This document shows, piece after piece, positions 1-64,000 of a stretch of DNA of 64,000 nt; the first letter of the stretch is position 1; each line of letters begins with the position of its first letter. Under the pieces are notes generated by a model. That model was not told where the DNA came from. It searched no databases and was given only the letters and a program-made list of their open reading frames with translations. The DNA comes from Nocardiopsis sp. CC223A (lineage in GTDB: Bacteria; Actinomycetota; Actinomycetes; Streptosporangiales; Streptosporangiaceae): positions 1-64,000 of the forward strand of contig NZ_JASFDV010000010.1 of the NCBI RefSeq assembly GCF_030766825.1, given 5' to 3'. Position numbers and translations under genes: made by a program.

Positions 1-1312
1 GGGCGGCGGCCGCACCGGTCTCGGCACAGGCCCGCAGGTAGCCGCCGAGGTCCGCGAGCGGCGGGGCCGATACCCGGGACCGGGGCTCGTGACGCACGGA
101 GAACCCGCGGTCGGCCAGGGACCACAGCAGCGCGTGCTCGGCGGCCGCGCCCAGGGCCGGGTCGAAGGTGGAAGGGGCCGCCGCGGAGCGGCGCAGCACC
201 AGGGCGGTGACCGGGCTCAGCGGGTCGCCGGTGTCGGCGCCGGCCGGTCGCGCGCGGTCGGGGGCGGTGTGCCCCCAGGGCAGTACGGGGGCGGGGTCGG
301 GTCCGCGGTCGGGGCCAACCCGGGCCGCGGCGACGGCGGCGACGGCACCCGCCCCGGTGGGGACCGAACAGTCGACAAGGGTGCGCGGCAGGACCGCGGC
401 GACGGCGGGGTCGGCGAAGTGTCCGGCGCACGCCTCCAGCCAGCCCGGCCGCGGCAGGTGACCGGCGTCGATCAGGGCGACGAGGTCGGCGTCGGAGACG
501 GTGAGGGCGAGCGCGCGGGCCGCGGCGCCGCCCACGGGGATGGGCAGCACCCGGGCGCCGCGCTCCCGGGCGGCTCGGGCGGCGGGGCCGGTGGCGCCCA
601 CGACGATCGGCTCGGTTCCGGGGTGGAGCCGGGCGATCCGGTCCAGGGTGGCGGTCAGCCCGCCCGCCGCGCCGCGGTCGATCACGACGATGTCCACGGT
701 GAGGCCGACACTCCCGCCGCCCGGGCACGAGTGGGAGGGGTCTCGCTGGAGGCGTCCGTTGAGGGCGGTGGCGGGCGACGAGAGGGAGGGATCGCGCCGG
801 AGGCGTCCGTTGAGGGCGGTGATGGGCGACGAGAGGGAGGGACCGCGCCGGAGGCGTCCGTTGAGGGCGGCGGCGGGCGACGAGAGGGAGGGACCGCGCC
901 GGAGGCGTCCGTTGAGGGCGGTGATGGGCGACGAGAGGGAGGAACCGCGCCGGAGGCGTCCGTTGAGGGCGGCGGCGGGTGACAAGAGGGAGGGACCGCG
1001 CCGGAGGCGTCCGTTGAGGGTGGTGGCGGGCGACGAGAGGGAGGGACCGCGCCGGAGGCGTCCGTTGAGGGTGGTGGCGGGCGACGGGTGGGCCAGTCCC
1101 GCAGCGATGAGGTCGGCGGCGGTCGCGCCCTCTTCGGCGTCGCGTACCGGTGCCCCGCTGATCCACCTGATGAGCCCGCTGACCTGGCGCGACGTCAGAC
1201 GGACGGCGCGGGTGGGGTCACCGCCGACGAGGAGGTGACCTTCGTCGGCGAGGCGCACGGCACGGTCGAGTGCAACGCCGAGGCCGGTCGGCAGGGGGGA
1301 GCGAGAGGCCAT
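1..1312 (-). CDS. Mycofactocin-type glycosyltransferase (MftF-like), 3' end cut by window
   Basis: Partial gene; the ATG at 1312 follows AAGG/AAAGGG. The first ~70 residues (LPTGLGVALD, LLVGGDPTR, DLIAAGLAHP) match the small N-terminal domain of MftF, the enzyme known to add glucose units to premycofactocin. A GT2-like region follows: LTVDIVVIDRG, then LVALIDAGHLPRPGWLEAC and GHFADPAVAAVLPR, as in MftF. Between the two domains sit seven in-frame 17-residue repeats (about residues 69-190), which is not a known family feature. The usual DSD metal motif reads DAG, and the later E-D pair reads EH (AAEHALLW), so catalysis may be impaired. No other mft gene is visible; neighbours lie beyond position 1. 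Family call is by remembered motif similarity; the function of this copy is uncertain. Confidence 0.72.
   Translation of the reverse strand, partial: MASRSPLPTGLGVALDRAVRLADEGHLLVGGDPTRAVRLTSRQVSGLIRWISGAPVRDAEEGATAADLIAAGLAHPSPATTLNGRLRRGPSLSSPATTLNGRLRRGPSLLSPAAALNGRLRRGSSLSSPITALNGRLRRGPSLSSPAAALNGRLRRGPSLSSPITALNGRLRRDPSLSSPATALNGRLQRDPSHSCPGGGSVGLTVDIVVIDRGAAGGLTATLDRIARLHPGTEPIVVGATGPAARAARERGARVLPIPVGGAAARALALTVSDADLVALIDAGHLPRPGWLEACAGHFADPAVAAVLPRTLVDCSVPTGAGAVAAVAAARVGPDRGPDPAPVLPWGHTAPDRARPAGADTGDPLSPVTALVLRRSAAAPSTFDPALGAAAEHALLWSLADRGFSVRHEPRSRVSAPPLADLGGYLRACAETGAAAA
731..1108 (-). repeat. 51-bp minisatellite, seven in-frame copies
   Basis: The word GCGTCCGTTGAGGG recurs at 752, 803, 854, 905, 956, 1007 and 1058, always 51 bp apart. 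On the minus strand each unit encodes 17 residues of the form SSPATTLNGRLRRGPSL, with alternating A/I and T/A variants. The reading frame of the host glycosyltransferase stays open through the whole array. The array lies exactly between its N-terminal domain and GT2-like domain. A degenerate partial unit is visible at 731-751. Confidence 0.95.
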
Positions 1313-1802
1313 GCCCTTTACCTTGGCGGGTCGCCCCCGAGGTGCGCAAGACCCCGATATAGGACGAAAGAACCAATTCCGTTATGGTATCGTTACTGAT
1401 TCTCTCAAGTCCCACCAGTCACGAAAGCTCGGCCTTGACCGGTGGCATAACCTGACCGAACACCCTCTTTAACCAGGTCAAGAGGGGTCGTTCCGACACG
1501 GCCAGGTCGGCCGGGTCCCCGGAAGAGCACGGAGCGTATGCTATGCGCGAATACGCCCTTCAGTGTCGTGGGGCACATCCGCCACCAGACACGACCATTC
1601 GCCTCGGACCGCCCCCGCACACCACCCGCCGCCGCCCTCGTACCGCGCGCCCGCTCGCGCGGCACCGCACCCCTCCCTGTACCCGGGGGCCTCGACCTGT
1701 GTGTCCACCCCGCGCCGTGACCCGATCCGGGCATGGACGCGACACCGAGGGACAGGCACTGCTCCGTCCTGTCCTCCGAGAACACCGGGGAGTGAACAGC
1801 AC
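1313..1802. other. Divergent intergenic region
   Basis: This gap separates the minus-strand glycosyltransferase from the plus-strand ATPase. It is locally AT-richer around 1350-1480 (GTTATGGTATCGTTACTGA, and TTGACC followed by GCATAACC), as expected for divergent promoters. I see no convincing gene; open frames here run against the codon pattern of the neighbours. Confidence 0.4.
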
Positions 1803-2336
1803 ATGACCGCAGCAGCACCCCACGACCCCCTCGTCCACCTCGGTGTGCGCGGTGTGCCCGCACCGGAGCGGACCGCGACCGTCGACCCCTCTCCCGCATG
1901 TGGTCCGGCCATGGAAGAACACAGCAGATCCGCCAGACGCCGCTTCCCCGGCCTGCCGAGTCAGATCGCGTACGCGCGCAAATTCGTCGCCCGGCAGTTG
2001 GCCGATTGCCCCGACCCCACCACCGCCACGCTGTTGACCAGCGAGCTGGCGACCAACGCCATCACGCACAGTGCCTCGGGGCGCTCCACCGGCAAGTTCG
2101 AGGTCAGTGTCCACCGCGCCCCGGGCTGGGCCCGGGTGGAGGTCCGCGACCTGGGCAACCTGAACGAGACGCCCCGCCCCCAGCACCGGGACCCCTACGA
2201 CACGGCCGAGCACGGCCGGGGCCTGGATCTGGTCGAGGCGCTCGCCAGCAAGTGGGGCAGCGAGCCCCGCGGCGACGGCATGGGCCGCCAGGTGTGGTTC
2301 GAGTTGGTGTGGGACGAGGCCGACGAGGCCGAATGA
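1803..2336 (+). CDS. Stand-alone HATPase (RsbW/anti-sigma-like) regulatory protein
   Basis: A 177-residue cytosolic protein with a GHKL ATP-binding fold. The N-box is SELATNAITHSASG, the G1 segment VRDLGN, and the G2 segment EHGRGLDLVEALASKWG. Such short HATPase proteins are abundant in actinomycetes and typically act as anti-sigma or switch kinases or as partners of Xre regulators. The first ~45 residues are low-complexity and unlike the fold. I chose ATG 1803 because a GGGGAG sequence precedes it and no ATPase homology lies upstream; ATG 1912 (MEEHSRSARR) is an alternative start. No sigma factor or antagonist is adjacent, so its partner is unknown. Confidence 0.8.
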   Translation: MTAAAPHDPLVHLGVRGVPAPERTATVDPSPACGPAMEEHSRSARRRFPGLPSQIAYARKFVARQLADCPDPTTATLLTSELATNAITHSASGRSTGKFEVSVHRAPGWARVEVRDLGNLNETPRPQHRDPYDTAEHGRGLDLVEALASKWGSEPRGDGMGRQVWFELVWDEADEAE

Positions 2337-2343
2337 CCTCGGA

Positions 2344-2505
2344 TCACCCGCCCGCCGCGGTGTCCTCCTCCGCGGGCGCGGGCGGCTCCGGCAACCGGTA
2401 GCGCTCGTACAGCAGGCGGGCGTAGTCCTTCGCCTCCTGGGAGGGTTCGGCGCCCAGTTCTTCCCGAACGAGATCGTCGAGCGACTTCTTCTGCGTTTCC
2501 GTCAT
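2344..2505 (-). CDS. Small hypothetical protein, 53 aa
   Basis: Encodes an acidic, probably helical protein (MTETQKKSLDDLVREELG, then EAKDYARLLYERYRLPEPP) with a disordered acidic/Pro-rich tail. It is convergent with the upstream ATPase gene (7-bp gap). I do not recognise a family. The helical, charged composition and normal codon use favour a real gene over a chance frame. There is no membrane segment or signal peptide. Function unknown. Confidence 0.55.
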   Translation of the reverse strand: MTETQKKSLDDLVREELGAEPSQEAKDYARLLYERYRLPEPPAPAEEDTAAGG

Positions 2506-2700
2506 GTCTCGCAGCCTGCCGTTCCTGGAGCGATGACACAAATCAACGCACCGGTGACGGCATGACACCAACGCTCCCCCTGCGCGACCGCGACAAGCGC
2601 GGGGCGCCCCGTGCCGGAGCACGGGACGCCCTCTCACCTGCGACCTCTGCCTTTTTCGGGCCTCCGTTCCGCTGCGGCCCCGGCTCGGGTGCCCTCACCG

Positions 2701-5700
2701 TCAGCCGACGGTCTCCTTCTCGCGGGTCGCCTCGGCCCCGGCCGCGCGCTTGGAGCGGCGCAGCTCCTCGCGGGAGGCCCGGCGGGCCGCCCGGCGCTGC
2801 TTGCCCCACTCCACCAGCTGGTAGAGGACGGGGACCAGGATCAGCGTCAGCAGGGTCGAGGTCACCAGACCGCCGATCACCACGATCGCCAGCGGGGCGG
2901 AGATGAACGCGCCGCCGCCGGTGACGCCCAGCGCCATCGGGGTCAGGGCCGCGACGGTGGCCAGGGCCGTCATGAGGATCGGGCGCAGACGGTGCCGGGC
3001 ACCCTCCACGATCGCCTCCGTGAGCGGCATCCCCCGGTTCTGGTTCTGGTTGATCAGGTCCATCAGGACGATGGCGTTGGTGATCACCACACCGATGAGC
3101 ATCAGCATGCCGACCAGGCCGGCGATGCCCAGCGCCGTGTCGGTGACCAGCAGCAGCGCCAGCGAGCCGGTGATCGCGAACGGGATCGAGATCAGCAGCA
3201 TCAGCGGCTGGAGCAGGCTCTTGAAGGTCGCGACCATGATGAGGTAGCAGATGACCACGGCGGCCAGCATGGCCAGGGCCATCTGCATGAAGCCCTCGCT
3301 CTGCTCCTGGCTGACGCCGCCCAGCGTGGCGGTGGCGCCCTGGGGCAGGTCCATCGTGTCGAGCGCCTGGGTGATCTCGGCGCTGACCGCACCCAGGTCG
3401 GAGGCGGTGACACTGGCCTCGACGGTGGTGCTGGTGATGCCGTCGATGCGGGTGAGCTGCGGCGGCTGCTCCACCTCCACCACGTCGGCGACCTCCGACA
3501 GCTCCACCGGCCCGGCGGTCGGCGAGACGACGACCAGCTCCTCCAGCTCCTCGACGGTGGTCGGGGCGTCGACGGCGCGGACCACGATGTCGCGGCGGCT
3601 GTCGTCGACGGTGACGGTCCCGGAGTTCTGCCCGTTGAACGCGGCGCTGACCTGGCCGCCCACAGCGGCCTCGGTCAGGCCCAGCTCGGCGGCCCGCTCG
3701 CCGTCGACGCGGACCTCCATCGCGGGCTGGGTGGCGGAGATGCCGTTGACGACGTCGGCGGCGCCGTCGATCCCGCGCAGCTCCTCCTCCACCAGGTCGG
3801 CGGCCTCGGCCAGGACCTCCTGGTCGTCGGCGGTCACCCGGATCTCGATGCCGGAGTCGGCGCCCATCGCACCCGTGGCGCTCATCGTCGGTTCGTGGTC
3901 GGTGTCCAGGTCCTCCAGGGAGTCGCGCAGGACCTCGCGGTTGCGCTCCTGGTCGGTGTCGGGGTCCGCGGTGATCGTGTAGTCGATCTGCGAGGCGCCG
4001 CCACCGCCGAACGGCCCGGCCAGCGCGTTGCCGCCCACGTTGGTCTGGTACGAGTCCACCCACGCGAACCCGGCGAGCATCTCCTCGACCTCGGCGGCCT
4101 CGGCGTCGGCCTCCTCCAGGGAGGTGCCCGGGGGCAGCTCCTGGGACAGGGCGTAGGTGTTCTCCTCCGACTGGCCCATCCAGTCGGTCTCCAGCTGCCC
4201 GGCCATGTAGACCGTGCCGCCGAAGATGACCGCGGAGGCCGCCAGGGTGATGATCGTGGCCTGCCTGCGCTTGGTGGTGACCCACCGGATGATCGGCATG
4301 TAGGCGCGCTGGAGCGGGCTGCGCAGCTCGCGCTCGGTCTCCTCGCGCTCGATGTCCTCCTGGGTGGCGTCGCCGATGTCGCGCGGCTTGAGGAACCAGT
4401 AGCAGAGCACCGGGATGATCGTGATCGACACGATCAGCGAGGCGAGCAGGGCGAGGGTGGCGGTGACCGCGAACGGCATGAAGAGCTCGCCGACCATGCC
4501 GCCGACGAAGGCCAGCGGCAGGAACACCGCGACGGTGGCGAGGGTGGAGGAGACCACCGCGCCCGCGACCTCGCGGACACCGGTCTTGACCGCCTCCATC
4601 TTCTCCTTGCCGTAGTCCAGGTGCCTGCGGATGTTCTCCAGGACCACGATGGAGTCGTCGACGACGCGGCCGATGGAGATCGTGATGGCCGCGAGGGTGA
4701 GCATGTTCAGGGTGAAGCCGAACACCTGCATGCCCAGGAAGGCGATCAGCACCGACACCGGGATGGACACCGCGGTGACCAGGGTGGAGCGGATCGACAG
4801 CAGGAAGACGAGGATGACGATCACCGCGGCCAGCAGGCCCATGCCGCCCTCTTCGAGCATCGCGAGGATGGACTCGTTGATGTAGGGGGCCTGGTCGAAG
4901 ACCACGCTGATCTCGATGTCGTCGCCGAGGATCTCGGCCTGTTCGTCGAGGACGCGCTCGACGCCCTCGGAGACCTCGACGGTGTTGCCGTCGGGGGTCT
5001 TCATGATCATGACGCCGACGCTCGGGTCGCCGTTGACACGGGCCAGGGTGGTGGCGTCGTCGCGGACCAGCTCGACGTCGGCGACCTCGGAGAGGCGGAC
5101 GGGCTCGGGCTCGGCGGCCGGGGGCGCGCCGGGCATCGCCGAGGTGTCGCCGGCCTCCGGGGCGGCCGGTCGGATCCAGATGTCCTCGACCTGCTCGACC
5201 GAGGTGAACTGGGCGCCGGTGGTGACGTTGAGCGTGCGGCCGTCGGCGTCGATGTCACCGCCGGGCACCAGCTGCCCGCTGCCCTGGAGGGCCTGGGTGA
5301 TGTCCTGCGCGGTGAGGCCCGCCTCGGCCATCTCGTCGGTGTCCGGGGTGATGACGAGGTCGGAGTCGATCGCACCGGTGATCATCGCCGACCGGACGCC
5401 CTCGACGGACTCCAGCTCGGGGATGAGGTGGGTCTCCAGCGGGTCGATCATGCCCTGGTCGTCGCCGTCCGCGGCGCCCGCGGCGAGCATGACGACGGGC
5501 ATCATGTCGAGGCTGAAGGAGGAGACGGTGGTGTCGACGTCCTCGGGCAGCATGCCCGAGACCTGGTCGACCGCGATCTGGGTCTGGCGGACGAGGTCGT
5601 CCTGGTCGGCACCGTAGTCGAACTCGACGGTGACCTGGGCGAGCCCGCTGCTGGAGGTCGAGGTGACCGTGGTGGCCCCCGCGACGCCCTGGACGGCCTG

Positions 5701-5907
5701 CTCCAGCGGCACGGTGACCTGGTTCTCCACGACCTGCGGGGAGGCGCCCTGGTAGTTGCCGGTGACCATAACCATGGGCAGGGACATCTGCGGGAAGAGC
5801 TCCCGCCTGGCGGCTCCGGCGGCGAGCACCCCGAAGAAGAGCACGGCCAGGGTGATGAGCAGTACCAGCGCCCGGTTCTTGAGCGACATGACCGCGAGGC
5901 GGTTCAT
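2701..5907 (-). CDS. RND-family efflux permease (HAE1/SwrC-like)
   Basis: A 1068-residue inner-membrane transporter with the usual RND plan: TM1 (LVLLITLAVLFFGVLAAG), a large extracytoplasmic loop, TM2-6, a second loop and TM7-12, ending in a basic tail. The proton-relay region reads GRVVDDSIVVLENIRRHL, with the conserved DD pair. The matching half has GVVITNAIVLMDLINQNQN. FDQAPYINESI and the porter-domain repeats are also typical. It most resembles the monocistronic HAE1/SwrC permeases of Gram-positive bacteria, which export amphiphiles or drugs without an outer-membrane channel. The start ATG 5907 follows GGAAGGGAC. No membrane-fusion partner is adjacent. Substrate unknown. Confidence 0.93.
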   Translation of the reverse strand: MNRLAVMSLKNRALVLLITLAVLFFGVLAAGAARRELFPQMSLPMVMVTGNYQGASPQVVENQVTVPLEQAVQGVAGATTVTSTSSSGLAQVTVEFDYGADQDDLVRQTQIAVDQVSGMLPEDVDTTVSSFSLDMMPVVMLAAGAADGDDQGMIDPLETHLIPELESVEGVRSAMITGAIDSDLVITPDTDEMAEAGLTAQDITQALQGSGQLVPGGDIDADGRTLNVTTGAQFTSVEQVEDIWIRPAAPEAGDTSAMPGAPPAAEPEPVRLSEVADVELVRDDATTLARVNGDPSVGVMIMKTPDGNTVEVSEGVERVLDEQAEILGDDIEISVVFDQAPYINESILAMLEEGGMGLLAAVIVILVFLLSIRSTLVTAVSIPVSVLIAFLGMQVFGFTLNMLTLAAITISIGRVVDDSIVVLENIRRHLDYGKEKMEAVKTGVREVAGAVVSSTLATVAVFLPLAFVGGMVGELFMPFAVTATLALLASLIVSITIIPVLCYWFLKPRDIGDATQEDIEREETERELRSPLQRAYMPIIRWVTTKRRQATIITLAASAVIFGGTVYMAGQLETDWMGQSEENTYALSQELPPGTSLEEADAEAAEVEEMLAGFAWVDSYQTNVGGNALAGPFGGGGASQIDYTITADPDTDQERNREVLRDSLEDLDTDHEPTMSATGAMGADSGIEIRVTADDQEVLAEAADLVEEELRGIDGAADVVNGISATQPAMEVRVDGERAAELGLTEAAVGGQVSAAFNGQNSGTVTVDDSRRDIVVRAVDAPTTVEELEELVVVSPTAGPVELSEVADVVEVEQPPQLTRIDGITSTTVEASVTASDLGAVSAEITQALDTMDLPQGATATLGGVSQEQSEGFMQMALAMLAAVVICYLIMVATFKSLLQPLMLLISIPFAITGSLALLLVTDTALGIAGLVGMLMLIGVVITNAIVLMDLINQNQNRGMPLTEAIVEGARHRLRPILMTALATVAALTPMALGVTGGGAFISAPLAIVVIGGLVTSTLLTLILVPVLYQLVEWGKQRRAARRASREELRRSKRAAGAEATREKETVG

Positions 5908-6177
5908 CCGGTCGTCCCTTCCGTGCGGGGGGAGCCCGCGGACGGGGTCCTGATAGCCGATCTGGACATGAGAGGTTCTCGCTCCTAATCGCTGCGGACG
6001 TCGGACCGGTCGGCGCCGTGTACGCCGGGTCGCCGCCGGGCGGCGGTCCGGTCCTCGAAGTCGTGTGGTGGGGATGCCGTTGCAGGGGTGCCGTCCTCGT
6101 CCGGACGGGGTCCGCCCGCAGGGCCGTCCGGCCCCCGGACGCCCCGCCGGGCACTGCATCCGCCGGGCGCATCCCCA

Positions 6178-6197
6178 CGATACGTCGCGTTATATCG
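6178..6197. promoter_or_regulatory. Imperfect 20-bp palindrome, possible operator of the RND gene
   Basis: CGATACGTCGCGTTATATCG has arms matching at 7 of 10 positions. TATCGCGA-like dyads of this kind are bound by PadR/TetR-type repressors in actinomycetes. It lies 270 bp upstream of the RND start. No cognate regulator is identified. Confidence 0.3.
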
Positions 6198-6248
6198 GGA
6201 CTTCTCGTCCTCGGCCGCGGATCGGGGGGCTTTCAGGGACGTGTCAGT

Positions 6249-6297
6249 CTTCTGTCAGGGTCGGGCCCTGACCAAAGTTAGGGACATCCGACAGAAG
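6249..6297. promoter_or_regulatory. Nested inverted repeats upstream of the RND gene
   Basis: An outer pair CTTCTGTC (6249-6256) and GACAGAAG (6290-6297) is perfect. An inner pair GTCAGGG (6254-6260) and CCCTGAC (6266-6272) is also perfect. It could be an operator or an RNA hairpin in the long RND leader. Confidence 0.3.
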
Positions 6298-6459
6298 TCG
6301 CAGATTCCTCGGCCGGACATGGGGCTTCATCGCGCTCCACCGACCCCGGCCCCCTGTAACGGGCATCACAGTGACAGGTTCCGGCCATCCGCAACAGCGA
6401 CGACAGGCAGGCGAAATGGGGGTTCGGAGCAGCGCCGAGGGACGGGTGCGCCGGGTGGG

Positions 6460-6816
6460 TCAGCCCGCGCGGCGCTCGGCCCCGGCGTCCCGCCCGGCCT
6501 CGCCCTCAGGGGCCTCGTGCGGGCGCCCGGTGCCCCAGACGACGCGCAGCAGGTCCTCCAGGGCGTGGGCGAGGGAGGCATCGACCAGTTCATAGGCGAC
6601 CCGGCGGCCGTGGGCGTGGGTGCGCACCAGCCCGCAGTCGCGCAGGCAGGCCAGGTGGTTGGAGACGTTCTGGCGGGTCAGGCCCAGGTGGTCGGCCAGG
6701 TCGGCGGGGTAGCCGGGGCCTTCGAGCAGGGACAGCAGGAGGCGGCAGCGGGTCGGGTCGGACAGGGCACGGCCGAGCCGGTGGATGGCGGAGAGGCGCT
6801 GCTCGGAGGTCAACAT
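6460..6816 (-). CDS. ArsR/SmtB-family metal-responsive repressor
   Basis: A 118-residue winged-helix protein. ALSDPTRCRLLLSLLEGP is the hallmark ArsR entry, LADHLGLTRQNVSNHLACLRDCGLV is the recognition region, and RRVAYELVDASLAHALEDLLRVV is the wing plus dimerisation helix. The classical alpha-3 CVC metal site is absent. Cys24 and the Asp/His pair in the C-terminal helix are candidate ligands, as in the NmtR/KmtR/CmtR-type sensors. It is transcribed divergently from a CDF metal exporter, the classical sensor-exporter arrangement. Start ATG 6816 is used; ATG 6825 (MVFMLT) is an alternative and either would put the start close to the operator. Confidence 0.88.
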   Translation of the reverse strand: MLTSEQRLSAIHRLGRALSDPTRCRLLLSLLEGPGYPADLADHLGLTRQNVSNHLACLRDCGLVRTHAHGRRVAYELVDASLAHALEDLLRVVWGTGRPHEAPEGEAGRDAGAERRAG

Positions 6817-6838
6817 GAAAACCATTGTACATAGCTTG

Positions 6839-6869
6839 CTGTATAGACAGTCCAGGCTGTATAAACAGT
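6839..6869. promoter_or_regulatory. Paired TGT-N4-ACA operator half-dyads
   Basis: CTGTATAGACAGT (6839-6851) and CTGTATAAACAGT (6857-6869) are direct copies 18 bp apart, each an imperfect dyad. They sit in the 96-bp gap between the divergent ArsR and CDF genes, which suits the binding site of the ArsR protein. Binding is inferred. Confidence 0.6.
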
Positions 6870-6912
6870 GGTGACTGAACCGACGTGCGCACGCACACGA
6901 GAAGGGGGACCC

Positions 6913-7827
6913 ATGGGCGCCGGACACGGCCATGGACACGGACACACCGCGGGTGCGGCCAACCGGGGGCGGCTCGTACTCGTCCTCGCGCTCATGCTCG
7001 GCGTCGCCGTCGTCCAGGTCACGGGCGCGGCGTTCAGCGGCAGCCTCGCCCTGCTCGCCGACGCCGGGCACACCGTCACCGACTCCTTCGGGGTGGCCCT
7101 GGCCCTGGCCGCCGTGTGGATCGCCGCCCGCCCCGCCCGGGGACGCAGCACCTTCGGCCACCAGCGGGCCGAGATCCTCGCCGCCGCCGTCAACGCCCTG
7201 GTGCTGTTCGTCCTGTGCGGGTTCATCGTGGTGGAGGCGGTCGAGCGGCTGCGCTCCCCCGCCGAGGTGTCCGGCCCCGGCATGGTCGTGGTCGCCGCCA
7301 TCGGCCTGATCGCCAACATCGCGGGGGCGCTGATCCTGCGTTCGGGCGCCAAGGAGAGCCTCAACGTCAAGGGCGCCTACCTGGAGGTCGTCAGCGACGC
7401 CCTGGCCTCGGTGGGCGTCATCGCCGGCGGCCTCATCGTCTGGCTCACCGGCTGGAACCAGGCCGACACCGTCGTCTCCCTGGTCATCGCCGCGATCATC
7501 GTGCCCCGCGCCTGGTCGCTGCTGCGCGAGGCCGTGCACATCCTGCTGGAGTCCGCACCCCGCGGCATGGACCTGGACGAGGTGCGCGACCACCTGCTCG
7601 GCCACCCGGCCGTGGTCGACGTCCACGACCTGCACGTGTGGACCATCACCTCCGGGGTACCGGTGATGTCGGCGCACGTGGTCGTCCCCGAGGAGCGGCT
7701 GCGCGACGGCGGGCGCACCCTGGACGAACTGCACGCCTGCCTGGCCGGGCACTTCGACGTCGAGCACTCCACCCTCCAACTGGAGCCTCCCGGCCACGCC
7801 GAGCACGAGGGCGCCCGCCACGACTGA
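6913..7827 (+). CDS. Cation diffusion facilitator (zinc/divalent metal exporter)
   Basis: A 304-residue inner-membrane antiporter of the CDF family with six predicted TM helices and a cytoplasmic C-terminal metal-binding domain (VDVHDLHVWTITSG, HVVVPEE). The N-terminus is His-rich (GHGHGHGH). The TM2 metal site is HTVTD in LLADAGHTVTDSFG. In TM5 the site reads EVVSD, so Glu takes the place usually filled by His; this may shift metal preference. Start ATG 6913 follows GAAGGGGGA. It faces the ArsR gene across the shared operator, so de-repression by excess metal is the likely control. Confidence 0.92.
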   Translation: MGAGHGHGHGHTAGAANRGRLVLVLALMLGVAVVQVTGAAFSGSLALLADAGHTVTDSFGVALALAAVWIAARPARGRSTFGHQRAEILAAAVNALVLFVLCGFIVVEAVERLRSPAEVSGPGMVVVAAIGLIANIAGALILRSGAKESLNVKGAYLEVVSDALASVGVIAGGLIVWLTGWNQADTVVSLVIAAIIVPRAWSLLREAVHILLESAPRGMDLDEVRDHLLGHPAVVDVHDLHVWTITSGVPVMSAHVVVPEERLRDGGRTLDELHACLAGHFDVEHSTLQLEPPGHAEHEGARHD

Positions 7828-7949
7828 ACCGGGGGGAACGGCGACACACCCGCGTCCGTCCCACCCTGGTACGGACCGGTCGCCCCTGCTGGCACAATCG
7901 TTCGGGTCGAACGACGGTGACCTGCACGAAGCGGTGGAATGACGAAGAC

Positions 7950-9404
7950 ATGAGGCAACCCCTGAGAGCCCTCACGACCCGGGTGTCCCGGGGCGCCACC
8001 GCGCTGCACGACCTCCGTGTGCGGCTGACCCCGCGTCGGCGCCACACCGGTTTCCACAGCGGTCCCGTCCACCACCGCAAGAACGCCTGGAGCAAGCCCG
8101 CGCGGGCCTTCGTCCTGATCTTCTTCGTCGTGGACCTGCTCGGCACCGCCCTGCTCATGACCCCGATCGCGGTGACGGGCGAGCGCCTCACCCTCACCGA
8201 GGCCCTGTTCACCGCGACGTCGGCCCTGGCCGTGTGCGGTCTGAGCGTCATCGACATCGGCGATCAGCTCTCGTTCTCCGGGCACCTCATCGTCCTCGTA
8301 CTGATCCAGACCGGCGGGCTGGGGATCATGACCCTGGCCTCCCTGATGGGCGTGGCCATCATCCACCGGTTCAGTCTGCGCATGGAGCTGAACGTGCAGG
8401 CGGAGAACCGGGCCCTGGCGGTCGGGGACGTCCGGGGCATCGCGACCCGGGTGCTGAAGGTGAGCCTGATCCTGGAGGGCATCGTCCTCGCACTCGTCTT
8501 CCCGAGGATGTGGCTCGGCTACGACATGACGTTCTGGGAGGCCCTCTACTCGGGCGTCTTCCACTCGGCCTCGGCCTTCAACAACGCCGGGCTGTCCCTG
8601 TACGGGGACAGCCTGACGCGCTTCTCCGGAGACGCGTTCATCCTGTTCCCCCTCGCCTCCGCGGTCATCCTCGGCGGCGTCGGGTTCCCCGTGCTCATCG
8701 AGCTGCGCCGCCGGTACCGGACCCCGCAGGTCTGGAGCCTGCACACGAAGATCACCGTGGTCACCAGCGCGGCCCTCTTCCTCGCCACCATCGTGCTGGT
8801 GATCCTCATGGAGTGGAACAACCCGCTCACCCTGGGGCGTTTGGACTGGTGGGCCAAGATCACCGACGGCGTCTTCCACGGGGTGATGCCGCGCAGCGGC
8901 GGGTTCAACGTCACGGACACCGGTTCGATGCACGACTCGACCCTGCTGCTCACCGTCATGATGATGTTCGTGGGCAACGGCAGCGCCGGGACCGCGGGCG
9001 GGATCAAGGTCGCCACCCTGGCCGTCCTCTTCCTCGTGGTGTGGGCCGAGATCCGGGCGCACGACCGGGTCCACGTGTTCGGCCGCCGACTGGCCCCGGA
9101 GGTCATCCGGCAGGCGCTGAGCCTGACGTTCCTGTCGATGACGGTCGTCGCGGTCAGCACGGTGATCCTCCTGCACACCACCCCTTTCAGCTTCATGGAC
9201 ACCCTCTTCGAGGTCGTGTCGGCCGTCGGGGTGGTCGGGCTCTCCACGGGGATCACCCCGGAGCTGAGCCCCTGGGCCCAGGTCTTCGTCACCTTCCTCA
9301 TGGCCGCGGGCCGCATCGGTCCGGTCACCTTCGCCACGGCGATCGCCTTCCGCGAACGCAAGCGCCGTTACGACCTCGCCGAGGCCCGCCCGATCATCGG
9401 CTGA
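7950..9404 (+). CDS. ktrB: Potassium uptake channel subunit KtrB/TrkH type
   Basis: A 484-residue integral membrane protein of the SKT superfamily with four M1-P-M2 repeats. The four filter segments carry the expected glycines: TSALAVCGLSV, SAFNNAGLSL, MPRSGGFNV and VGVVGLSTGI. GNGSAGTAGGIK is the intramembrane gating loop of KtrB/TrkH. The first ~45 residues are cytosolic and basic. Together with the RCK protein encoded 24 bp downstream it should form a K+/Na+-coupled K+ uptake system. ATG 7950 is preceded by a weak GACGAAGAC. Confidence 0.93.
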   Translation: MRQPLRALTTRVSRGATALHDLRVRLTPRRRHTGFHSGPVHHRKNAWSKPARAFVLIFFVVDLLGTALLMTPIAVTGERLTLTEALFTATSALAVCGLSVIDIGDQLSFSGHLIVLVLIQTGGLGIMTLASLMGVAIIHRFSLRMELNVQAENRALAVGDVRGIATRVLKVSLILEGIVLALVFPRMWLGYDMTFWEALYSGVFHSASAFNNAGLSLYGDSLTRFSGDAFILFPLASAVILGGVGFPVLIELRRRYRTPQVWSLHTKITVVTSAALFLATIVLVILMEWNNPLTLGRLDWWAKITDGVFHGVMPRSGGFNVTDTGSMHDSTLLLTVMMMFVGNGSAGTAGGIKVATLAVLFLVVWAEIRAHDRVHVFGRRLAPEVIRQALSLTFLSMTVVAVSTVILLHTTPFSFMDTLFEVVSAVGVVGLSTGITPELSPWAQVFVTFLMAAGRIGPVTFATAIAFRERKRRYDLAEARPIIG

Positions 9405-9428
9405 TCACGAATCCTCTAGGAGCGCCGC

Positions 9429-10100
9429 ATGCCCCAGCAGACGAAACTCAAGGACAAACGCATTCTGGTCATCGGGCTGGGGCGCTTCGGCAGCTCCCTC
9501 GCGCTGGAACTGGTCAACCACGGGTGGGAGGTCCTGGGCGTGGACTCCAACTCCCGCATCGTCCAGGCCTACGCCGACGCCCTGACCCACACGGTGATCG
9601 CCGACGCGACCGACGACGAGGCGCTGCGGCAGGTGGGCGCGCCCCAGTTCCAGCGCGCGGTGGTGGCCATCGGCACCCACCTGGAGGAGAGCATCCTGGC
9701 CACGTCGCAGCTCGTCGACATGGGCGTGCCCGACATCTGGGCCAAGGCGATCAGCAGGCGGCACGGACGCATCCTCGAACAGGTGGGGGCCCACCACGTG
9801 GTCCTGCCCGAGCACGACATGGGCGAGCGCGTGGCCCACCTGGTGTCGGGCCGCATGCTCGACTACGTGGAGCTGGAGGAGGGGTTCTCCCTGGGCAAGA
9901 CGAAGGCGCCCAGGGAGCTGCTGGGCAAGCCGCTGCGCGAGACCAAGGTCCGCCAGACGTACGGGATCACGGTGGTGTCCGTGAAGCGCCTCAACTCCGC
10001 GTTCACCTACGCCACCGAGGAGACGGTGCTACAGAAGGGCGACGTGATCGTGGTGGCGGGTCGGACCGACGACGTGGAGCGCTTCGCCGAGGTCACCTGA
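9429..10100 (+). CDS. ktrA: KtrA/TrkA-type RCK regulatory subunit
   Basis: A 223-residue cytosolic protein with an RCK_N domain (ILVIGLGRFGSSLALEL nucleotide-binding Rossmann motif, acidic VDSN strand end) in residues ~13-135 and an RCK_C domain in ~140-223. RCK rings bind ATP/ADP and c-di-AMP and gate the KtrB channel. It follows ktrB after 24 bp with its own AGGAGC ribosome binding site, so it is almost certainly co-transcribed. Confidence 0.93.
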   Translation: MPQQTKLKDKRILVIGLGRFGSSLALELVNHGWEVLGVDSNSRIVQAYADALTHTVIADATDDEALRQVGAPQFQRAVVAIGTHLEESILATSQLVDMGVPDIWAKAISRRHGRILEQVGAHHVVLPEHDMGERVAHLVSGRMLDYVELEEGFSLGKTKAPRELLGKPLRETKVRQTYGITVVSVKRLNSAFTYATEETVLQKGDVIVVAGRTDDVERFAEVT

Positions 10101-10156
10101 CACCGGACCCGGGGTGGGAGCGGGGGCGGGGAGCCGGGCGGACATAAGGGTCAAAT

Positions 10157-10171
10157 TGACAACCGTTTTCA
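10157..10171. promoter_or_regulatory. Zur box upstream of znuA
   Basis: TGACAACCGTTTTCA is a 7-1-7 inverted repeat (arms TGACAAC and TGAAAAC, one mismatch) that fits the actinobacterial Zur consensus TGAnAAC-n-GTTnTCA. It lies 20 bp before the znuA start, where a bound repressor would block transcription. This predicts induction of znuA under zinc starvation. Confidence 0.82.
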
Positions 10172-10190
10172 TTTTCCCGATGATGGTTCC

Positions 10191-11252
10191 ATGCGTACGA
10201 TCCTGCGAACCGCCGCGCTGTCCGCGGTGGCACTGATGACGGCCACCGCCTGCGGTGGCCAGGGTTCCCCCGCCGGCGGGGAGGGCCCCGACCCCGCCGA
10301 CGCCGACCTGACCGTGGTCACCGGCGTCTACCCCCTGGAGTGGCTGGCCCACGAGGTCGGCGGGGACCGCGTGGCGGTGGTCCAGCTGACCGAACCCGGT
10401 ATGGAACCCCACGACCTGGAGCTGACCGGCCGCCAGATCGGCGAGGTCACCGAAGCCGACCTCGCGTTCTACGTGGCCGGGCTACAGCCCGCGGTGGACG
10501 AGGCCGTCGAGCAGGAGGCCGCCGACCGCGCCCTGGACGTGGCCGACGTGATCGAGCTGCACCCGATCGGGGACGGCGGGCACGAGCACGGGGAGGACGA
10601 CGACCACGGTCACGAGGACGACGACCACGCCCACGAGGACGAGGAAGCCCACTCCGAGGACGACCACGCCCACGAGGACGAGGAGACCCACGCCGACGAG
10701 GAGCCCGCGGGCGACGGCCACGACCATGGCGACCTCGACCCGCACTTCTGGCTGGACGTGGACCTCATGTCCGAGGTCGCCGGGGCCCTGGGCGAGCGGC
10801 TGGGCGAGCTGAACCCTGACGCCGCCGCCGAGTACACCGCCAACGCCGAGGCGGTGGCCGCCGAGCTGGAGACGATCGGCCAGGAGTACGAGGACGGCCT
10901 GGCCTCCTGCGAGCGCAACGAGGTCGTGGTGGGGCACACCGCCTTCTCGTACCTGACCGAGCACTACGGCCTGGAGCAGGTGGGCATCTCCGGGGTCGAC
11001 CCCGACAGCGAGCCCTCCCCCAGCCAGATCGCGGAGATCGCCGACTTCGTCGAGGAGCACGGGGTCACCACGATCTTCACCGAGCCGCTCATGCCCGAGG
11101 AGACCGCCCGGACGATCGCCGGGGAGACCGGCGCGGCGGTCGAGGTGCTCGACCCGCTGGAGGGGATCACCGACGCCTCCCCCGGCGACGACTACCCGTC
11201 GATCATGCGCGGGAACCTGGAAGCGCTCCGGAGCGCCCTGGCCTGCTCCTGA
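10191..11252 (+). CDS. znuA: Zinc ABC transporter substrate-binding lipoprotein (ZnuA-like)
   Basis: A 353-residue lipoprotein with signal peptide and lipobox (MTATACGG). It belongs to the cluster 9 metal-binding proteins: VTGVYPLEWLAHEVGGDRV at the start, EPHDLELT with the first His ligand, a very long His/Asp/Glu-rich loop at ~125-180 (repeats of DDHAHEDEE), LDPHFWLDV, GHTAFSYLTEHYGL and FTEPLMPEE. The charged loop is typical of zinc rather than manganese carriers. No ZnuB or ZnuC gene follows; a strong terminator does, so the permease must be elsewhere or the protein acts as a scavenger. The Zur box supports the zinc assignment. Confidence 0.92.
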   Translation: MRTILRTAALSAVALMTATACGGQGSPAGGEGPDPADADLTVVTGVYPLEWLAHEVGGDRVAVVQLTEPGMEPHDLELTGRQIGEVTEADLAFYVAGLQPAVDEAVEQEAADRALDVADVIELHPIGDGGHEHGEDDDHGHEDDDHAHEDEEAHSEDDHAHEDEETHADEEPAGDGHDHGDLDPHFWLDVDLMSEVAGALGERLGELNPDAAAEYTANAEAVAAELETIGQEYEDGLASCERNEVVVGHTAFSYLTEHYGLEQVGISGVDPDSEPSPSQIAEIADFVEEHGVTTIFTEPLMPEETARTIAGETGAAVEVLDPLEGITDASPGDDYPSIMRGNLEALRSALACS

Positions 11253-11264
11253 TCCCCGATCTCC

Positions 11265-11309
11265 ACGCCGCCCCGCCGGTCGCCCCAGAGGCGACCGGCG
11301 GGGCGGCGT
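11265..11309 (+). terminator. Rho-independent-type terminator after znuA
   Basis: Perfect 20-bp stem (11265-11284 with 11290-11309) around a CCAGA loop, 12 bp after the znuA stop. There is no T-run, as is usual in high-GC actinomycetes. Confidence 0.85.
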
Positions 11310-11457
11310 CGTGCGGCGCCCCCCGGAGGCGCCGCTGCCGTGTTCACATGGTTCGCCATGGAACATCCCCGCTGGTCGGAGACCCTCCTGTATCACGTGG
11401 GACTCAGGATGGCTAACTCACGGACAAGTGGCGAGGGTCACGCTATGCTTATGAACG

Positions 11458-11486
11458 TGCCAATGCTCTTGCACGTGCATTTGGCA
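11458..11486. promoter_or_regulatory. Palindromic operator before the DUF397 gene
   Basis: A 29-bp dyad: TGCCAA (11458-11463), a central perfect palindrome TGCACGTGCA (11470-11479) and TTGGCA (11481-11486). It is followed by AGTGCAG. The same TGCACGTGCATT...GTGCAG arrangement occurs upstream of the ATPase gene at 13888-13897. It is probably the binding site of the Xre regulator encoded between them. Confidence 0.6.
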
Positions 11487-11536
11487 GTGCAGGCGCACGG
11501 CACATCCCCTCGTTTCACTCCGAAGGAGAACTGGGC

Positions 11537-11770
11537 ATGACCCCGTACAACGGCATCAACGCGACCGATCTGACCGAGGCCGCCTGGCAGAAGGCCAAGC
11601 GCAGCAACTCCCAGGGCGCCTGCGTCGAGATGGCCCGCCTGACCGACGGCTCCATCGCAGTCCGCAACTCCCGTTTCCCGTCCGGCCCGGCCCTGGTCTA
11701 CACCCAGGAGGAGATCGACTGCCTCATCCTGGGCGCCAAGGACGGGGACTTCGACAACCTGTTGAGCTGA
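11537..11770 (+). CDS. DUF397 small regulatory protein
   Basis: A 77-residue protein (NATDLTEAAWQKAKRSNSQGACVEMARL, VRNSRFPSGPALVYTQEEIDCLILGAKDGDFD) with the W-K-S-S/N...C-V-E pattern of DUF397. These proteins are known partners of Xre/DUF5753 regulators in WhiJ-like loci of streptomycetes, where they modulate repression of developmental or secondary-metabolism genes. ATG 11537 follows GAAGGAG. The Xre gene lies 470 bp downstream on the opposite strand. Confidence 0.88.
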   Translation: MTPYNGINATDLTEAAWQKAKRSNSQGACVEMARLTDGSIAVRNSRFPSGPALVYTQEEIDCLILGAKDGDFDNLLS

Positions 11771-11905
11771 GACCGCACCGTTTTCCCTCCAGGACACGGG
11801 CGGGGGGTCACACCACAGGGGTGGGACCCCCCGCGCATGTGCGGGCGAGGGCATCGACGGAGGAGCCGAAGGTTCCCGCTCCCGGGAGCGTCCGAGCACG
11901 GGCGA

Positions 11906-12060
11906 GGGAAGCACCGTCGGCCGCAGACCACCCGTACCGTAAGAGGGAGGCGCCATCGCCCGCAGGCCGCCCGTAAGAGGGAAGCACCGTCGGCCGCAGG
12001 CCGCCTGTTGAGGGCGGTGGCGGGTGACGGGTGGGCGGTGGCGGGTGACGGGCGGGCGGA
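11906..12060. repeat. Degenerate intergenic repeat cluster
   Basis: Three imperfect copies of GGGAAGCACCGTCGGCCGCAG (about 11908, 11946, 11981), then GTTGAGGGCGGTGGCGGGTGACGG, then a tandem 21-bp GGGTGGGCGGTGGCGGGTGACGG duplication. The GTTGAGGG(C/T)GGTGGCGGG core also forms part of the minisatellite at 731-1108, and GTCGGCCGCAGGCC recurs at 63777-63790. It looks like a dispersed REP-type element. The whole 11771-12239 gap has no gene that I can support. Confidence 0.6.
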
Positions 12061-12139
12061 GCGGAGACCCGAAAGGGCACGGCCCCGACCGAAAAGCGAC
12101 ACCTCTACCGGGCACTCCGCGAAAGAGACCGCGCGGAAC

Positions 12140-12175
12140 GCCGAAGGACCCCGTCGGGGAACGGGGCCCTTCGGC
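12140..12175 (-). terminator. Terminator hairpin after the Xre gene
   Basis: Stem GCCGAAGGACCCCGT (12140-12154) with ACGGGGCCCTTCGGC (12161-12175), one mismatch, loop CGGGGA. It lies 65 bp beyond the Xre stop. Confidence 0.7.
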
Positions 12176-12239
12176 CGTGTGCCGCGCCGACCGCCTGCCT
12201 CGGGTCGGCGGCGGGGAAGCGCTGCGGGGTCCGATGACT

Positions 12240-13166
12240 TCAGCTCAGGTCCGCGGTCCCGCCGTCGGGGTCGTCATCGGCATCGGTGAAGTCCTTGAGG
12301 ATGGACCGGAGCATCTCCAGGCTCTCGTCGGGGGTGGCCGCCGAGACGCTCAGCCGGGTCATCGCCTTGGTGTAGGCCTCGACCACGGCCGGGCGGTCGT
12401 TGAGCTCCCCGTCGTGCAGCTGCTCCAGGTACACCATGTCGGCGAGCTCGTAGTCGGAGTAGCGCAGCAGTGTGAAGGAGCCCGCCTCGGCGGCGTGCGC
12501 GCCCACCGAGAAGGGGATGATCTGGATGGTGATGTTGTCCTTCTCCGTGCTGAGCCGGATCAGGTGCTCGATCTGGCGGCGCATCACGCCCAGGCCCCGG
12601 ATGCCCACGCCGATGGGGCGGCGGACCGCCGCCTCGTCGAGGACCACCCACATGCGCATGCCCTCGTCCGTCTCGACCCGTTTCTGTCTCTTGAGCCGTG
12701 CCGCCAGTCGCTGCTCGGCGACCGTGTCGGGGGCGTCGACGCCGCCGAAGATGATCTCGCGGGCGTACTCCTCCGTCTGTAGCAGGCCCGGGACGAATTG
12801 CGACTCGTAGATGCGGATCTGGTCGGCGGCCTCCTCGAACCCGATGTACTGGGTGAGCCACTTGTGGAGGGAGTCGCCGTAGTCCTTCCACCAACCGGGC
12901 TTGTTGGATTCCTTCGCGACTTCGAGCATTTCCTTGATCGTGCGGCGGTCGGTGCCGTACAACTTCAGGAGGTCCTCGATATCACGCAGCTTGAAACCGA
13001 CCCGGCCCAGTTCCATGCGACTGATCTTCGACGCCGAAGCGCGAATCCGCGCCCCGGCGTCCTCCCGGCTGATACCACGCTGTTCGCGTCGGCTGCGCAG
13101 TTCCTGGCCGAGCAGCATGCGACGCACGGTGGGGCCACTCCCCTTGCGCAATCGAGCGATATCCAC
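12240..13166 (-). CDS. Xre-family regulator with DUF5753 (WhiJ-like)
   Basis: A 308-residue cytosolic DNA-binding protein. Residues ~17-72 form the HTH (LGQELRSRREQRGISREDAGARIR, ASKISRMELGR). The remainder is DUF5753 (GFEEAADQIRIYESQFVPGLLQTEEYAR, RQKRV, VVLDEAAVRRPIG, SFTLLRYSDYELADMVYLEQ). This is the Scr1/WhiJ architecture that pairs with DUF397 proteins. GTG 13166 is chosen because GGGAGG precedes it at proper spacing; GTG/ATG starts further out or at MLLGQEL are possible. A palindrome CGTGTACACG lies just upstream at 13219-13228 and may be an autoregulatory site. Confidence 0.88.
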   Translation of the reverse strand: MDIARLRKGSGPTVRRMLLGQELRSRREQRGISREDAGARIRASASKISRMELGRVGFKLRDIEDLLKLYGTDRRTIKEMLEVAKESNKPGWWKDYGDSLHKWLTQYIGFEEAADQIRIYESQFVPGLLQTEEYAREIIFGGVDAPDTVAEQRLAARLKRQKRVETDEGMRMWVVLDEAAVRRPIGVGIRGLGVMRRQIEHLIRLSTEKDNITIQIIPFSVGAHAAEAGSFTLLRYSDYELADMVYLEQLHDGELNDRPAVVEAYTKAMTRLSVSAATPDESLEMLRSILKDFTDADDDPDGGTADLS

Positions 13167-13337
13167 GTTCGCCGCCTCCCTGTCATTCCCGCAACGGGCG
13201 TCCGCTGCGCGGGACACCCGTGTACACGATATAGCCGATGTGGTCGCGGTACCGGGGTCGGCCTCCTCCGGTCCCCGCCACTCCGCGGATCCGGTCCGCG
13301 GGGACGGTGCGAAGGACGCCGGGCCGGCGCCGGCGGT

Positions 13338-13835
13338 TCACACGAATTGCGCCCAAACGAACTTTCCTCCGGGGGGAGTGGGAATCACACCCCACTCTCG
13401 CGCGAAGGCGCTCACCAAGGCAAGTCCCCGACCACCCTCCATGGTCGGGTCGGACCTCCTTCTGCGCGGCAGCCGATCTCCGCCGTCGCGAACCGCGCAG
13501 ATGAATTCATGCCCGCTTCTCATCAGGGAGAGTTGAATACTCCCCCCGCCCGGACCGGCCGAGACCAGCGGCCCGCCGTGGCGTACCGCATTGGTGACCA
13601 ATTCCGAAACGACCACGGAGACATCGGGGGACAAGTGCCCCATACCCCATTCCCGGAGCAGGGCGTCGGAAATCTCGCGTGCGGCCGACACGGAGTGGGG
13701 ACGCGGCGCGAAGGTCCACGTGACGGCGTCGTGCCGGTCCCCGCACACGGGCGTGTTCCAGCGCCGGGAACCGTGGGTGAGGACCCTGAGCCACCAACCT
13801 CCGGCCGGCTCCATGACCGCCTCCGCACACTCCAT
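13338..13835 (-). CDS. HATPase (RsbW-like) protein of the WhiJ-type locus
   Basis: A 165-residue GHKL ATPase: N-box SELVTNAVRHGG, G1 AVRDGGDRL, G2 MEGGRGLALVSAFAREWG. A WTFAPRPHSVSAAREISDALLREWGM entry helix is typical of the anti-sigma-like ATPases encoded beside Xre/DUF397 genes (AbaA/WhiJ-type loci). ATG 13835 follows GGGGAGGAG. Its promoter carries the palindrome also found before the DUF397 gene, which links the three genes into one regulon by inference. Confidence 0.85.
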   Translation of the reverse strand: MECAEAVMEPAGGWWLRVLTHGSRRWNTPVCGDRHDAVTWTFAPRPHSVSAAREISDALLREWGMGHLSPDVSVVVSELVTNAVRHGGPLVSAGPGGGSIQLSLMRSGHEFICAVRDGGDRLPRRRRSDPTMEGGRGLALVSAFAREWGVIPTPPGGKFVWAQFV

Positions 13836-13887
13836 GCCTTCCACTCCTCCCCGAGCGAGTCGGGCGCGTGCTGCTGCACGGATCGAA

Positions 13888-13897
13888 TGCACGTGCA
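13888..13897. promoter_or_regulatory. TGCACGTGCA operator before the ATPase gene
   Basis: Perfect 10-bp palindrome 53 bp upstream of the ATPase start. Read in the direction of that gene it continues as TGCACGTGCATT, 6 bp, GTGCAG, almost the same string as in front of the DUF397 gene (5-bp spacer there). Confidence 0.55.
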
Positions 13898-14115
13898 TCC
13901 TGGTCTTGCAGACATCGTAGGCCAACCGGGGGCGGCGTGCAGGGAAACCGGGGGACCCGATGGCGCACTTCCTTCGGCGGGGCGGGACCGCACGGCGGCG
14001 CCGCACGGTCCCGTCCAGGGCAGGGCCCGGATAAGGCCCCCCGGCTGCCTACCGACCGGTCAGGATGTCGATAGGATTCCCTCGCGCCCACCACGTGAAT
14101 TCTGGAGGTAACCCC

Positions 14116-14874
14116 ATGTCCGCAACGCCTCGTGTGGCCATTGTGACCGGAGCGGCCCGTGGTATCGGTGCCGCCACCGCCGAGCGCCTGGCGGCCGACG
14201 GCCGGGCGGTCGCCGTCCTGGACCTGAAGGAGTCCGACGCCCAGGAGGTCGTGGACCGCATCACCGCCGCCGGGGGCACCGCCCTGGCCGTCGGCTGCGA
14301 CGTCGCCGACGAGGAGCAGGTCACCGCGGCCGTCGACACCGTCGCCGAGCGCCTGGGCGCGCCGTCGATCCTGGTGAACAACGCCGGTGTGCTGCGCGAC
14401 AACCTGCTGTTCAAGATGTCCGCCTCGGACTGGGACACCGTCATGAACGTGCACCTGCGCGGCTCCTTCCTGATGAGCCGCGCCGCCCAGGCGCACATGA
14501 CGGCGCAGAACTGGGGCCGGATCGTCAACCTGTCCAGCTCCTCGGCGCTGGGCAACCGCGGCCAGGCCAACTACTCCGCCGCCAAGGCGGGCCTCCAGGG
14601 CTTCACCAAGACCCTGGCGATCGAGCTGGGCAAGTTCGGCGTCACCGTCAACGCCGTCGCCCCGGGCTTCGTGGAGACCGCGATGACCCGCGCCACCGCC
14701 GAGCGCATCGGTGTCTCCTACGACGACATGAAGAAGTTCAAGGAGGCCGAGATCCCGGTCCGGCGGGTGGGCCTGCCCGAGGACATCGCCAACGCGGTGG
14801 CCTTCTTCACCGCAGAGGACTCCGGATTCGTCTCCGGCCAGGTCCTGTACGTGGCCGGCGGCCCGCTCGACTGA
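14116..14874 (+). CDS. 3-oxoacyl-ACP reductase-like SDR (FabG family)
   Basis: A 252-residue classical short-chain dehydrogenase: TGAARGIG cofactor loop, NNAG, Ser in LSSSSALGNRGQ, catalytic YSAAK, and APGFVETAM. MSASDWDTVMNVHLRGSF is characteristic of FabG-type beta-ketoacyl reductases. NADP(H)-dependent reduction of a 3-oxoacyl thioester is likely, though such actinomycete paralogues often act outside core fatty-acid synthesis. ATG 14116 follows TGGAGG. It is monocistronic and convergent with the following hydrolase. Confidence 0.88.
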   Translation: MSATPRVAIVTGAARGIGAATAERLAADGRAVAVLDLKESDAQEVVDRITAAGGTALAVGCDVADEEQVTAAVDTVAERLGAPSILVNNAGVLRDNLLFKMSASDWDTVMNVHLRGSFLMSRAAQAHMTAQNWGRIVNLSSSSALGNRGQANYSAAKAGLQGFTKTLAIELGKFGVTVNAVAPGFVETAMTRATAERIGVSYDDMKKFKEAEIPVRRVGLPEDIANAVAFFTAEDSGFVSGQVLYVAGGPLD

Positions 14875-14922
14875 CCCGTCCCCGCCCCCGACGAACGGCC
14901 CGGGGCCGCGGGCTCCTCTGAA

Positions 14923-15912
14923 TCACCACCGGCCCGGGTGGCCCGCCGGGTGTCCGCCCGGCGGGTCCTCCAGGGTCGAGGTGACCGTGGCGACCAGCTC
15001 CTCGACCAGGGCGACGCCCGAGGTGTAGTCGCGGTTTCCCTCGGACATGACCGCGATGAGGTACTGGCGCTCGGGGCCGGCCACGTAGCCGACGCTGTTG
15101 ACCAGCCAGCGGCCGCCGTCGAACTCGCGGGGCGTCCAGCCGTTCTTGAGGCCCACCACGTCCTGCGGGCCGGCCGCCGCGGACACGCCCCAGGCCTGTT
15201 CCGGGGCGACCGATTCCATCAGGCCGCGGATGTGGGACCGTTCGTCGGCGGTGAGCGGCCCCTCCGCGGTGTACAGGGTGCGCAGCAGCCGGATCTGGTC
15301 GGCGGGCGTGGTCAGGGTGCCGCCCCACACGCCGTTCGGTTGGGGCTCGGTCCCGGTGAACCCGAGCCGCTCGGCCCCCTCGGCGAAACCCGGGTTGTAG
15401 CCGATCCGCGTGTAGAGCCCGTTGGTGACGTCGTTGTCGCTGTAGCGGATCATGGCCTCGATCTGGGACCGCTCGACCGCGGTGAGTTCGCGCCCCTCGT
15501 CCCGGGCGCGCAGCACCAGCATGGTGGCGATCATCAGCTTGGCCACGCTCGCGGTGGCGAAGCCCTCCTGCGCGCCGTGGCTGAACGTCGCGCCGGTGTG
15601 CAGGTCCTGGACGGCGATCCCGGCGCGGCCCCCGCCGCGGTCGATGATCTCCGCCACCCGGGCGTCCAGGTCCTCGTACTGGCTCTGGGTGAGCACGGCT
15701 CCTCCGGTGGCGGGCGCGGTCACGGGCGCGAAGGGGATCAGCGGCAGCGTACTCTCGGACAGCATCGCGCGCACCACCGCCGGGTCGGCCTCGGGCAGGG
15801 CGGCGGAGGGGCCCGACGGGGACACGGCCAGGAGGAGGGTCAGGGCGGTCACCAGGAGGGCGCTCAGGCCGCGGGGGACCGGGGGGATGTCGGCGGGAAA
15901 GCGCCGGGGCAC
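14923..15912 (-). CDS. Secreted class A beta-lactamase-like serine hydrolase
   Basis: A 329-residue protein with an N-terminal signal/anchor (LSALLVTALTLLLAVSPSG). The penicillin-recognising fold carries SxxK as TASVAKLM, SDN as RYSDNDVTN and the KTG-like triad as LKNGW. The KNG triad and missing E166-type loop suggest a carboxypeptidase-like or other cell-wall hydrolase rather than a resistance beta-lactamase. The start is GTG 15912. Predicted outside the membrane, acting on D-Ala or related substrates; substrate unproven. Confidence 0.8.
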   Translation of the reverse strand: MPRRFPADIPPVPRGLSALLVTALTLLLAVSPSGPSAALPEADPAVVRAMLSESTLPLIPFAPVTAPATGGAVLTQSQYEDLDARVAEIIDRGGGRAGIAVQDLHTGATFSHGAQEGFATASVAKLMIATMLVLRARDEGRELTAVERSQIEAMIRYSDNDVTNGLYTRIGYNPGFAEGAERLGFTGTEPQPNGVWGGTLTTPADQIRLLRTLYTAEGPLTADERSHIRGLMESVAPEQAWGVSAAAGPQDVVGLKNGWTPREFDGGRWLVNSVGYVAGPERQYLIAVMSEGNRDYTSGVALVEELVATVTSTLEDPPGGHPAGHPGRW

Positions 15913-16055
15913 ACGATCACCGGTTCATCGGACGTTGCTCAGTGACTTGGTGCGTCCATTATCCCGCCCGAATCCCTCTGTTTCGGGGGCCGATACGGAA
16001 TCGGTACGGACGTAACACGGTCGTGAGACGGCGTTTCATCGGTGCGCCCTCAAGG

Positions 16056-16670
16056 TCAGGCGTGGCCGTCCTCGTCGATGCCGCGGGCCACCAGGGCCTC
16101 CCCCGTGGCCTCGGCCATCCGGAACAGCTGGACGATGAGCGGGGTCACCAGCAGGTACGGGCGCCCCGACAGGCCCCGGGCCCGGTACCCCTCGACGGCC
16201 GCGCGCCAGGCCGCGGCGACCATGGGGATGGAGCGGATCGTCAGCGCCAGCACCAGGGCCACGCGCTCGGGTGACACGCCGAACCGGGCCAGCGGCCGGG
16301 CCAGGCGCTCGAACAGGTCGAGCATCTCGCGGACCCGGGTGGTGAGGGTGACCGCGTTGGCCAGCACCACCAGCCCCAGCAGCTGGGAGCACAGCCGGAC
16401 CGCGGTCAGGGGGTCGCCGAAGACCGCCTGGAACAGGCCGATCGCCAGGAGGAACGGCCACAGCCCGCGCAGCACCCCGAGGACCCGCCCGAAGGGCAGG
16501 CCCACCGCGGGGTACAGCAGGACCGCTCCGGCCAGGAGCCCCAGCGACACCCACGGGTGGGCCAGGACGATGACCGCGACGCAGACGGCGAGCAGGCCGG
16601 CGAGCTTGGTGCCCGCGCTCAACCGGTACATCGGGCCCTCGCCGGGGATGTAGAGGCCGAGTGTGTTCAC
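16056..16670 (-). CDS. bioN: ECF transporter T component (BioN-like)
   Basis: A 204-residue membrane protein of the EcfT/CbiQ family with ~5 TM helices. The two cytoplasmic coupling signatures appear in LTIRSIPMVAAAWRAAVEGYRARGL and the terminal VARGI. It overlaps the end of the ATPase gene by 4 bp (GTGA), so it is translationally coupled. With the ATPase and BioY it forms a biotin uptake ECF complex. Confidence 0.9.
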   Translation of the reverse strand: MNTLGLYIPGEGPMYRLSAGTKLAGLLAVCVAVIVLAHPWVSLGLLAGAVLLYPAVGLPFGRVLGVLRGLWPFLLAIGLFQAVFGDPLTAVRLCSQLLGLVVLANAVTLTTRVREMLDLFERLARPLARFGVSPERVALVLALTIRSIPMVAAAWRAAVEGYRARGLSGRPYLLVTPLIVQLFRMAEATGEALVARGIDEDGHA

Positions 16671-17362
16671 CGGTCGTCCATGAGCCGGTCGTCCATGAGC
16701 CCGGTGTAGTGGTCGACGGCGTCGGCGGGCAGGCCGTCGAACACGATCCGGCCGTCGTCGACCACCAGGACCCGGTCGAAGGCGCCGAGCAGGTCGAGGT
16801 CGTGGGTGAACAGGACGACCTGCTGCTCCAGGGTGTCGAGCACCCGGTGGACCATGCGGGTGTTGCGCAGGTCGAGCAGGGTGGTGGGCTCGTCGCAGAC
16901 GAGGATCTCCGGTTCGGTGGCCAGCACCGAGGCCAGGGCCAGCAGCTGCTTCTGACCGCCGGAGAGCAGGTGGCCGGGGTGGTCGCGGTGCCCGGCCAGT
17001 CCGTAGCGCTCCAGCAGGGCGTCGACCCGCCGGGCCGTCTCCTCGCGTCCCAGCCTGCGGGAGCGCAACCCGATCTCCACGTCCTCGGCGACCGTGGGCA
17101 TGATGATCTGGTTGGCGGCGTCGGAGAAGACGAACCCGACCCGGCGGCGGATGTGCTTGGCGTGGCGCCGGGTGTCCCACTCCCCCAGCGTCACCCGGCC
17201 GGCGTCGGGGACGACCAGGCCGTTGAGGGTGCGGGCGAGCGTGGACTTGCCCGATCCGTTCGCCCCGATCACGCCGATGCGGTGCTCGGCGAGGTCCAGG
17301 GTGACGTCGCGCAGCACCGGCCGCGCTTCGTAGGCGTGGGAGACACCCTCCAGTCGGAGCAT
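16667..17362 (-). CDS. bioM: ECF transporter ATPase (BioM-like)
   Basis: A 231-residue ABC ATPase: Walker A GANGSGKST, Q-loop region FSDAANQIIMPTVAEDV with the ECF-type N-Q, signature LLSGGQKQLLALASVLA, Walker B ILVCDEPT, H-loop FTHD. Start ATG 17362 overlaps the bioY stop (ATGA). The C-terminus ends in a perfect 12-bp tandem duplication (LMDDRLMDDR), a trivial recent slip. Confidence 0.92.
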   Translation of the reverse strand: MLRLEGVSHAYEARPVLRDVTLDLAEHRIGVIGANGSGKSTLARTLNGLVVPDAGRVTLGEWDTRRHAKHIRRRVGFVFSDAANQIIMPTVAEDVEIGLRSRRLGREETARRVDALLERYGLAGHRDHPGHLLSGGQKQLLALASVLATEPEILVCDEPTTLLDLRNTRMVHRVLDTLEQQVVLFTHDLDLLGAFDRVLVVDDGRIVFDGLPADAVDHYTGLMDDRLMDDR

Positions 17363-18003
17363 CAGGCGTCCCCGCCGCCGGCCGCCCCGTCCCCGGTCTC
17401 CTCGATCACCGGGCGCCCGGCGGGCGGGATCGGGTAGGCGCGGTAGACGGCGGCGGCGATGAGGGAGGCGATGACGGCCTTGGCCAGGTCGCCGGGCAGG
17501 TAGGCGACCATGGCCACCAGCGCGGCCAGGTGGTCGTTGCCCATGGCGACGCCCAGCCAGGGGACGCCGATGGCGTAGACGACGAGGATGCCGCCCAGGA
17601 CGTTGACGGCCAGGCCCGCCCAGAACCGGTACCGGCCGCCGCGGACCATGAGGTCGGTGAGGAACCCGATGACCAGGGCGGCGGGGATCCAGCTGATGAT
17701 GAACCCGGCGGAGGGCCCGGCCAGGACGCCCAGGCCGCCGGCGCCGCCCGCGAACAGGGGCAGGCCCGCCAGGCCCAGGGCGAGGAAGACCGCGACGGCG
17801 AGGGTGCCGCGCTTCCATCCCAGCAGGGAGGGGGCCAGCATGATGCCCAGGGTCTGGAGCGTGATCGGCACCGGGGACAGCGGGATGGTGATCTGGCCGG
17901 AGATGCTGAGCACGGCGATGAACGCGGCGAACACGGCGATGAGCGCCAGGTCGCGTGCGGTCAATCCCTTGTAGCGGATGCCGGTGGTCCGGGTCGTGGG
18001 CAT
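17362..18003 (-). CDS. bioY: Biotin ECF transporter S component BioY
   Basis: A 213-residue membrane protein. The BioY signature is clear: ITIPLSPVPITLQTLGIMLAPSLLGWKRG, GLAGLPLFAGGAGGLGVLAGPSAGF, and VVYAIGVPWLG. It binds biotin and delivers it through the EcfT/EcfA module encoded just downstream. First gene of the operon; ATG 18003 follows GAGGGGAAG. Biotin repression is likely but I could not identify an operator with confidence. Confidence 0.95.
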   Translation of the reverse strand: MPTTRTTGIRYKGLTARDLALIAVFAAFIAVLSISGQITIPLSPVPITLQTLGIMLAPSLLGWKRGTLAVAVFLALGLAGLPLFAGGAGGLGVLAGPSAGFIISWIPAALVIGFLTDLMVRGGRYRFWAGLAVNVLGGILVVYAIGVPWLGVAMGNDHLAALVAMVAYLPGDLAKAVIASLIAAAVYRAYPIPPAGRPVIEETGDGAAGGGDA

Positions 18004-18164
18004 GGACTTCCCCTCGGAAGGCTGAACGGGAGTGGAACAGCACCCATTGTCCGTTATCGGGGGTTGTCGGCGGGATGGCGGGGGTGTACAGAACCGGCCC
18101 GGTGGGAATTGTCGACCTCCGCCTGAGACGCACCTCACACCGCGCCCCTCGCGGGGGTCGGCGC

Positions 18165-19364
18165 TCAGGGGCGGTCGCAGGTGCGGCGGATGCGGTTGAT
18201 GGGGACCGGCAGGACGCAGACGGGGACGGGGATCTCCAGGCGGTGGCCGGTGTCGGCGGGGATCCCGGTGTCGGGGTCGATGCGCAGCGAGCGGAGCTCG
18301 TCGCCGTTCTGGGCGGCGACGACCAGGTGGTCGGGCTCGTCGCGGTGGCCGCGGATGACCGCGAAGTGGCGGGGCCAGTCGCCGACCGGGGTGTCGGCCA
18401 GGTGCTCCAGGCGGGCGCCCTCGTCGCGGACCGCGAAGGTGGAGACGACGTTCGCGCCCCGGTTGGACACGTACACCCGCCCCTCGTAGGTGGTGGTCAT
18501 CGGCAGGGCGTCGCCGTCGGCGATGTCGCGGCCGTCGACCTTGAGGCGGTGCAGGGCGATCTCCGCCGGGAAGTTCGCGTCGTGCAGGCCGCCCAGGGAG
18601 GGCACCGAGCCCAGGTGCTCGCCGGTGCCGCGGCGCGGGTTCCAGCGCACCACGTGCACCCGGGAGTCGAGTTCCCCGGCGACGTAGACGTGGTCGCCGT
18701 TGACGGCCATGTGGCGGGGGCCGGTGCCGGCGGGCAGCTTCACCGTGCCGAACAGGCCCTCCTCGGGGTGGGCGGGCTCCTCGTCCTGGACCGGCACCGC
18801 GTACTGGTGGACGCGCAGCTCGTCGGTGCCCAGGTCGGCGGCGAGCAGGTAGCGCAGGCGGCGCTCGTGGGAGTTCATGACCACGGCGGTGCTGTGCGCG
18901 TGCGGGCCCTCCTGGCGGTCGGTGACCGGGCCGCGGCCGCGATGGGGGAGTTCGCGGTGGGCGGGGGCCGGTGCCCCGTCGGGGCCGGTGGGCACGAAGG
19001 CGAGCACCCCGTCGGCGTAGTTGGCGACGGCCACCTGCTCGGGACCCAGGTAGCGGACGTGGCAGGGCGACCCGCCGCCGGTGGGGACCTCGCCGAGTTC
19101 GGCGAGGTCGGCGTTCCCGTCGACGCGGAAGGCCGTCAGGGTGCCCTTGGCGCGTTCGTTGACCGCGTAGACGGTCGGGGGCTCGGGGCGGTAGGCCAGG
19201 AACGAGGGGCCTGGGGTGGCCGCCGCGACACCCTGGTCGAAGAGTTCGCCCGTCACCGGGTCGAAGCCGACCCGGTGGATTCCCCGGCCCGCTCCCGGCG
19301 GGTCGGAGTCCGGGGTGTAGGTGCCCACCAGCAGGAGCCGTCGTCCGCTTGCCCAGTCGCCCAC
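18165..19364 (-). CDS. Lactonase family beta-propeller (6-phosphogluconolactonase-like)
   Basis: A 399-residue seven-bladed propeller of the lactonase family: LLLVGTYTPDS start, VYAVNER, GGGSPCHVRY, HSTAVVMNSHERRLRYLLAADLGTDELRVHQY, GTGPRHMAVNGDHVYVAGELDSRV, WPRHFAVIRG. Members include YbhE-type 6-phosphogluconolactonases and other sugar-lactone hydrolases. No signal peptide is visible, so it is cytosolic. Starts with GTG 19364 after ACGAGG. Its substrate cannot be assigned from sequence. Confidence 0.8.
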   Translation of the reverse strand: MGDWASGRRLLLVGTYTPDSDPPGAGRGIHRVGFDPVTGELFDQGVAAATPGPSFLAYRPEPPTVYAVNERAKGTLTAFRVDGNADLAELGEVPTGGGSPCHVRYLGPEQVAVANYADGVLAFVPTGPDGAPAPAHRELPHRGRGPVTDRQEGPHAHSTAVVMNSHERRLRYLLAADLGTDELRVHQYAVPVQDEEPAHPEEGLFGTVKLPAGTGPRHMAVNGDHVYVAGELDSRVHVVRWNPRRGTGEHLGSVPSLGGLHDANFPAEIALHRLKVDGRDIADGDALPMTTTYEGRVYVSNRGANVVSTFAVRDEGARLEHLADTPVGDWPRHFAVIRGHRDEPDHLVVAAQNGDELRSLRIDPDTGIPADTGHRLEIPVPVCVLPVPINRIRRTCDRP

Positions 19365-19749
19365 CGGGACCTCGTTTCCTCACGCGCCTGCACGAACCGT
19401 GGCCTGCGCCACCGCCGCATGCTACCGCTCCGCGCCACCTGGCGGGAGAAGCGGGGCGGAACCCGGCGGCGGGTTCCGTCCCGTAGCGGATCTGTTACAG
19501 TCCTCCCCAAAAGGCTACAGAAGCAACAAAGAACACTGGCACCCCACACGTCGGTTCGCTTCCCTCGGGCCCCAGGTGGAACACCTCCGGGCTCGCGGCC
19601 GGACACGTGGCCCCGGGCCCGCGCGAGACCGCGCCGCACCCGCCGAGAGACGCCGGTGCAGACCCCTCCGACCCCGGTGACCGTGGGCGCGCACCGCCTC
19701 GTGCGCTCACCCGCTGTGGTTCCCCGCTCACCCGAACCTTGGACCGTCC
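19365..19749. other. Intergenic region before the globin gene
   Basis: A 385-bp gap between divergent lactonase and globin genes. A locally AT-rich stretch (19490-19545, CTACAGAAGCAACAAAGAAC) may hold promoters. No gene supported. Confidence 0.35.
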
Positions 19750-20310
19750 TTGACCCTTCGCCGTATATCCGAAGTGCCGCTCCCCGATCGGGAGACCATC
19801 GAACTGGTCCGCCTCTCGGCCGTCGACGTCCCCGAGGGCTCGGCCCGTCTGGCCCGGAGCTTCTACGAGAACCTCTTCGCGATGGTGCCCGCCGTGCGCG
19901 GCATGTTCGCCGACGACATCAGGCCGCAGCAGCAGCGGATGGCCGACGCGCTCCTGTCCGTGGTCCGCCACCTGGACGACCCCGACGATGTGGCCCACCG
20001 GCTCCGGCGCCTGGGCCGTCAGCACCACCGGGAGCTGGGCGTGCTGCCCGACCACTACCCGTACGTCGGGCGCGCCCTGGTCCGCGCCGTCAGTGAGGTC
20101 TCGCCCACCTGGACCTCCTCCATGAGCTCGGCCTGGGTGCTGGTCTACCAGTGGATCACCGCCCAGATGATCGCCGGAGCAGAAGGCGACGGCTCCCCCG
20201 ACACCCCGCCCCGTGCCCGGAGCCGGGTCGAGGACCGGACCCCGGGCGGGCCCCGGCACCAGGTCCCGGGCCGGGCGCCGGCCGGCACCCCGGGTCGGCG
20301 CGCCCGCTGA
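19750..20310 (+). CDS. Bacterial haemoglobin-like globin
   Basis: A 186-residue protein whose first ~140 residues are a globin fold like Vitreoscilla haemoglobin and the haem domain of flavohaemoglobins: TIELVRLSAVDVPEGSARLARSFYENLFAMVPAVRGMF, then LRRLGRQHHRELGVLPDHYPYVGRAL with the proximal His region. The C-terminal ~40 residues are Arg/Pro-rich and disordered; the reductase half of a flavohaemoglobin is missing. Roles in O2/NO handling are likely. TTG 19750 is used; GTG 19774 is an equally possible start and neither has a good ribosome site. Confidence 0.78.
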   Translation: MTLRRISEVPLPDRETIELVRLSAVDVPEGSARLARSFYENLFAMVPAVRGMFADDIRPQQQRMADALLSVVRHLDDPDDVAHRLRRLGRQHHRELGVLPDHYPYVGRALVRAVSEVSPTWTSSMSSAWVLVYQWITAQMIAGAEGDGSPDTPPRARSRVEDRTPGGPRHQVPGRAPAGTPGRRAR

Positions 20311-20368
20311 TGGGAGCGCTCCCCCCGGTCCCCACCGAACGCACGCACACCGTCGAAAGCCCGGTTCC

Positions 20369-21013
20369 ATGACACAGACCAGCCACACCCCCGCGACCGG
20401 TACCGAGGGCGAACGGTACGTCCAGCAGGTCATGGGGACGTCCGATCGCGCGGCGCGCTTCTACCGCGACCAGATGCTGGACCACCTCAACACCGAGATG
20501 CGGGCCTTCATCGCCCGCCAGGAGATGCTCTTCATCGCCACGGCCGACGACCGGGGCGAGTGCGACTCCAGTTTCCGGGCCGGACCCCCCGGGTTCGTGC
20601 ACGTCATCGACGACCGCACCCTGGCCTTCCCCGAGTACCGCGGCAACGGCGTGTTCGCCAGCGCGGGCAACATCGCCCAGAACCCGCACATCGGACTGAT
20701 GTTCCTCGACTTCCAGCACGACCGGATCGGCCTGCACGTGAACGGGCGGGTGAAGATCATGGAGGACGACCGCCTGCGGGCGCACGTGCGGGACCTGCCC
20801 CTGCCGCAGGTCCCGGGCCAGCGGGCGCAGATGTGGCTGCTGGTGCAGGTCGAGGAGGCCTACATCCACTGCCGCAAGCACATCCCCCACCTGCGCAAGG
20901 TCGGACCCGAGGAGGACTGGGGCACCGACGACACCCTGCGCAAGGGCGGGGACTTCTTCGGGGCCAAGAAGGACAACGACACCCGGTACGGCGGGGACGT
21001 CCTCGGGGACTGA
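20369..21013 (+). CDS. Pyridoxamine 5'-phosphate oxidase-family FMN-binding protein
   Basis: A 214-residue cytosolic split-barrel flavoprotein: FIARQEMLFIATADDRGECDSSFRAGPPGFVHVID, NGVFASAGNIAQNPHIGLMFLDF, IGLHVNGRVKIM, VEEAYIHCRKHIPHL. The family binds FMN, haem or F420 and includes many oxidoreductases; the DSSFRAGPPGFV pattern is common in uncharacterised actinobacterial members. It follows the globin gene after 58 bp on the same strand, so it may provide electrons to the haem or detoxify a related oxidant; this link is inference. Confidence 0.8.
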   Translation: MTQTSHTPATGTEGERYVQQVMGTSDRAARFYRDQMLDHLNTEMRAFIARQEMLFIATADDRGECDSSFRAGPPGFVHVIDDRTLAFPEYRGNGVFASAGNIAQNPHIGLMFLDFQHDRIGLHVNGRVKIMEDDRLRAHVRDLPLPQVPGQRAQMWLLVQVEEAYIHCRKHIPHLRKVGPEEDWGTDDTLRKGGDFFGAKKDNDTRYGGDVLGD

Positions 21014-21017
21014 CGGT

Positions 21018-21058
21018 CCGCCCGGCGGGGGCCGCGACGCGCGGTCCCCGCCGGGCGG
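21018..21058 (+). terminator. Terminator after the FMN-binding protein gene
   Basis: Perfect 13-bp GC stem (21018-21030 with 21046-21058) around a 15-base loop, 5 bp after the stop codon. Confidence 0.75.
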
Positions 21059-21188
21059 CCCTGACCGCCTCCACGGCCTTCATGATCCGCTCGTCGGACA
21101 CCGGATAGGCGGTGCGGATGGCCCCCTGCGCGAACAGGCTCACCCGGTACTCCTCCAGCATCCAGCGCAACTCGGTGACATCGGGGTC
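21055..21188 (-). pseudogene. Duplicated 3' fragment of hrpA
   Basis: These ~134 bp repeat 21231-21364 (offset 176 bp) with a single visible base change in the aligned part (CTCG for CTTG, giving DER for DKR). On the minus strand it encodes the last ~45 residues of HrpA (DPDVTELRWMLEEYRVSLFA...). A short frame starting MAVDPDV runs through it but loses its stop and reads into GC-rich noise. It is a tandem partial duplication located just beyond the hrpA stop, not a functional gene. Confidence 0.85.
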
Positions 21189-21220
21189 AACGGCCATGCA
21201 CGGCCCCCGCCGGGCGGCGG

Positions 21221-24200
21221 CTACCGCCCGGCGGCCCTGACCGCCTCCACGGCCTTCATGATCCGCTTGTCGGACACCGGATAGGCGGTGCGGATGGCCC
21301 CCTGCGCGAACAGGCTCACCCGGTACTCCTCCAGCATCCAGCGCAACTCGGTGACATCGGGGTCGGCGGCCCGGCCGGGCTTGAGCGCACCGGTGGCCCC
21401 GGCCACGGCCTGGCGCATCTGCTCGACCTTGGACATGCCGATCTGGTCGCGGCGCGGGTTCTCCGGCAGCTTCTCCAGCCGGTACTCGACCCCGCGGAGG
21501 TAGCGGTGCAGGTCGTCCAGGCGCGTCACCCCGGTGGCGGCGATGAACCCGTCGCCGACCAGCGAGCCCAGCTGGCCCTGGACGTCGTTGAGCGAGGGCA
21601 GCACCGCCAGCGACGTGGTGCCCTTGACCTTCTTGGTCACCTTGCGCCACAGCACCAGGACCCGGGCCGCCCTGGGCAGGATCTCGGCGACGGTGTCCCC
21701 CAGGTCGGCGCGGATGCGCTCGGCCAGGGCGGCGAAGTCGTCGCCGTTCCACACCGGCCCGCCCTCACGGGCGAGCAGGTGGTCGACGGCGGCCGCCTCG
21801 GCGTCCGCGAGGAGCCTCTTGACGGACCCGTACGGGCTGTCGGCCAGCGCCAGCTTGTCGGGGTTGTTGAGCCCCTTGCTCACCACGGCGGCCGGGGAGG
21901 GCAGGTTGAGCAGCAGGAGCCGCCGGGTGCCCAGGCGCATGGCGGCGCGCTGCTCGGCCTCGGTGTCGAAGATGCGCACGGCGACGCTGTCGCCCTCGTC
22001 GACCAGCGCCGGATACCCCTTGACCTTGGGCCCCAGCGCCTTGCGCTCCAGGGTGCGCTCCAGCGGGCCGAAGTCCCAGCCGGTCAGCCCCTTCTTCTCC
22101 ACGCCCTTGGCCTCGGCGGAGATGGCCTCGCGCAGGCGCGGCTTGAGCTTGGCGCGGAGCCGCTCCAGGTCCTTGTCCTCGGCCAGGGCGCGCTGCCGGT
22201 CGTCCACCGCGCGGAAGGTGATGCGCAGGTGGTCGGGCACCCGGCCCAGGTCGAAGGCGTCGGCCCCGATCCGCTCCCCCGACATGCGGGTCAGCTCGGC
22301 GGCCAGCGCCGCGGTGAGCCTCCCCTCGTAGGGGGTGAGTCCGCCCAGGGCGCGGTCGGCGTTGTCGGGGACGGGGACGAAGTTGCGGCGCAGCGGCTTG
22401 GGCAGGGACCGGATGAGCGCGGTGACCAGCTCGGCGCGCAGGCCCGGGATCTGCCAGTCGAAGCCGTCGGCCTCCACCTGGTTGAGGACCTTGAGCGGGA
22501 TGTGCGCGGTGACGCCGTCGGAGTCGCTGCCCGGCTCGAACTGGTAGGTGAGCGGGAAGACCAGCGCCCCCTGCCGCCAGGTGTCGGGGTAGTCGTCCTC
22601 GCTGATGGCGGCGACCCCGTCGTTGATGAGGTCCTCGCGGGTGAAGTCGAGGAGCTCCGGCTGCTCGTGCCGGGTCTTCTTCCACCAGGCGTCGAAGTGG
22701 GCGGCCGAGACGACGTCCGCGGGGACGCGCGCGTCGTAGAACCGGAACAGGGTCTCGTCGTCCACCACGATGTCGCGGCGGCGGGCCCGGTGCTCCAGGT
22801 CCTCGACCTCGTCCAGCAGGGCGCGGTTGTCGCGGAAGAAGTGGTGGCGGGTGTCCCAGTCGCCCTCCACCAGGGCGCGGCGGATGAACAGGTCCCGGGA
22901 CATCTCCGGGTCGATCCTCCCGTAGGACACCTTGCGCTGCACGACGATGGGCACCCCGTAGAGGGTGACCCGCTCGTAGGCCATGACGGCGCCGCGCTTG
23001 CGCTCCCAGTGGGGTTCGCTGTAGGTGCGCTTGACGATGTCCCCGGCCAGTTCCTCGGCCCACTCCGGCTCGATGCGGGCGACCATGCGCCCCCACAGCT
23101 TGGAGGTCTCGACCAGTTCGCCGGCCATGACGAAGCGGGGCTGCTTCTTGAACAGCGCCGAACCGGGGAAGATCGCGAACCGGGCGCCGCGGCCGCCGAG
23201 GTACTCGTGCTTCTCGGGGTCCTTGAGGCCGACGTGGGACAGCAGCCCGGACAGCAGGGACATGTGGACGGCGCGCGGGTCGGCGGCCTCGGGGCGCAGC
23301 GGCGGCACCTCCACGTCCATCTGCCGCAGCACCTGCTTGAGCTGGCCGTGGATGTCCTGCCACTCGCGCACGCGCAGGTAGTTGAGGAACTCCTCGCGGC
23401 ACATGCGGCGGAACTGGTTGCCCGACAGCTCCTTCTGCTTGTCGCGCAGGTGGTTCCACAGGTTCAGGTAGGCGAGGAAGTCCGATTCCTTGTCGGTGAA
23501 CCGGGCGTGCATCTGCTGGGCCTGCTGCTGTTTGTCCGTGGGGCGTTCGCGCGGGTCCTGGATGGACAGCGCGGACGTGATGACCAGGACCTCGGCCAGG
23601 CAGTCGCGGTTCTCGGCCTCCAGGATCATGCGGCCCAGGCGCGGGTCGACCGGCAGCTGCGCCAGTCGGCGGCCCATCGTGGTGAGGCGGCGCTTGGCAC
23701 CGGAGGGGTCCGGGTGCAGGGCGCCCAGCTCGGTGAGGAGGTTGACGCCGTCCTTGATCTGGCGGTGGTCGGGGCCGTCCACGAACGGGAAGGCGGCGAC
23801 GTCGCCCAGGCCCAGGGCGGCCATCTGGAGGATGACCGAGGCGAGGTTGGTGCGCAGGATCTCGGGGTCGGTGTACTCGGGGCGGGACAGGAAGTCCTCT
23901 TCGGAGTACAGCCGGATGCAGATGCCCTCGGAGACGCGGCCGGAGCGGCCCTTGCGCTGGTTGGCGGAGGCCTGGGAGATGGCCTCGATGGGCAGGCGCT
24001 GCACCTTGGTGCGGTGGGAGTAGCGGGAGATGCGCGCGGTGCCCGGGTCGATGACGTACTTGATGCCGGGGACGGTCAGGGAGGTCTCGGCGACGTTGGT
24101 GGCCAGGACGATGCGGCGGCCGGTGTGGGAGGACCACACCCGTTTCTGCTCGGCGACCGAGAGTCGGGCGTACAGCGGCAGGATCTCGGTGTTGCGGAGC

Positions 24201-25171
24201 TTCTGTTTCTCCAGGGCCTCGGCGGTGTCGCGGATCTCGCGCTCGCCGCTGAGGAAGACCAGGACGTCGCCGGGGTCCTCGCGGGAGAGCTCGTCGACGG
24301 CGTCGAGGATGGCCTGGGTCTGGTCGCGGTCGGTCCTTCCTCCGGGATTCCTCTCCTCGGGGTCGAGGATGTCCTCGGAGATGGGCCGGTAGCGGACCTC
24401 GACCGGGTAGGTGCGGCCGGACACCTCGACGATGGGGGCGTCGTCGAAGTGGCGGGAGAAACGCTCGGGGTCGATGGTCGCCGAGGTGATGACGACCTTC
24501 AGGTCCGGGCGCTTGGGCAGCAGCTGCTTGAGATAGCCCAGCAGGAAGTCGACGTTGAGGCTGCGCTCGTGGGCCTCGTCGATGATGAGCGTGTCGTAGG
24601 CGCGCAGCATCCGGTCGTGCTGGATCTCGGCCAGCAGGATGCCGTCGGTCATCAGCTTGACGAGGGTGTCCTCGCCGGAGGTGTCGGTGAAGCGCACCTT
24701 GTAGCCGACGGTGGCGCCCAGCGGGGTGCCGACCTCCTCGGCGATGCGCTCGGCGACGGTGCGGGCGGCCAGCCGGCGGGGCTGGGTGTGGCCGATGGTG
24801 CCCATGACACCGCGGCCCAGCTCCAGGCAGATCTTGGGCAGCTGGGTGGTCTTGCCCGAACCGGTCTCGCCCGCGACGATGACGACCTGGTTGTCGCGGA
24901 TGGCCGCGGCGATGTCGTCGCGGCGGGCGCTGACCGGCAGCGACTCGGGGAAGGTCAGCTCCGGAACGGCCTCCCGGCGCAGTTCCACGCGCAGGCGCGC
25001 CTCGTCGACGTCCCTGGCGATCTGGGTCAGGACCGAGGCGCGGCGGCGCTCGTCGCGCATCTTGGCGAGTCCGTCGATGCGGCGGCGCAGCCGGTGCCGG
25101 TCCGCGGGCATGAGGTCGCGGAGCCGGGAACGGAGATGGTCCGCGGCGGGCGCGGGCGTGGTGGTGCTCAT
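21221..25171 (-). CDS. hrpA: ATP-dependent RNA helicase HrpA (DEAH box)
   Basis: A 1316-residue DEAH/RHA helicase of full HrpA length. Motif I GETGSGKTTQLPK (residue ~95), Ia QPRRLAARTVAERIA, II DEAH (LIIDEAHERSLNVDFLLGYL), III TSAT, V TNVAETSLTVPGIKYVID, VI QRKGRSGR, then helicase-associated domains and the long HrpA-specific DUF3418 C-terminus. In E. coli HrpA rescues stalled ribosome collisions and acts in mRNA processing. ATG 25171 is used (TTG directly before it). Its last ~45 codons are duplicated downstream. Confidence 0.95.
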   Translation of the reverse strand: MSTTTPAPAADHLRSRLRDLMPADRHRLRRRIDGLAKMRDERRRASVLTQIARDVDEARLRVELRREAVPELTFPESLPVSARRDDIAAAIRDNQVVIVAGETGSGKTTQLPKICLELGRGVMGTIGHTQPRRLAARTVAERIAEEVGTPLGATVGYKVRFTDTSGEDTLVKLMTDGILLAEIQHDRMLRAYDTLIIDEAHERSLNVDFLLGYLKQLLPKRPDLKVVITSATIDPERFSRHFDDAPIVEVSGRTYPVEVRYRPISEDILDPEERNPGGRTDRDQTQAILDAVDELSREDPGDVLVFLSGEREIRDTAEALEKQKLRNTEILPLYARLSVAEQKRVWSSHTGRRIVLATNVAETSLTVPGIKYVIDPGTARISRYSHRTKVQRLPIEAISQASANQRKGRSGRVSEGICIRLYSEEDFLSRPEYTDPEILRTNLASVILQMAALGLGDVAAFPFVDGPDHRQIKDGVNLLTELGALHPDPSGAKRRLTTMGRRLAQLPVDPRLGRMILEAENRDCLAEVLVITSALSIQDPRERPTDKQQQAQQMHARFTDKESDFLAYLNLWNHLRDKQKELSGNQFRRMCREEFLNYLRVREWQDIHGQLKQVLRQMDVEVPPLRPEAADPRAVHMSLLSGLLSHVGLKDPEKHEYLGGRGARFAIFPGSALFKKQPRFVMAGELVETSKLWGRMVARIEPEWAEELAGDIVKRTYSEPHWERKRGAVMAYERVTLYGVPIVVQRKVSYGRIDPEMSRDLFIRRALVEGDWDTRHHFFRDNRALLDEVEDLEHRARRRDIVVDDETLFRFYDARVPADVVSAAHFDAWWKKTRHEQPELLDFTREDLINDGVAAISEDDYPDTWRQGALVFPLTYQFEPGSDSDGVTAHIPLKVLNQVEADGFDWQIPGLRAELVTALIRSLPKPLRRNFVPVPDNADRALGGLTPYEGRLTAALAAELTRMSGERIGADAFDLGRVPDHLRITFRAVDDRQRALAEDKDLERLRAKLKPRLREAISAEAKGVEKKGLTGWDFGPLERTLERKALGPKVKGYPALVDEGDSVAVRIFDTEAEQRAAMRLGTRRLLLLNLPSPAAVVSKGLNNPDKLALADSPYGSVKRLLADAEAAAVDHLLAREGGPVWNGDDFAALAERIRADLGDTVAEILPRAARVLVLWRKVTKKVKGTTSLAVLPSLNDVQGQLGSLVGDGFIAATGVTRLDDLHRYLRGVEYRLEKLPENPRRDQIGMSKVEQMRQAVAGATGALKPGRAADPDVTELRWMLEEYRVSLFAQGAIRTAYPVSDKRIMKAVEAVRAAGR

Positions 25172-25344
25172 CAATAGTCAAGGGTAGGAGGGGCGGCAAC
25201 CGGTTTTTCCGGCGGCCGCACGGAAACGGGTGTGAGCGGGGGTCGTCCCGGCCCATCGGCTCAACGCCGGAGCGGCCGGGGTTGTTCCGGGCCATGTCGC
25301 ACAACGGCCCCGGTCTGTACCGGTGCAAGGCCTAGCATGGGGAG

Positions 25345-25908
25345 ATGCACCACGACACACGTACCGTGCTGTTGGCCTCGGCCACCGCCCTGCTGGACGG
25401 CGGCGGCGTCGAGGCGGTGACACTCCGGGAGGTCGGTCGCCTGAGCGGAGTGTCCCACATGGCCCCCTACAAACACTTCCAGGACAAAGAGTCCCTGCTG
25501 GCGGTGATCGCCGGCCGGGAGCTGGACCGGTTGGCGGACCTGATCGACCGCACCGCCGACACCCCCCACGACCCCTGCGGAACGCTCCGGTCCGTCCTGC
25601 ACTCCTACGTCTCGTGGGCGCTGGGACACCCGGTGCGGTTCCGGCTGATCTACGGCGGGCCGTGGACCTGCCCCCGGCCCGAGTTGGAGAAGGCCGCCGA
25701 GCGCACGGCCGCGCTGATGTCGGACGTGGTGCGCCGGTGCCAGAACAGCGGCGGGCTGCCCGACCGCGACCCCCAACGGTGCACCTGCCTGCTGCTGGCC
25801 GCGGTGCACGGCGCCGTCCAGCTGCAACTGGCCGGTCACCTCACCTCCGGGACCGACCCGGACGCCATCGTCGACGACCTGCTGGACCTGCTGCGCTCCA
25901 CCCGCTAG
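25345..25908 (+). CDS. TetR-family transcriptional regulator
   Basis: A 187-residue repressor. HTH in residues ~10-50 (LLDGGGVEAVTLREVGRLSGVSHMAPYKHFQDKESLLAVIAG). The C-terminal domain resembles the WHG/TetR_C_33 type (FRLIYGGPWTCPRPELEKAAERTAALMSDVV). The ligand-binding part has several Cys residues near the end (RCQNSGG, RCTCLLLAA). Divergent from hrpA. Ligand and targets unknown. Confidence 0.88.
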   Translation: MHHDTRTVLLASATALLDGGGVEAVTLREVGRLSGVSHMAPYKHFQDKESLLAVIAGRELDRLADLIDRTADTPHDPCGTLRSVLHSYVSWALGHPVRFRLIYGGPWTCPRPELEKAAERTAALMSDVVRRCQNSGGLPDRDPQRCTCLLLAAVHGAVQLQLAGHLTSGTDPDAIVDDLLDLLRSTR

Positions 25909-26004
25909 GGAGCGCAGCCGGCCCGGTCACCCTGTCAGAATCCGGCCCCCGTCGGGAACACCGTGAACGTTCCCGCCGGGGGCCTTCGCGTTCATCATCG
26001 AGGT

Positions 26005-26367
26005 ATGGACACGCTCTCAGACCTGGCCCCCTTCGTCGCCCGCGTCGCGGACGTGGAGCTGGAACCCGAACCCCTGGCCCCGGAGCAGATCGCGGCGGGC
26101 GACCCACGCGTCTCCTCCCGCACCCTGTGGGAGTCGGCCGACGGCTCCCAGAGCCGCGGCATCTGGCAGATCACCCCGGGCACGGTCACCGACACCGAGG
26201 CCGACGAGGTGTTCGTGGTGCTGAGCGGGCGCGCCACCGTGGAGGTGGAGGGCGGCCCGGTCCTGGAGGTCGGCCCGGGGGACGTGTGCCTGCTGCGCGC
26301 GGGCGACCGGACCCGCTGGACGGTGCACGAGACCCTGCGCAAGGTCTACCACGTCACGGGGGTGTGA
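26005..26367 (+). CDS. Small cupin-domain protein
   Basis: A 120-residue single-domain cupin (DUF861-like): SRTLWESADGSQSRGIWQITPGTVTDTEADEVFVVLSGRATVEVEGG as first motif and LEVGPGDVCLLRAGDRTRWTVHETLRKVYHV as second. Metal-ligand positions are incomplete (E-D-E rather than His-rich), as in (S)-ureidoglycine aminohydrolase-like or sugar-binding cupins. Start ATG 26005 is preceded closely by GAGG. Function unassigned. Confidence 0.75.
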   Translation: MDTLSDLAPFVARVADVELEPEPLAPEQIAAGDPRVSSRTLWESADGSQSRGIWQITPGTVTDTEADEVFVVLSGRATVEVEGGPVLEVGPGDVCLLRAGDRTRWTVHETLRKVYHVTGV

Positions 26368-26403
26368 GCCGGGCCCCCGCCGCACCTGCGGCGGGGGCCC
26401 GGC
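26368..26403. terminator. Bidirectional terminator between cupin gene and PKS
   Basis: Perfect 16-bp GC stem (26368-26383 with 26388-26403) with an ACCT loop, located between the convergent cupin and PKS stop codons. Confidence 0.85.
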
Positions 26404-26405
26404 GG

Positions 26406-29400
26406 TCACAGGCCGCGGGCGGCGAGGTGCTCGTGGAAGAGTGCGCCGACGACGTCGACGTGCCCTTCCAGCATGGTGAAGTGGTCGCCGGGGACGTGCA
26501 GGACCTCGTGCCCGACCGTCCAGGTGAACGGGGCGAGCGGGCGGCCGTCCCGGTCGACGGTGGGCTGCTCCGGGCGTAGCTGGAGTACCGGGGTCGTCAC
26601 CGGCTCGGGCCGCCAGCCCTGGAACAGCCGCAGGTAGGCGCCCATGGCGGTGAGTCGGACGTCGTCCATGATGCCGATCATCTCCGCGCGTTCCACCACG
26701 CCCGTCTCGATGGTGGGCAGGCCCGACACGTCCAGGTCCGCGGGGTCGGGGGTGTCCATCAGGGCGGTGAGCACCGGCACCGGGGCCTTTCCCCGGGGCT
26801 TCCCCCGGAAAACGCCCCGGCGGCCCCTCCCCCGGGTCCGGAGGGCCTCCAGGCGGCGCACCACCTCGTGGGCGACCCAGCCGCCGGAGGAGCGGCTGAC
26901 CAGGATGTAGGGGTCGTCGCCCGCACAGGCGGCGACGGCGTCGGCCAGTACCTCCGCGACGGCGTCGATGCTCTCCGGGAGCGGTTCGCCCTCGCCGAAC
27001 CCGGGCTGGGCGATGACGTCCACCCGGCGGTGGCCGCGGATGTGCCCGGCGAACCGCGCGAACTCCTGGACCCCGGACACCATGAGGATCGACGGCAGGC
27101 AGATGAGCCGGGTGGCCTCTCCTTCGCGCGACAGCCGGACCGGGACGCGGGGCGGCCCGTCGGCGGTGCCGGTGAAGGTGGGCCGCGTCCGGGAGGCGGA
27201 CCACAGCAGGTCGAGGCCGTCGCCGATGCGCCGCCTGCGGCAGGCGTCCACGAACAGGTCGACCAGCCCGTCGGCGGCGGGGCGCTCGTCCTCGCGGGCC
27301 GGAGCCTCCTCGACGGTGATCTCGGCCGCCAGGTGGGCGGCCAGGGCGCTCGGGGTGGGGTGGGCGAAGGCCAGTCCGGCGGGCAGTCGCAGGCCGGTGG
27401 CCGCGGCGAGCCGGTTGCGCAGTTCCACGGCGGTGAGCGAGTCGAAGCCCAACTCCAGGAACGGGGTGTCGGCGCCGACCTCGGAGCCGCCGGTGTGCCC
27501 CAGCACCTCGGCGGTCATCGCCAGCACGTGGGTGAGGGCGGTCTTCGGGCGCTGCCCGGCGGGGGTGCGGGCCAGGGCGGCGCGCAGGTCGGCGGTGTCC
27601 GCTCCCGCGCTCCCGGCCCGGCGGCGCGGCGGCCGCACCAGCCCGGAGAGCATCGTGGAGACCGTCCCGGTGCGGGCCGCCCGGGCCCGGGCACCGGCCA
27701 GGTCCAGGGGCACGGGCAGCAGGTGGGGGCGGCCGGTGGCCAGGGCCGCGTCGAAGAGGGCGAGCCCGTGGCCGGTGGCCATCGGTCCGGCCAGCCCCAG
27801 CCGGGCGTAGCGGCCGATGTCGCTGTCGTCCAGGCGGGTGGTGCCGCCGCCGCGCCGGGCCCACATGCCCCAGGACAGGGACACCGCGTGCAGGCCGCGG
27901 GCACGCCGACGGTGGGCGATCGTGTCGGTGTAGGCGTTGGCGGCGCTGTAGTGGGCCTGGCCGGGGCTGCCCAGGGTGCCGGCCGCGGAGGAGAAGAGCA
28001 CGAACGCGGCCGTGTCGGGGAGCAGTTCGTCCAGGTGGTGGACGGCGTCGACCTTGGGACGCAGCACCCGGTCGACGGCTTCGGGGGTGACCGAGGTGAG
28101 CAGGGCGTCGTCCAGGGCGGCGGCGACGTGGACGACAGCGGTGATGTCGTGTCCGGACAGCAGTGCGGCCAGCCGGTCGCGGTCGGCGGCGTCACAGGCG
28201 GCCAGGACGGCGTTGGCGCCGCGGTCGGCCAGATCGGCTTCGAGTTCGGCGGCGCCCTTGGCGTCGCGGCCGCTGCGGCTGACCAGAAGCAGGTCGCGCA
28301 CCCCGTACCGGTACACCAGGTGGCGGGCGACCTCCCCGCCCAGGGTGCCGGTGGCCCCGGTGACCAGGACGGTGCCCGATCCCAGCCGGAGGGGCCCGCC
28401 GGTGCGTTCGGTGCGGGCCAGGCGGGGCGACAGCGCCCGCCCGGCGCGGATCGCGGTCTGCTCGCCGCCGCCGGTCAGCGCGGCGACCAGGACGGGGGTG
28501 CTGCGGCCGGGGTCGTCGGTGTCCACGATGGCGAACCGGCCGGGGTGCTCCTGGGCGGCGGCGCGCACCAGTCCCCACAGGGGGGCGTGGACCGTGTCGG
28601 GGACGTCCTCCCCGTCGGCGGCGGCCACGGCCCGGTGGGTGAGCACGACCTGGCGGGCGTTCTCGGTGCGGGGGTCGGCCAGCAGCCGCTGCACGGTGGC
28701 GACGGTGTCCTTGACGGCGGTGCGCACGTCCGCGGGTCCGGGGTCGGCAGGGGGCACCAGCCGGGCCAGGAGAACGTGGTCGGGGGCGGGCGCCCCGGTG
28801 TCGAGTGCGGACAGCAGGGTGTCCGCGTCGGGGTGGGCACGGACGGTGTGCCCGGCGGCGGTGAGCGCCGAGGCGGTGTCGAACAGGTCCTCTCCGAGCA
28901 CGGCCCACACCTGCCGGTCGGCGGAGGGCGCCGCGGGGGCGGCTCCCCAGGCGATGTGGAAGAGGTCGTCCGCGCCCGTCGCGGCCGCGGTGGCGACGGG
29001 CGCGGGGGCGCGCAGGACCAGGGAGTCGACGGTGGCGACGGGCGCCCCGGCGGAGTCGGCGAGCAGCATCGCCACCTCGTCGGTCCCGGTGGGCCGCATA
29101 TGGACGCGCAGTCCGGTGGCTCCGACGGCGTGCAGGGTGACACCGCTCCAGGTGAAGGGGAGCCGCACCCCGTCGCGGGGCATCCAGGGGGCGCAGCCGA
29201 TGGCGTGCTGGGCGGCGTCGGCCAGGGCGGGGTGCAGCCCGAACCGGGCGGCGTCGGCGTGCTGGGCGGCGGGCAGCTCGATCTCGGCCCACACCTCGTC
29301 ACCGCGGGTCCAGGCGGCGGTCAGTCCGCGGAAGGCGGGCCCGTAGGCGTAGCCGACGGCCTCCAGGCCGGGATAGAGGTCGGCGGTGTCGACGGGTTCG

Positions 29401-32400
29401 GCCCCCGGGGGCGGCCAGACGGTGAGGTCGCCCGCGGCGGTGGCGGGTTCGGGGGCCAGGGTCCCGGCGGCGTGCCGGGTCCAGGGGCGCTCCCCCAGGT
29501 CGGGGGCACCGGGGTCGCCCGCAGGGCGGGCGTGCACGCTGATCGCACGGTGTCCGTCGGCGTCGGCGGCCTCAACGGTGACCTGCACCTGGACCGCGCC
29601 GGTCTCGGACAGGGCCAGGGGCGCCTGGACGATGAGCTCGGCGACGTGGGGGACACCGAGCCGGTCCCCGGCGGTGAGGGCGAGGTCGAGGAAGGCGGTG
29701 CCGGGCAGCAGCACGGTGTCGCCCGCGGCGTGGTCGGCCAGCCAGGGCTGGGCGGTGCGGGAGAGCCGCCCGGTGAACAGGACCGTGCCGGTGTCGGCGA
29801 GCGGCAGGGCGGCGCCGAGCAGCGGGTGCTCCTCGGTCTCCAGCCCGGCGGCGGACACGTCGCCGCGGGTACCGGTGCCGGTCATCCACAGCCGGCGGTG
29901 CTGGAAGGCGTAGGAGGGCAGGTCGACGGTCCGGGCGCCCTCGCCGAACACGGTCGTCCAGTCGGGGGCGGCGCCGTGCGCGAACGCCTCGGCCAGAGCG
30001 GTGCGCAGCCGTTCCGTGCCGCCCTCGCCGCGGCGCAGGGTGCCCTGGGCGGAGGCGTTCGCTCCGGTGTCGGCGATGGTCTCGGTGATCGGGATGGTGA
30101 GCACCGGATGGGCGCTGACCTCGATGAACCGGGTGTGCCCGGCGGCGAGGAGGGCCTCGGTGGCCTGTTGGAAGCGCACCGTGCCGCTCAGGCCCGCGTA
30201 CCAGTGCCCGGCGTCGGCGGGCCGGTCCAGGAGACCGCCGGTGACCGGTGTGTACAGGGGGATGCCGGGGGTTCCGGGGGCCAGGTGCGCCAGCCCGCCG
30301 AGGAGTTCGTCGCGGACCGCCTCGGTGTGCGGTGTGTGGGAGATGAGGGAGTCCGCGAACAGGCGGGCGTGCACGCCCCGGGCCGCGCAGTCCTCCATGA
30401 GTCGGCCGATCTCGTCGCGGTCCCCGGCCACGACGGTGGTCCCGGGGCTGTTGACCACGGCGATGTGCAGGTCGGCGGCGTCGGCCAGGTGCGGTTCGAG
30501 GTCGGCGGCACCCTGCGATACCACGGCCATGGCGACGTCACCGGTGAGGCGCCCCAGCGCCCGGCTGCGCACGGCGATGACCTCGGCGGACTGTTCGAGG
30601 GTGAGGGCGCCGGCGATGTACGCGGCGGCGACCTCGCCCTGGGAGTGGCCGACGACGGCGTCGGGGTGGACACCGTGGGCGCGCCACAGGGCGGTGAGGC
30701 CGATCATGACCGCCCACAGCAGCTGGGGGACGATGTCGGCGCGGTCGGGCGGGGGCGCGCCGGGGCGGCCGAGGAGGACGTCGGTGAGCCGCCAGTCGTT
30801 GTGCGGGGCCAGTGCGCGTTCGCAGTCGGCGATGCGGTCGGCGAACACGGACGACTCGGCGAGCAGGGCGCGGGCCATGCCCTCCCACTGGGACCCCTGG
30901 CCGGGGTAGACGAACACGGTGCGGCCCTCGCGGGCGCGGCCGCGGGCGATGCCGGGTGCGCGGACGGCCCCGTCGGTCTCGGGGGCCCTGGAGATCAGCG
31001 TGTCCAGGCGGGACAGCAGGGTGGGCAGGTCGGCGCCGACGACGGCGGCGCGGTGGGCGTGCGCGGTGCGGGCGGCGGCCAGGGTCCACCCGATGTCGGC
31101 CGGATCCGCGTCGGGACGGGCGGTGACGTGGTCGCGCAGGCGGCGGGCCTGGTCGGCGAGGGCGTCGGCGGTGTGTCCGGACAGCACCCACGGTACGGGG
31201 ACCCGGGTCGTGCCGGGGGCCGGTCCGGCGACCATGACGGTGCTCTCCCGGGCGGGCTCGGGCTCGGGCTCGGGTGCCTGTTCCAGGACCGCGTGGACGT
31301 TGGTGCCGCTGGCCCCGAACGCGGAGACCCCGGCGCGGCGCGGCCGCCCGGTGTCGGGCCAGGGCCGGGCCCCGGTGAGCAGCCGGACCCCGCCCGTCTC
31401 CCAGTCGACGTGCGGGGTGGGTTCGGAGACGTGCAGGGTGGACGGCAGTACCCCGTGGCGCAGCGCCTGGACGGTCTTGATCACCCCGGCCACCCCGGCG
31501 GCGGCGCCGGTGTGGCCGATGTTGGACTTGAGGGAGCCCAACCACAGGGGTTCGCCGGTGCGGTGGCGGCCGTAGGCGGCCATGAGCGCCCCGGCCTCGA
31601 TGGGGTCGCCCAGCCGGGTGCCGGTGCCGTGCGCCTCGACCAGGTCCACGTCGGCGGGGGTCAGCCGGGCGTCGGCCAGGGCGGCGCGGATCACCCGCTC
31701 CTGGGCGGGGCCGCTGGGGGCGGTCAGTCCGCTGGAGGCACCGTCCTGGTTGACGGCGATCCCGCGCAGCAGGGCCAGGATGCGGCGGCCGTTGCGGCGG
31801 GCGTCGGACAGCCGCTCCAGGACGATCATGCCCGCGGCCTCCCCCCAGCCGGTACCGTCGGCGTCGGCGGAGAACGCCTTGCAGCGGCCGTCGGGGGACA
31901 GCACACCGTGCCCGTCGAAGGACACCCAGGAGGTGACCTCGGTGTACACCCCCGACCCTCCGGCCAGGGCCAGGGAGGACTCGCCCGAGCGTAGGGAGCG
32001 CACGGCCAGGGCGATGGCGGTCAGCGAGGACGAGCAGGCGGTGTCGACGGTGACGGCGGGGCCCTCCAGCCCCAGGGTGTAGGACAGCCGCCCGGCGGCG
32101 ACGGCGGGCATGCCGCCGAGCAGCCGGTAGCCGACCAGGCCGGGCGGCGACTCCTGGACGGGCGGGCCGTAACCCTGGCCGACCAGGCCGACGAACACCC
32201 CGGCGGGGGTGGCGCGCAGGGAGCCGGGGACGATCCCGGCGTGTTCGAGGGCCTCCCAGGCGGTCTCCAGGACGAGTCGGTGCTGGGGGTCCATGGCCAG
32301 CGCCTCGCGGGGGTTGATCCCGAAGAAGGCCGGGTCGAAGTCCCCGGCGTCGGCGAGGAAGGAGGCCGAGCGGACGTACGTGGAACCGGGGGTGTCGGGG

Positions 32401-32648
32401 TCCGGCGACAGCAGCCGCTCCAGGTCCCAGCCGCGGTCCTCGGGGAAGGGGCCGAGGGTCTCGCGGCCCTCGGCCACCAGGTCCCAGAGGGCCTCGGGTC
32501 CGGCGGCGCCGGGGACGCGGCTGCCGATGCCGACGATCGCTATCGGCTCGTGGTCGCGCTCCTCCAGCTCTTCGGCCCGGGTACGGGCGTGGCGCAGGTC
32601 GACGGCCATCTTTTTGACCAGGTCGCGGAACTTGTCCTCATTCGTCAT
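26406..32648 (-). CDS. Type I PKS, final module: KS-AT-DH-KR-ACP-TE
   Basis: 2080 residues; ATG 32648 after GGAGAG. N-terminal docking coiled coil (1-32); KS (33-455, Cys205 in DTACSSS); AT (577-870, GHSQGE with Ser669, specificity motif LISH at 768-771 instead of YASH or HAFH); DH (938-1215, His973 in DHAAGDTVLLPG, Asp1144 in DAAQHA); KR (1425-1670, GATGTLGG, LDD, Tyr1567, so B-type); ACP (~1700-1775, GFDSLT Ser1737); TE (1795-2080). The TE nucleophile region is SRSSG (Ser1920, first Gly replaced by Ser), Asp1965, His2056, with a basic insert RTRGRGRRGVFRGKPRGK. It should add the last extender, leave an alpha,beta double bond and release the chain. Last gene of the PKS operon. Confidence 0.95.
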   Translation of the reverse strand: MTNEDKFRDLVKKMAVDLRHARTRAEELEERDHEPIAIVGIGSRVPGAAGPEALWDLVAEGRETLGPFPEDRGWDLERLLSPDPDTPGSTYVRSASFLADAGDFDPAFFGINPREALAMDPQHRLVLETAWEALEHAGIVPGSLRATPAGVFVGLVGQGYGPPVQESPPGLVGYRLLGGMPAVAAGRLSYTLGLEGPAVTVDTACSSSLTAIALAVRSLRSGESSLALAGGSGVYTEVTSWVSFDGHGVLSPDGRCKAFSADADGTGWGEAAGMIVLERLSDARRNGRRILALLRGIAVNQDGASSGLTAPSGPAQERVIRAALADARLTPADVDLVEAHGTGTRLGDPIEAGALMAAYGRHRTGEPLWLGSLKSNIGHTGAAAGVAGVIKTVQALRHGVLPSTLHVSEPTPHVDWETGGVRLLTGARPWPDTGRPRRAGVSAFGASGTNVHAVLEQAPEPEPEPARESTVMVAGPAPGTTRVPVPWVLSGHTADALADQARRLRDHVTARPDADPADIGWTLAAARTAHAHRAAVVGADLPTLLSRLDTLISRAPETDGAVRAPGIARGRAREGRTVFVYPGQGSQWEGMARALLAESSVFADRIADCERALAPHNDWRLTDVLLGRPGAPPPDRADIVPQLLWAVMIGLTALWRAHGVHPDAVVGHSQGEVAAAYIAGALTLEQSAEVIAVRSRALGRLTGDVAMAVVSQGAADLEPHLADAADLHIAVVNSPGTTVVAGDRDEIGRLMEDCAARGVHARLFADSLISHTPHTEAVRDELLGGLAHLAPGTPGIPLYTPVTGGLLDRPADAGHWYAGLSGTVRFQQATEALLAAGHTRFIEVSAHPVLTIPITETIADTGANASAQGTLRRGEGGTERLRTALAEAFAHGAAPDWTTVFGEGARTVDLPSYAFQHRRLWMTGTGTRGDVSAAGLETEEHPLLGAALPLADTGTVLFTGRLSRTAQPWLADHAAGDTVLLPGTAFLDLALTAGDRLGVPHVAELIVQAPLALSETGAVQVQVTVEAADADGHRAISVHARPAGDPGAPDLGERPWTRHAAGTLAPEPATAAGDLTVWPPPGAEPVDTADLYPGLEAVGYAYGPAFRGLTAAWTRGDEVWAEIELPAAQHADAARFGLHPALADAAQHAIGCAPWMPRDGVRLPFTWSGVTLHAVGATGLRVHMRPTGTDEVAMLLADSAGAPVATVDSLVLRAPAPVATAAATGADDLFHIAWGAAPAAPSADRQVWAVLGEDLFDTASALTAAGHTVRAHPDADTLLSALDTGAPAPDHVLLARLVPPADPGPADVRTAVKDTVATVQRLLADPRTENARQVVLTHRAVAAADGEDVPDTVHAPLWGLVRAAAQEHPGRFAIVDTDDPGRSTPVLVAALTGGGEQTAIRAGRALSPRLARTERTGGPLRLGSGTVLVTGATGTLGGEVARHLVYRYGVRDLLLVSRSGRDAKGAAELEADLADRGANAVLAACDAADRDRLAALLSGHDITAVVHVAAALDDALLTSVTPEAVDRVLRPKVDAVHHLDELLPDTAAFVLFSSAAGTLGSPGQAHYSAANAYTDTIAHRRRARGLHAVSLSWGMWARRGGGTTRLDDSDIGRYARLGLAGPMATGHGLALFDAALATGRPHLLPVPLDLAGARARAARTGTVSTMLSGLVRPPRRRAGSAGADTADLRAALARTPAGQRPKTALTHVLAMTAEVLGHTGGSEVGADTPFLELGFDSLTAVELRNRLAAATGLRLPAGLAFAHPTPSALAAHLAAEITVEEAPAREDERPAADGLVDLFVDACRRRRIGDGLDLLWSASRTRPTFTGTADGPPRVPVRLSREGEATRLICLPSILMVSGVQEFARFAGHIRGHRRVDVIAQPGFGEGEPLPESIDAVAEVLADAVAACAGDDPYILVSRSSGGWVAHEVVRRLEALRTRGRGRRGVFRGKPRGKAPVPVLTALMDTPDPADLDVSGLPTIETGVVERAEMIGIMDDVRLTAMGAYLRLFQGWRPEPVTTPVLQLRPEQPTVDRDGRPLAPFTWTVGHEVLHVPGDHFTMLEGHVDVVGALFHEHLAARGL

Positions 32649-32680
32649 ACGTGTGCTCTCCGGTCGTCGGGCACCCAGGG

Positions 32681-35600
32681 TCAAGAGATCCCGAATTCCT
32701 GGTCGATGAGGGCCAGGAGTTGGTCGTCGGTGGCCTCGTCCAGGTCGGCACCGGCGCTCTCGGGCTCGGTGTCGACCCGGCGCAGCAGGCCGCGCAGCCG
32801 GTCGGCGAGTTCACCGCGGACCCCGTCGGGGACGGAACCCGCGTTCTGGGCTGCCGCCACAGCGGCCTCCAGCCGGGCCAGCTCGTCCAGCAGCGGCAGC
32901 GGCGGCGGGGCGGTCCGGGCTTCGAGCAGTCCGTACACGTGCTCGGCCAGCGCGGCGGGCGTGGCCCGGTCCAGGACCACCGTCACGGGTAGGTCCAGGC
33001 CGGTCAGCTCGTTGAGGCGGTTGCGCAACCGGACGGCGGCCAACGAGGTGCCGCCGGCGTCGAGGAAGCCGCGCAGCGGGTCCACGGCCTCGGATCCGTC
33101 ATGGCCCAGGACCGCGGCGGTCTCGCCGCGGACCAGTTCCAGAACGGCCCCGGCGCGCTCGTCCGCGGAGAGCCCGGCCGGCGGGGACCAGCCCTCCGCG
33201 GCGGTCTCGGGTCCGCCCGCGTCGGAGGCGGGAACGGTCGCTGCGGAGGGCGCGGTGGTGCTCCGGTCGCGCCAGTAGCGACGGCGCTGGAAGGCGTAGG
33301 TGGGCAGGTCCACGGTGCGGACGCCGTCACCGAACACGGCCGTCCAGTCGGGGACGGCACCGTGCGCGAACGCCTCGGCCAGGGCGGCCCGGAAGCGGTC
33401 GAGGCCGCCCTCGTCACGGCGCAGGGTGGACACGGCGGCGGCGTCGCGCGCCCCCTCGGCCTCGAAGGTCTCCAGCAGCACGGGCGAGAGCACCGGGTGC
33501 GGCCCGACCTCGACGAACAGGTCGTGGCCGTCGCTGAGCAGGGCCCTGACCGCGTCGTGGAAACGGACCGGCTCGGCGAGGTTGCGGTACCAGTAGGAGG
33601 CGTCCAGCTCTCCCTCCCCCGCCACGGCACCGGTGAGGCAGGAGAGGAAGGGGACCTCCCCGGCCCGGGAGGAGATCCGGGCCAGGTCGGCGTGGATGCG
33701 CTCGCGCAGCCGGGCGACGTGCGGGGTGTGGGAGGCGTAGTCCACGGCGACCAGGCGGGCCCGCACCCCCTGCTCCTCGTACTCCTTGACCAGGTGGGCG
33801 ACGGCCTCGGGCTCACCCGCCACCACGGTGGAGGACGGTCCGTTGACGACGGCGATGTGCAGGTCGGCGCCGCGGCCCTCCAGGTCGGCGCGGACCCGGT
33901 CGGCGGGCAGCGCCACCGACGCCATCGCGCCGGTCCCCGACAGTTCCAGGACGGCGCGGCTGCGCAGCGCCACCACCGCGGCGGCGTCCTCCAGGGACAG
34001 CAGTCCGGCGACGCAGGCTGCGGCGACCTCGCCCTGGGAGTGGCCCACGACGGCGTCGGGGTGCAGCCCGTGGGAGCGCCACAGGGCGGCCAGGGCCACC
34101 ATGACCGCCCACAGCGCCGGCTGGACGACGTCGACGCGCTCCAGGGAGGGCGCGCCGGGGTCGCGGCGCAGCACGGCGGTCAGCGACCAGTCGGTGTGCG
34201 GCGCCAGGGCGCTCTCACAGTCGGCGATGGTCCCGGCGAACACCGGGGAGTCGGCCAACAGGTCCGCGGCCATGCCGGCCCACTGGCCGCCCTGTCCGGG
34301 GAACACCCACACGGTGCGGCGGTCGGGGCGGGCCCGGCCGGTGACGACGCCGGGGGCGGGCCGGCGCTCGGCCAGTGCCGACAGCGAGGAGAGCAGGGTG
34401 TCGCGGTCCCCGCCGCAGGCGACGGCGCGGTGTTCGAAGGCGTCGCGGGCGGTGGCCAGGGTCCACCCGACGTCGACCGGGTCCAGGCCGGGGTCGGCGG
34501 CGACGCGGTCGCGCAGCCGGGCGGCCTGCCCGGCCAGGGCGGCGGGGGTACGGGCCGACAGCGGCCACAGCACCGTCCCGGGGGCGGCGGTGCGTTCCGC
34601 GGACTCCGCCTCGGGTCCGGCGAAGGCCTGTTCTACGACGATGTGCGCGTTGGTGCCGCTCATCCCGAACGAGGACACCGCGGCACGGCGCGGGGCCCCG
34701 GTCTCGGGCCAGGTCCGCCGCCGGTCCAGCAGCCGGACGGTGCCCTCTGACCAGTCGACGTACGCGGTGGGTTCGTCGGCGTGCAGGGTCCGCGGCAGCA
34801 CCCCGTGGCGCAGCGCCAGCACCAGCTTGATCAGCCCGGAGATCCCGGCGGCGGCCTGGGCGTGGCCCAGGTTGGACTTGAGGGAGCCCAGCCACAGCGG
34901 CCGGTCGGGGGTGTGCGCCCGCCCGTAGGCGGCGATGAGGGCCTGCGCCTCGATGGGGTCGCCCAGCCGGGTGCCGGTGCCGTGCGCCTCGACCAGGTCC
35001 ACGTCGGCGGGGGTCAGCCGGGCGTCGGCCAGGGCGGCGCGGATCACCCGCTCCTGGGCGGGGCCGCTGGGGGCGGTCAGCCCGTTGGAGGCACCGTCCT
35101 GGTTGACGGCGCTGCCCCGGATCACGGCGAGCACGGGGTGCCCGGCCCGGCGGGCGTCGGACAGCCGCTCCAGGACGATCATCCCGGCGCCCTCGGAGAA
35201 CCCCGCACCGTCGGCCCCGGCCCCGAACGCCTTGCAGCGGCCGTCGGCGGCCAGGCCGCGCAGGTGCGTGAACTCGGTGAGGATGCCCGGCTGCGCCATG
35301 ACGGTGGCCCCGCCCGCGAGCGCGAGTGCGCATTCCCCTGCACGCAGGGCCTTCACGGCCAGATGCACGGCCACGAGGGAGGAGGAACAGGCGGTGTCGA
35401 CGGTGACCGCCGGGCCGGTCAGGCCCAGGGTGTAGGAGAGGCGGCCGGAGGCGACGCTGGTGGTGGTGCCGCTGACCGCGAACCCGTCGTCGGGGGCGTC
35501 GGTGAGGGAGGGCCCGTACTCCTGGGCGATGGCGCCCACGTAGACGCCGGTGTCGCTGCCCGACAGCGAGGACGGGACGATGCCGGAATGCTCCAGGGCC

Positions 35601-35995
35601 TCCCAGGCCACCTCCAGCAGCAGCCGCTGCTGGGGTTCCATGGACTCGGCCTCGCGGGGGGAGATGCCGAAGAACCCGGGGTCGAAGTCGGCGGCCCCGG
35701 ACAGGAACGCCCCCCGGGACATGGCCGAGCGGGGGCGGCCGGGGTCGTCGCCCAGCAGGGACTCCAGGTCCCAGCCTCGGTCCCCGGGCAGCGGGCCCCG
35801 CACCTCGTCACCGCGTTCGAGCAGGTCCCACAGGGCTCCGGGGGTGTCGATGCCGCCGGGCAGCCGGCAGCCCAGGCCGACGACGGCGACCGGCTCGGGG
35901 GACCGGTCCAGTTGTTCCTGGAGGCGTTCGTTCTTCTTGAGCGCCGAACGCAGGGCCGTGACGAGTTTGGCGGTCTGATCACTATCGGTGGCCAT
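32681..35995 (-). CDS. Type I PKS, module 2: KS-AT-ACP
   Basis: 1104 residues. N-terminal docking helix ([20 protein letters not shown]), KS (33-455, Cys203), AT (560-855, GHSQGE Ser653, RVDVVQ, YASH 753-756: methylmalonyl-type), ACP (943-1022, GGTSLAAV Ser984), and a C-terminal docking region ([19 protein letters not shown]). No reductive domain, so it should leave a beta-keto group. ATG 35995 lies 14 bp inside the upstream PKS gene, hence translational coupling. Part of its KS (34947-35080) is base-for-base identical to the KS of the next gene. Confidence 0.95.
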
Positions 35996-38900
35996 CAACG
36001 GTCTCCTGTTCGCCTTCGGTGAAAGGGTCGTCGTCCCCGCTCAGGGCGAGGTCGAGCAGGCCTTCCACGTCCATGTCGTCGATGCGGCTGTCCTCGGTGT
36101 CCTCCGGTCCGTGGCCGCCAGGAGCGGGTGCGGCGGGTGCGGGCTCCGGCACGACGGGGAAGAGCGCCCCGTCGACGAAGCGGGCCAGCGCCCGCGGGGT
36201 CGGGTGGTCGAAGACCGCGGTGGCGGGCAGCCTCAGGCCGCAGGCGGCCCCCAGGCGGTTGCGCAGTTCCACCCCGGTCAGGGAGTCCAGGCCCAGTTCC
36301 TTGAAGGGCCGGTCGGCGGGCACGTCGGCGGTGCCCGCCTCGCCCCGGCCCAGGACGACGGCGGTGTGCTCGCGCACGGCCGCGACCAGGGTCCGCTCCC
36401 GTTCGGCGCCGGTGAGCCCGGCCAGGCGGGCGGCCGCCAGCGGCGGTTCGGCGGCCGCGGGTCCGGCCGTCTCCCCCCGGTCGCCGAGCAGCTCGCGCAG
36501 GATCGGGAGGTCCGGGGCGGCCTGCGTGTCGAGCAGGGCGGGGGCGAGCACGGCCCGGTCCAGGTAGAGGGCGGCGTCCATGCGGGCCAGGGCGCGGTCG
36601 GTGGCCATGGGCAGCAGGCCGCCACGGCCCAAGGTGTCCAGGTCGCCGTCGTCCAGGTGGCCGGTCATCCCGCTGGCCTCACCCCACAGGCCCCAGGCCA
36701 GGGACAGGGCGGGCAGTCCGCGCTGGCGGCGGTGGTGGGCCAGGGAGTCGCAGAACATGTTGGCGGCGGCGTAGTTGGCCTGCCCCGCCGACCCCAGGGT
36801 CCCGGTGATCGACGAGAACAGCAGGAACGTCCCCAGGTCGTGGCCCGCGGTGAGTTCGTGCAGGTTCCAGGCGGCGTCCACCTTGGGCCGCAGGACGGCC
36901 TCCACCTTGGCGTCGTCCAGCGACAGCACGGTGGCGTCGTCCAGGACCCCGGCGGTGTGCACGACGGCGCCCAGCGGCCGGTCGAGCGATCCGAGCAGGC
37001 GGGCCAGGGAGGCCCGGTCGGCGGCGTCGCAGGCGTGCACCTCCACACGGGCGCCCAGGGCGCGCAGCTCCTCGGTGCGGGCGTCCTGGCCGTCGGCGCC
37101 GGCCCCGCTGCGGCTGACCAGGACCAGGTCCCGGACCCCGTACCAGGTGGCCAGGTGGCGGGCCACCAGGTGGCCGAGGGTCCCGGTGCCGCCGGTGATC
37201 AGCACTGCGGAGTCCTCGGGGAAGGGCACGGGCACCCGCAGGACGGTCTTGCCGACGGTCTCGCCGCGTTGCAGGGCGCGGAACGCCTCACGGGCGCCGC
37301 GGACGTCGTGCACGGTGGTGGGCAGCGGGCGCAGCACCCCGGAGGCGAACAGCTCCATGACGCGTTCGAGCATCTGCCCGATCCGCTCGGGGGCGACCTC
37401 CGGCAGGACGAACGAGTGGTACCCGCGACCGGGATGGGCGGCGGAGACCTCCGCCTCGTCCCGGACGTCGGTGCGGCCCATCTCCACGAACCGGCCGCCC
37501 GCACCGGACCCGCCGCCCGGGGCGCGCAGCAGGCGCAGCGAGGCGTCGACGAACTCGCCGCTCAGGGAGTTGAGGACCACGTCGAACCCGCGTCCGCCGT
37601 TGGCGGCCCGCAGGGAGATCTCGAAGTCCAGGGTGCGGGAGGAGGCCAGGTGCTCGTGGGGGACTCCGTACTCGACGGCGGCCTTCCACTTGTGCGGGCT
37701 GGCGGTCCCGAACACCTTGGCGCCCATGTGCCGGGCGAGCTGGACGGCGGCCAGCCCCACCCCGCCCGCGGCGGCGTGGACCAGTACGCTCTCCCCGGGC
37801 CGGACCGCCGCGATGTCCACCAGGGCGTGGTAGGCGGTGAGGAAGGCGACGGGCACGGCCGCGGCCTCCTCGAAGCCCCACCCCTCGGGGATGCGTCCCA
37901 GACACCGCCGGTCGGCGATCGCCACCGGGCCGAACGCCGAGCCGAACATCCCGGCCACCCGGTCGCCGGGGGTCAGGTCGGTGACCCCGGGGCCGACCTC
38001 CAGGACGGTCCCCGCACCCTCCAGGCCGATGCCGTAGTCGTCGGGGACCATGCCCAGGGCGACCACGACGTCGCGGAAGTTGACCCCGGCGGCGCGCACG
38101 GCGACGCGCACCTGGTGCTGGCCCAGGGGCGTGGCCGCCTCGGGGGCGGGCACCGGAGAGACCGAGTCCACGGAACCGGGGGCGGTGGCGGCCAGCCGCC
38201 ACAGCGGGCCGGGCGGCACGAGGTCGCCCGCCGCGGCCGCGGGCACCAGTCGGGGCACCAGCACGCGGCCCGAGCGCAGGGCGACCTGGGGCTCGCCGAG
38301 AGCGGTGATCCGGGCCAGCACCCGGTGGGAGTCCTCCGCCCCGTCGGAGTCCACGATCACGAGGCGGTCGGGGTGCTCGCGCTGGGCGGAGCGGAGCAGT
38401 CCCCATACGGAGGAGGCGGCCAATCCGCTGAGCCGGTCGTCGGGGTGGGCGACCACCGAGCGCCAGGTGACGAGCACGAGGCGGGCGTGGGCGGTGCGCG
38501 GGTCCGACAGCCAGGTGCGCACCGAGGCCAGTGCGGAGGACAGCCCCTCGCGAACGGCGTCGGGCAACGACCCGTGGTCGGCGTAGACGGCGCGGGCGGG
38601 CAGTTCGGCGTACACGACGTCGGGCACCGGACCTTCGAGGGCCGAGCCGTCCAGGGAGGGCAGGTCGACGGGGATCACGCCGTCGGTAGCGGGGCCGTCG
38701 ACCTCCTGCCAGTGCACCCGGTACAGGTCGGGTTCCTCCTCGGGGGCCGAGGGCAGGGCGGCGGGGTCGACCGGGCGCATGACCAGCTCGTCCACGGCCA
38801 GCACCGGCGCCCCGGCGTCGTCGGCGCAGACCAGCCGGTAGCGGTCGCCGTCCAGGTGCTCCACGAGGGTGCGCAGGACGCGCGGCGGCGAGGAGAGGGG

Positions 38901-41900
38901 GGCGGCGCGCACCCCGCTCCAGGCGAACGGCACCAGCGGGGCGCCTCCCCCGGGGGCGCCGTGCAGCAGGACCGCGTGCAGGGCCGCGTCGAGCAGGGCC
39001 GGGTGCGGTCCGGTGAAGGGACCGCGCGCGGTGCCGTCGGGCAGCGCGGTCTCGACGAGCAGCGCGCCCTCGACCCGCCGCCACACCCGGCGCAGTCCGC
39101 GAAAGACCGGACCGTAGGCGTAGCCGCGGCGCAGCAGCCCGGCGTAGGCCTTCCGTTCGTCGAACCCGGCGTCCACGACGCCCCCGCCCGGCCAGTCCGC
39201 CGGGACCACCGCGTGGAGCTCCGCGGCGGCCCCGGCGGATCGGTCGGATTCGGCCGGGGAGTCCGCGGTGAGGGTCCCCGAGGCGTGGCGGACCCACGAA
39301 CCCCCGGGTCCGCGAGCGTGGACCGCGAGGGCCCGATGGCCGTCGGCGGTCGGGGCGGAGACCGTGACCTGTAGGTCCACCGCACCGCCGCGCGGGAGCA
39401 GGACCGGGCTCTCCAGGGCGAGGTCGGCGATCCGGGGGGCACCGGTGCGGGCACCGGCGTGCAGGGCCAGCTCCACCAGGGCGGTACCGGGCAACAGGGT
39501 GCGGCCGAGCAGCCGGTGGTCGGCGGTCCAGGCGGGGGCGCCGGCCCCGACGGAGCCGGTGAAGACGGTGTCGCCGCCGACCAGTTCCAGCCCTCCGTCC
39601 AGGAGCGGGGGCGCGGCCGACGGCGCGGGGGCCGCGGCCGGCTCCACCCAGTGGCGGCGCCGCTGGAAGGGCAGATCCGGCAGGTGCACCGGGGCTCCCT
39701 CGTCGGCGACGCCCTCCAGGATCAGGTGGGCGTTGGTACCGCTGATCCCGAACGAGGACACCGCGGCACGGCGCGGGCGGCCGGTGTCGGGCCAGGGTTC
39801 GCCGTCGGTGAGCAGCCGCACGCCGCTGCCCTCCCACTCCACGCGCGGGGTGGGCGCGTCGGCGTGCAGGGTGCGGGGCAGCCTGCCGTGGCGCAGTGCC
39901 TGAACGGTCTTGATCACCCCGGCCACACCGGCTGCGGCCTGGGAGTGCCCGATGTTGGACTTGAGGGAGCCCAGACGCAGCGGTTCGTCGCGCTCGTCCC
40001 CGTAGACGGAGATGAGGGCGTTCGCCTCGATCGGATCGCCCAGGCGGGTTCCGGTGCCGTGCGCCTCCACGGCGTCCACCTCGCCCGGACGGAGTCCGGC
40101 GGCGGCCAGGGCCTGCCGCAGGACACGTTCCTGGGCGGCGGGGTTGGGGGCGGTGAGCCCGTTGGAGGCGCCGTCGGAGTTGACAGCGCCGCCCCGGATC
40201 AGGGCCAGCACGGGGCGCCCGGCCCGACGGGCGGCGGAGAGGCGCTCCAGGAGGATCACGCCGACGCCCTCGGCCCAGGCGGTGCCGTCGGCGTCGGCGC
40301 CGAACGCCTTGCAGCGCCCGTCCGCGGACAGCCCGCGCTGGGCGGAGAACTCCAGGAACATGCCGGGGGTGGACATCACGGTGACCCCGCCGGCCAGGGC
40401 CATCGCGCATTCGTTGCGGCGCAGCGACTCCGCGGCCTGGTGGATCGCCACGAGGGAGGAGGAGCAGGCGGTGTCGACGGTCAGCGCCGGTCCGTGCAGG
40501 CCCAGCACGTACGCGATGCGGCCCGAGGCGACACTGGTCGTGGAGCCGGTGAGGCGGTACCCGCCGTCGCCCTCCCGGGCCGGGTCGGCGAGCCGCGGCC
40601 CGTAGTCGGAGGCCATCGCGCCGACGAACACGCCCACCGAGGATCCGCGCAGGTCGTCGGCGGTGAGGCCGGCCCGGTGGACGGCCTCCCAGGAGGTCTC
40701 CAGGAGCAGGCGCTGCTGGGGGTCCATCGCGTCGGCCTCGCGGCGGGAGATCCCGAAGAAGTCCGCGTCGAACAGGTCGGCGTCGTAGAGGAACCCGCCC
40801 CGCCGGGTGTAGGTGCGCCCGGGGGTCCCGGGGGTGGGGTGGTAGATCGCGTCGGTGTCCCAGAAGCGGTTGTCGGGGAAGTCGCCGGTGGCGTCCACCC
40901 CCTCCTCGACCAGGCGCCACAGCGCCTCGGGGGAGGTCGCCCCACCGGGCAGCCGGCAGGCCATCGCGGTGATGGCGATCGGGTCGTCCCCGGCCGCGGC
41001 GGCCGCCGGCGGTGGCGGGGTCCCGACCGGCTCCGGAGCCGGGGTCGGCCGGGGCGCGGCGGCCGGGGCGGTGCCCCCGTTCAGGACGACCTCGTCCCGG
41101 CCCAGTTCACCGGCGAGGAACCGGGCGAGCGCCGCCGGAGTGGGCTGCTCGAACAGGACGGTGTCGCCGAGCCGCACCCCCGTGGCCCGGTCCAGGGCGT
41201 CGCGCAGCTCCAGCATCATGATCGAGTCGAAGCCCAGGTCGCGGAAGGCGCGCTGCTCCCCGCCGGGCGCCAGCGAGCCGCGGGACAGCACCCGGGCGGC
41301 CTTCTCGCACACCAGTTCCAGCACCGAGGCGGTGCGCTCGGGCGGCACCGACGCCTCCTCCGGGGCCGCCGACCAGTCGACGGTGGCCCCGGTGCGCGCC
41401 CCGGTGGCGTTCTCGGGCCAGAACCGGCGGCGCTGGAACCGGTAGGAGGGCAGGTCGATGCGGTGCGCCCCGGTGCCCTCGAACAGACTCGGCCAGTCGA
41501 TGTCGACCCCGGCGGTGAAGGCGCGGGCCGCCGAGTTCAGCAGCTGTGCCTGGTCGCCCTCACCCCGGCGCAGGGTCTTGAGGACGTGTCCGGCCACCCC
41601 GGCCCGGTCCAGGGAACTCCGCAGGCCGTGCGCGAGCACCGGGTGCGGGCCGACCTCCAGGAACACCCGGTGGCCGTCGCCGACCAGGGCGTCGACGGCG
41701 TCGGAGAACCGTACGGGGTTGCGCAGGCCCGCGTACCAGTAGTCGGCGTCCAGCGGCAGGTCGCCGAGTTCGGCGCCGGTGAGCGTCGAGTAGAACGGGA
41801 CGTCGGGGGCTCGTCGGTGCACCCGGCCCAGGTACTCGGCGACGCGGTCGCGGATGAGCTCGACGTGCGGGGAGTGCGAGGCGTAGTCCACGTCGACCAG

Positions 41901-44045
41901 GGCGGCGTGCACGCCCCGGTCAGCGCAGTGCTCGACGGCTTGGCGTACCGCGCGGGGGCCGCCCGACACCACCACGGAGTCGGGCCCGTTGATCACGGCG
42001 ACGTACAGGTCGGGCAGGGTGCGGGCGAGCTCCTCGGCCTCCTCGGCGGAGATGCCCAGTGAGGCCATGCCGCCGCTGCCGGCGAGCCCGGTCAGCGCCT
42101 GGCTGCGCAGCGACACGATCCGGGCGGCCTCCTCCACCGACAGGGCACCGGCCACGCAGGCTGCGGCCAGTTCGCCCTGGGAGTGGCCGATGACGGCGGC
42201 GGGGCGCACCCCCAGCGTCTCCCACACCCGGGCGAGGGAGACCATGACGGCCCACAGCACCGGCTGGATCACGTCGGCCCGGGCCAGGGGACCGGTCACC
42301 GGGGGCGCCTGCGGTTCGCCGCGCAGCACCGAGGACAGGGACCAGTCGACGTAGGGGCCCAGGGCGCGTTCGCATTCGCGGACCCGGGCGGAGAACGCCT
42401 CGGCCAGGACGCCGTCGGCGTTCAGCAGGTCGCGGCCCATGCCGACCCACTGTCCGCCCTGTCCGGGGAAGACCAGGACCGGTCCGGGGCCGCCGGTGGA
42501 GGCGATCCCCTCGGGGCGGACCGACTCCAGTTCGCGGGTGCCGCCGTCGCCGGGGGCGAACACGACCGCGCGGTGTTCGAACACTTCGCGGGTGGTGGCC
42601 AGGGAGAAGCCGATGTCGCGGGCCGTGAGGCCGGGGTGGGCGGACACGTGGGCGTGCAGTGCGGAGGCCTGGGCGCGCAGCGCCTCCTCCGAACGCGCCG
42701 ACAGCACCCACGGCACGGGGTCCAGGGTCCGGGTGACCGGTGCCTCTTTGGTGGGCCGGTCGGCGGGCGCGGGCCCCAGCACGAGGTGGCAGTTGGTACC
42801 GCCCATACCGAAGGACGACACCCCGGCCAGCGGCGCGTGGCCGGGCCAGGGTTCACGGCGGGTGTGCACGGTCAGGCCCAGGGCGTCCAGGTCGATGCCG
42901 GGCGCGGGCTCGGTGAAGTTCAGGGTCGGCGGGATCTGCTGGTGCTCCAGGGCGAGCACGGTCTTGACCAGGCCGACGATCCCGGCGGCGCCCTCCAGGT
43001 GCCCCACGTTGGTCTTGACCGAACCGACGCGCAGAGGTTCCCGCCGGTCGGTGGTGAAGACCCGGCCCAGGGCGGCGGCCTCCACCGGGTCTCCGGCGGG
43101 GGTGCCGGTGCCGTGGAGTTCGACGTAGCCGACCAGGTCGGCCCGTTTGCCCGCGTCGGCGTGGGCGGCGCGGACGACCTCGGCCTGGCCGCGGACGGTG
43201 GGCCGGGTGAGGAAGGAGTCCCCGCCGACGTGGTTGACGGCGCCGCCGTGAACGACGGCGTGGATCCGGTCCCCGTCGGCCACGGCGCGGCCGAGCGGCT
43301 TGAGGACGACGAGGGCGCCGCCCTCACCGCGCACGTACCCGTTGGCTCCGGCGTCGAAGGGCCGGATCCGGGCGTCGGGGGACAGCCCGCCGAACCGGTC
43401 CACCTGCTCGGTGCTCTCCGGGACGAGGATGAGGTTGACCCCGCCGGCCACGGCGATCTCGCTCTCGCCCCGACGCAGGCTCTCCACCGCCAGGTGCACG
43501 CCGACCAGGGAGGAGGACTGGCCGGAGTCCACGGTGAGGCTGGGGCCGCGCACCCCCAGGAAGTGGGAGAGCCGGTTGGCGATCATCGCGCGGTGGGTGC
43601 CGGTGAGGGTGTGGTGGGTGATCGCCCCGGCACCGCCCCGGTCGTGCAGGAGGGCGTAGTCGGAGCCGATGGCGGCGATGAACACGCCGACGCGGGCGTC
43701 GCGCAGGGCTCCGGGGGCGGTGCGGGAGTTCTCGACCGCCTCATGGCCGAGTTCGAGCACGAGCCGCTGCTGCGGGTCCATCGCCAGCGCCTCACGCGGG
43801 GAGATCCCGAAGAAGTCGGCGTCGAAGTATTCGGCGTCGTGGAGGTAGCCGCCCCAGTGGGGTCCGCGTTCGGCGGAGCCGCCGCCGAGGCGTTCGGGCG
43901 GGGCCGTGATGGCCTCACGTCCTTCGCCGAGCAACCGCCAGAAGGCCTCGGGGGTGCCCGCGCCCGGTAGCCGGCAGGAGATACCGACGATGGCGATGGG
44001 CTCCCAGGCGCCGGGGGCAGGGGTTCCGGTCGGTCCGCCGTGCAT
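35982..44045 (-). CDS. Type I PKS: loading KSQ-AT-ACP and AT-less module KS-DH-ER-KR-ACP
   Basis: 2687 residues; ATG 44045 after GGGAAGGG. Loading module: KSQ (15-425, Gln176 in DSGQSSS, CAG codon at 43518-43520, His311 and His349 kept), AT (525-815, GHSQGE Ser622, YASH 721-724, methylmalonyl-type), ACP (905-980, Ser941). This predicts propionyl starter by decarboxylation. Module 1: KS (1020-1443, Cys1194), then only ~10 residues before the post-AT motif [12 protein letters not shown] (1455-1466): the AT and KS-AT linker are absent. DH (His1510, Asp1686), ER (HAAAGGVG ~2090), KR (GTGTLG ~2287, LDD, Tyr2425), ACP (Ser2588), C-terminal docking domain. All reductive sites look intact, so the two-carbon unit should be fully reduced if an extender is supplied in trans. 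Confidence 0.95.
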
Positions 44046-44107
44046 CGTTGCCCTTCCCTTTCGACTGCCCTCGTCCGGCCCGAGCACAACCGCGGTCCGC
44101 GTCGCTG

Positions 44108-44125
44108 CCCGTGCAGGTGCACGGG
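44108..44125. promoter_or_regulatory. 18-bp palindrome in the PKS leader
   Basis: CCCGTGCAGGTGCACGGG has perfect 8-bp arms around GG, 63 bp before the PKS start. The GTGCA half-site also occurs in the WhiJ-locus operators. A candidate regulator site; no binding protein is known. Confidence 0.45.
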
Positions 44126-44394
44126 AGCGCCGATGTGGCCGTGATGAAATTCGGACACCCGGCAACTCCGGAACCCACAATCTCAGAGATTCACGGCAAC
44201 TACCCCACGGAACGGCATTCAGGGCCAAACAGGAACCAACCTGAAGGAGAGTAACGCGCGCTCTCAATCGCTGACAACAGCAGGAGTTTTTTCGGACGGG
44301 AGGATTCGCCCCCTGCCACATGGAGTTAATGCGCGTGGAACAGTTTACGGACGCAAGCGGAAGAAAATGGCCAGGGTTTCCGGACAAGGGAAAA

Positions 44395-44417
44395 CCCGGC
44401 GCCCGGAGGGCGCCGGG
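44395..44417 (-). terminator. Intrinsic terminator after the monooxygenase gene
   Basis: Perfect 9-bp stem CCCGGCGCC / GGCGCCGGG with loop CGGAG; on the minus strand it is followed by TTTTCCC. It separates the conservon/monooxygenase transcript from the PKS. Confidence 0.75.
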
Positions 44418-44434
44418 CTCTCCCCCGGTTCCGG

Positions 44435-45694
44435 TCAGCCGCCGTTGCGCGCACGCACCTCACCGATGTAGCGCTGGGCCGCCTCAGGGTCGAACATCCA
44501 GGACTTGTAGTCGGACGGGCTGTCCCACCCCTGGATCCAACGGTCGGCGACCTCCTGGTACTGCACCGCCGCACCCAGCATGTTCATGATGTGGTCGGGC
44601 AGCGACTGTTCGACCATGGTGGACGCGAACTCCGCCCAGGCCTGGTTGTCCTGTCCGAATTCCCAGAACCTGTCGAAGATCCGCACCATGAAATCCTCGT
44701 CGAACGGCTTGTCGCCGTGCTCGATGATGCCCTCCAGGTAGGCCTCGGCGCACCGGGTGGAGTTGTTCCAGCTCTGCCCCACGAACGGGTCCATGGTGAC
44801 CACCACGTCGGCCATGCCGATCGCGAGCCCGCCCGAGGGGAGCCGGCCCACGGGGTTGCGCACCTGCGGCGTCAGGTCCTCGACGATGGTGCTGCGCCCG
44901 TCCACCAGCACCGCGTCCTTGCACCGCTCGAAGAACTCGGGCGCGTACTTGCGCATCAGGTCCTTCATCCGGCGCAGCTGCTCCTCCGGGCCCGGCCGGT
45001 CCGGCCAGGCGTCCATCGGGCCGCCCTTCTTGTCCACCAGCAGCAGGTTGTGGGCGGGACCCTCCTGGGTGAGGATCGGGGTGAGCATGATGTTGCCCGC
45101 CTCCTCCGTCACCCCGAACCAGCCGATGTTCTCCGACTCCCCCGCGTGCGGCGGCCACAGGTCGTAGGCGTAGGCCTGGGCCAGGGCCCGGGGACGGGTC
45201 CCGCTGAACCGGCTGGTGTCGTGGTCGAAGAGCTGGCCCAGCTCCCCGTGGCCGACCGCGACGATGATCAGGTCGAACATCCGGGAGAAGTAGTCGAGGT
45301 CGGTCACGGTGACCCCGTGGATCACCACCTTCCCGCCGCGATCCTCGAAGGACTCCAGCCAGTCGGCCATCTTCACCCGGCGGTCGACCGCCACCGAGTA
45401 GCCGTTCCCCGGGTGGGAGCGGCCCCTGATGGCGGTGACGGGCTTCCCCTCGCGGAAGACGGCCAGCTTCTGCTCGCGGATCTGCGGGGAGAGCGCGCTC
45501 CAGAAGTCGAGGTCGAACTTGCGCTCGTACTCCAGGGCCGTGGGGAAGGTGAACTGGGAGATCGAGGGCCGGCCGGTCCGGATCTCCAGCGATGACTGCC
45601 CCGTGATCACCGTGACGTCGTAGCCGTGGGTCAGAAGCCCGTGGGCCAGGTGCAGGCCGGCGTGGCCCGCGCCGACGATGAGGATCTTGCGCAT
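44435..45694 (-). CDS. StyA-like FAD-dependent monooxygenase
   Basis: A 419-residue flavoprotein: dinucleotide motif [15 protein letters not shown] at the N-terminus, [33 protein letters not shown], and the styrene-monooxygenase-type C-terminal FAD motif [32 protein letters not shown]. StyA-type group E enzymes epoxidise alkenes or oxidise indoles using FADH2 from a separate reductase; no StyB reductase is adjacent. It starts 71 bp after cvnD on the same strand and ends at a terminator before the PKS, so it looks like the last gene of the conservon operon. It could still tailor the PKS alkene product. ATG 45694 follows AGGAAAG. Confidence 0.82.
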
Positions 45695-45765
45695 GTGTCG
45701 CTTACTTTCCTGGGGAATCTACGGGACGACCGGGGGGAGCGTGCCGGGGGCGGCCTCCCCGCCCG

Positions 45766-46371
45766 TCAGGCGACGGGCTCGCTGGCGCGGTTGTGCTCCA
45801 GGGCGTACCGCAGGAGGGCCTTGAGGACCTCTCCCCCGGACTGCCGCTGGCGGGCGTCGAAGTCGATGATGGGTACCTCGGGACTGACCTCCAGGGCCTC
45901 GCGGACCTGTTCGGCCGTGTAGTCCAGCTGCCCCTCGAACCGGTTCAGCGCCACGATGTAGGGGATGCGCTTGTTCGTCTCGAAGTAGTCGACGGCGTCG
46001 AAGGAGTCCGCCAGCCGACGGCAGTCGACCACGACGACGGCGCCCACGGCGCCCCTGACGAGATCGTCCCACATGAACCAGAACCGCGCCTGGCCCGGTG
46101 TGCCGAACATGTACATGACGAGTTCGTCGTCGATGGTGATGCGGCCGAAGTCCATCGCGACGGTGGTGGTCGTCTTGTCGGGGGTGATCGAGGTGTCGTC
46201 ATGACCGATGCTCGCCTCGGTCATGATCGCCTCGGTGGTGACGGGCGGGATCTCGGACACCGAGCGCACCAGAGTCGTCTTGCCGGCGCCGAAGCCGCCG
46301 GCGATGACGATCTTGCTCGACATCTTCTTGCGATTGGACCGCTTGTCACTGGAAAAGTCGTTCGAGACCAC
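45766..46371 (-). CDS. cvnD: Conservon GTPase CvnD
   Basis: A 201-residue small GTPase-like protein: Walker A GGFGAGKTT, TTTTVAMDFGRI switch region, G3 FGTPGQARFWFMWDDL, and an N-R-F-E in place of NKxD. CvnD proteins form a membrane-associated signalling complex with CvnA-C in actinomycetes. GTG 46371 is chosen because GGAGAGG precedes it and it overlaps cvnC by 26 bp, as in other conservons; ATG 46323 (MSSKIV) is an alternative. Confidence 0.9.
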   Translation of the reverse strand: MVSNDFSSDKRSNRKKMSSKIVIAGGFGAGKTTLVRSVSEIPPVTTEAIMTEASIGHDDTSITPDKTTTTVAMDFGRITIDDELVMYMFGTPGQARFWFMWDDLVRGAVGAVVVVDCRRLADSFDAVDYFETNKRIPYIVALNRFEGQLDYTAEQVREALEVSPEVPIIDFDARQRQSGGEVLKALLRYALEHNRASEPVA

Positions 46372-46705
46372 GAAGAGCCCTCTCCAGAACCTGGTTTTCC
46401 GATGGACTGCTGCCGGTGATGGTCGGGTGAATGTACACCAGGTCCTGTTCGGCCAGGTCACTGACCAGGACCTGGGTGACGCCCAGGGGAATGCCCAACT
46501 CGGCCGAGATCTCGGCCAGCGACCGGGTCTCCCGGCACAGCTTGTAAATACTGGTCGACTCCGGCATGAGGGTGCCAGGGGGCTCCTGCCCGGGCTCGGA
46601 GGTCGAGACCAGGGTCTGCACCATCAGCGGATGCCGCGACCGCGTTCGCCCACCGGTGAAGGTGAACGGGCGAACGCGGTTACTCCTTCGCCTGCGGAAG
46701 CTCAT
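46346..46705 (-). CDS. cvnC: Conservon DUF742 protein CvnC
   Basis: A 119-residue DUF742 winged-helix-like protein: RPFTFTGGRTRSRHPLMVQTLVS, SIYKLCRETRSLAEISAELGIPLGVTQVLVSDLAEQDLVYIH. Acts with CvnB and CvnD as an accessory of the CvnA kinase-like protein. It lies between cvnB and cvnD and overlaps cvnD. Confidence 0.92.
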   Translation of the reverse strand: MSFRRRRSNRVRPFTFTGGRTRSRHPLMVQTLVSTSEPGQEPPGTLMPESTSIYKLCRETRSLAEISAELGIPLGVTQVLVSDLAEQDLVYIHPTITGSSPSENQVLERALRGLERLFQ

Positions 46706-46751
46706 TGACGTGGCAACCTCATTCCTGCTGAACCGTAACGGGTCACCGTCG

Positions 46752-47177
46752 TCAGTTCTGGATGACTTCGCGCAGCTGCGAGCGCAGCTGCGGCGTGAGC
46801 ACGTGGGCGACGTTCTCGACGAGCTTGGCCATCTGGAAGCCCACGATCTTCAGCTCGGTCCCGGGGGCGGTGAGCACCGCCATGCAGGAGCCGTCGCTGA
46901 TCGCCATGATGAACAGGTGTCCGTGGTTGAAGCGCACGAGCAACTGCTCGCACTCTCCGCGCTGGAACAGGCTCGCCCCTCCCACGGCCAGGCTGTGCAG
47001 GCCGCTGGCGATGGCGGCGAGCTGCTCGGCGTGCTCCTCGGGGAAGTCGCTGGAGTGGGTGAGGACCAGGCCGTCGGAGGAGACCACGACGGCGTGCTCG
47101 ACACCGCGCACGTCGCGCACGAACCGGTCGATGAGCCATGAGAAGTTCTCAACACTGTCGTTCACGGGTTCAGTCAT
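46752..47177 (-). CDS. cvnB: Conservon Roadblock/LC7 protein CvnB
   Basis: A 141-residue Roadblock/LC7-fold protein: FSWLIDRFVRDVRGVEHAVVVSSDGLVLTHSSDFPEEHAEQLAAIASGLHSLA, LIVR-like strand and VGFQMAKLVENVAHVLTPQLR. In conservons this MglB-like protein is thought to act on the CvnD GTPase. ATG 47177 follows GAGGCAGGTAG. Confidence 0.92.
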   Translation of the reverse strand: MTEPVNDSVENFSWLIDRFVRDVRGVEHAVVVSSDGLVLTHSSDFPEEHAEQLAAIASGLHSLAVGGASLFQRGECEQLLVRFNHGHLFIMAISDGSCMAVLTAPGTELKIVGFQMAKLVENVAHVLTPQLRSQLREVIQN

Positions 47178-47260
47178 GCTCTACCTGCCTCGGCCGAGTG
47201 TCTTAGGGGTTCGGGGGATCTGCGCGTGCGCCGGGGTGCGCACGCCGGGGGTGCGGCCGC

Positions 47261-50017
47261 TCATTCGTCGGCCTTCCCGCCCGTGTCGTCCGTGGTTCCG
47301 TCGAGTTCCTCACCCTCGTGGGCGGCGCGTTCGCCTTCGAGGAAGTCTCCCAGTTCGTCCCGGATCTGTTCGGCCCGGGCCTCGCCGGTGAGCTTGGGGG
47401 GGGTGTCCCCGCGCGCCGGGGGGGTCGCGCCGGGGTCGGGGCGCGGCATCATGCGCAGCGGGGAACCGTGCGGGGTGGCGCTGCGCCGGGGCAGCCCGGC
47501 GGCGGTGACCGCGGAGGTGCCGTTGCCCGATGCGTCCGATCCGCCCCTGGTCGCGCCGTTGGGCGAGCCCTGGGCCGGCGTGGCGGCCGGGGGCGCCGAC
47601 TCCGGGGCCGGGCGCACGGCGGGGACCGCGGCGGAGGGGACCGTGGAGGTACGCGTCTGCCCGGGGGTCCGCGGCGTGGCCACCCGCAACAGCTCCTTGG
47701 GGACGATCACGTAGGCGCTCACCCCGCGGAAGGCGCGGGATTCGAGCTTGGCGGACAGACCGTGCTTCGCGGCGATCCGGCTGGCGACGTAGAGGCCCAT
47801 GTGCCGGGGGGCCTCGTCGTCCAGTACGGGCTCGCCGGACAGCCGCTCGTTGAGCTCGGCCAGCTGCTTGTCCGGGATGCCCACACCCTCGTCCTCGACG
47901 ACGATCATGAGGCCCTCGTCGTCCAGGCTCTGGCCGCTGATGACGACCTGGGAGTGCTCGGGGGAGTTGGCGGTGGCGTTGTCGAGGAGCTCGGCCAGCA
48001 GGTGGCTGATGTCGTCGGCCGCCATACCGGTGATGGAGGTCTGCGGGAGCTTGCCCAGCTTGACGCGGGGGTAGTCCTTGATCTCGGACACCGCGGCGCG
48101 GGCCACGTCGAGCAGGGGGACGATCTCGTCGTGGGCGTCGGACTCGCCGCCGTCGTGTCCGGTCAGCACCAGGAAGTTCTCCCCGTTGCGCCGCATCCGG
48201 GTCGCGAAGTTGTCGATCTGGAAGAGCTTGTCGAGCAGGTCGGGATCCTGTGCGTCGGACTCCAGCTCCTCGACCATCTCCAGCAGCGCGTCGACGAGCG
48301 AGAGGTCGCGCATGGCCAGACCCGCCAGTGCCTCGTTGAGCAGGCCCGCGCCGTCCTCCCGCACCACCGGGGCGTTCGGGACCGGCGGCGCGGCGACCGC
48401 CTCGGGCCCCGGCCCGGCGGCCGGGGTTCCGGGGGCCGGGTCGGGCAGGGCCTCGGCGACCGGCTCGGCGGCGGCCTCGGCTTCGGCGGTCGGCTCGGCG
48501 GCGGTGTCCTCCTCCGCGACGGGCTCCTCCTGCCGCGGTTCGGCCCGGGTCAGCGCCTTGTCGTCCTCGCGGACCTCGGTGGCCGACGCCTGCTCGGCGA
48601 ACAGGGTGGCGACGGAGTCGGTGGTGATCACCTGCGGGGGCTGCCCGGCCGTGAACACGATGACGTGCTGGACGGGCTGGCCGTAGGGGTTGGCCTGCCC
48701 CGGGTAGAACACCGGCTGGCCCTGGACCACGTAGCCGGGCGGTTGGAAGGGCGCCGGGTACATGTTGGGGTAGGCCATCGGCGGCGCGGGGGCCGGGTAC
48801 ACCGGGTACGGGTAGGCCATGTGCGGCTGCGGGTAGGGGTACTCGCCCTGGGGGTGGGCGGGCGGCGGGTTCCGGTAGGCCTCCGGCCACGGGGCGCGGG
48901 GGTCGGGCCCGTAGCGGTGGTCGGCGGCGTAGGGGTGGCCGGGGGCGTAGGGGTCGTGCGGGGCCTCGCGGTGGTCGCGCGCCGGGTAGGGCTCCCGGTA
49001 GGGGTTGCCCCGCGGGGCGCGGCGGGGCTCCTCGTAGCGGGGCTCGTCGGCCCCGTACTCCGGGCGGGGCGCACCGTACTCCGGCTCCGGGCGGGACGTG
49101 TGGTCGGCGCGGCCGGCGACGCGGTCGGCGTACCCGGGATCGTAGGGGCGCCCCCGGGGCGCGGGGGGCTCATAGCGCTCGGGTTCGGCGTGCCGGTCGT
49201 GCCAGGCCTCCTGGCGGTGCCGCCTGTCGGAGGCGGGGTCGGCCGCGGCGCGGGGCTCCCGGTAGGGGGTGCCGCCGTCGGGGAGGCGACCGCGGCGGTC
49301 GCCCCGGGCGGGTTCCCGGTGTGCGGGCTCGGGCAACGGTGACTCCGCGGAGGAGGGTGCAGGGGTGAATGACACAGGGGCCTCGAATCGCTCCGTCTGG
49401 GGGGGCTCCGACGCGCCACCGGCGGGGGGCGGTCCCGGTTCCTCGGACGCGGGCGGGGTCTGGTGCACCGGGGCCTCCTCTTCGGACGCGGTGTGCTCCG
49501 GCGGAGCGGTGGCTACGGGCTTGCGCGGTTCGGGCTCGTCGAGGCCGACGCCGCGCCATTGGCCGACGGGGGTGGCATCGGGTGAGACGTCGTCGATCTC
49601 GACGCGTCGGACCGAAGTGTAGGGGTTGGGGGCACCGGTACGCGGGGCCGGCCGGTAACCGTTCTCGGCGGAGCCGGAGAAGGGGCCGACGGGCCGTTCC
49701 ACCGAGGGGACGTCCGCGGGGGCGCTCTCGCCTCCGCCCGCCGTCGTCTCCCCCGCCAGGGGGGAGGCGGTGTGCCGACCGCCGTCCCGGTCCGCCGGGC
49801 GGCCGGGTTCCTGCGAGTGCGGATGCACGGGCTGATGCACGGGATTTCCTTGCTCGGTCTCCATGGAGCGGGTTTCCTGGATACGGACCATACGATAGAT
49901 GGCCCTGCGGAAACGCCCCTCACGCCTGTTTGCGGGCTCCTCCTCCACCGACGCCTTCGCCCCGTCCTCGGGGGATCGGGGGACGGAGCCGTCCGCCGGC
50001 GGTGGCGCCTGTGCCAC
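47261..50017 (-). CDS. cvnA: Conservon sensor CvnA, soluble variant with long disordered N-terminus
   Basis: 918 residues from GTG 50017 (GAGGAG upstream). Residues ~1-560 are a Pro/Arg/Tyr/Glu-rich, low-complexity region with no TM helix. Then comes the conservon kinase core: LFQIDNFATRMRRNGENFLVL, N-box ELLDNATANSPEHSQVVIS, G1 VEDEGVGIPDKQ, G2 HMGLYVASRIAAKHG, and a disordered Ser/Pro-rich tail. In many family members the first motif reads DH(L)ATRMRR; here the His position is Asn603 (AAC at 48209-48211). Usual CvnA proteins have a periplasmic sensor between two TM segments; this one is predicted cytosolic. First gene of the cvnABCD operon. Confidence 0.85.
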   Translation of the reverse strand: MAQAPPPADGSVPRSPEDGAKASVEEEPANRREGRFRRAIYRMVRIQETRSMETEQGNPVHQPVHPHSQEPGRPADRDGGRHTASPLAGETTAGGGESAPADVPSVERPVGPFSGSAENGYRPAPRTGAPNPYTSVRRVEIDDVSPDATPVGQWRGVGLDEPEPRKPVATAPPEHTASEEEAPVHQTPPASEEPGPPPAGGASEPPQTERFEAPVSFTPAPSSAESPLPEPAHREPARGDRRGRLPDGGTPYREPRAAADPASDRRHRQEAWHDRHAEPERYEPPAPRGRPYDPGYADRVAGRADHTSRPEPEYGAPRPEYGADEPRYEEPRRAPRGNPYREPYPARDHREAPHDPYAPGHPYAADHRYGPDPRAPWPEAYRNPPPAHPQGEYPYPQPHMAYPYPVYPAPAPPMAYPNMYPAPFQPPGYVVQGQPVFYPGQANPYGQPVQHVIVFTAGQPPQVITTDSVATLFAEQASATEVREDDKALTRAEPRQEEPVAEEDTAAEPTAEAEAAAEPVAEALPDPAPGTPAAGPGPEAVAAPPVPNAPVVREDGAGLLNEALAGLAMRDLSLVDALLEMVEELESDAQDPDLLDKLFQIDNFATRMRRNGENFLVLTGHDGGESDAHDEIVPLLDVARAAVSEIKDYPRVKLGKLPQTSITGMAADDISHLLAELLDNATANSPEHSQVVISGQSLDDEGLMIVVEDEGVGIPDKQLAELNERLSGEPVLDDEAPRHMGLYVASRIAAKHGLSAKLESRAFRGVSAYVIVPKELLRVATPRTPGQTRTSTVPSAAVPAVRPAPESAPPAATPAQGSPNGATRGGSDASGNGTSAVTAAGLPRRSATPHGSPLRMMPRPDPGATPPARGDTPPKLTGEARAEQIRDELGDFLEGERAAHEGEELDGTTDDTGGKADE

Positions 50018-50362
50018 TGTCTCGTCTCCTCGGCTCGGGTGGCGGTCCGGCCCCGCTCGCGCGGGATGGGGATGGGGACCCATTCCGGGGACAAGCACCC
50101 ACGGCCCGCACAATTCCTGCACTTCCACCGGTAATCGTCGTTCGGTTCGCCAGACTAACAAAGGTGGACCGTGTTGGCAGAAGAATCGGAGAAGCACCGG
50201 AAAAGGGGCCTGCGTATCACCCGTGACCAGCGGTGACAAGAAGGGCGCTCACTCCGGGGAAGCGAAATATTACTGGGTTTTGTTAGCATTTGTCCAGGTT
50301 GGGACCAGAGTCATTTTCTGGTCAGCATCCCCATGAAACACTTCCCCCATAGAGGCCCGGGC
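50018..50362. other. Conservon promoter region
   Basis: A 345-bp gap. It includes the AT-richest part of the neighbourhood (50260-50330, with TTACTGGGTTTTGTTAGCATT), suited to the cvn promoter and the end of the CCR-like gene. No gene is supported. Confidence 0.4.
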
Positions 50363-51715
50363 TCACCCGGCCCTCGCGTTGACCAGGGCCACCCTGTTCC
50401 CCCAGGGCTGGACGTTCTCATAGACCTCCTGATGGGCCTCACCGATCTCGTCGAATCCCACGACGGAGGTCACGCAGGGGTCCAGCATTCCACGTTCCAC
50501 CAGACCGATCACCGCCCGGCAGTCCGCGGTGGAGGCGAAGTGCGATCCCTGGAGGCGCTTGAGGCGCATCCACAGGAAGCGCAGGTCGATCTCGGAACGG
50601 TACCCCGACGTCGCGCCGCAGGTCACGACCATGCCCTCGTTGTCGCACAGGTAGAGCGAGGTCGGCAGGGTGTCGGCACCGCTGTGCTCGAAGACGATCC
50701 GCGGATCGCACCGCTCCCCCAGCACCTCCCGGAACCGGCGGCCGAAGGCGCGCACACCGGCGAGCCAGGCGGTGTACGCGGGTACGTCGTCCTCGTCCGG
50801 CACCCTCCCCCAGTGGTCGAAGTCCGTGCGCAGGATGGTCCCGACCGCCCCCAGCCTCCGGCAGACCGCCGCCCGCTCCTCCCCGGAGACCACCGCCACC
50901 GCCCGGCCGCCCGCGTTGCGGACCATCTGGACCGCGAACGACCCCAGGCCCCCGGCACCGCCCCAGACCAGGACCGGGTCGCCGGGCCGGACGGTGTGGG
51001 GGTACCAGCCGAAGAGCTGCCGGTGGGCCGTCGCCGCGGTCGCCAGGAAGCCCCCGGCGACCTCCCAGGACATGCCCTCGGGTTTGGGGTGGCACTGGAC
51101 GTCCCGCACCAGGCAGAACTGGCCGAAGGAGCCGTGGTTGGACTCGTAGCCCCAGGCCCTCATGCTCCGCGACGCGGCCGGGTCCCGGCCGGTGCGGATG
51201 TCGTCGGCGCGTTCGTCCCAGTCGCCCGGCGACAGGATCACGTGGTCTCCCACGGCGACCCCGCGCACGCCCCGGCCCACCGCCCAGACGATGCCCGCGC
51301 CGTCGGAACCGCCGACGTGGTAGCCCTCGGTCTCCCCCGCCCTGCGGCGGGCGGCCACGACGTCGGCCGGGCTCCCCAGCGAGGCCCACACGTTGTTGTA
51401 GTTGATGCCGGCGGCCATGGTGTAGACGAGGACGTATCCGGGCCGCACCCCGGGCACGGGGACGATCTCGCGGGCGAAGGCACGACGGGGCTCCCCGTAA
51501 CGCTCGGGCCGGATCGTCATGGCGTGCATGCGGGCGGGCACGTGCCCCGGCGGCGGCATCTCACCGAGGTCGTAGAGGTCCTTGGGCTCCTGGTGCACGG
51601 CGACGGCGGCCTTCCACATCCGGGGCTGGGGCATGCGGGACCGGCGACGGCCCCCCGGCCCGGGGAGCACGAACCTCCGGCGTTCTCGGAGGGTATCCCC
51701 GAAAACACCGCCCAT
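50363..51715 (-). CDS. Crotonyl-CoA carboxylase/reductase-like MDR
   Basis: A 450-residue medium-chain reductase with the long CCR N-terminal extension. Typical CCR landmarks: INYNNVWASLG (Asn of the CO2 pocket), GSDGAGIVWAVGRGV, WGYESNHGSFGQF (Phe-Glu of CCR reads Tyr-Glu), LVWGGAGGLGSFAVQMVRNAGG, EHSGADTLPTSLY, LKRLQGSHFAS (His of the CO2 pocket). CCRs make ethylmalonyl-CoA and related extender units by reductive carboxylation of enoyl-CoA. It is a divergent member: the Phe-to-Tyr change may alter substrate or CO2 use. Its location near the PKS suggests extender supply; its own operon context is isolated. ATG 51715 is used. Confidence 0.75.
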   Translation of the reverse strand: MGGVFGDTLRERRRFVLPGPGGRRRSRMPQPRMWKAAVAVHQEPKDLYDLGEMPPPGHVPARMHAMTIRPERYGEPRRAFAREIVPVPGVRPGYVLVYTMAAGINYNNVWASLGSPADVVAARRRAGETEGYHVGGSDGAGIVWAVGRGVRGVAVGDHVILSPGDWDERADDIRTGRDPAASRSMRAWGYESNHGSFGQFCLVRDVQCHPKPEGMSWEVAGGFLATAATAHRQLFGWYPHTVRPGDPVLVWGGAGGLGSFAVQMVRNAGGRAVAVVSGEERAAVCRRLGAVGTILRTDFDHWGRVPDEDDVPAYTAWLAGVRAFGRRFREVLGERCDPRIVFEHSGADTLPTSLYLCDNEGMVVTCGATSGYRSEIDLRFLWMRLKRLQGSHFASTADCRAVIGLVERGMLDPCVTSVVGFDEIGEAHQEVYENVQPWGNRVALVNARAG

Positions 51716-51781
51716 GGAGACCGGGTTCCTTTCGTGATCAAGGTCGGGACTTTGGTCCCGGCGTTCCGGGCGGCCCGAAAA

Positions 51782-51810
51782 CGGGGCGGACCCGTGAAGG
51801 GCCCGCCCCG
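51782..51810 (-). terminator. Terminator after the peptide-transporter operon
   Basis: Stem CGGGGCGGACCC / GGGCCCGCCCCG with one A/C mismatch, loop GTGAA, 37 bp after the substrate-binding protein stop and before the CCR-like gene. Confidence 0.55.
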
Positions 51811-51847
51811 GGTGTCCCGGAGGTCACTCCCGCCCCCGGGCAGGCGG

Positions 51848-53659
51848 CTACTCGACCGGCTTCAGGTCACCCTGGATGAGCGACAGGATGACGTGGTTGT
51901 CCATGTAGATCTGGTTCTGCGACGCCGGGTGGTCGTCGTCGAACTTCGCCACGCGGACCCCCTCCAATGCGGGGGCCAGGTACTTGTAGGTCCAGACCGG
52001 GATGCGCGGCAGCAGCTCGTTGAAGACGATCGCCATCGTCCGCACGGCCTCGACCTGCTCCTCCTCGGTGGGCGCGGTCTTGGCGACCTCCACCAGGGCC
52101 TCCAGGTCCACCTCGCCCTGGCTGGGGCTGTCCACCTTGAGGTCGAAGTCCTGGCCCGGGGTGTCCCCGGTGCGCGCGTTCTCCACCAGGAAGTTCATCT
52201 GGAAGGCGCCCCAGTAGGACGGGATCTCCGGGTTGCCCCAGTGGCGCACGGCCACCTCGAAGTCACCGGCGGCCCAGATGCCCCAGGGGTTGTCGGCGGG
52301 GACGTTGGACGCCGTGGTCTGGATGCCGAAGTCGTTCCACGCCTCCTCCACCTGGGTGGCGGTGAGCTCGAAGTCGCCCCAGCCGACCACGCCGACGACC
52401 TCGAAGGAGGCCGGCTCGCCGTCCGGCAGGTGCCAGATCCCGTCCTCCTTGGTCCAGCCCGCCTCCTCCAACAGCTCGGTGGCCCTGTCGTGGTCCAGGT
52501 CGTAGGTGGCGAACCCGTCCAGCTCCTCGGCGCTGAAGACCTGCTCGGCCTGCATGTCCACCAGGCCGGCGTAGTAGTTGACGCGGGTGTAGGCGTCCCC
52601 GCGCGCGACCTGGCCGATCTGGTCGCTGTCCAGCAGGTGGGCCAGCGCGTGGCGGACGCGGACGTCCTTCAGCTCCGGCTTCTTCTGGTAGTTGAACATC
52701 AGACCGCAGCCGTCGTAGCCGGGGTGCTCGATCCAGCGCAGGCCCTCCACACTCCGGAACGCCTGCTGGTCCGCCGCGGAGGTGGCCAGGGTGGAGTAGT
52801 CCACCTCTCCCTGCTGGATGAGCAGGGAGGCCTGCCGGTTGTCCCCCTTGTGGATGACGACCTCGTCGAAGGCGACCTCGGTGCCCTGGTAGCCGTCCTC
52901 GTTGCGCACCAGGGTGATGCGCGCGTCGGCGAGCTGGCCCGGATCGAACTTGTACGGACCGCTACAGATGATGTCGTCGGGGTTGAACGCGATGAACTCG
53001 GCGTTGAACTCGCTGTGCTCGTCGTCCCCCTGGCGGACCCCGTCGGCGACCATCGCGATGGCGCGCTCGCCGAAGTCGCCGTAGGTGGACTTGCAGAAGA
53101 GGCGGTGGTCGATGACCTGGAGTTCGATACCAGGGAACGGGTCGTCGAAGCGGGCCCGGACACTGAGGTCGTCCAGCTTCTCCAGTTCGGTGATCTGCGG
53201 GAAACCGATGGACCAGGCCGGGGCCTCCAGGACGCGAATGGCGAAGTTCTGGTGCAGGTCGTCGGCGTTCAGATCGGTGCCGTCGCTCCACTTCAGACCG
53301 GGGCGCAGGCTGACGATGAGGTCGTCGCCCTCCCAGACCGCGTTCTCCATGAGCAGGTAGTCCCACTCGTGGGTCTCCCAGTTGTAGAACCCGCCCGCGG
53401 GCAGGAACAGGTCGGCGTAGACCGAGTTCATCAGCAGCGCGCCGTCCTCCACGGCCACGTTGCGGGTCTGGGCGTCGATGTCGTAGTCGTAGACGCCGGT
53501 GAACTGGCCCGGGACGGCGTTGGCCGCGTTGTCGCCGCCGGCGCAGGCCGACAGGACGCTCGCGCCCGCGACGCCGACGGCGCCGAACCCGACGGTCTTG
53601 AGGAGTCTCCTGCGGCTGAGGTCCCGCAGGAGTGCGTTGCGGTCGGGGGTGGGGGTCAT
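51848..53659 (-). CDS. Peptide ABC transporter substrate-binding protein (family 5)
   Basis: A 603-residue lipoprotein: Tat-like basic stretch RDLSRRRLLKTVGFGAVGVAGASVLSACAGG ending in a lipobox. The body is SBP family 5 (LRPGLKWSDGTDLNADDLHQNF, ADARITLVRNEDGYQG, DVRVRHALAHLLDSDQIGQVARGDAYT). It captures oligopeptides or similar ligands for the OppBCDF-like importer encoded by the same operon. Its ATG overlaps the stop of the small membrane-protein gene (ATGA). Unusually it is the last gene of the operon. Confidence 0.92.
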   Translation of the reverse strand: MTPTPDRNALLRDLSRRRLLKTVGFGAVGVAGASVLSACAGGDNAANAVPGQFTGVYDYDIDAQTRNVAVEDGALLMNSVYADLFLPAGGFYNWETHEWDYLLMENAVWEGDDLIVSLRPGLKWSDGTDLNADDLHQNFAIRVLEAPAWSIGFPQITELEKLDDLSVRARFDDPFPGIELQVIDHRLFCKSTYGDFGERAIAMVADGVRQGDDEHSEFNAEFIAFNPDDIICSGPYKFDPGQLADARITLVRNEDGYQGTEVAFDEVVIHKGDNRQASLLIQQGEVDYSTLATSAADQQAFRSVEGLRWIEHPGYDGCGLMFNYQKKPELKDVRVRHALAHLLDSDQIGQVARGDAYTRVNYYAGLVDMQAEQVFSAEELDGFATYDLDHDRATELLEEAGWTKEDGIWHLPDGEPASFEVVGVVGWGDFELTATQVEEAWNDFGIQTTASNVPADNPWGIWAAGDFEVAVRHWGNPEIPSYWGAFQMNFLVENARTGDTPGQDFDLKVDSPSQGEVDLEALVEVAKTAPTEEEQVEAVRTMAIVFNELLPRIPVWTYKYLAPALEGVRVAKFDDDHPASQNQIYMDNHVILSLIQGDLKPVE

Positions 53660-53844
53660 TCCTGACGCTTCCTTTCGATGAGGACGGCGAGCAGTCCGAG
53701 GGAGAGCACGGTCAGGCCGATCACGACGGTGACGACGCTGATCACGAACTCGGCTGTGCCGGGGGGGTTCAGCAGGGCCGTGAGGCCGGCGGCCAGGGCG
53801 AGGAAGGCTCCGATGAGCAGGCCGGAACGGCCGATGAGGAGCAT
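53656..53844 (-). CDS. Small two-TM protein in the peptide-transport operon
   Basis: A 62-residue hydrophobic protein with two predicted TM helices (SGLLIGAFLALAAGLTALL and FVISVVTVVIGLTVLSLGLLAVLI) and a basic tail. It is inserted between the ATPase and the substrate-binding protein genes with 4-bp overlap to the latter. I do not recognise the family. Coupling suggests a role in assembly or regulation of the importer. Confidence 0.7.
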   Translation of the reverse strand: MLLIGRSGLLIGAFLALAAGLTALLNPPGTAEFVISVVTVVIGLTVLSLGLLAVLIERKRQE

Positions 53845-53848
53845 TCGT

Positions 53849-54868
53849 TCACCCCTGGCCGACCACGTGGCAGGCGAGCAGCCGGTCGTGGCCGCGCACC
53901 AGTGGTGGTCGTCGGGTGTCGCACGCCCCCGGGGTGTAGAGGGGGCAGCGCGGGTGGAAGTCGCAGCCGGGGGGCAGGGCCGTCAGGTCGGGGATGTCCG
54001 CGCTGCGCAGCCGGACCCGCTCCCTGGTCCGGGCCAGGTCGGGGTCGGGTTCGCAGACCGCGGAGATGAGCGCCCGCGTGTAGGGGTGCCGCGGGTCGTT
54101 GACCACCCGGGGCGTGGGGCCGTGTTCGACGACCTTGCCCAGGTACATGACGGCGATCTCGCCGTCCCAGGCGAAGTACTTGGCCACCGCCAGGTCGTGG
54201 GTGATGAACAGGAAGCCGACGCCCAGGTCGTCGCGCAGCCGCCCCAGGGTGTTGAGCAGGCTGACCCGGATGGAGACGTCGAGCATGGAGGTGGACTCGT
54301 CGGCGATGATCACCTCCGGGTCCATCGCCAGGGCGCGGGCGATGGCGACGCGCTGGCGCTGGCCGCCGGACATCTGGTGCGGGTACTTGTCGATGAAGTC
54401 CGCGGCCGGGGTGAGGTCGACCCGCTCCAGGAGCTCGGCGGTGACCCTGCGGGCCGCCTTGTGGTCGGCGACCATGCGGTGGCGGCGCAGCCCGGCGGAG
54501 ACCGTGGAGTAGACGGTGCGCACCGGGTTGAGGGAGGCGTAGGGGTCCTGGTGGATGTACTGGACCGAGCGCCGGAACGCGGAGCGTTCCCTCTTGTCCA
54601 TGGCGGTGATGTCACGGCCGCGGAACCGCACCGACCCGGCGGTGGGGTCGGCCAGCCCGGCCGCCATGCGGGCGGTGGTGGTCTTGCCGCAGCCGGACTC
54701 CCCCACCAGGCACAGGGCCCTGCCCGGGCGGATCTCCAGGTCGACCCCGGCGACGGCGGGCACGTCGCCGCGCGCGCCGGGGAAGACCTGGTGCACGCCG
54801 CGCAGGCTCAGCAACGGGGCGGGACCGGGGGCGGCCGGGGCGGGCACGGGCACGGAGCGGTCAGTCAC
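53849..54868 (-). CDS. Peptide ABC transporter ATPase (OppF/DppF-like)
   Basis: 339 residues from GTG 54868: Walker A GESGCGKTTT, signature QMSGGQRQRVAIARALAMDP, Walker B VIIADESTS, H-loop FITHD, plus the oligo_HPY C-terminal domain with the Cys pattern GCDFHPRCPLYTPGACD (possible Fe-S site known in Dpp ATPases). It overlaps the upstream ATPase gene by 8 bp. Confidence 0.93.
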   Translation of the reverse strand: MTDRSVPVPAPAAPGPAPLLSLRGVHQVFPGARGDVPAVAGVDLEIRPGRALCLVGESGCGKTTTARMAAGLADPTAGSVRFRGRDITAMDKRERSAFRRSVQYIHQDPYASLNPVRTVYSTVSAGLRRHRMVADHKAARRVTAELLERVDLTPAADFIDKYPHQMSGGQRQRVAIARALAMDPEVIIADESTSMLDVSIRVSLLNTLGRLRDDLGVGFLFITHDLAVAKYFAWDGEIAVMYLGKVVEHGPTPRVVNDPRHPYTRALISAVCEPDPDLARTRERVRLRSADIPDLTALPPGCDFHPRCPLYTPGACDTRRPPLVRGHDRLLACHVVGQG

Positions 54869-55925
54869 GGGTGGCCCCCTCGGCGGCGAGTTCACGGGAA
54901 CGCAGGCAGGCGGCGGCGTGGCTGAGGCCGCCGCCGCGGGTGTGCAGGACCTCCAGTTCCGGGCGGGTCTCGCGGCACCGCTCGACGGCGTGTCGGCAGC
55001 GGGGGGCGAAGGAGCAGCCCGGGGGAAGGGAGGACAGGCCGGGCGGACCGCCGGGCAGGGACTCGGGGACGACCAGGTCACCGCTGACCGGGGGCACGGA
55101 GTTGATCAGCGCCGAGGTGTAGGGGTGGCTCGGCCGGTGGAAGATGTCGCGGGTGGTGCCGGTCTCGATGAGGCGGCCCGCGTACATCGTCCCGACCCGG
55201 TCGGCGAGTTCGGCGGCCAGTCCCAGGTCGTGGGTGATGAAGAGCATCGAGAAGCGCAGTTCCTCGCGCAGCTCGGACAGGCGCTCGACGATGGCCTGCT
55301 GGGTGAGCAGGTCCAGGGCGGTGGTGGGCTCGTCCAGGATGAGCAGCTGCGGTTTCAGCGCCAGGGCCAGGGCGATGAGGGCGCGCTGGCGCATGCCGCC
55401 GGACAGCTCGTGCGGGAAGGCGCCCAGGACCCGGGCCGGGTCCAGCCGGACCATCTCCAGCAGGGCGGCCGACTCCTCGCGGATCCCGGCGCGGCGGCGG
55501 GCCCGGCCCCTCTCGTGGGCGCGGAAGGTGTCGAGGAAGTGGTCCTCGATCCTGAGCACCGGGTTGAAGGCGTTCATCGCGCCCTGGAAGACCATGGCGG
55601 CCTCGCTCCAGCGGAACCGGCGCAGCTCCTCCCTGGCCAGGGAGCGGACGTCGACGGTGCGCCCGTCCTTGCGGCGGAAGAGGATCTCCCCGGCCGAGAC
55701 GACTCCGGTGCGCGGCAGCAGCCGCAGCAGCCCCAGGCCCAGGGTGGTCTTGCCGCAGCCGGACTCCCCCACCAGGGCCATGGACTGGCCGGGGTGGAGG
55801 TCGAAGGAGACGTCGTGGACGGCGGTCGACCGGGAGCGTCGGCCGGTGCGGTAGCCGACGTCGACGCCGCGGACGGAGAGCAGGGGCCCCTGGGGCGGGG
55901 CCGGTGCTGCGGGGGAAGCGGTCAC
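54861..55925 (-). CDS. Peptide ABC transporter ATPase (OppD/DppD-like)
   Basis: 354 residues from GTG 55925 (AGGTGA upstream): Walker A GESGCGKTTL, FQGAMNAFNPVLRIEDHF, signature ELSGGMRQRALIALALALKP, Walker B LLILDEPTT, FITHDLGLAAELADRVGTMYAGRLIETG, and C-terminal GCSFAPRCRHAVERCRETRP. Pairs with the downstream ATPase. Confidence 0.93.
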   Translation of the reverse strand: MTASPAAPAPPQGPLLSVRGVDVGYRTGRRSRSTAVHDVSFDLHPGQSMALVGESGCGKTTLGLGLLRLLPRTGVVSAGEILFRRKDGRTVDVRSLAREELRRFRWSEAAMVFQGAMNAFNPVLRIEDHFLDTFRAHERGRARRRAGIREESAALLEMVRLDPARVLGAFPHELSGGMRQRALIALALALKPQLLILDEPTTALDLLTQQAIVERLSELREELRFSMLFITHDLGLAAELADRVGTMYAGRLIETGTTRDIFHRPSHPYTSALINSVPPVSGDLVVPESLPGGPPGLSSLPPGCSFAPRCRHAVERCRETRPELEVLHTRGGGLSHAAACLRSRELAAEGATRD

Positions 55926-55930
55926 GTGGC

Positions 55931-56812
55931 TCACCTGTCCCGGAGTCGTGGGTTGAGGGCCTGTTCCAGGGACCGGGTCATGGTGACCAGGCCGATCTGG
56001 AAGAGCATGATCATCACCATCGGGGCGACCAGGAACGGTGCGGCCGCGGGGACCAGGAAGGCGTTGTTGTCCCAGGCCTGCTGGATCATCAGCCCCCAGT
56101 TGGCGGCGGTGCTGGGCAGCAGTCCCAGCAGGTACATGCCGACGACGGCGTAGATGGCGTTGGTGATCGCGATGATGAAGTTGACGAAGATGTAGCCGGC
56201 CATGTTCGGCAGCACCTCGGTGAAGAGGATGCGGGCGGTGCCCAGGTCCTGTAGCCGGGCCGCCTCGACGAACTCGCGTTCGCGCAGGGTGAGCACCTGG
56301 GCGCGGATGGAGCGCATGAGGTAGGGCCAGGTGACCAGGCCGATGATGAAGGCGACGACCATCGGCGACGCGGTGCGGTAGAAGGACGCCACGACCAGCA
56401 TCAGGACGATGAACGGGATGGTCATCGTGATGTCGGTGAGCTGGAGCAGGAAGTGGTCGATCCGGCCGCGCACGTATCCGGCGACGCCGCCCAGTGCGAC
56501 GGCGATGGCGACGGTGATCAGCGCGGCGACGATGCCCACCCAGATGGGTTCGCGGCCGCCCAGGACCAGCTGGACGAAGGTGTCCTTGCCCTCGTGGTTG
56601 GTGCCGAGCCAGTGCTCGGAGGTGATCGGCCCCCAGATCTTGGTGACGTCGGTGGGGTTGTGGGTGTCGACGAAGAAGGGGCCGACGAAGGCGAAGAGGA
56701 GGACGCCCACGACGATGCACAGCCCGATGAATCCGCTGGTGCTGCGGGTGACGCCGTGCCAGATGGCGCCCCAGACCCCGGCTCCGCCGGGGGCGGCGGT
56801 GCTGACTGCCAT
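55931..56812 (-). CDS. Peptide ABC transporter permease (OppC/DppC-like)
   Basis: 293 residues with the short OppC N-terminal domain, HWLGTNHEGKDTFVQLVLGGREPIWVG, five to six TM helices and the EAA loop EREFVEAARLQDLGTARILFTEVLPN. Five bases separate it from the OppD-like gene. Confidence 0.93.
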   Translation of the reverse strand: MAVSTAAPGGAGVWGAIWHGVTRSTSGFIGLCIVVGVLLFAFVGPFFVDTHNPTDVTKIWGPITSEHWLGTNHEGKDTFVQLVLGGREPIWVGIVAALITVAIAVALGGVAGYVRGRIDHFLLQLTDITMTIPFIVLMLVVASFYRTASPMVVAFIIGLVTWPYLMRSIRAQVLTLREREFVEAARLQDLGTARILFTEVLPNMAGYIFVNFIIAITNAIYAVVGMYLLGLLPSTAANWGLMIQQAWDNNAFLVPAAAPFLVAPMVMIMLFQIGLVTMTRSLEQALNPRLRDR

Positions 56813-56818
56813 GGTCTC

Positions 56819-57910
56819 CTACTTCCGGATGCGCGGGTCGAGCCTGCTGTAGAGCAGGTCGGCGACGAGGTTGGCGGCCACCACGCAGGTGGTGAGGACG
56901 ACCAGGAGTCCCTGGAGGAGCGGGTAGTCGCGGTACTCGACCGCGTCCAGCAGCAGGCCGCCGATGCCCTTGTAGACCAGGACCTGCTCGACGAAGATCG
57001 CGCCGCCGACGAGGGTTCCGAAGGAGATGGCGATCTGCGCGACCAGCGGCAGGATGGCGTTGCGTCCGACGTAGGACGTCGCGATGCGGCGGTCGCGCAG
57101 GCCCCGGGCCCGGGCGACGGTCACGTAGTCCTCGCTCAGGACCTCGGTGGTGGAGGCCTTCATGACGAGCATCCAGGTGCCGATGATGGCGAGCACGTAG
57201 GTGAAGATCGGCAGTCCGGCGTGGTAGAGGGCGTCGCCGAGGAACTCCGCGTTGAACCCGGGTTCGACCCCGGGGCTGAGGGTGCCGCGCAGTGAGATGG
57301 GGTTGAACCAGCTCAGGTACATGCCGCCGCCGACGACCAGCAGCATCGCGATGAGGTAGTTGGGGATGGCGCCCAGGACCGAGGCGACGACGCTCAGGAC
57401 GTGGTCCAGCAGGCGGTTGCGGCGGTAGGCCATCACCATGCCCAGTGCCAGGCCCAGGGTGATGGAGACGAGGGTGCCGGCGCCGATGCTGAACAGGGTC
57501 CAGGGCAGGTAGGCGGCGATGGACTCGGCGACGGAGAACCCGGGCCGGTTGATGGTCATGCCCATGTCGAAGGTGACCAGGCCGACGATGAAGTCCCACC
57601 ACTGCGCCCACAGGGGCGCGTCGGGGTCGTAGGCCAGGGAGTTGGCGGCGATGATCCGCGCCTCCTCCAGGCTCATCCCGCCCTGGGTGAGGCGGCCGGC
57701 CATGACGTCAATGGGGTCGCCGGGCATGGCGCGGCCGAGGAAGAAGGTCACGTTGGCGACGACGAAGACGACGACGACCGCTTTGCGGACCTTGACCAGG
57801 GCGTAATGGCGCCAGAGCCGGAGGTGCGGGGAGAGGGGGGCGCCGTCGGGGGGCGGCGCCGCGGTCCCGGCTTCCGGCGGCGGTGGCGGTGCCGCGGTTT
57901 CGGTGGCCAC
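56819..57910 (-). CDS. Peptide ABC transporter permease (OppB/DppB-like)
   Basis: 363 residues. The N-terminal ~35 residues are Pro-rich cytosolic. TM1 is followed by FFLGRAMPGDPIDVM, TLFSIGAGTLVSITLGLALGMVMAYRRN, and the EAA loop EDYVTVARARGLRDRRIATSYVGRNAILP. First gene of the operon; the start follows GAAGGAG. It lies 90 bp from the 29-bp palindrome. Confidence 0.92.
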   Translation of the reverse strand: MATETAAPPPPPEAGTAAPPPDGAPLSPHLRLWRHYALVKVRKAVVVVFVVANVTFFLGRAMPGDPIDVMAGRLTQGGMSLEEARIIAANSLAYDPDAPLWAQWWDFIVGLVTFDMGMTINRPGFSVAESIAAYLPWTLFSIGAGTLVSITLGLALGMVMAYRRNRLLDHVLSVVASVLGAIPNYLIAMLLVVGGGMYLSWFNPISLRGTLSPGVEPGFNAEFLGDALYHAGLPIFTYVLAIIGTWMLVMKASTTEVLSEDYVTVARARGLRDRRIATSYVGRNAILPLVAQIAISFGTLVGGAIFVEQVLVYKGIGGLLLDAVEYRDYPLLQGLLVVLTTCVVAANLVADLLYSRLDPRIRK

Positions 57911-57999
57911 GGGTCTCCTTCGAGCGGGGAGGTGGGGCTGTCGGAGGGGGCGGGGGCTCGGCGGGGGTGAGCGGAGGGTGTTCGGAATGCGCCCGACCC

Positions 58000-58028
58000 G
58001 TTCTATTAGGAAACTTTCCTAATAGAAC
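58000..58028. promoter_or_regulatory. Perfect 29-bp palindromic operator
   Basis: Arms GTTCTATTAGGAAA (58000-58013) and TTTCCTAATAGAAC (58015-58028) around a single C. It sits in the divergent gap between the peptide-importer operon and the secreted peptidase gene, so one regulator could control both. The GAAACTTTCC centre also occurs directly before the RpiR-type gene (62697-62706). Confidence 0.8.
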
Positions 58029-58294
58029 GACAAAGTAGCCCGAAGTGTGTGGCGGACACCACCCTCGTGACCAAACGGCGTCCTTCGCGCGATGCGATCG
58101 GCATAGCAAAAGTCACGAAAAGTACATATGGGCATGAACTCCAATTCATCGGGTGGCCGGATCGTGCCACCGCCCGCAATACATGACTTTTGTCAGTGTT
58201 CATAGCGAATCGGAGGTACGTACGGTTACCGGGCCGATGCACACCCCCTCGGAGCCGCCCCCGCGGCCCGGGCCGGAACAGCAAAGGAACCCCC

Positions 58295-59932
58295 GTGCGC
58301 AGAGCACACCGACCGATCGCCGTGGGCACCCTGGTGTCCGCTCTGACCCTGTCGCTCGCGGCGGCCGCCCCGGCCGCCGCCGAGCCCGCCGACCCCCTGA
58401 CCGTGTTCCACGAGCAGGAGGTCGAGTGGGCCCCCTGTGAGGAACGGCTCCTGGAAGGACTGGACTGCGCCTGGATCGAGGTGCCCCTCGACTACGCCGA
58501 CCCCGGCGGCGAGCGGGCGTCCATCGCGATCAGCCGCCGCCGCGCCACCGATCCCGGGCAACGGCGCGGCATCCTGCTGACCAATCCCGGCGGCCCCGGA
58601 GGATCGGGCCGGTACATGCCCATCGAACCCCGGCCCGACCTCGGGTTCGACTACGGGTTGGGCACCCAGCGCGTCGCCGAGGTGTACGACGTCATCGGGA
58701 TGGACCCGCGCGGCAGCGGCGCCTCCACCCCCTACCTCGACTGCGGCACGGACTTCCCCCTCCCGTCCCCGCGCCCCGACGACGACGGGTTCTCGGCCGT
58801 CACCCGGGAGGCCATCGCGACCCAACGGGCCTGCGAGAGCGCCCACGGCGACCTCATCCCGCTCATGACCACGGCGAACACCGCGCGGGACATGGACGTG
58901 ATCCGCGCCGCCCTGGGCGAGGAGCGGACCTCCTACTACGGGGTGTCCTACGGCACCTACCTGGGAGCCGTGTACGGCAGTCTGTTCCCCGAACGGCTGG
59001 ACCGCAGCGTCCTGGACTCCTCCGTCCTGCCCGAGGGCATGTGGCGGGAGCTCTTCCGCACCCAGAATCAGGCCTACAAGGCCAACGTGGACCGTTACAC
59101 CGAGTGGGTCGCCGAGCGCCACGACACGTACGGGTTCGGGGCCACCCCCGAGGAGGTGCTGGCCACCGTCGAGGAGACCCGCGCCCGGCTGGAGGACGAA
59201 CCCCGGGACGACGTCCCCGGCCTGCCGGAGGGCACGCCCTTCACCGCCGAGGACTTCGACTTCTACATCGGGTCGGCGTCCCGGAGCCAGATGTACTGGG
59301 ACCTGGTCTCGATCGAGCTCGGGTTCTTCGTGAACGACGTGCCCTTCCCCGGGTACGAGGCCCCCGAGTACCCCGACCCCGAGGTGGAGCTCTCCAACGA
59401 CTCGCTGCTCATGGCGGTGAGCTGCGAGGTCGAGTGGCCCTCGCGCCTGTCGGACTACTACCGGGACATGCGCGAGGCCCGCGAGTACAACCCGTACGGC
59501 ATCGGCGCGATCTGGGACTCCCCGCAGCCCTGCACGTTCGCCTCGCGGGCACCGGCCGAACCGCTGGTGGAACTGGAGCGCGAGGGCTACGCCCCGGGTC
59601 TGGTGATCGCGGCCGAGTTCGACGCCAACACCGTCTACGAGGGCGGACCGCTCATGGCCGACCGGCTCGGCAACGCCCTCGTCACCATCACCGACGAGGG
59701 CGGGCACGGGTTCTACGGGATGCCCGGCCACGACTGTGCGACGGCGGCCGTGGACGCCTACCTGGTGGACGGTGCGGCTCCGCAGGACACGACCTGCGCC
59801 GGGCTGCCCCGGCCACAGGACGCCCCGTCGGTCCGGCGGGCACCGGAGGCGCGGGAGGCCGGGGCGGTCATCGCCGAGGTCATGTCCGAGCGCGGGGACC
59901 CGCTCCCGGTCCGGCGGCCCGGCATCGGCTGA
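58295..59932 (+). CDS. Secreted tripeptidyl-aminopeptidase-like alpha/beta hydrolase
   Basis: 545 residues from GTG 58295 (AAAGGAA upstream) with a signal peptide (VGTLVSALTLSLAAAAPAAAEP). S33-type fold: ILLTNPGGPGGSG oxyanion region, DVIGMDPRGSG, nucleophile GVSYGTYLG, Asp in AAEFDANT, His in DEGGHGFYG; a TAP-like C-terminal domain follows. Extracellular release of N-terminal tripeptides or similar is the family role. It is divergent from an Opp-type importer, which fits a secrete-cleave-import unit. Confidence 0.9.
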   Translation: MRRAHRPIAVGTLVSALTLSLAAAAPAAAEPADPLTVFHEQEVEWAPCEERLLEGLDCAWIEVPLDYADPGGERASIAISRRRATDPGQRRGILLTNPGGPGGSGRYMPIEPRPDLGFDYGLGTQRVAEVYDVIGMDPRGSGASTPYLDCGTDFPLPSPRPDDDGFSAVTREAIATQRACESAHGDLIPLMTTANTARDMDVIRAALGEERTSYYGVSYGTYLGAVYGSLFPERLDRSVLDSSVLPEGMWRELFRTQNQAYKANVDRYTEWVAERHDTYGFGATPEEVLATVEETRARLEDEPRDDVPGLPEGTPFTAEDFDFYIGSASRSQMYWDLVSIELGFFVNDVPFPGYEAPEYPDPEVELSNDSLLMAVSCEVEWPSRLSDYYRDMREAREYNPYGIGAIWDSPQPCTFASRAPAEPLVELEREGYAPGLVIAAEFDANTVYEGGPLMADRLGNALVTITDEGGHGFYGMPGHDCATAAVDAYLVDGAAPQDTTCAGLPRPQDAPSVRRAPEAREAGAVIAEVMSERGDPLPVRRPGIG

Positions 59933-59945
59933 CCCGCACACGGGA

Positions 59946-60157
59946 ACGGCCCGCACCGCCGGTGAACTGGTCCCCAGAAGTCGGACCGGTGATCGAGAGG
60001 CCAGGCCACAAGGGCCTGAGCCCGGTATCGGACCGGGCTCAGGCCCTCAAGCCGTGTGCGGATGCGCTCGGTGTCGTACCGGTGGACGTACTCCCCGGAA
60101 GCGGAACCGATTTCTCAGTCCGACTTCCGGGGAGCAGTTCAGTGCGGTGCGGGCCGT
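59946..60157. repeat. 212-bp element with ~40-bp terminal inverted repeats
   Basis: Left end 59946-59986 and right end 60118-60157 are inverted copies differing at a few positions (both begin/end ACGGCCCGCACCGC and GAAGTCGGAC). Inside lies a perfect 15-bp hairpin (60011-60025 with 60033-60047). It fills the gap between two convergent genes, so the hairpin may serve as a terminator. The long TIRs and absence of a gene resemble a MITE; no target-site duplication is obvious. Confidence 0.65.
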
Positions 60158-60174
60158 ACGCCGCGGAGCACGTC

Positions 60175-60762
60175 CTACAGGTTGCTGCCTTCCAGGGTGC
60201 CGGTCGTGTCGCCCGCGGGGTCGTAGATCAGGCACAGCACCTCGCGGTCGCCCGCCGCCCACCCGTCCTCGGTCGGGAAGAGCGAGGTGAAGTAGAGCTC
60301 GGAGTCGTAGTAGTCGATGCCCACGAAGGGCTCGAACGCCGCCTCGCACAGCCCGTTGGCCGTGTCGGAGACGGAGGTCTCACCGGGGTAGGAGCCGGAC
60401 TCGGCGATGTTCTCGACGTGGTAGACCTCGTAGACGTGCGGCTCCGCGCAGTCGATCTTGGGCACGGACGAGATCGAGTCCTCGTCCGCACCGAACTCGG
60501 TCAGGCAGTCGCCGAGGTAGATGTCGAAGACGTCGGTGTCCTCGGGGTCCATCGGGACCTCCGGGGTCTCCGCGGGAGTCTCTTCCGGGGTCTCCACGGG
60601 AGTCTCGGTCACCTCCGGGGAGGGGACCACCTCCGCGCCGGGACGCAGCGCCGGAGGCAGCAGCATCTCGGGACTGCACGCCGTCAGCGACAGTGCCGCG
60701 CCGACGACCAGGGGGCCGAGCACGAGACGCCCGTAGGGCGAACGGCGCAATTCCGACAACAT
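60175..60762 (-). CDS. Septum-formation-family lipoprotein, paralogue 1
   Basis: 195 residues from ATG 60762 (GGAG upstream). Lipobox SLTACSPE, a Pro/Glu/Thr-rich stalk (VTETPVETPEETPAETPEVP), then a Septum_form-type domain: VFDIYLGDCLTEFG, VPKIDCAEPHVYEVYHV, CEAAFEPFVGIDYYDSELYFTSLFPTEDGWAAGDREVLCLIYD. The conserved Cys pairs suggest disulfides. Cell-surface location; role unknown beyond the family name. Confidence 0.82.
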   Translation of the reverse strand: MLSELRRSPYGRLVLGPLVVGAALSLTACSPEMLLPPALRPGAEVVPSPEVTETPVETPEETPAETPEVPMDPEDTDVFDIYLGDCLTEFGADEDSISSVPKIDCAEPHVYEVYHVENIAESGSYPGETSVSDTANGLCEAAFEPFVGIDYYDSELYFTSLFPTEDGWAAGDREVLCLIYDPAGDTTGTLEGSNL

Positions 60763-60902
60763 GGCGACTCCAACAGGGGTTCCTTGGCACTTGTCGCCGA
60801 CGGACCCGGCGACACTTATCCAGATGCGCCGGGGACGATCGTGGTTCCCGGTCCGAATGGAAAAATCCCGGCCCACCCGGTACGGGCGGGCCGGGCGGGA
60901 GG

Positions 60903-61397
60903 CTAGCGGGCGGCGCCGGCGAGGGTGCCGGTGACCATCTCGCCGTTGGTGATGAGGTAGCAGACGATCTCGCGGTCGTCCATGGCGGTCCAGCCCTGCT
61001 CGATCGGCGTGAGAAGGCTGAAGTAGATCTCCGACTCCTCGTAGGCGATGCCGACGAACTCCTCGAACTCGGCCGTGCAGACCTCTTCGCCGGTGGCGTT
61101 CAGGGACTCGGTGCCCGGGTAGTCGCCCTCGGGCAGCACCTCGATGTGGTAGACCTCCGCGTCGTGCTCCTCGGCGCAGTCGACCGTCGGGATACCACTG
61201 ACCTCTTCGCCGCTGAAGGAGGCGTTCATCTCGGCCTGGGTGAAGCAGTCGCCGACCTCAAGCTGGAAGACGTCGTCCTGGCCGCTCGCGGCACCCAGCA
61301 GGCCGGTCACCGCACCGCAGCCGGTGAGGGCCACCGCGGCGGTGCCGGCCATCAGGGACAGGCCCAGTGCGCGGGGGAAGGAGGGGGAAAGCGACAT
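60903..61397 (-). CDS. Septum-formation-family lipoprotein, paralogue 2
   Basis: 164 residues from ATG 61397 (GGAG upstream). Lipobox VALTGCGA; domain VFQLEVGDCFTQAEM, IPTVDCAEEHDAEVYHIEVLPEGDYPG, CTAEFEEFVGIAYEESEIYFSLLTPIEQGWTAMDDREIVCYLI matches paralogue 1 almost motif for motif but lacks its stalk. The pair arose by tandem duplication. Confidence 0.82.
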   Translation of the reverse strand: MSLSPSFPRALGLSLMAGTAAVALTGCGAVTGLLGAASGQDDVFQLEVGDCFTQAEMNASFSGEEVSGIPTVDCAEEHDAEVYHIEVLPEGDYPGTESLNATGEEVCTAEFEEFVGIAYEESEIYFSLLTPIEQGWTAMDDREIVCYLITNGEMVTGTLAGAAR

Positions 61398-61638
61398 GGG
61401 GACACTCCGGAGGATGTGGTGTGTTAGGGGAAGGGCCGGCCCGAAACGGCGGCGAGACAACATTTCACCAGGTGGGGGCCGGTGTCAATCCGTTTGTGGG
61501 AGATGCCCGGAGAGGGTGGGGTCCGGCGGGTCCGGCCGGCCTGCTTCCTTCGGGCCCGTGGGGGATGCGGTACAGCACAGCACGGGGTCACGACATTTCC
61601 CGTGTCCCCCGGGAGCGGGGTCCGGGACCCCGGGGATA

Positions 61639-61675
61639 CGGGAAGGCCCCCGGTCCGTGACCGGGGGCCTTCCCG
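61639..61675 (-). terminator. Terminator after the tRNA-Lys pair
   Basis: Perfect 17-bp stem (61639-61655 with 61659-61675) and a CGT loop, 5 bp beyond the 3' end of the second tRNA gene. Confidence 0.85.
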
Positions 61676-61680
61676 CAGTG

Positions 61681-61753
<73 letters not shown>

Positions 61754-61924
61754 TGGTCGTCCATGCGCGGTCGGCGCCGCGCTGCGACCTGGTCGATCCT
61801 ACCTGATCCACCGGAGGCCGTCGCGCCGCCAGGGCCGTGATCCGGGCCACCGCGACGCGGCCGGAGGGCCGCGACGTGATCGACCCCGGTGGAAGGTCAC
61901 ACCTTCTGCCGGGGCCGTTCGCCG

Positions 61925-61997
<73 letters not shown>

Positions 61998-62106
61998 CAG
62001 TCGTATCCGGGGACCGGGCCCTGTGGGCCGTGCTCCCCGCGACGTCGTTAACTCTAGCAGGACTCACGGAGTGGTCGCGAACCGTTTGTCCGGCCCCCCA
62101 CGCGGG

Positions 62107-62292
62107 TCAGGAGAAGGCCAGGACCAGCGCGACGACGACCGCGACGGCCGCGATCACACCGACGCCCGCGAGGACGAGCGGCAGGACGGGGCGGCGCTCG
62201 GGCGCCTCCGGTTCGGGGTTCTCATCGACGAAACGCTGGAAGTGCTGTGTGGCCCCGGCGGGGTCCTGATTCGGATCGTTGTTCTGTGTCAT
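62107..62292 (-). CDS. Small single-TM protein, 61 aa
   Basis: A polar N-terminal half (MTQNNDPNQDPAGATQHFQRF) and one C-terminal TM helix (VLPLVLAGVGVIAAVAVVVALVLAF). No family recognised. Possible tail-anchored membrane protein; ATG 62292 lacks a strong ribosome site. Confidence 0.55.
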   Translation of the reverse strand: MTQNNDPNQDPAGATQHFQRFVDENPEPEAPERRPVLPLVLAGVGVIAAVAVVVALVLAFS

Positions 62293-62709
62293 GGGATCGA
62301 CACTAGCGACTCGTGTGACCCGTGAGCACCGCTGCAAACGAATTCGGGCTACATCACAGGTCCCCGCGACCGTTCACTTCGGTGAAAGGCGAACGTAAGA
62401 GGTCACCGCCAGACTCGTCACCGGCGGGCCGGAACGACCGGTACTTCCCCGCGGCCGCGACGGCCCTCCCGGGCCCGGCGCGCGAGTGCGCGGTCACACC
62501 GCGCACGGGCCGTGTGCCGGGTCCGTCCGCGCCGCTCCCCCGGCCGCACCGGCCGCCGCCCCCCTGCGGCTTCCCCACCTCATCCGGGAAACCCGAGGTC
62601 CGCGGGCTTCGGTACTTGCCGCGGAGCCGACCGCTTGGAATCCTGGAATCTCCCGCTTTTTCCCTTCCGCGCGTTGACTCTGCACCAAGACCGAAAGAAA
62701 CTTTCCTCC
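62293..62709. promoter_or_regulatory. Upstream region of the RpiR-type gene
   Basis: A 417-bp gap without a supported gene. CGGTACTTCCCCGCGG (62439-62454) recurs as CGGTACTTGCCGCGG (62610-62624). TTGACT near 62674 may be a -35 box, and GAAAGAAACTTTCC at 62693-62706 is a candidate autoregulatory site just before the start. Confidence 0.4.
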
Positions 62710-63678
62710 ATGGCGCACATTCCGAAGCCCACGGAAGGCCGAGTGGAATCAGGGATCCCACAGGTCCCCACCACCGTGCTCCGCATCCGTTCGCTGCTGC
62801 CCTCGCTGGCACCGGCCGAACGACGGGTCGCCCAGCGCATCATCGACGACCCGGAGCGGGCGGCGGCCTCCTCCATCACACAACTGGCGAAGGACTGCGC
62901 GACCTCCGAGGCCACGGTCATCCGCTTCTGCCGGACCATCGACTTCAGCGGGTACCGGGAGCTGCGCCTGGCGCTGGCCACCGAGGCCGGGCAGGCCCGC
63001 GGGGCCCGCACCACCGGGGCGCCCGAACCCGACGGGGACATCAACCCCGACGACACCCTGGTGACCGTGGTCCAGAAGATCGCCTACACCGACGCCCGCG
63101 CGGTCGAGGAGACCGGCGCGGCCCTGGACGTCGAGGTGCTGCGCACCGTCATCGACACGATGGCGTCCGCCCGGCGGATCGACGTCTACGGAGTGGGGGC
63201 CAGCGCGTTCGTGGGCGCCGACCTCCAGCAGAAGCTGCACCGGATCGGACTCGCCTCGTTCGCCTGGTCGGACGCGCACGTGATGCTCACCAGCGCGGCC
63301 CTGCTGGACGAGCGCGACGTGGCCATCGGCATCTCGCACAGCGGCTCCACCATCGACACCGTGCAGGCGCTGACCGAGGCCGGGCGCCGGGGCGCGCGTA
63401 CCGTGGCCATCACCAACTTCCCGCGCTCGGCCATCGGGTTCGCCGACCACGTGCTGACCACCGCGGCCCGGGAGACCACCTTCCGGTCCGGGGCGACCGC
63501 CAGCAGACTGGCCCAGCTGACCGTGGTGGACTGCTTGTTCGTGGGGCTGGCCCAGAGCCGGTACGCCGACAGCAGGGCGGCCCTGGAGACCACCGCCGAG
63601 GCGGTGCGGGGACTGCGCATCAACGACGACCGCAAACGTCGCCGGGGCCGGCCCGACGACAGGACCACCGACGAGTGA
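62710..63678 (+). CDS. MurR/RpiR-family regulator with SIS domain
   Basis: 322 residues. N-terminal HTH_6 domain (LRIRSLLPSLAPAERRVAQRIIDDPERAAASSITQLAKDCATSEATVIRFCRTIDFSGYRELRLAL), C-terminal SIS sugar-phosphate-binding domain (RRIDVYGVGASAFVGADLQQKL, AIGISHSGSTIDTVQALTEAGRRGARTVAITN). Family members respond to phosphosugars such as MurNAc-6-P. ATG 62710 has TTTCCTCC directly before it rather than a classical ribosome site. A basic C-terminal tail (RKRRRGRPDDR) is present. Confidence 0.9.
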   Translation: MAHIPKPTEGRVESGIPQVPTTVLRIRSLLPSLAPAERRVAQRIIDDPERAAASSITQLAKDCATSEATVIRFCRTIDFSGYRELRLALATEAGQARGARTTGAPEPDGDINPDDTLVTVVQKIAYTDARAVEETGAALDVEVLRTVIDTMASARRIDVYGVGASAFVGADLQQKLHRIGLASFAWSDAHVMLTSAALLDERDVAIGISHSGSTIDTVQALTEAGRRGARTVAITNFPRSAIGFADHVLTTAARETTFRSGATASRLAQLTVVDCLFVGLAQSRYADSRAALETTAEAVRGLRINDDRKRRRGRPDDRTTDE

Positions 63679-63736
63679 CCGTGAGGACATACGGCCGGAC
63701 GGGTGACCGTGAGACCGTGACCTCATAGGACGCGGC

Positions 63737-63806
63737 CCCGCCCCCGAAGGGCGCCGGGCACGGCGGAGGAGAGGCCGTCGGCCGCAGGCCGGCCCTTCGG
63801 GGCGGG
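63737..63806 (+). terminator. Hairpin after the RpiR-type gene
   Basis: Stem CCCGCCCCCGAAGGGC (63737-63752) with GCCCTTCGGGGCGGG (63792-63806), one bulged base; the loop contains the GTCGGCCGCAGGCC repeat also seen near 11985. Confidence 0.55.
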
Positions 63807-63920
63807 TGGTGGGCGACCGGCGGGCGGGGCAGAGGGCAGAAGCGGGTGCGGCCCCGGCGGCGGACCGGGGAGCGGACGGGAAAGGAACGGCAGCGGGTGC
63901 GGACCGAACAGGAGAGCGCT

Positions 63921-64000
63921 GTGGAGCACTACGGCGGGGAACCGCCCCCGGCCGACCCGTCGGCCCCCGGGGCGCCCCCGGGCGAGACGGTGATCGTGCG
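63921..64000 (+). CDS. Start of an unidentified gene, cut by window
   Basis: GTG 63921 follows AGGAG with 6-bp spacing. The first 26 codons give VEHYGGEPPPADPSAPGAPP..., a Pro-rich, disordered start of the type seen before membrane or kinase-like domains. Too short to identify. Confidence 0.5.
   Translation, partial: MEHYGGEPPPADPSAPGAPPGETVIV

Follow-up and report, generated by a model that had tools for sequence, protein, structure and literature searches.

An extension module without an acyltransferase in a conserved Nocardiopsis polyketide synthase, and the loading acyltransferase as its proposed supplier

Background

How does an extension module that has no acyltransferase (AT) of its own obtain its extender unit when the assembly line around it is built on the cis-AT plan? 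This question is raised by a polyketide synthase (PKS) locus of Nocardiopsis sp. CC223A that lies in the window studied here, a contiguous stretch of 64,000 nucleotides. An earlier note on this DNA had claimed that in module 1 of the first synthase protein, PKS-A, the ketosynthase (KS) ends normally and is followed after about 10 residues by the motif that otherwise comes after an AT, the KS-AT linker and the whole AT being missing, and it had suggested AT sharing as the explanation. The parts of the locus are as follows, all on the minus strand:

35982..44387 (-): open frame of PKS-A (2801 aa as one frame), with the order KSQ-AT-ACP-KS-[no LD, no AT]-DH-ER-KR-ACP
42738..44006 (-): KSQ, the decarboxylase of the loading module, with DSGQSSS at its active site
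41502..42476 (-): loading AT (GHSQG / YASH, a signature of the methylmalonyl type), proposed to supply both ACPs
41070..41285 (-): ACP-L (GFDS)
39714..40997 (-): KS1, C-H-H intact, without the KS-AT linker domain
39636..39728 (-): AT-less junction, comprising the KS end (HLILEG), a 9-residue linker at 39684-39710 and the motif at 39648-39683, followed by DH
38748..39608 (-): DH of module 1
37233..38147 (-): ER of module 1
36663..37217 (-): KR of module 1
36153..36422 (-): ACP1, the carrier of the AT-less module
32681..35998 (-): PKS-B, KS-AT-ACP, AT GHSQG / YASH
26406..32684 (-): PKS-C, KS-AT-DH-KR-ACP-TE, AT GHSQG / LISH
44435..45694 (-): styrene-monooxygenase-like flavoprotein (Smoa_sbd), conserved upstream neighbor

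The likely start of PKS-A falls inside its open frame, near 44045. A set of histidine kinase, Roadblock and ATP-binding genes at 45766-50239 adjoins the styrene-monooxygenase-like gene.

Results and discussion

Module 1 lacks both the linker domain and the acyltransferase

In the translation of 35982-44387 (-), the 16 residues with which KS1 ends map to 39711-39758 (-) and the 12-residue motif leading into DH maps to 39648-39683 (-), and the nine residues VADEGAPVH that separate them agree with the spacing given in the earlier note. The chain thus passes from KS to DH in about 35 residues, with the KS-AT linker domain (LD) and the whole AT absent. A Pfam search of the 2801-aa protein bears this out: it recovers a single AT stretch, at residues 638-962, which is the loading AT, and no AT downstream of the second KS. 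The KS-to-DH gap measures 29-37 aa in 33 orthologous modules versus 106-141 aa in 58 KS-AT pairs from the same clusters (88-96 aa in the KSQ-AT pairs of these clusters, n=33), so that the linker is missing along with the AT. By its sequence, module 1 lacks the whole stretch that would run from the KS-terminal NAHVILEE-type site to the LPxxPFx5W site. As also claimed earlier, the other modules of the synthase keep cis-ATs, one each in PKS-B and PKS-C. Modeling of KS1, the junction and DH by AlphaFold2 with 28 orthologs reached a mean pLDDT of 54.7, the KS part being unusable.

Among 196 KS domains in control loci from outside Nocardiopsis (L019-L089), 170 are followed by an AT and 25 by no listed domain, and the short AT-less junction is found in none of the 196. 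One of these loci, from Streptomyces katrae (L084), encodes in the second module of ORF 6209-18856 a KS followed by a half-length AT, its first half only, before the DH.

The junction is conserved across the genus

The genome that contains the window is a draft of 194 contigs, in which an assembly collapse between similar AT regions could conceivably have created the junction. The earlier note had itself raised this objection and had proposed a comparison of orthologous clusters. The comparison showed the AT-less state to be conserved: the AT-less junction was read in 36 of 40 Nocardiopsis genomes, one further genome is frameshifted at the junction and three are without ACP-L and KS1, so that an AT between KS1 and DH occurs in 0/40. 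Match length by itself is no proof of an AT-less junction, as ordinary KS-AT modules match up to query position 335 (G007, G015 and G024 give examples in their second hits). All 33 junctions from the genomes in which the match spans the junction in one frame, free of stops, were aligned and read. In G022 and G019 the junction was read through, with the sequences running off contig ends; in G014 it is present alongside a frameshift inside KS1; in G009 the frameshift hits the junction, where about 110 bases separate KS from DH; and G002, G006 and G037 are the three genomes with a collapsed PKS-A lacking ACP-L and KS1. A search for the module 1 DH-ER-KR in the seven genomes without a full junction match found it in all seven. 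Independently assembled genomes share this junction, several of them consisting of 1-4 contigs (e.g. G001, G008, G031, G035 and G038). An assembly artifact is thereby refuted, and we assign it a probability close to nil.

The genomic setting is comparably stable. The styrene-monooxygenase-like gene adjoins PKS-A in all seven long named loci, accompanied there by genes for a histidine kinase, a Roadblock protein and an ATP-binding protein. Among the 35 loci L090-L124 (L109 and L110 being near copies of each other) the styrene-monooxygenase-like gene is found in 30; the exceptions are L099, L114, L120, L123 and L124, which may end short of it. On the other side, a gene for an HrpA-like helicase is present in 8/35 of these loci, and also in L174 and L176. 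A megablast search against plasmids returned 59 records with partial matches, none reaching 80% query coverage. We read the PKS locus as a fixed core locus of the genus, and on these comparisons the AT-less state is older than the spread of Nocardiopsis and has been retained in most of it.

Module 1 is likely to be active

With two of its normal domains missing, module 1 might be a broken relic that extends no chain. We examined its catalytic residues in an alignment of 31 proteins, from which five split-frame loci (L102, L119-L122) were excluded. In the loading module, the Gln that replaces the active Cys of KSQ, the hallmark of such modules, is present in all 30 rows reaching the position, and the Ser and His of the loading AT and the Ser of ACP-L are intact in 31/31. 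In module 1, the Cys, both His and the Lys of KS1 are found in 31/31 rows, the DH His in 31/31 and its Asp in 29/29 rows reaching it, and the KR Ser, Tyr, Asn and Lys together with the ACP1 Ser in 28/28 rows reaching these positions. The ER is less constant, its VLNSLSGE stretch being degraded in five otherwise intact loci (L095-L098 and L101), and this counts in favor of a relic. In the window itself the catalytic residues of KSQ, the loading AT, ACP-L, KS1, DH, KR and ACP1 are all intact. Against the relic, every row reaching the catalytic residues of KS1, DH and KR has them intact, and KS1 is under purifying selection: in five pairs of our choosing its pN/pS was 0.14-0.25, ranking lowest among eight domains for three pairs and second lowest for the other two.

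A natural experiment is offered by the three collapsed forms of PKS-A, each with the architecture KSQ-AT-DH-ER-KR-ACP:

L175:2553-8948: collapsed PKS-A of G037
L177:5641-12006: collapsed PKS-A of G002
L178:4988-11320: collapsed PKS-A of G006

The KR Tyr is lost in all three, as against its retention in 28/28 elsewhere, and each of them also has altered DH motifs. A comparison of L177 with L178 gives identities of 50% for the DH, 72% for the KR and 79% for the KSQ. In intact pairs, too, the DH ranks last or close to last in conservation among the enzyme domains (75-89%), and its decay in the collapsed forms as compared with intact loci is a matter of degree. In a tree of KSQ plus AT the three collapsed forms fall within one half of the genus (100/98), which indicates that the loss of KS1 is derived; L177 groups with L178 at 100/100, and L175 lies elsewhere on a long branch with weak support. 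The best tree needs two losses of KS1, its starred branches forcing only one, and the loss of the KR is to be counted as one or two events rather than three. We infer that reductive domains decay where there is nothing left to reduce and that their catalytic residues are kept as long as KS1 is present. The KR being dead only where KS1 is gone, this pattern argues that the AT-less KS1 does extend a chain, and we regard a broken relic as very improbable.

The loading acyltransferase as the proposed donor to ACP1

With assembly collapse disposed of and AT-bearing orthologs having failed to appear among the 40 genomes, AT sharing, as suggested at the outset, is the reading left. The genome search for a free AT that the earlier note had recommended yielded seven AT-domain hits: three in the PKS cluster, three in other KS-carrying proteins and one stand-alone protein of 363-390 aa on contig C29, which is FabD-like, although below the fabD cut-off, and adjoins a fabH-like gene. 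A dedicated discrete AT was not found in or near the cluster. Because the genome's sole stand-alone AT is this FabD-like protein, encoded on a different contig next to a fabH-like gene, a donor within PKS-A, its loading AT, is better supported than a free trans-acting AT.

We propose PKS-A to be an initiating bimodule whose two carriers are served by a single AT. The loading AT would take methylmalonyl-CoA and charge ACP-L, and KSQ would decarboxylate the methylmalonyl group on ACP-L to a propionyl starter, to be passed to KS1. The same AT would also charge ACP1, on the same polypeptide, with methylmalonyl, after which KS1 could condense starter and extender, and KR, DH and ER would reduce the diketide to about 2-methylpentanoyl for transfer to PKS-B. 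Methylmalonyl loading of ACP-L and ACP1 alike by the loading AT is the best-supported of the mechanisms considered and in our judgment probably correct. One AT for ACP-L and ACP1 would mean that starter and first extender are fixed by one specificity. The expected scaffold would comprise a propionyl starter, one methylmalonyl unit fully reduced and one methylmalonyl unit as a ketone; its last unit would be dehydrated and of uncertain type, the LISH motif of the third AT being atypical, with release by the TE.

YASH is a methylmalonyl signature and HAFH a malonyl signature, motif-based assignment of AT specificity being only indicative. Counting ATs over 250 aa, the loading AT has GHSQG/YASH in 35/35 bimodular loci, and loading ATs are intact in 37/38 when the collapsed forms are also counted. 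The gene-2 ATs have YASH in 19/31, RAFH or HAFH in 9/31 and FAAH in 3/31, and the gene-3 ATs have YASH in 8/29. The HAFH motif is also named in PMC6274090. PKS-A is nearly constant among species, while the AT motifs of the downstream modules differ. The downstream modules (26406-35998) themselves vary by species, being KS-AT-ACP or KS-AT-KR-ACP and then carrying DH-KR or DH-ER-KR.

The collapsed forms bear on the donor as well. Both L177 and L178 retain an intact loading AT but no carrier other than ACP1, so that self-priming of the protein would require this AT to load ACP1. The collapsed forms, having lost ACP-L and kept ACP1, also speak against an alternative in which ACP-L first carries the starter and is then reloaded with an extender, KS1 condensing with methylmalonyl-ACP-L and the chain moving to ACP1 later. 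Such reloading would dispense with any contact between AT and ACP1 and agrees with the intact ACP-L Ser in 31/31 rows, but it requires an extra transfer step, and we see only a slim chance of it.

The carriers themselves give the shared-AT proposal no help. ACP1 has a mean identity of 44-46% to ACP2 and ACP3 versus 37% to ACP-L; of the three downstream ACPs it is nonetheless the nearest to ACP-L (37%, the others 35 and 33%). These similarities do not favor a shared AT recognition of ACP-L and ACP1 and, if anything, lean against it. A further point against the proposal is that the linker domain, which KS1 lacks, helps ACP docking in known modules.

A further candidate supplier is the FabD-like malonyltransferase of fatty-acid synthesis, with which module 1 would add malonyl. 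FabD normally serves the fatty-acid ACP, and the gene lies on another contig, C29; both points count against this supply. In its favor are its standing as the sole stand-alone AT found in the genome and the assignment of the AT-less modules 2 and 5 of the haliamide synthase to a stand-alone malonate-type AT in PMC6274090. We hold this supply to be improbable.

Relatives beyond the genus and possible supply from another polypeptide

Further relatives were sought with a junction query of 365 aa at a threshold of 1e-78, the family, class and order searches scoring the best 5-8 candidates per genome. In the family search at least 21 of 250 genomes matched, all among the matches scored being Nocardiopsis; in the class search at least 15 of 394 matched, 13 of them Nocardiopsis and two from a second family (f17). 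With an f17 query, 10/35 f17 genomes and at least 37/249 genomes of the order passed the same threshold, most of the additional ones through the KS alone. Five long hits (G042, G259, G510, G586 and G646) proved on inspection to be ordinary KS-AT modules and were rejected.

The f17 bimodules (L143:3474-10445 and L144:4063-11445) have the architecture KSQ-ACP-KS-DH-KR-ACP, in which Pfam recognizes no AT. Their loading AT is either absent or dead (GEGDG, the AT match being weak and below threshold), and module 1 contains none. In both genomes a PKS protein encoded just upstream of the bimodule has an AT with GHSIG. The KS1 of f17 and that of Nocardiopsis form one clade (99/86; 85 in a quick tree), which makes one origin likely. 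In KSQ trees the two are not paired and have long branches.

As an alternative to deletion of LD and AT, we considered an origin by insertion of an ACP-KS unit into a KS-AT-DH-ER-KR-ACP module. The LPxxxFx5W motif is present both after the loading AT and after KS1, which fits insertion and deletion alike; the f17 outgroup has the bimodule as well.

With the loading AT of L175 also dead (GDAQG), the initiating polypeptides of this locus and of f17, if they work, would receive the extenders for their ACPs from another polypeptide. This lends some weight to the possibility that ACP1 receives its extender in trans, from the AT of PKS-B, which is the next polypeptide, or from that of PKS-C, as do the GHSIG-bearing AT just upstream in both f17 genomes and the position of PKS-B, which directly follows and whose KS must meet ACP1 in any case. 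However, the motif of the gene-2 AT is inconstant, so that the first extender would vary with it, and in the bimodular loci the loading AT lies closer to ACP1, is intact and does not vary. We place this supply second, as a less likely but live rival, retaining the loading AT as the preferred donor to ACP1.

Comparison with known systems and implications

In the open-licence literature, as far as its accessible text goes, we found no Nocardiopsis PKS described as having a module without an AT, and an earlier description is possible. The nocapyrone cluster ncpA-D of Nocardiopsis alba encodes a type I PKS (PMC4110758, PMC8155685), which PMC8155685 terms unusual and not further investigated; the word could refer to the AT-less feature and would then be an earlier description. 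By description only, the two loci appear to differ: the nocapyrone locus holds a methyltransferase according to PMC8155685, whereas none is found among the nine neighboring ORFs scanned around PKS-A, and module 3 here has DH and KR.

In domain order, in its KSQ-type loading module and in the cis-ATs of PKS-B and PKS-C, the locus resembles cis-AT modular type I PKSs of the DEBS type. In these an AT of its own belongs to every extension module, which holds for PKS-B and PKS-C; unlike them, PKS-A has neither an AT nor a KS-AT linker in module 1. KS1 nests among actinobacterial KS domains that precede ATs, in a tree that contained no trans-AT KS. With trans-AT PKSs the locus shares an AT-less extension module and the LPxxPFx5W motif after the KS, but no dedicated discrete AT was found here and the other modules of the cluster keep their ATs. 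Moreover, in trans-AT lines a flanking subdomain sits between the KS and the LPxxPFx5W motif, as described in PMC11260071 and PMC6941969; this subdomain of about 100 residues is absent from PKS-A, where the motif is present after a gap that is 29-37 aa across the 33 loci.

We lean modestly towards a joint reading of these comparisons, in which one loading AT charging two carriers and feeding an LD-less KS would constitute a third supply route between cis-AT and trans-AT, and in which the lineages would have gone on to lose KS1 with reductive decay in some Nocardiopsis and to lose both ATs in the second family. If true, the locus is a natural compact case in which an AT is shared and a modular KS works without a linker domain, and its collapsed orthologs allow it to be asked directly which domains need which. 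PMC11260071 gives the NAHVILEE and LPTYPFx5W sites as limits already tried or used in engineered PKS fusions, and the stretch missing between them would be a natural counterpart of such constructs. A parallel is also offered by the haliamide PKS-NRPS of Haliangium ochraceum, in which, according to PMC6274090, modules 2 and 5 are without an AT and a stand-alone malonate-type AT has been proposed to serve them: in both systems single AT-less modules stand among modules that possess ATs, but in Nocardiopsis the likely donor is the loading AT of the same polypeptide.
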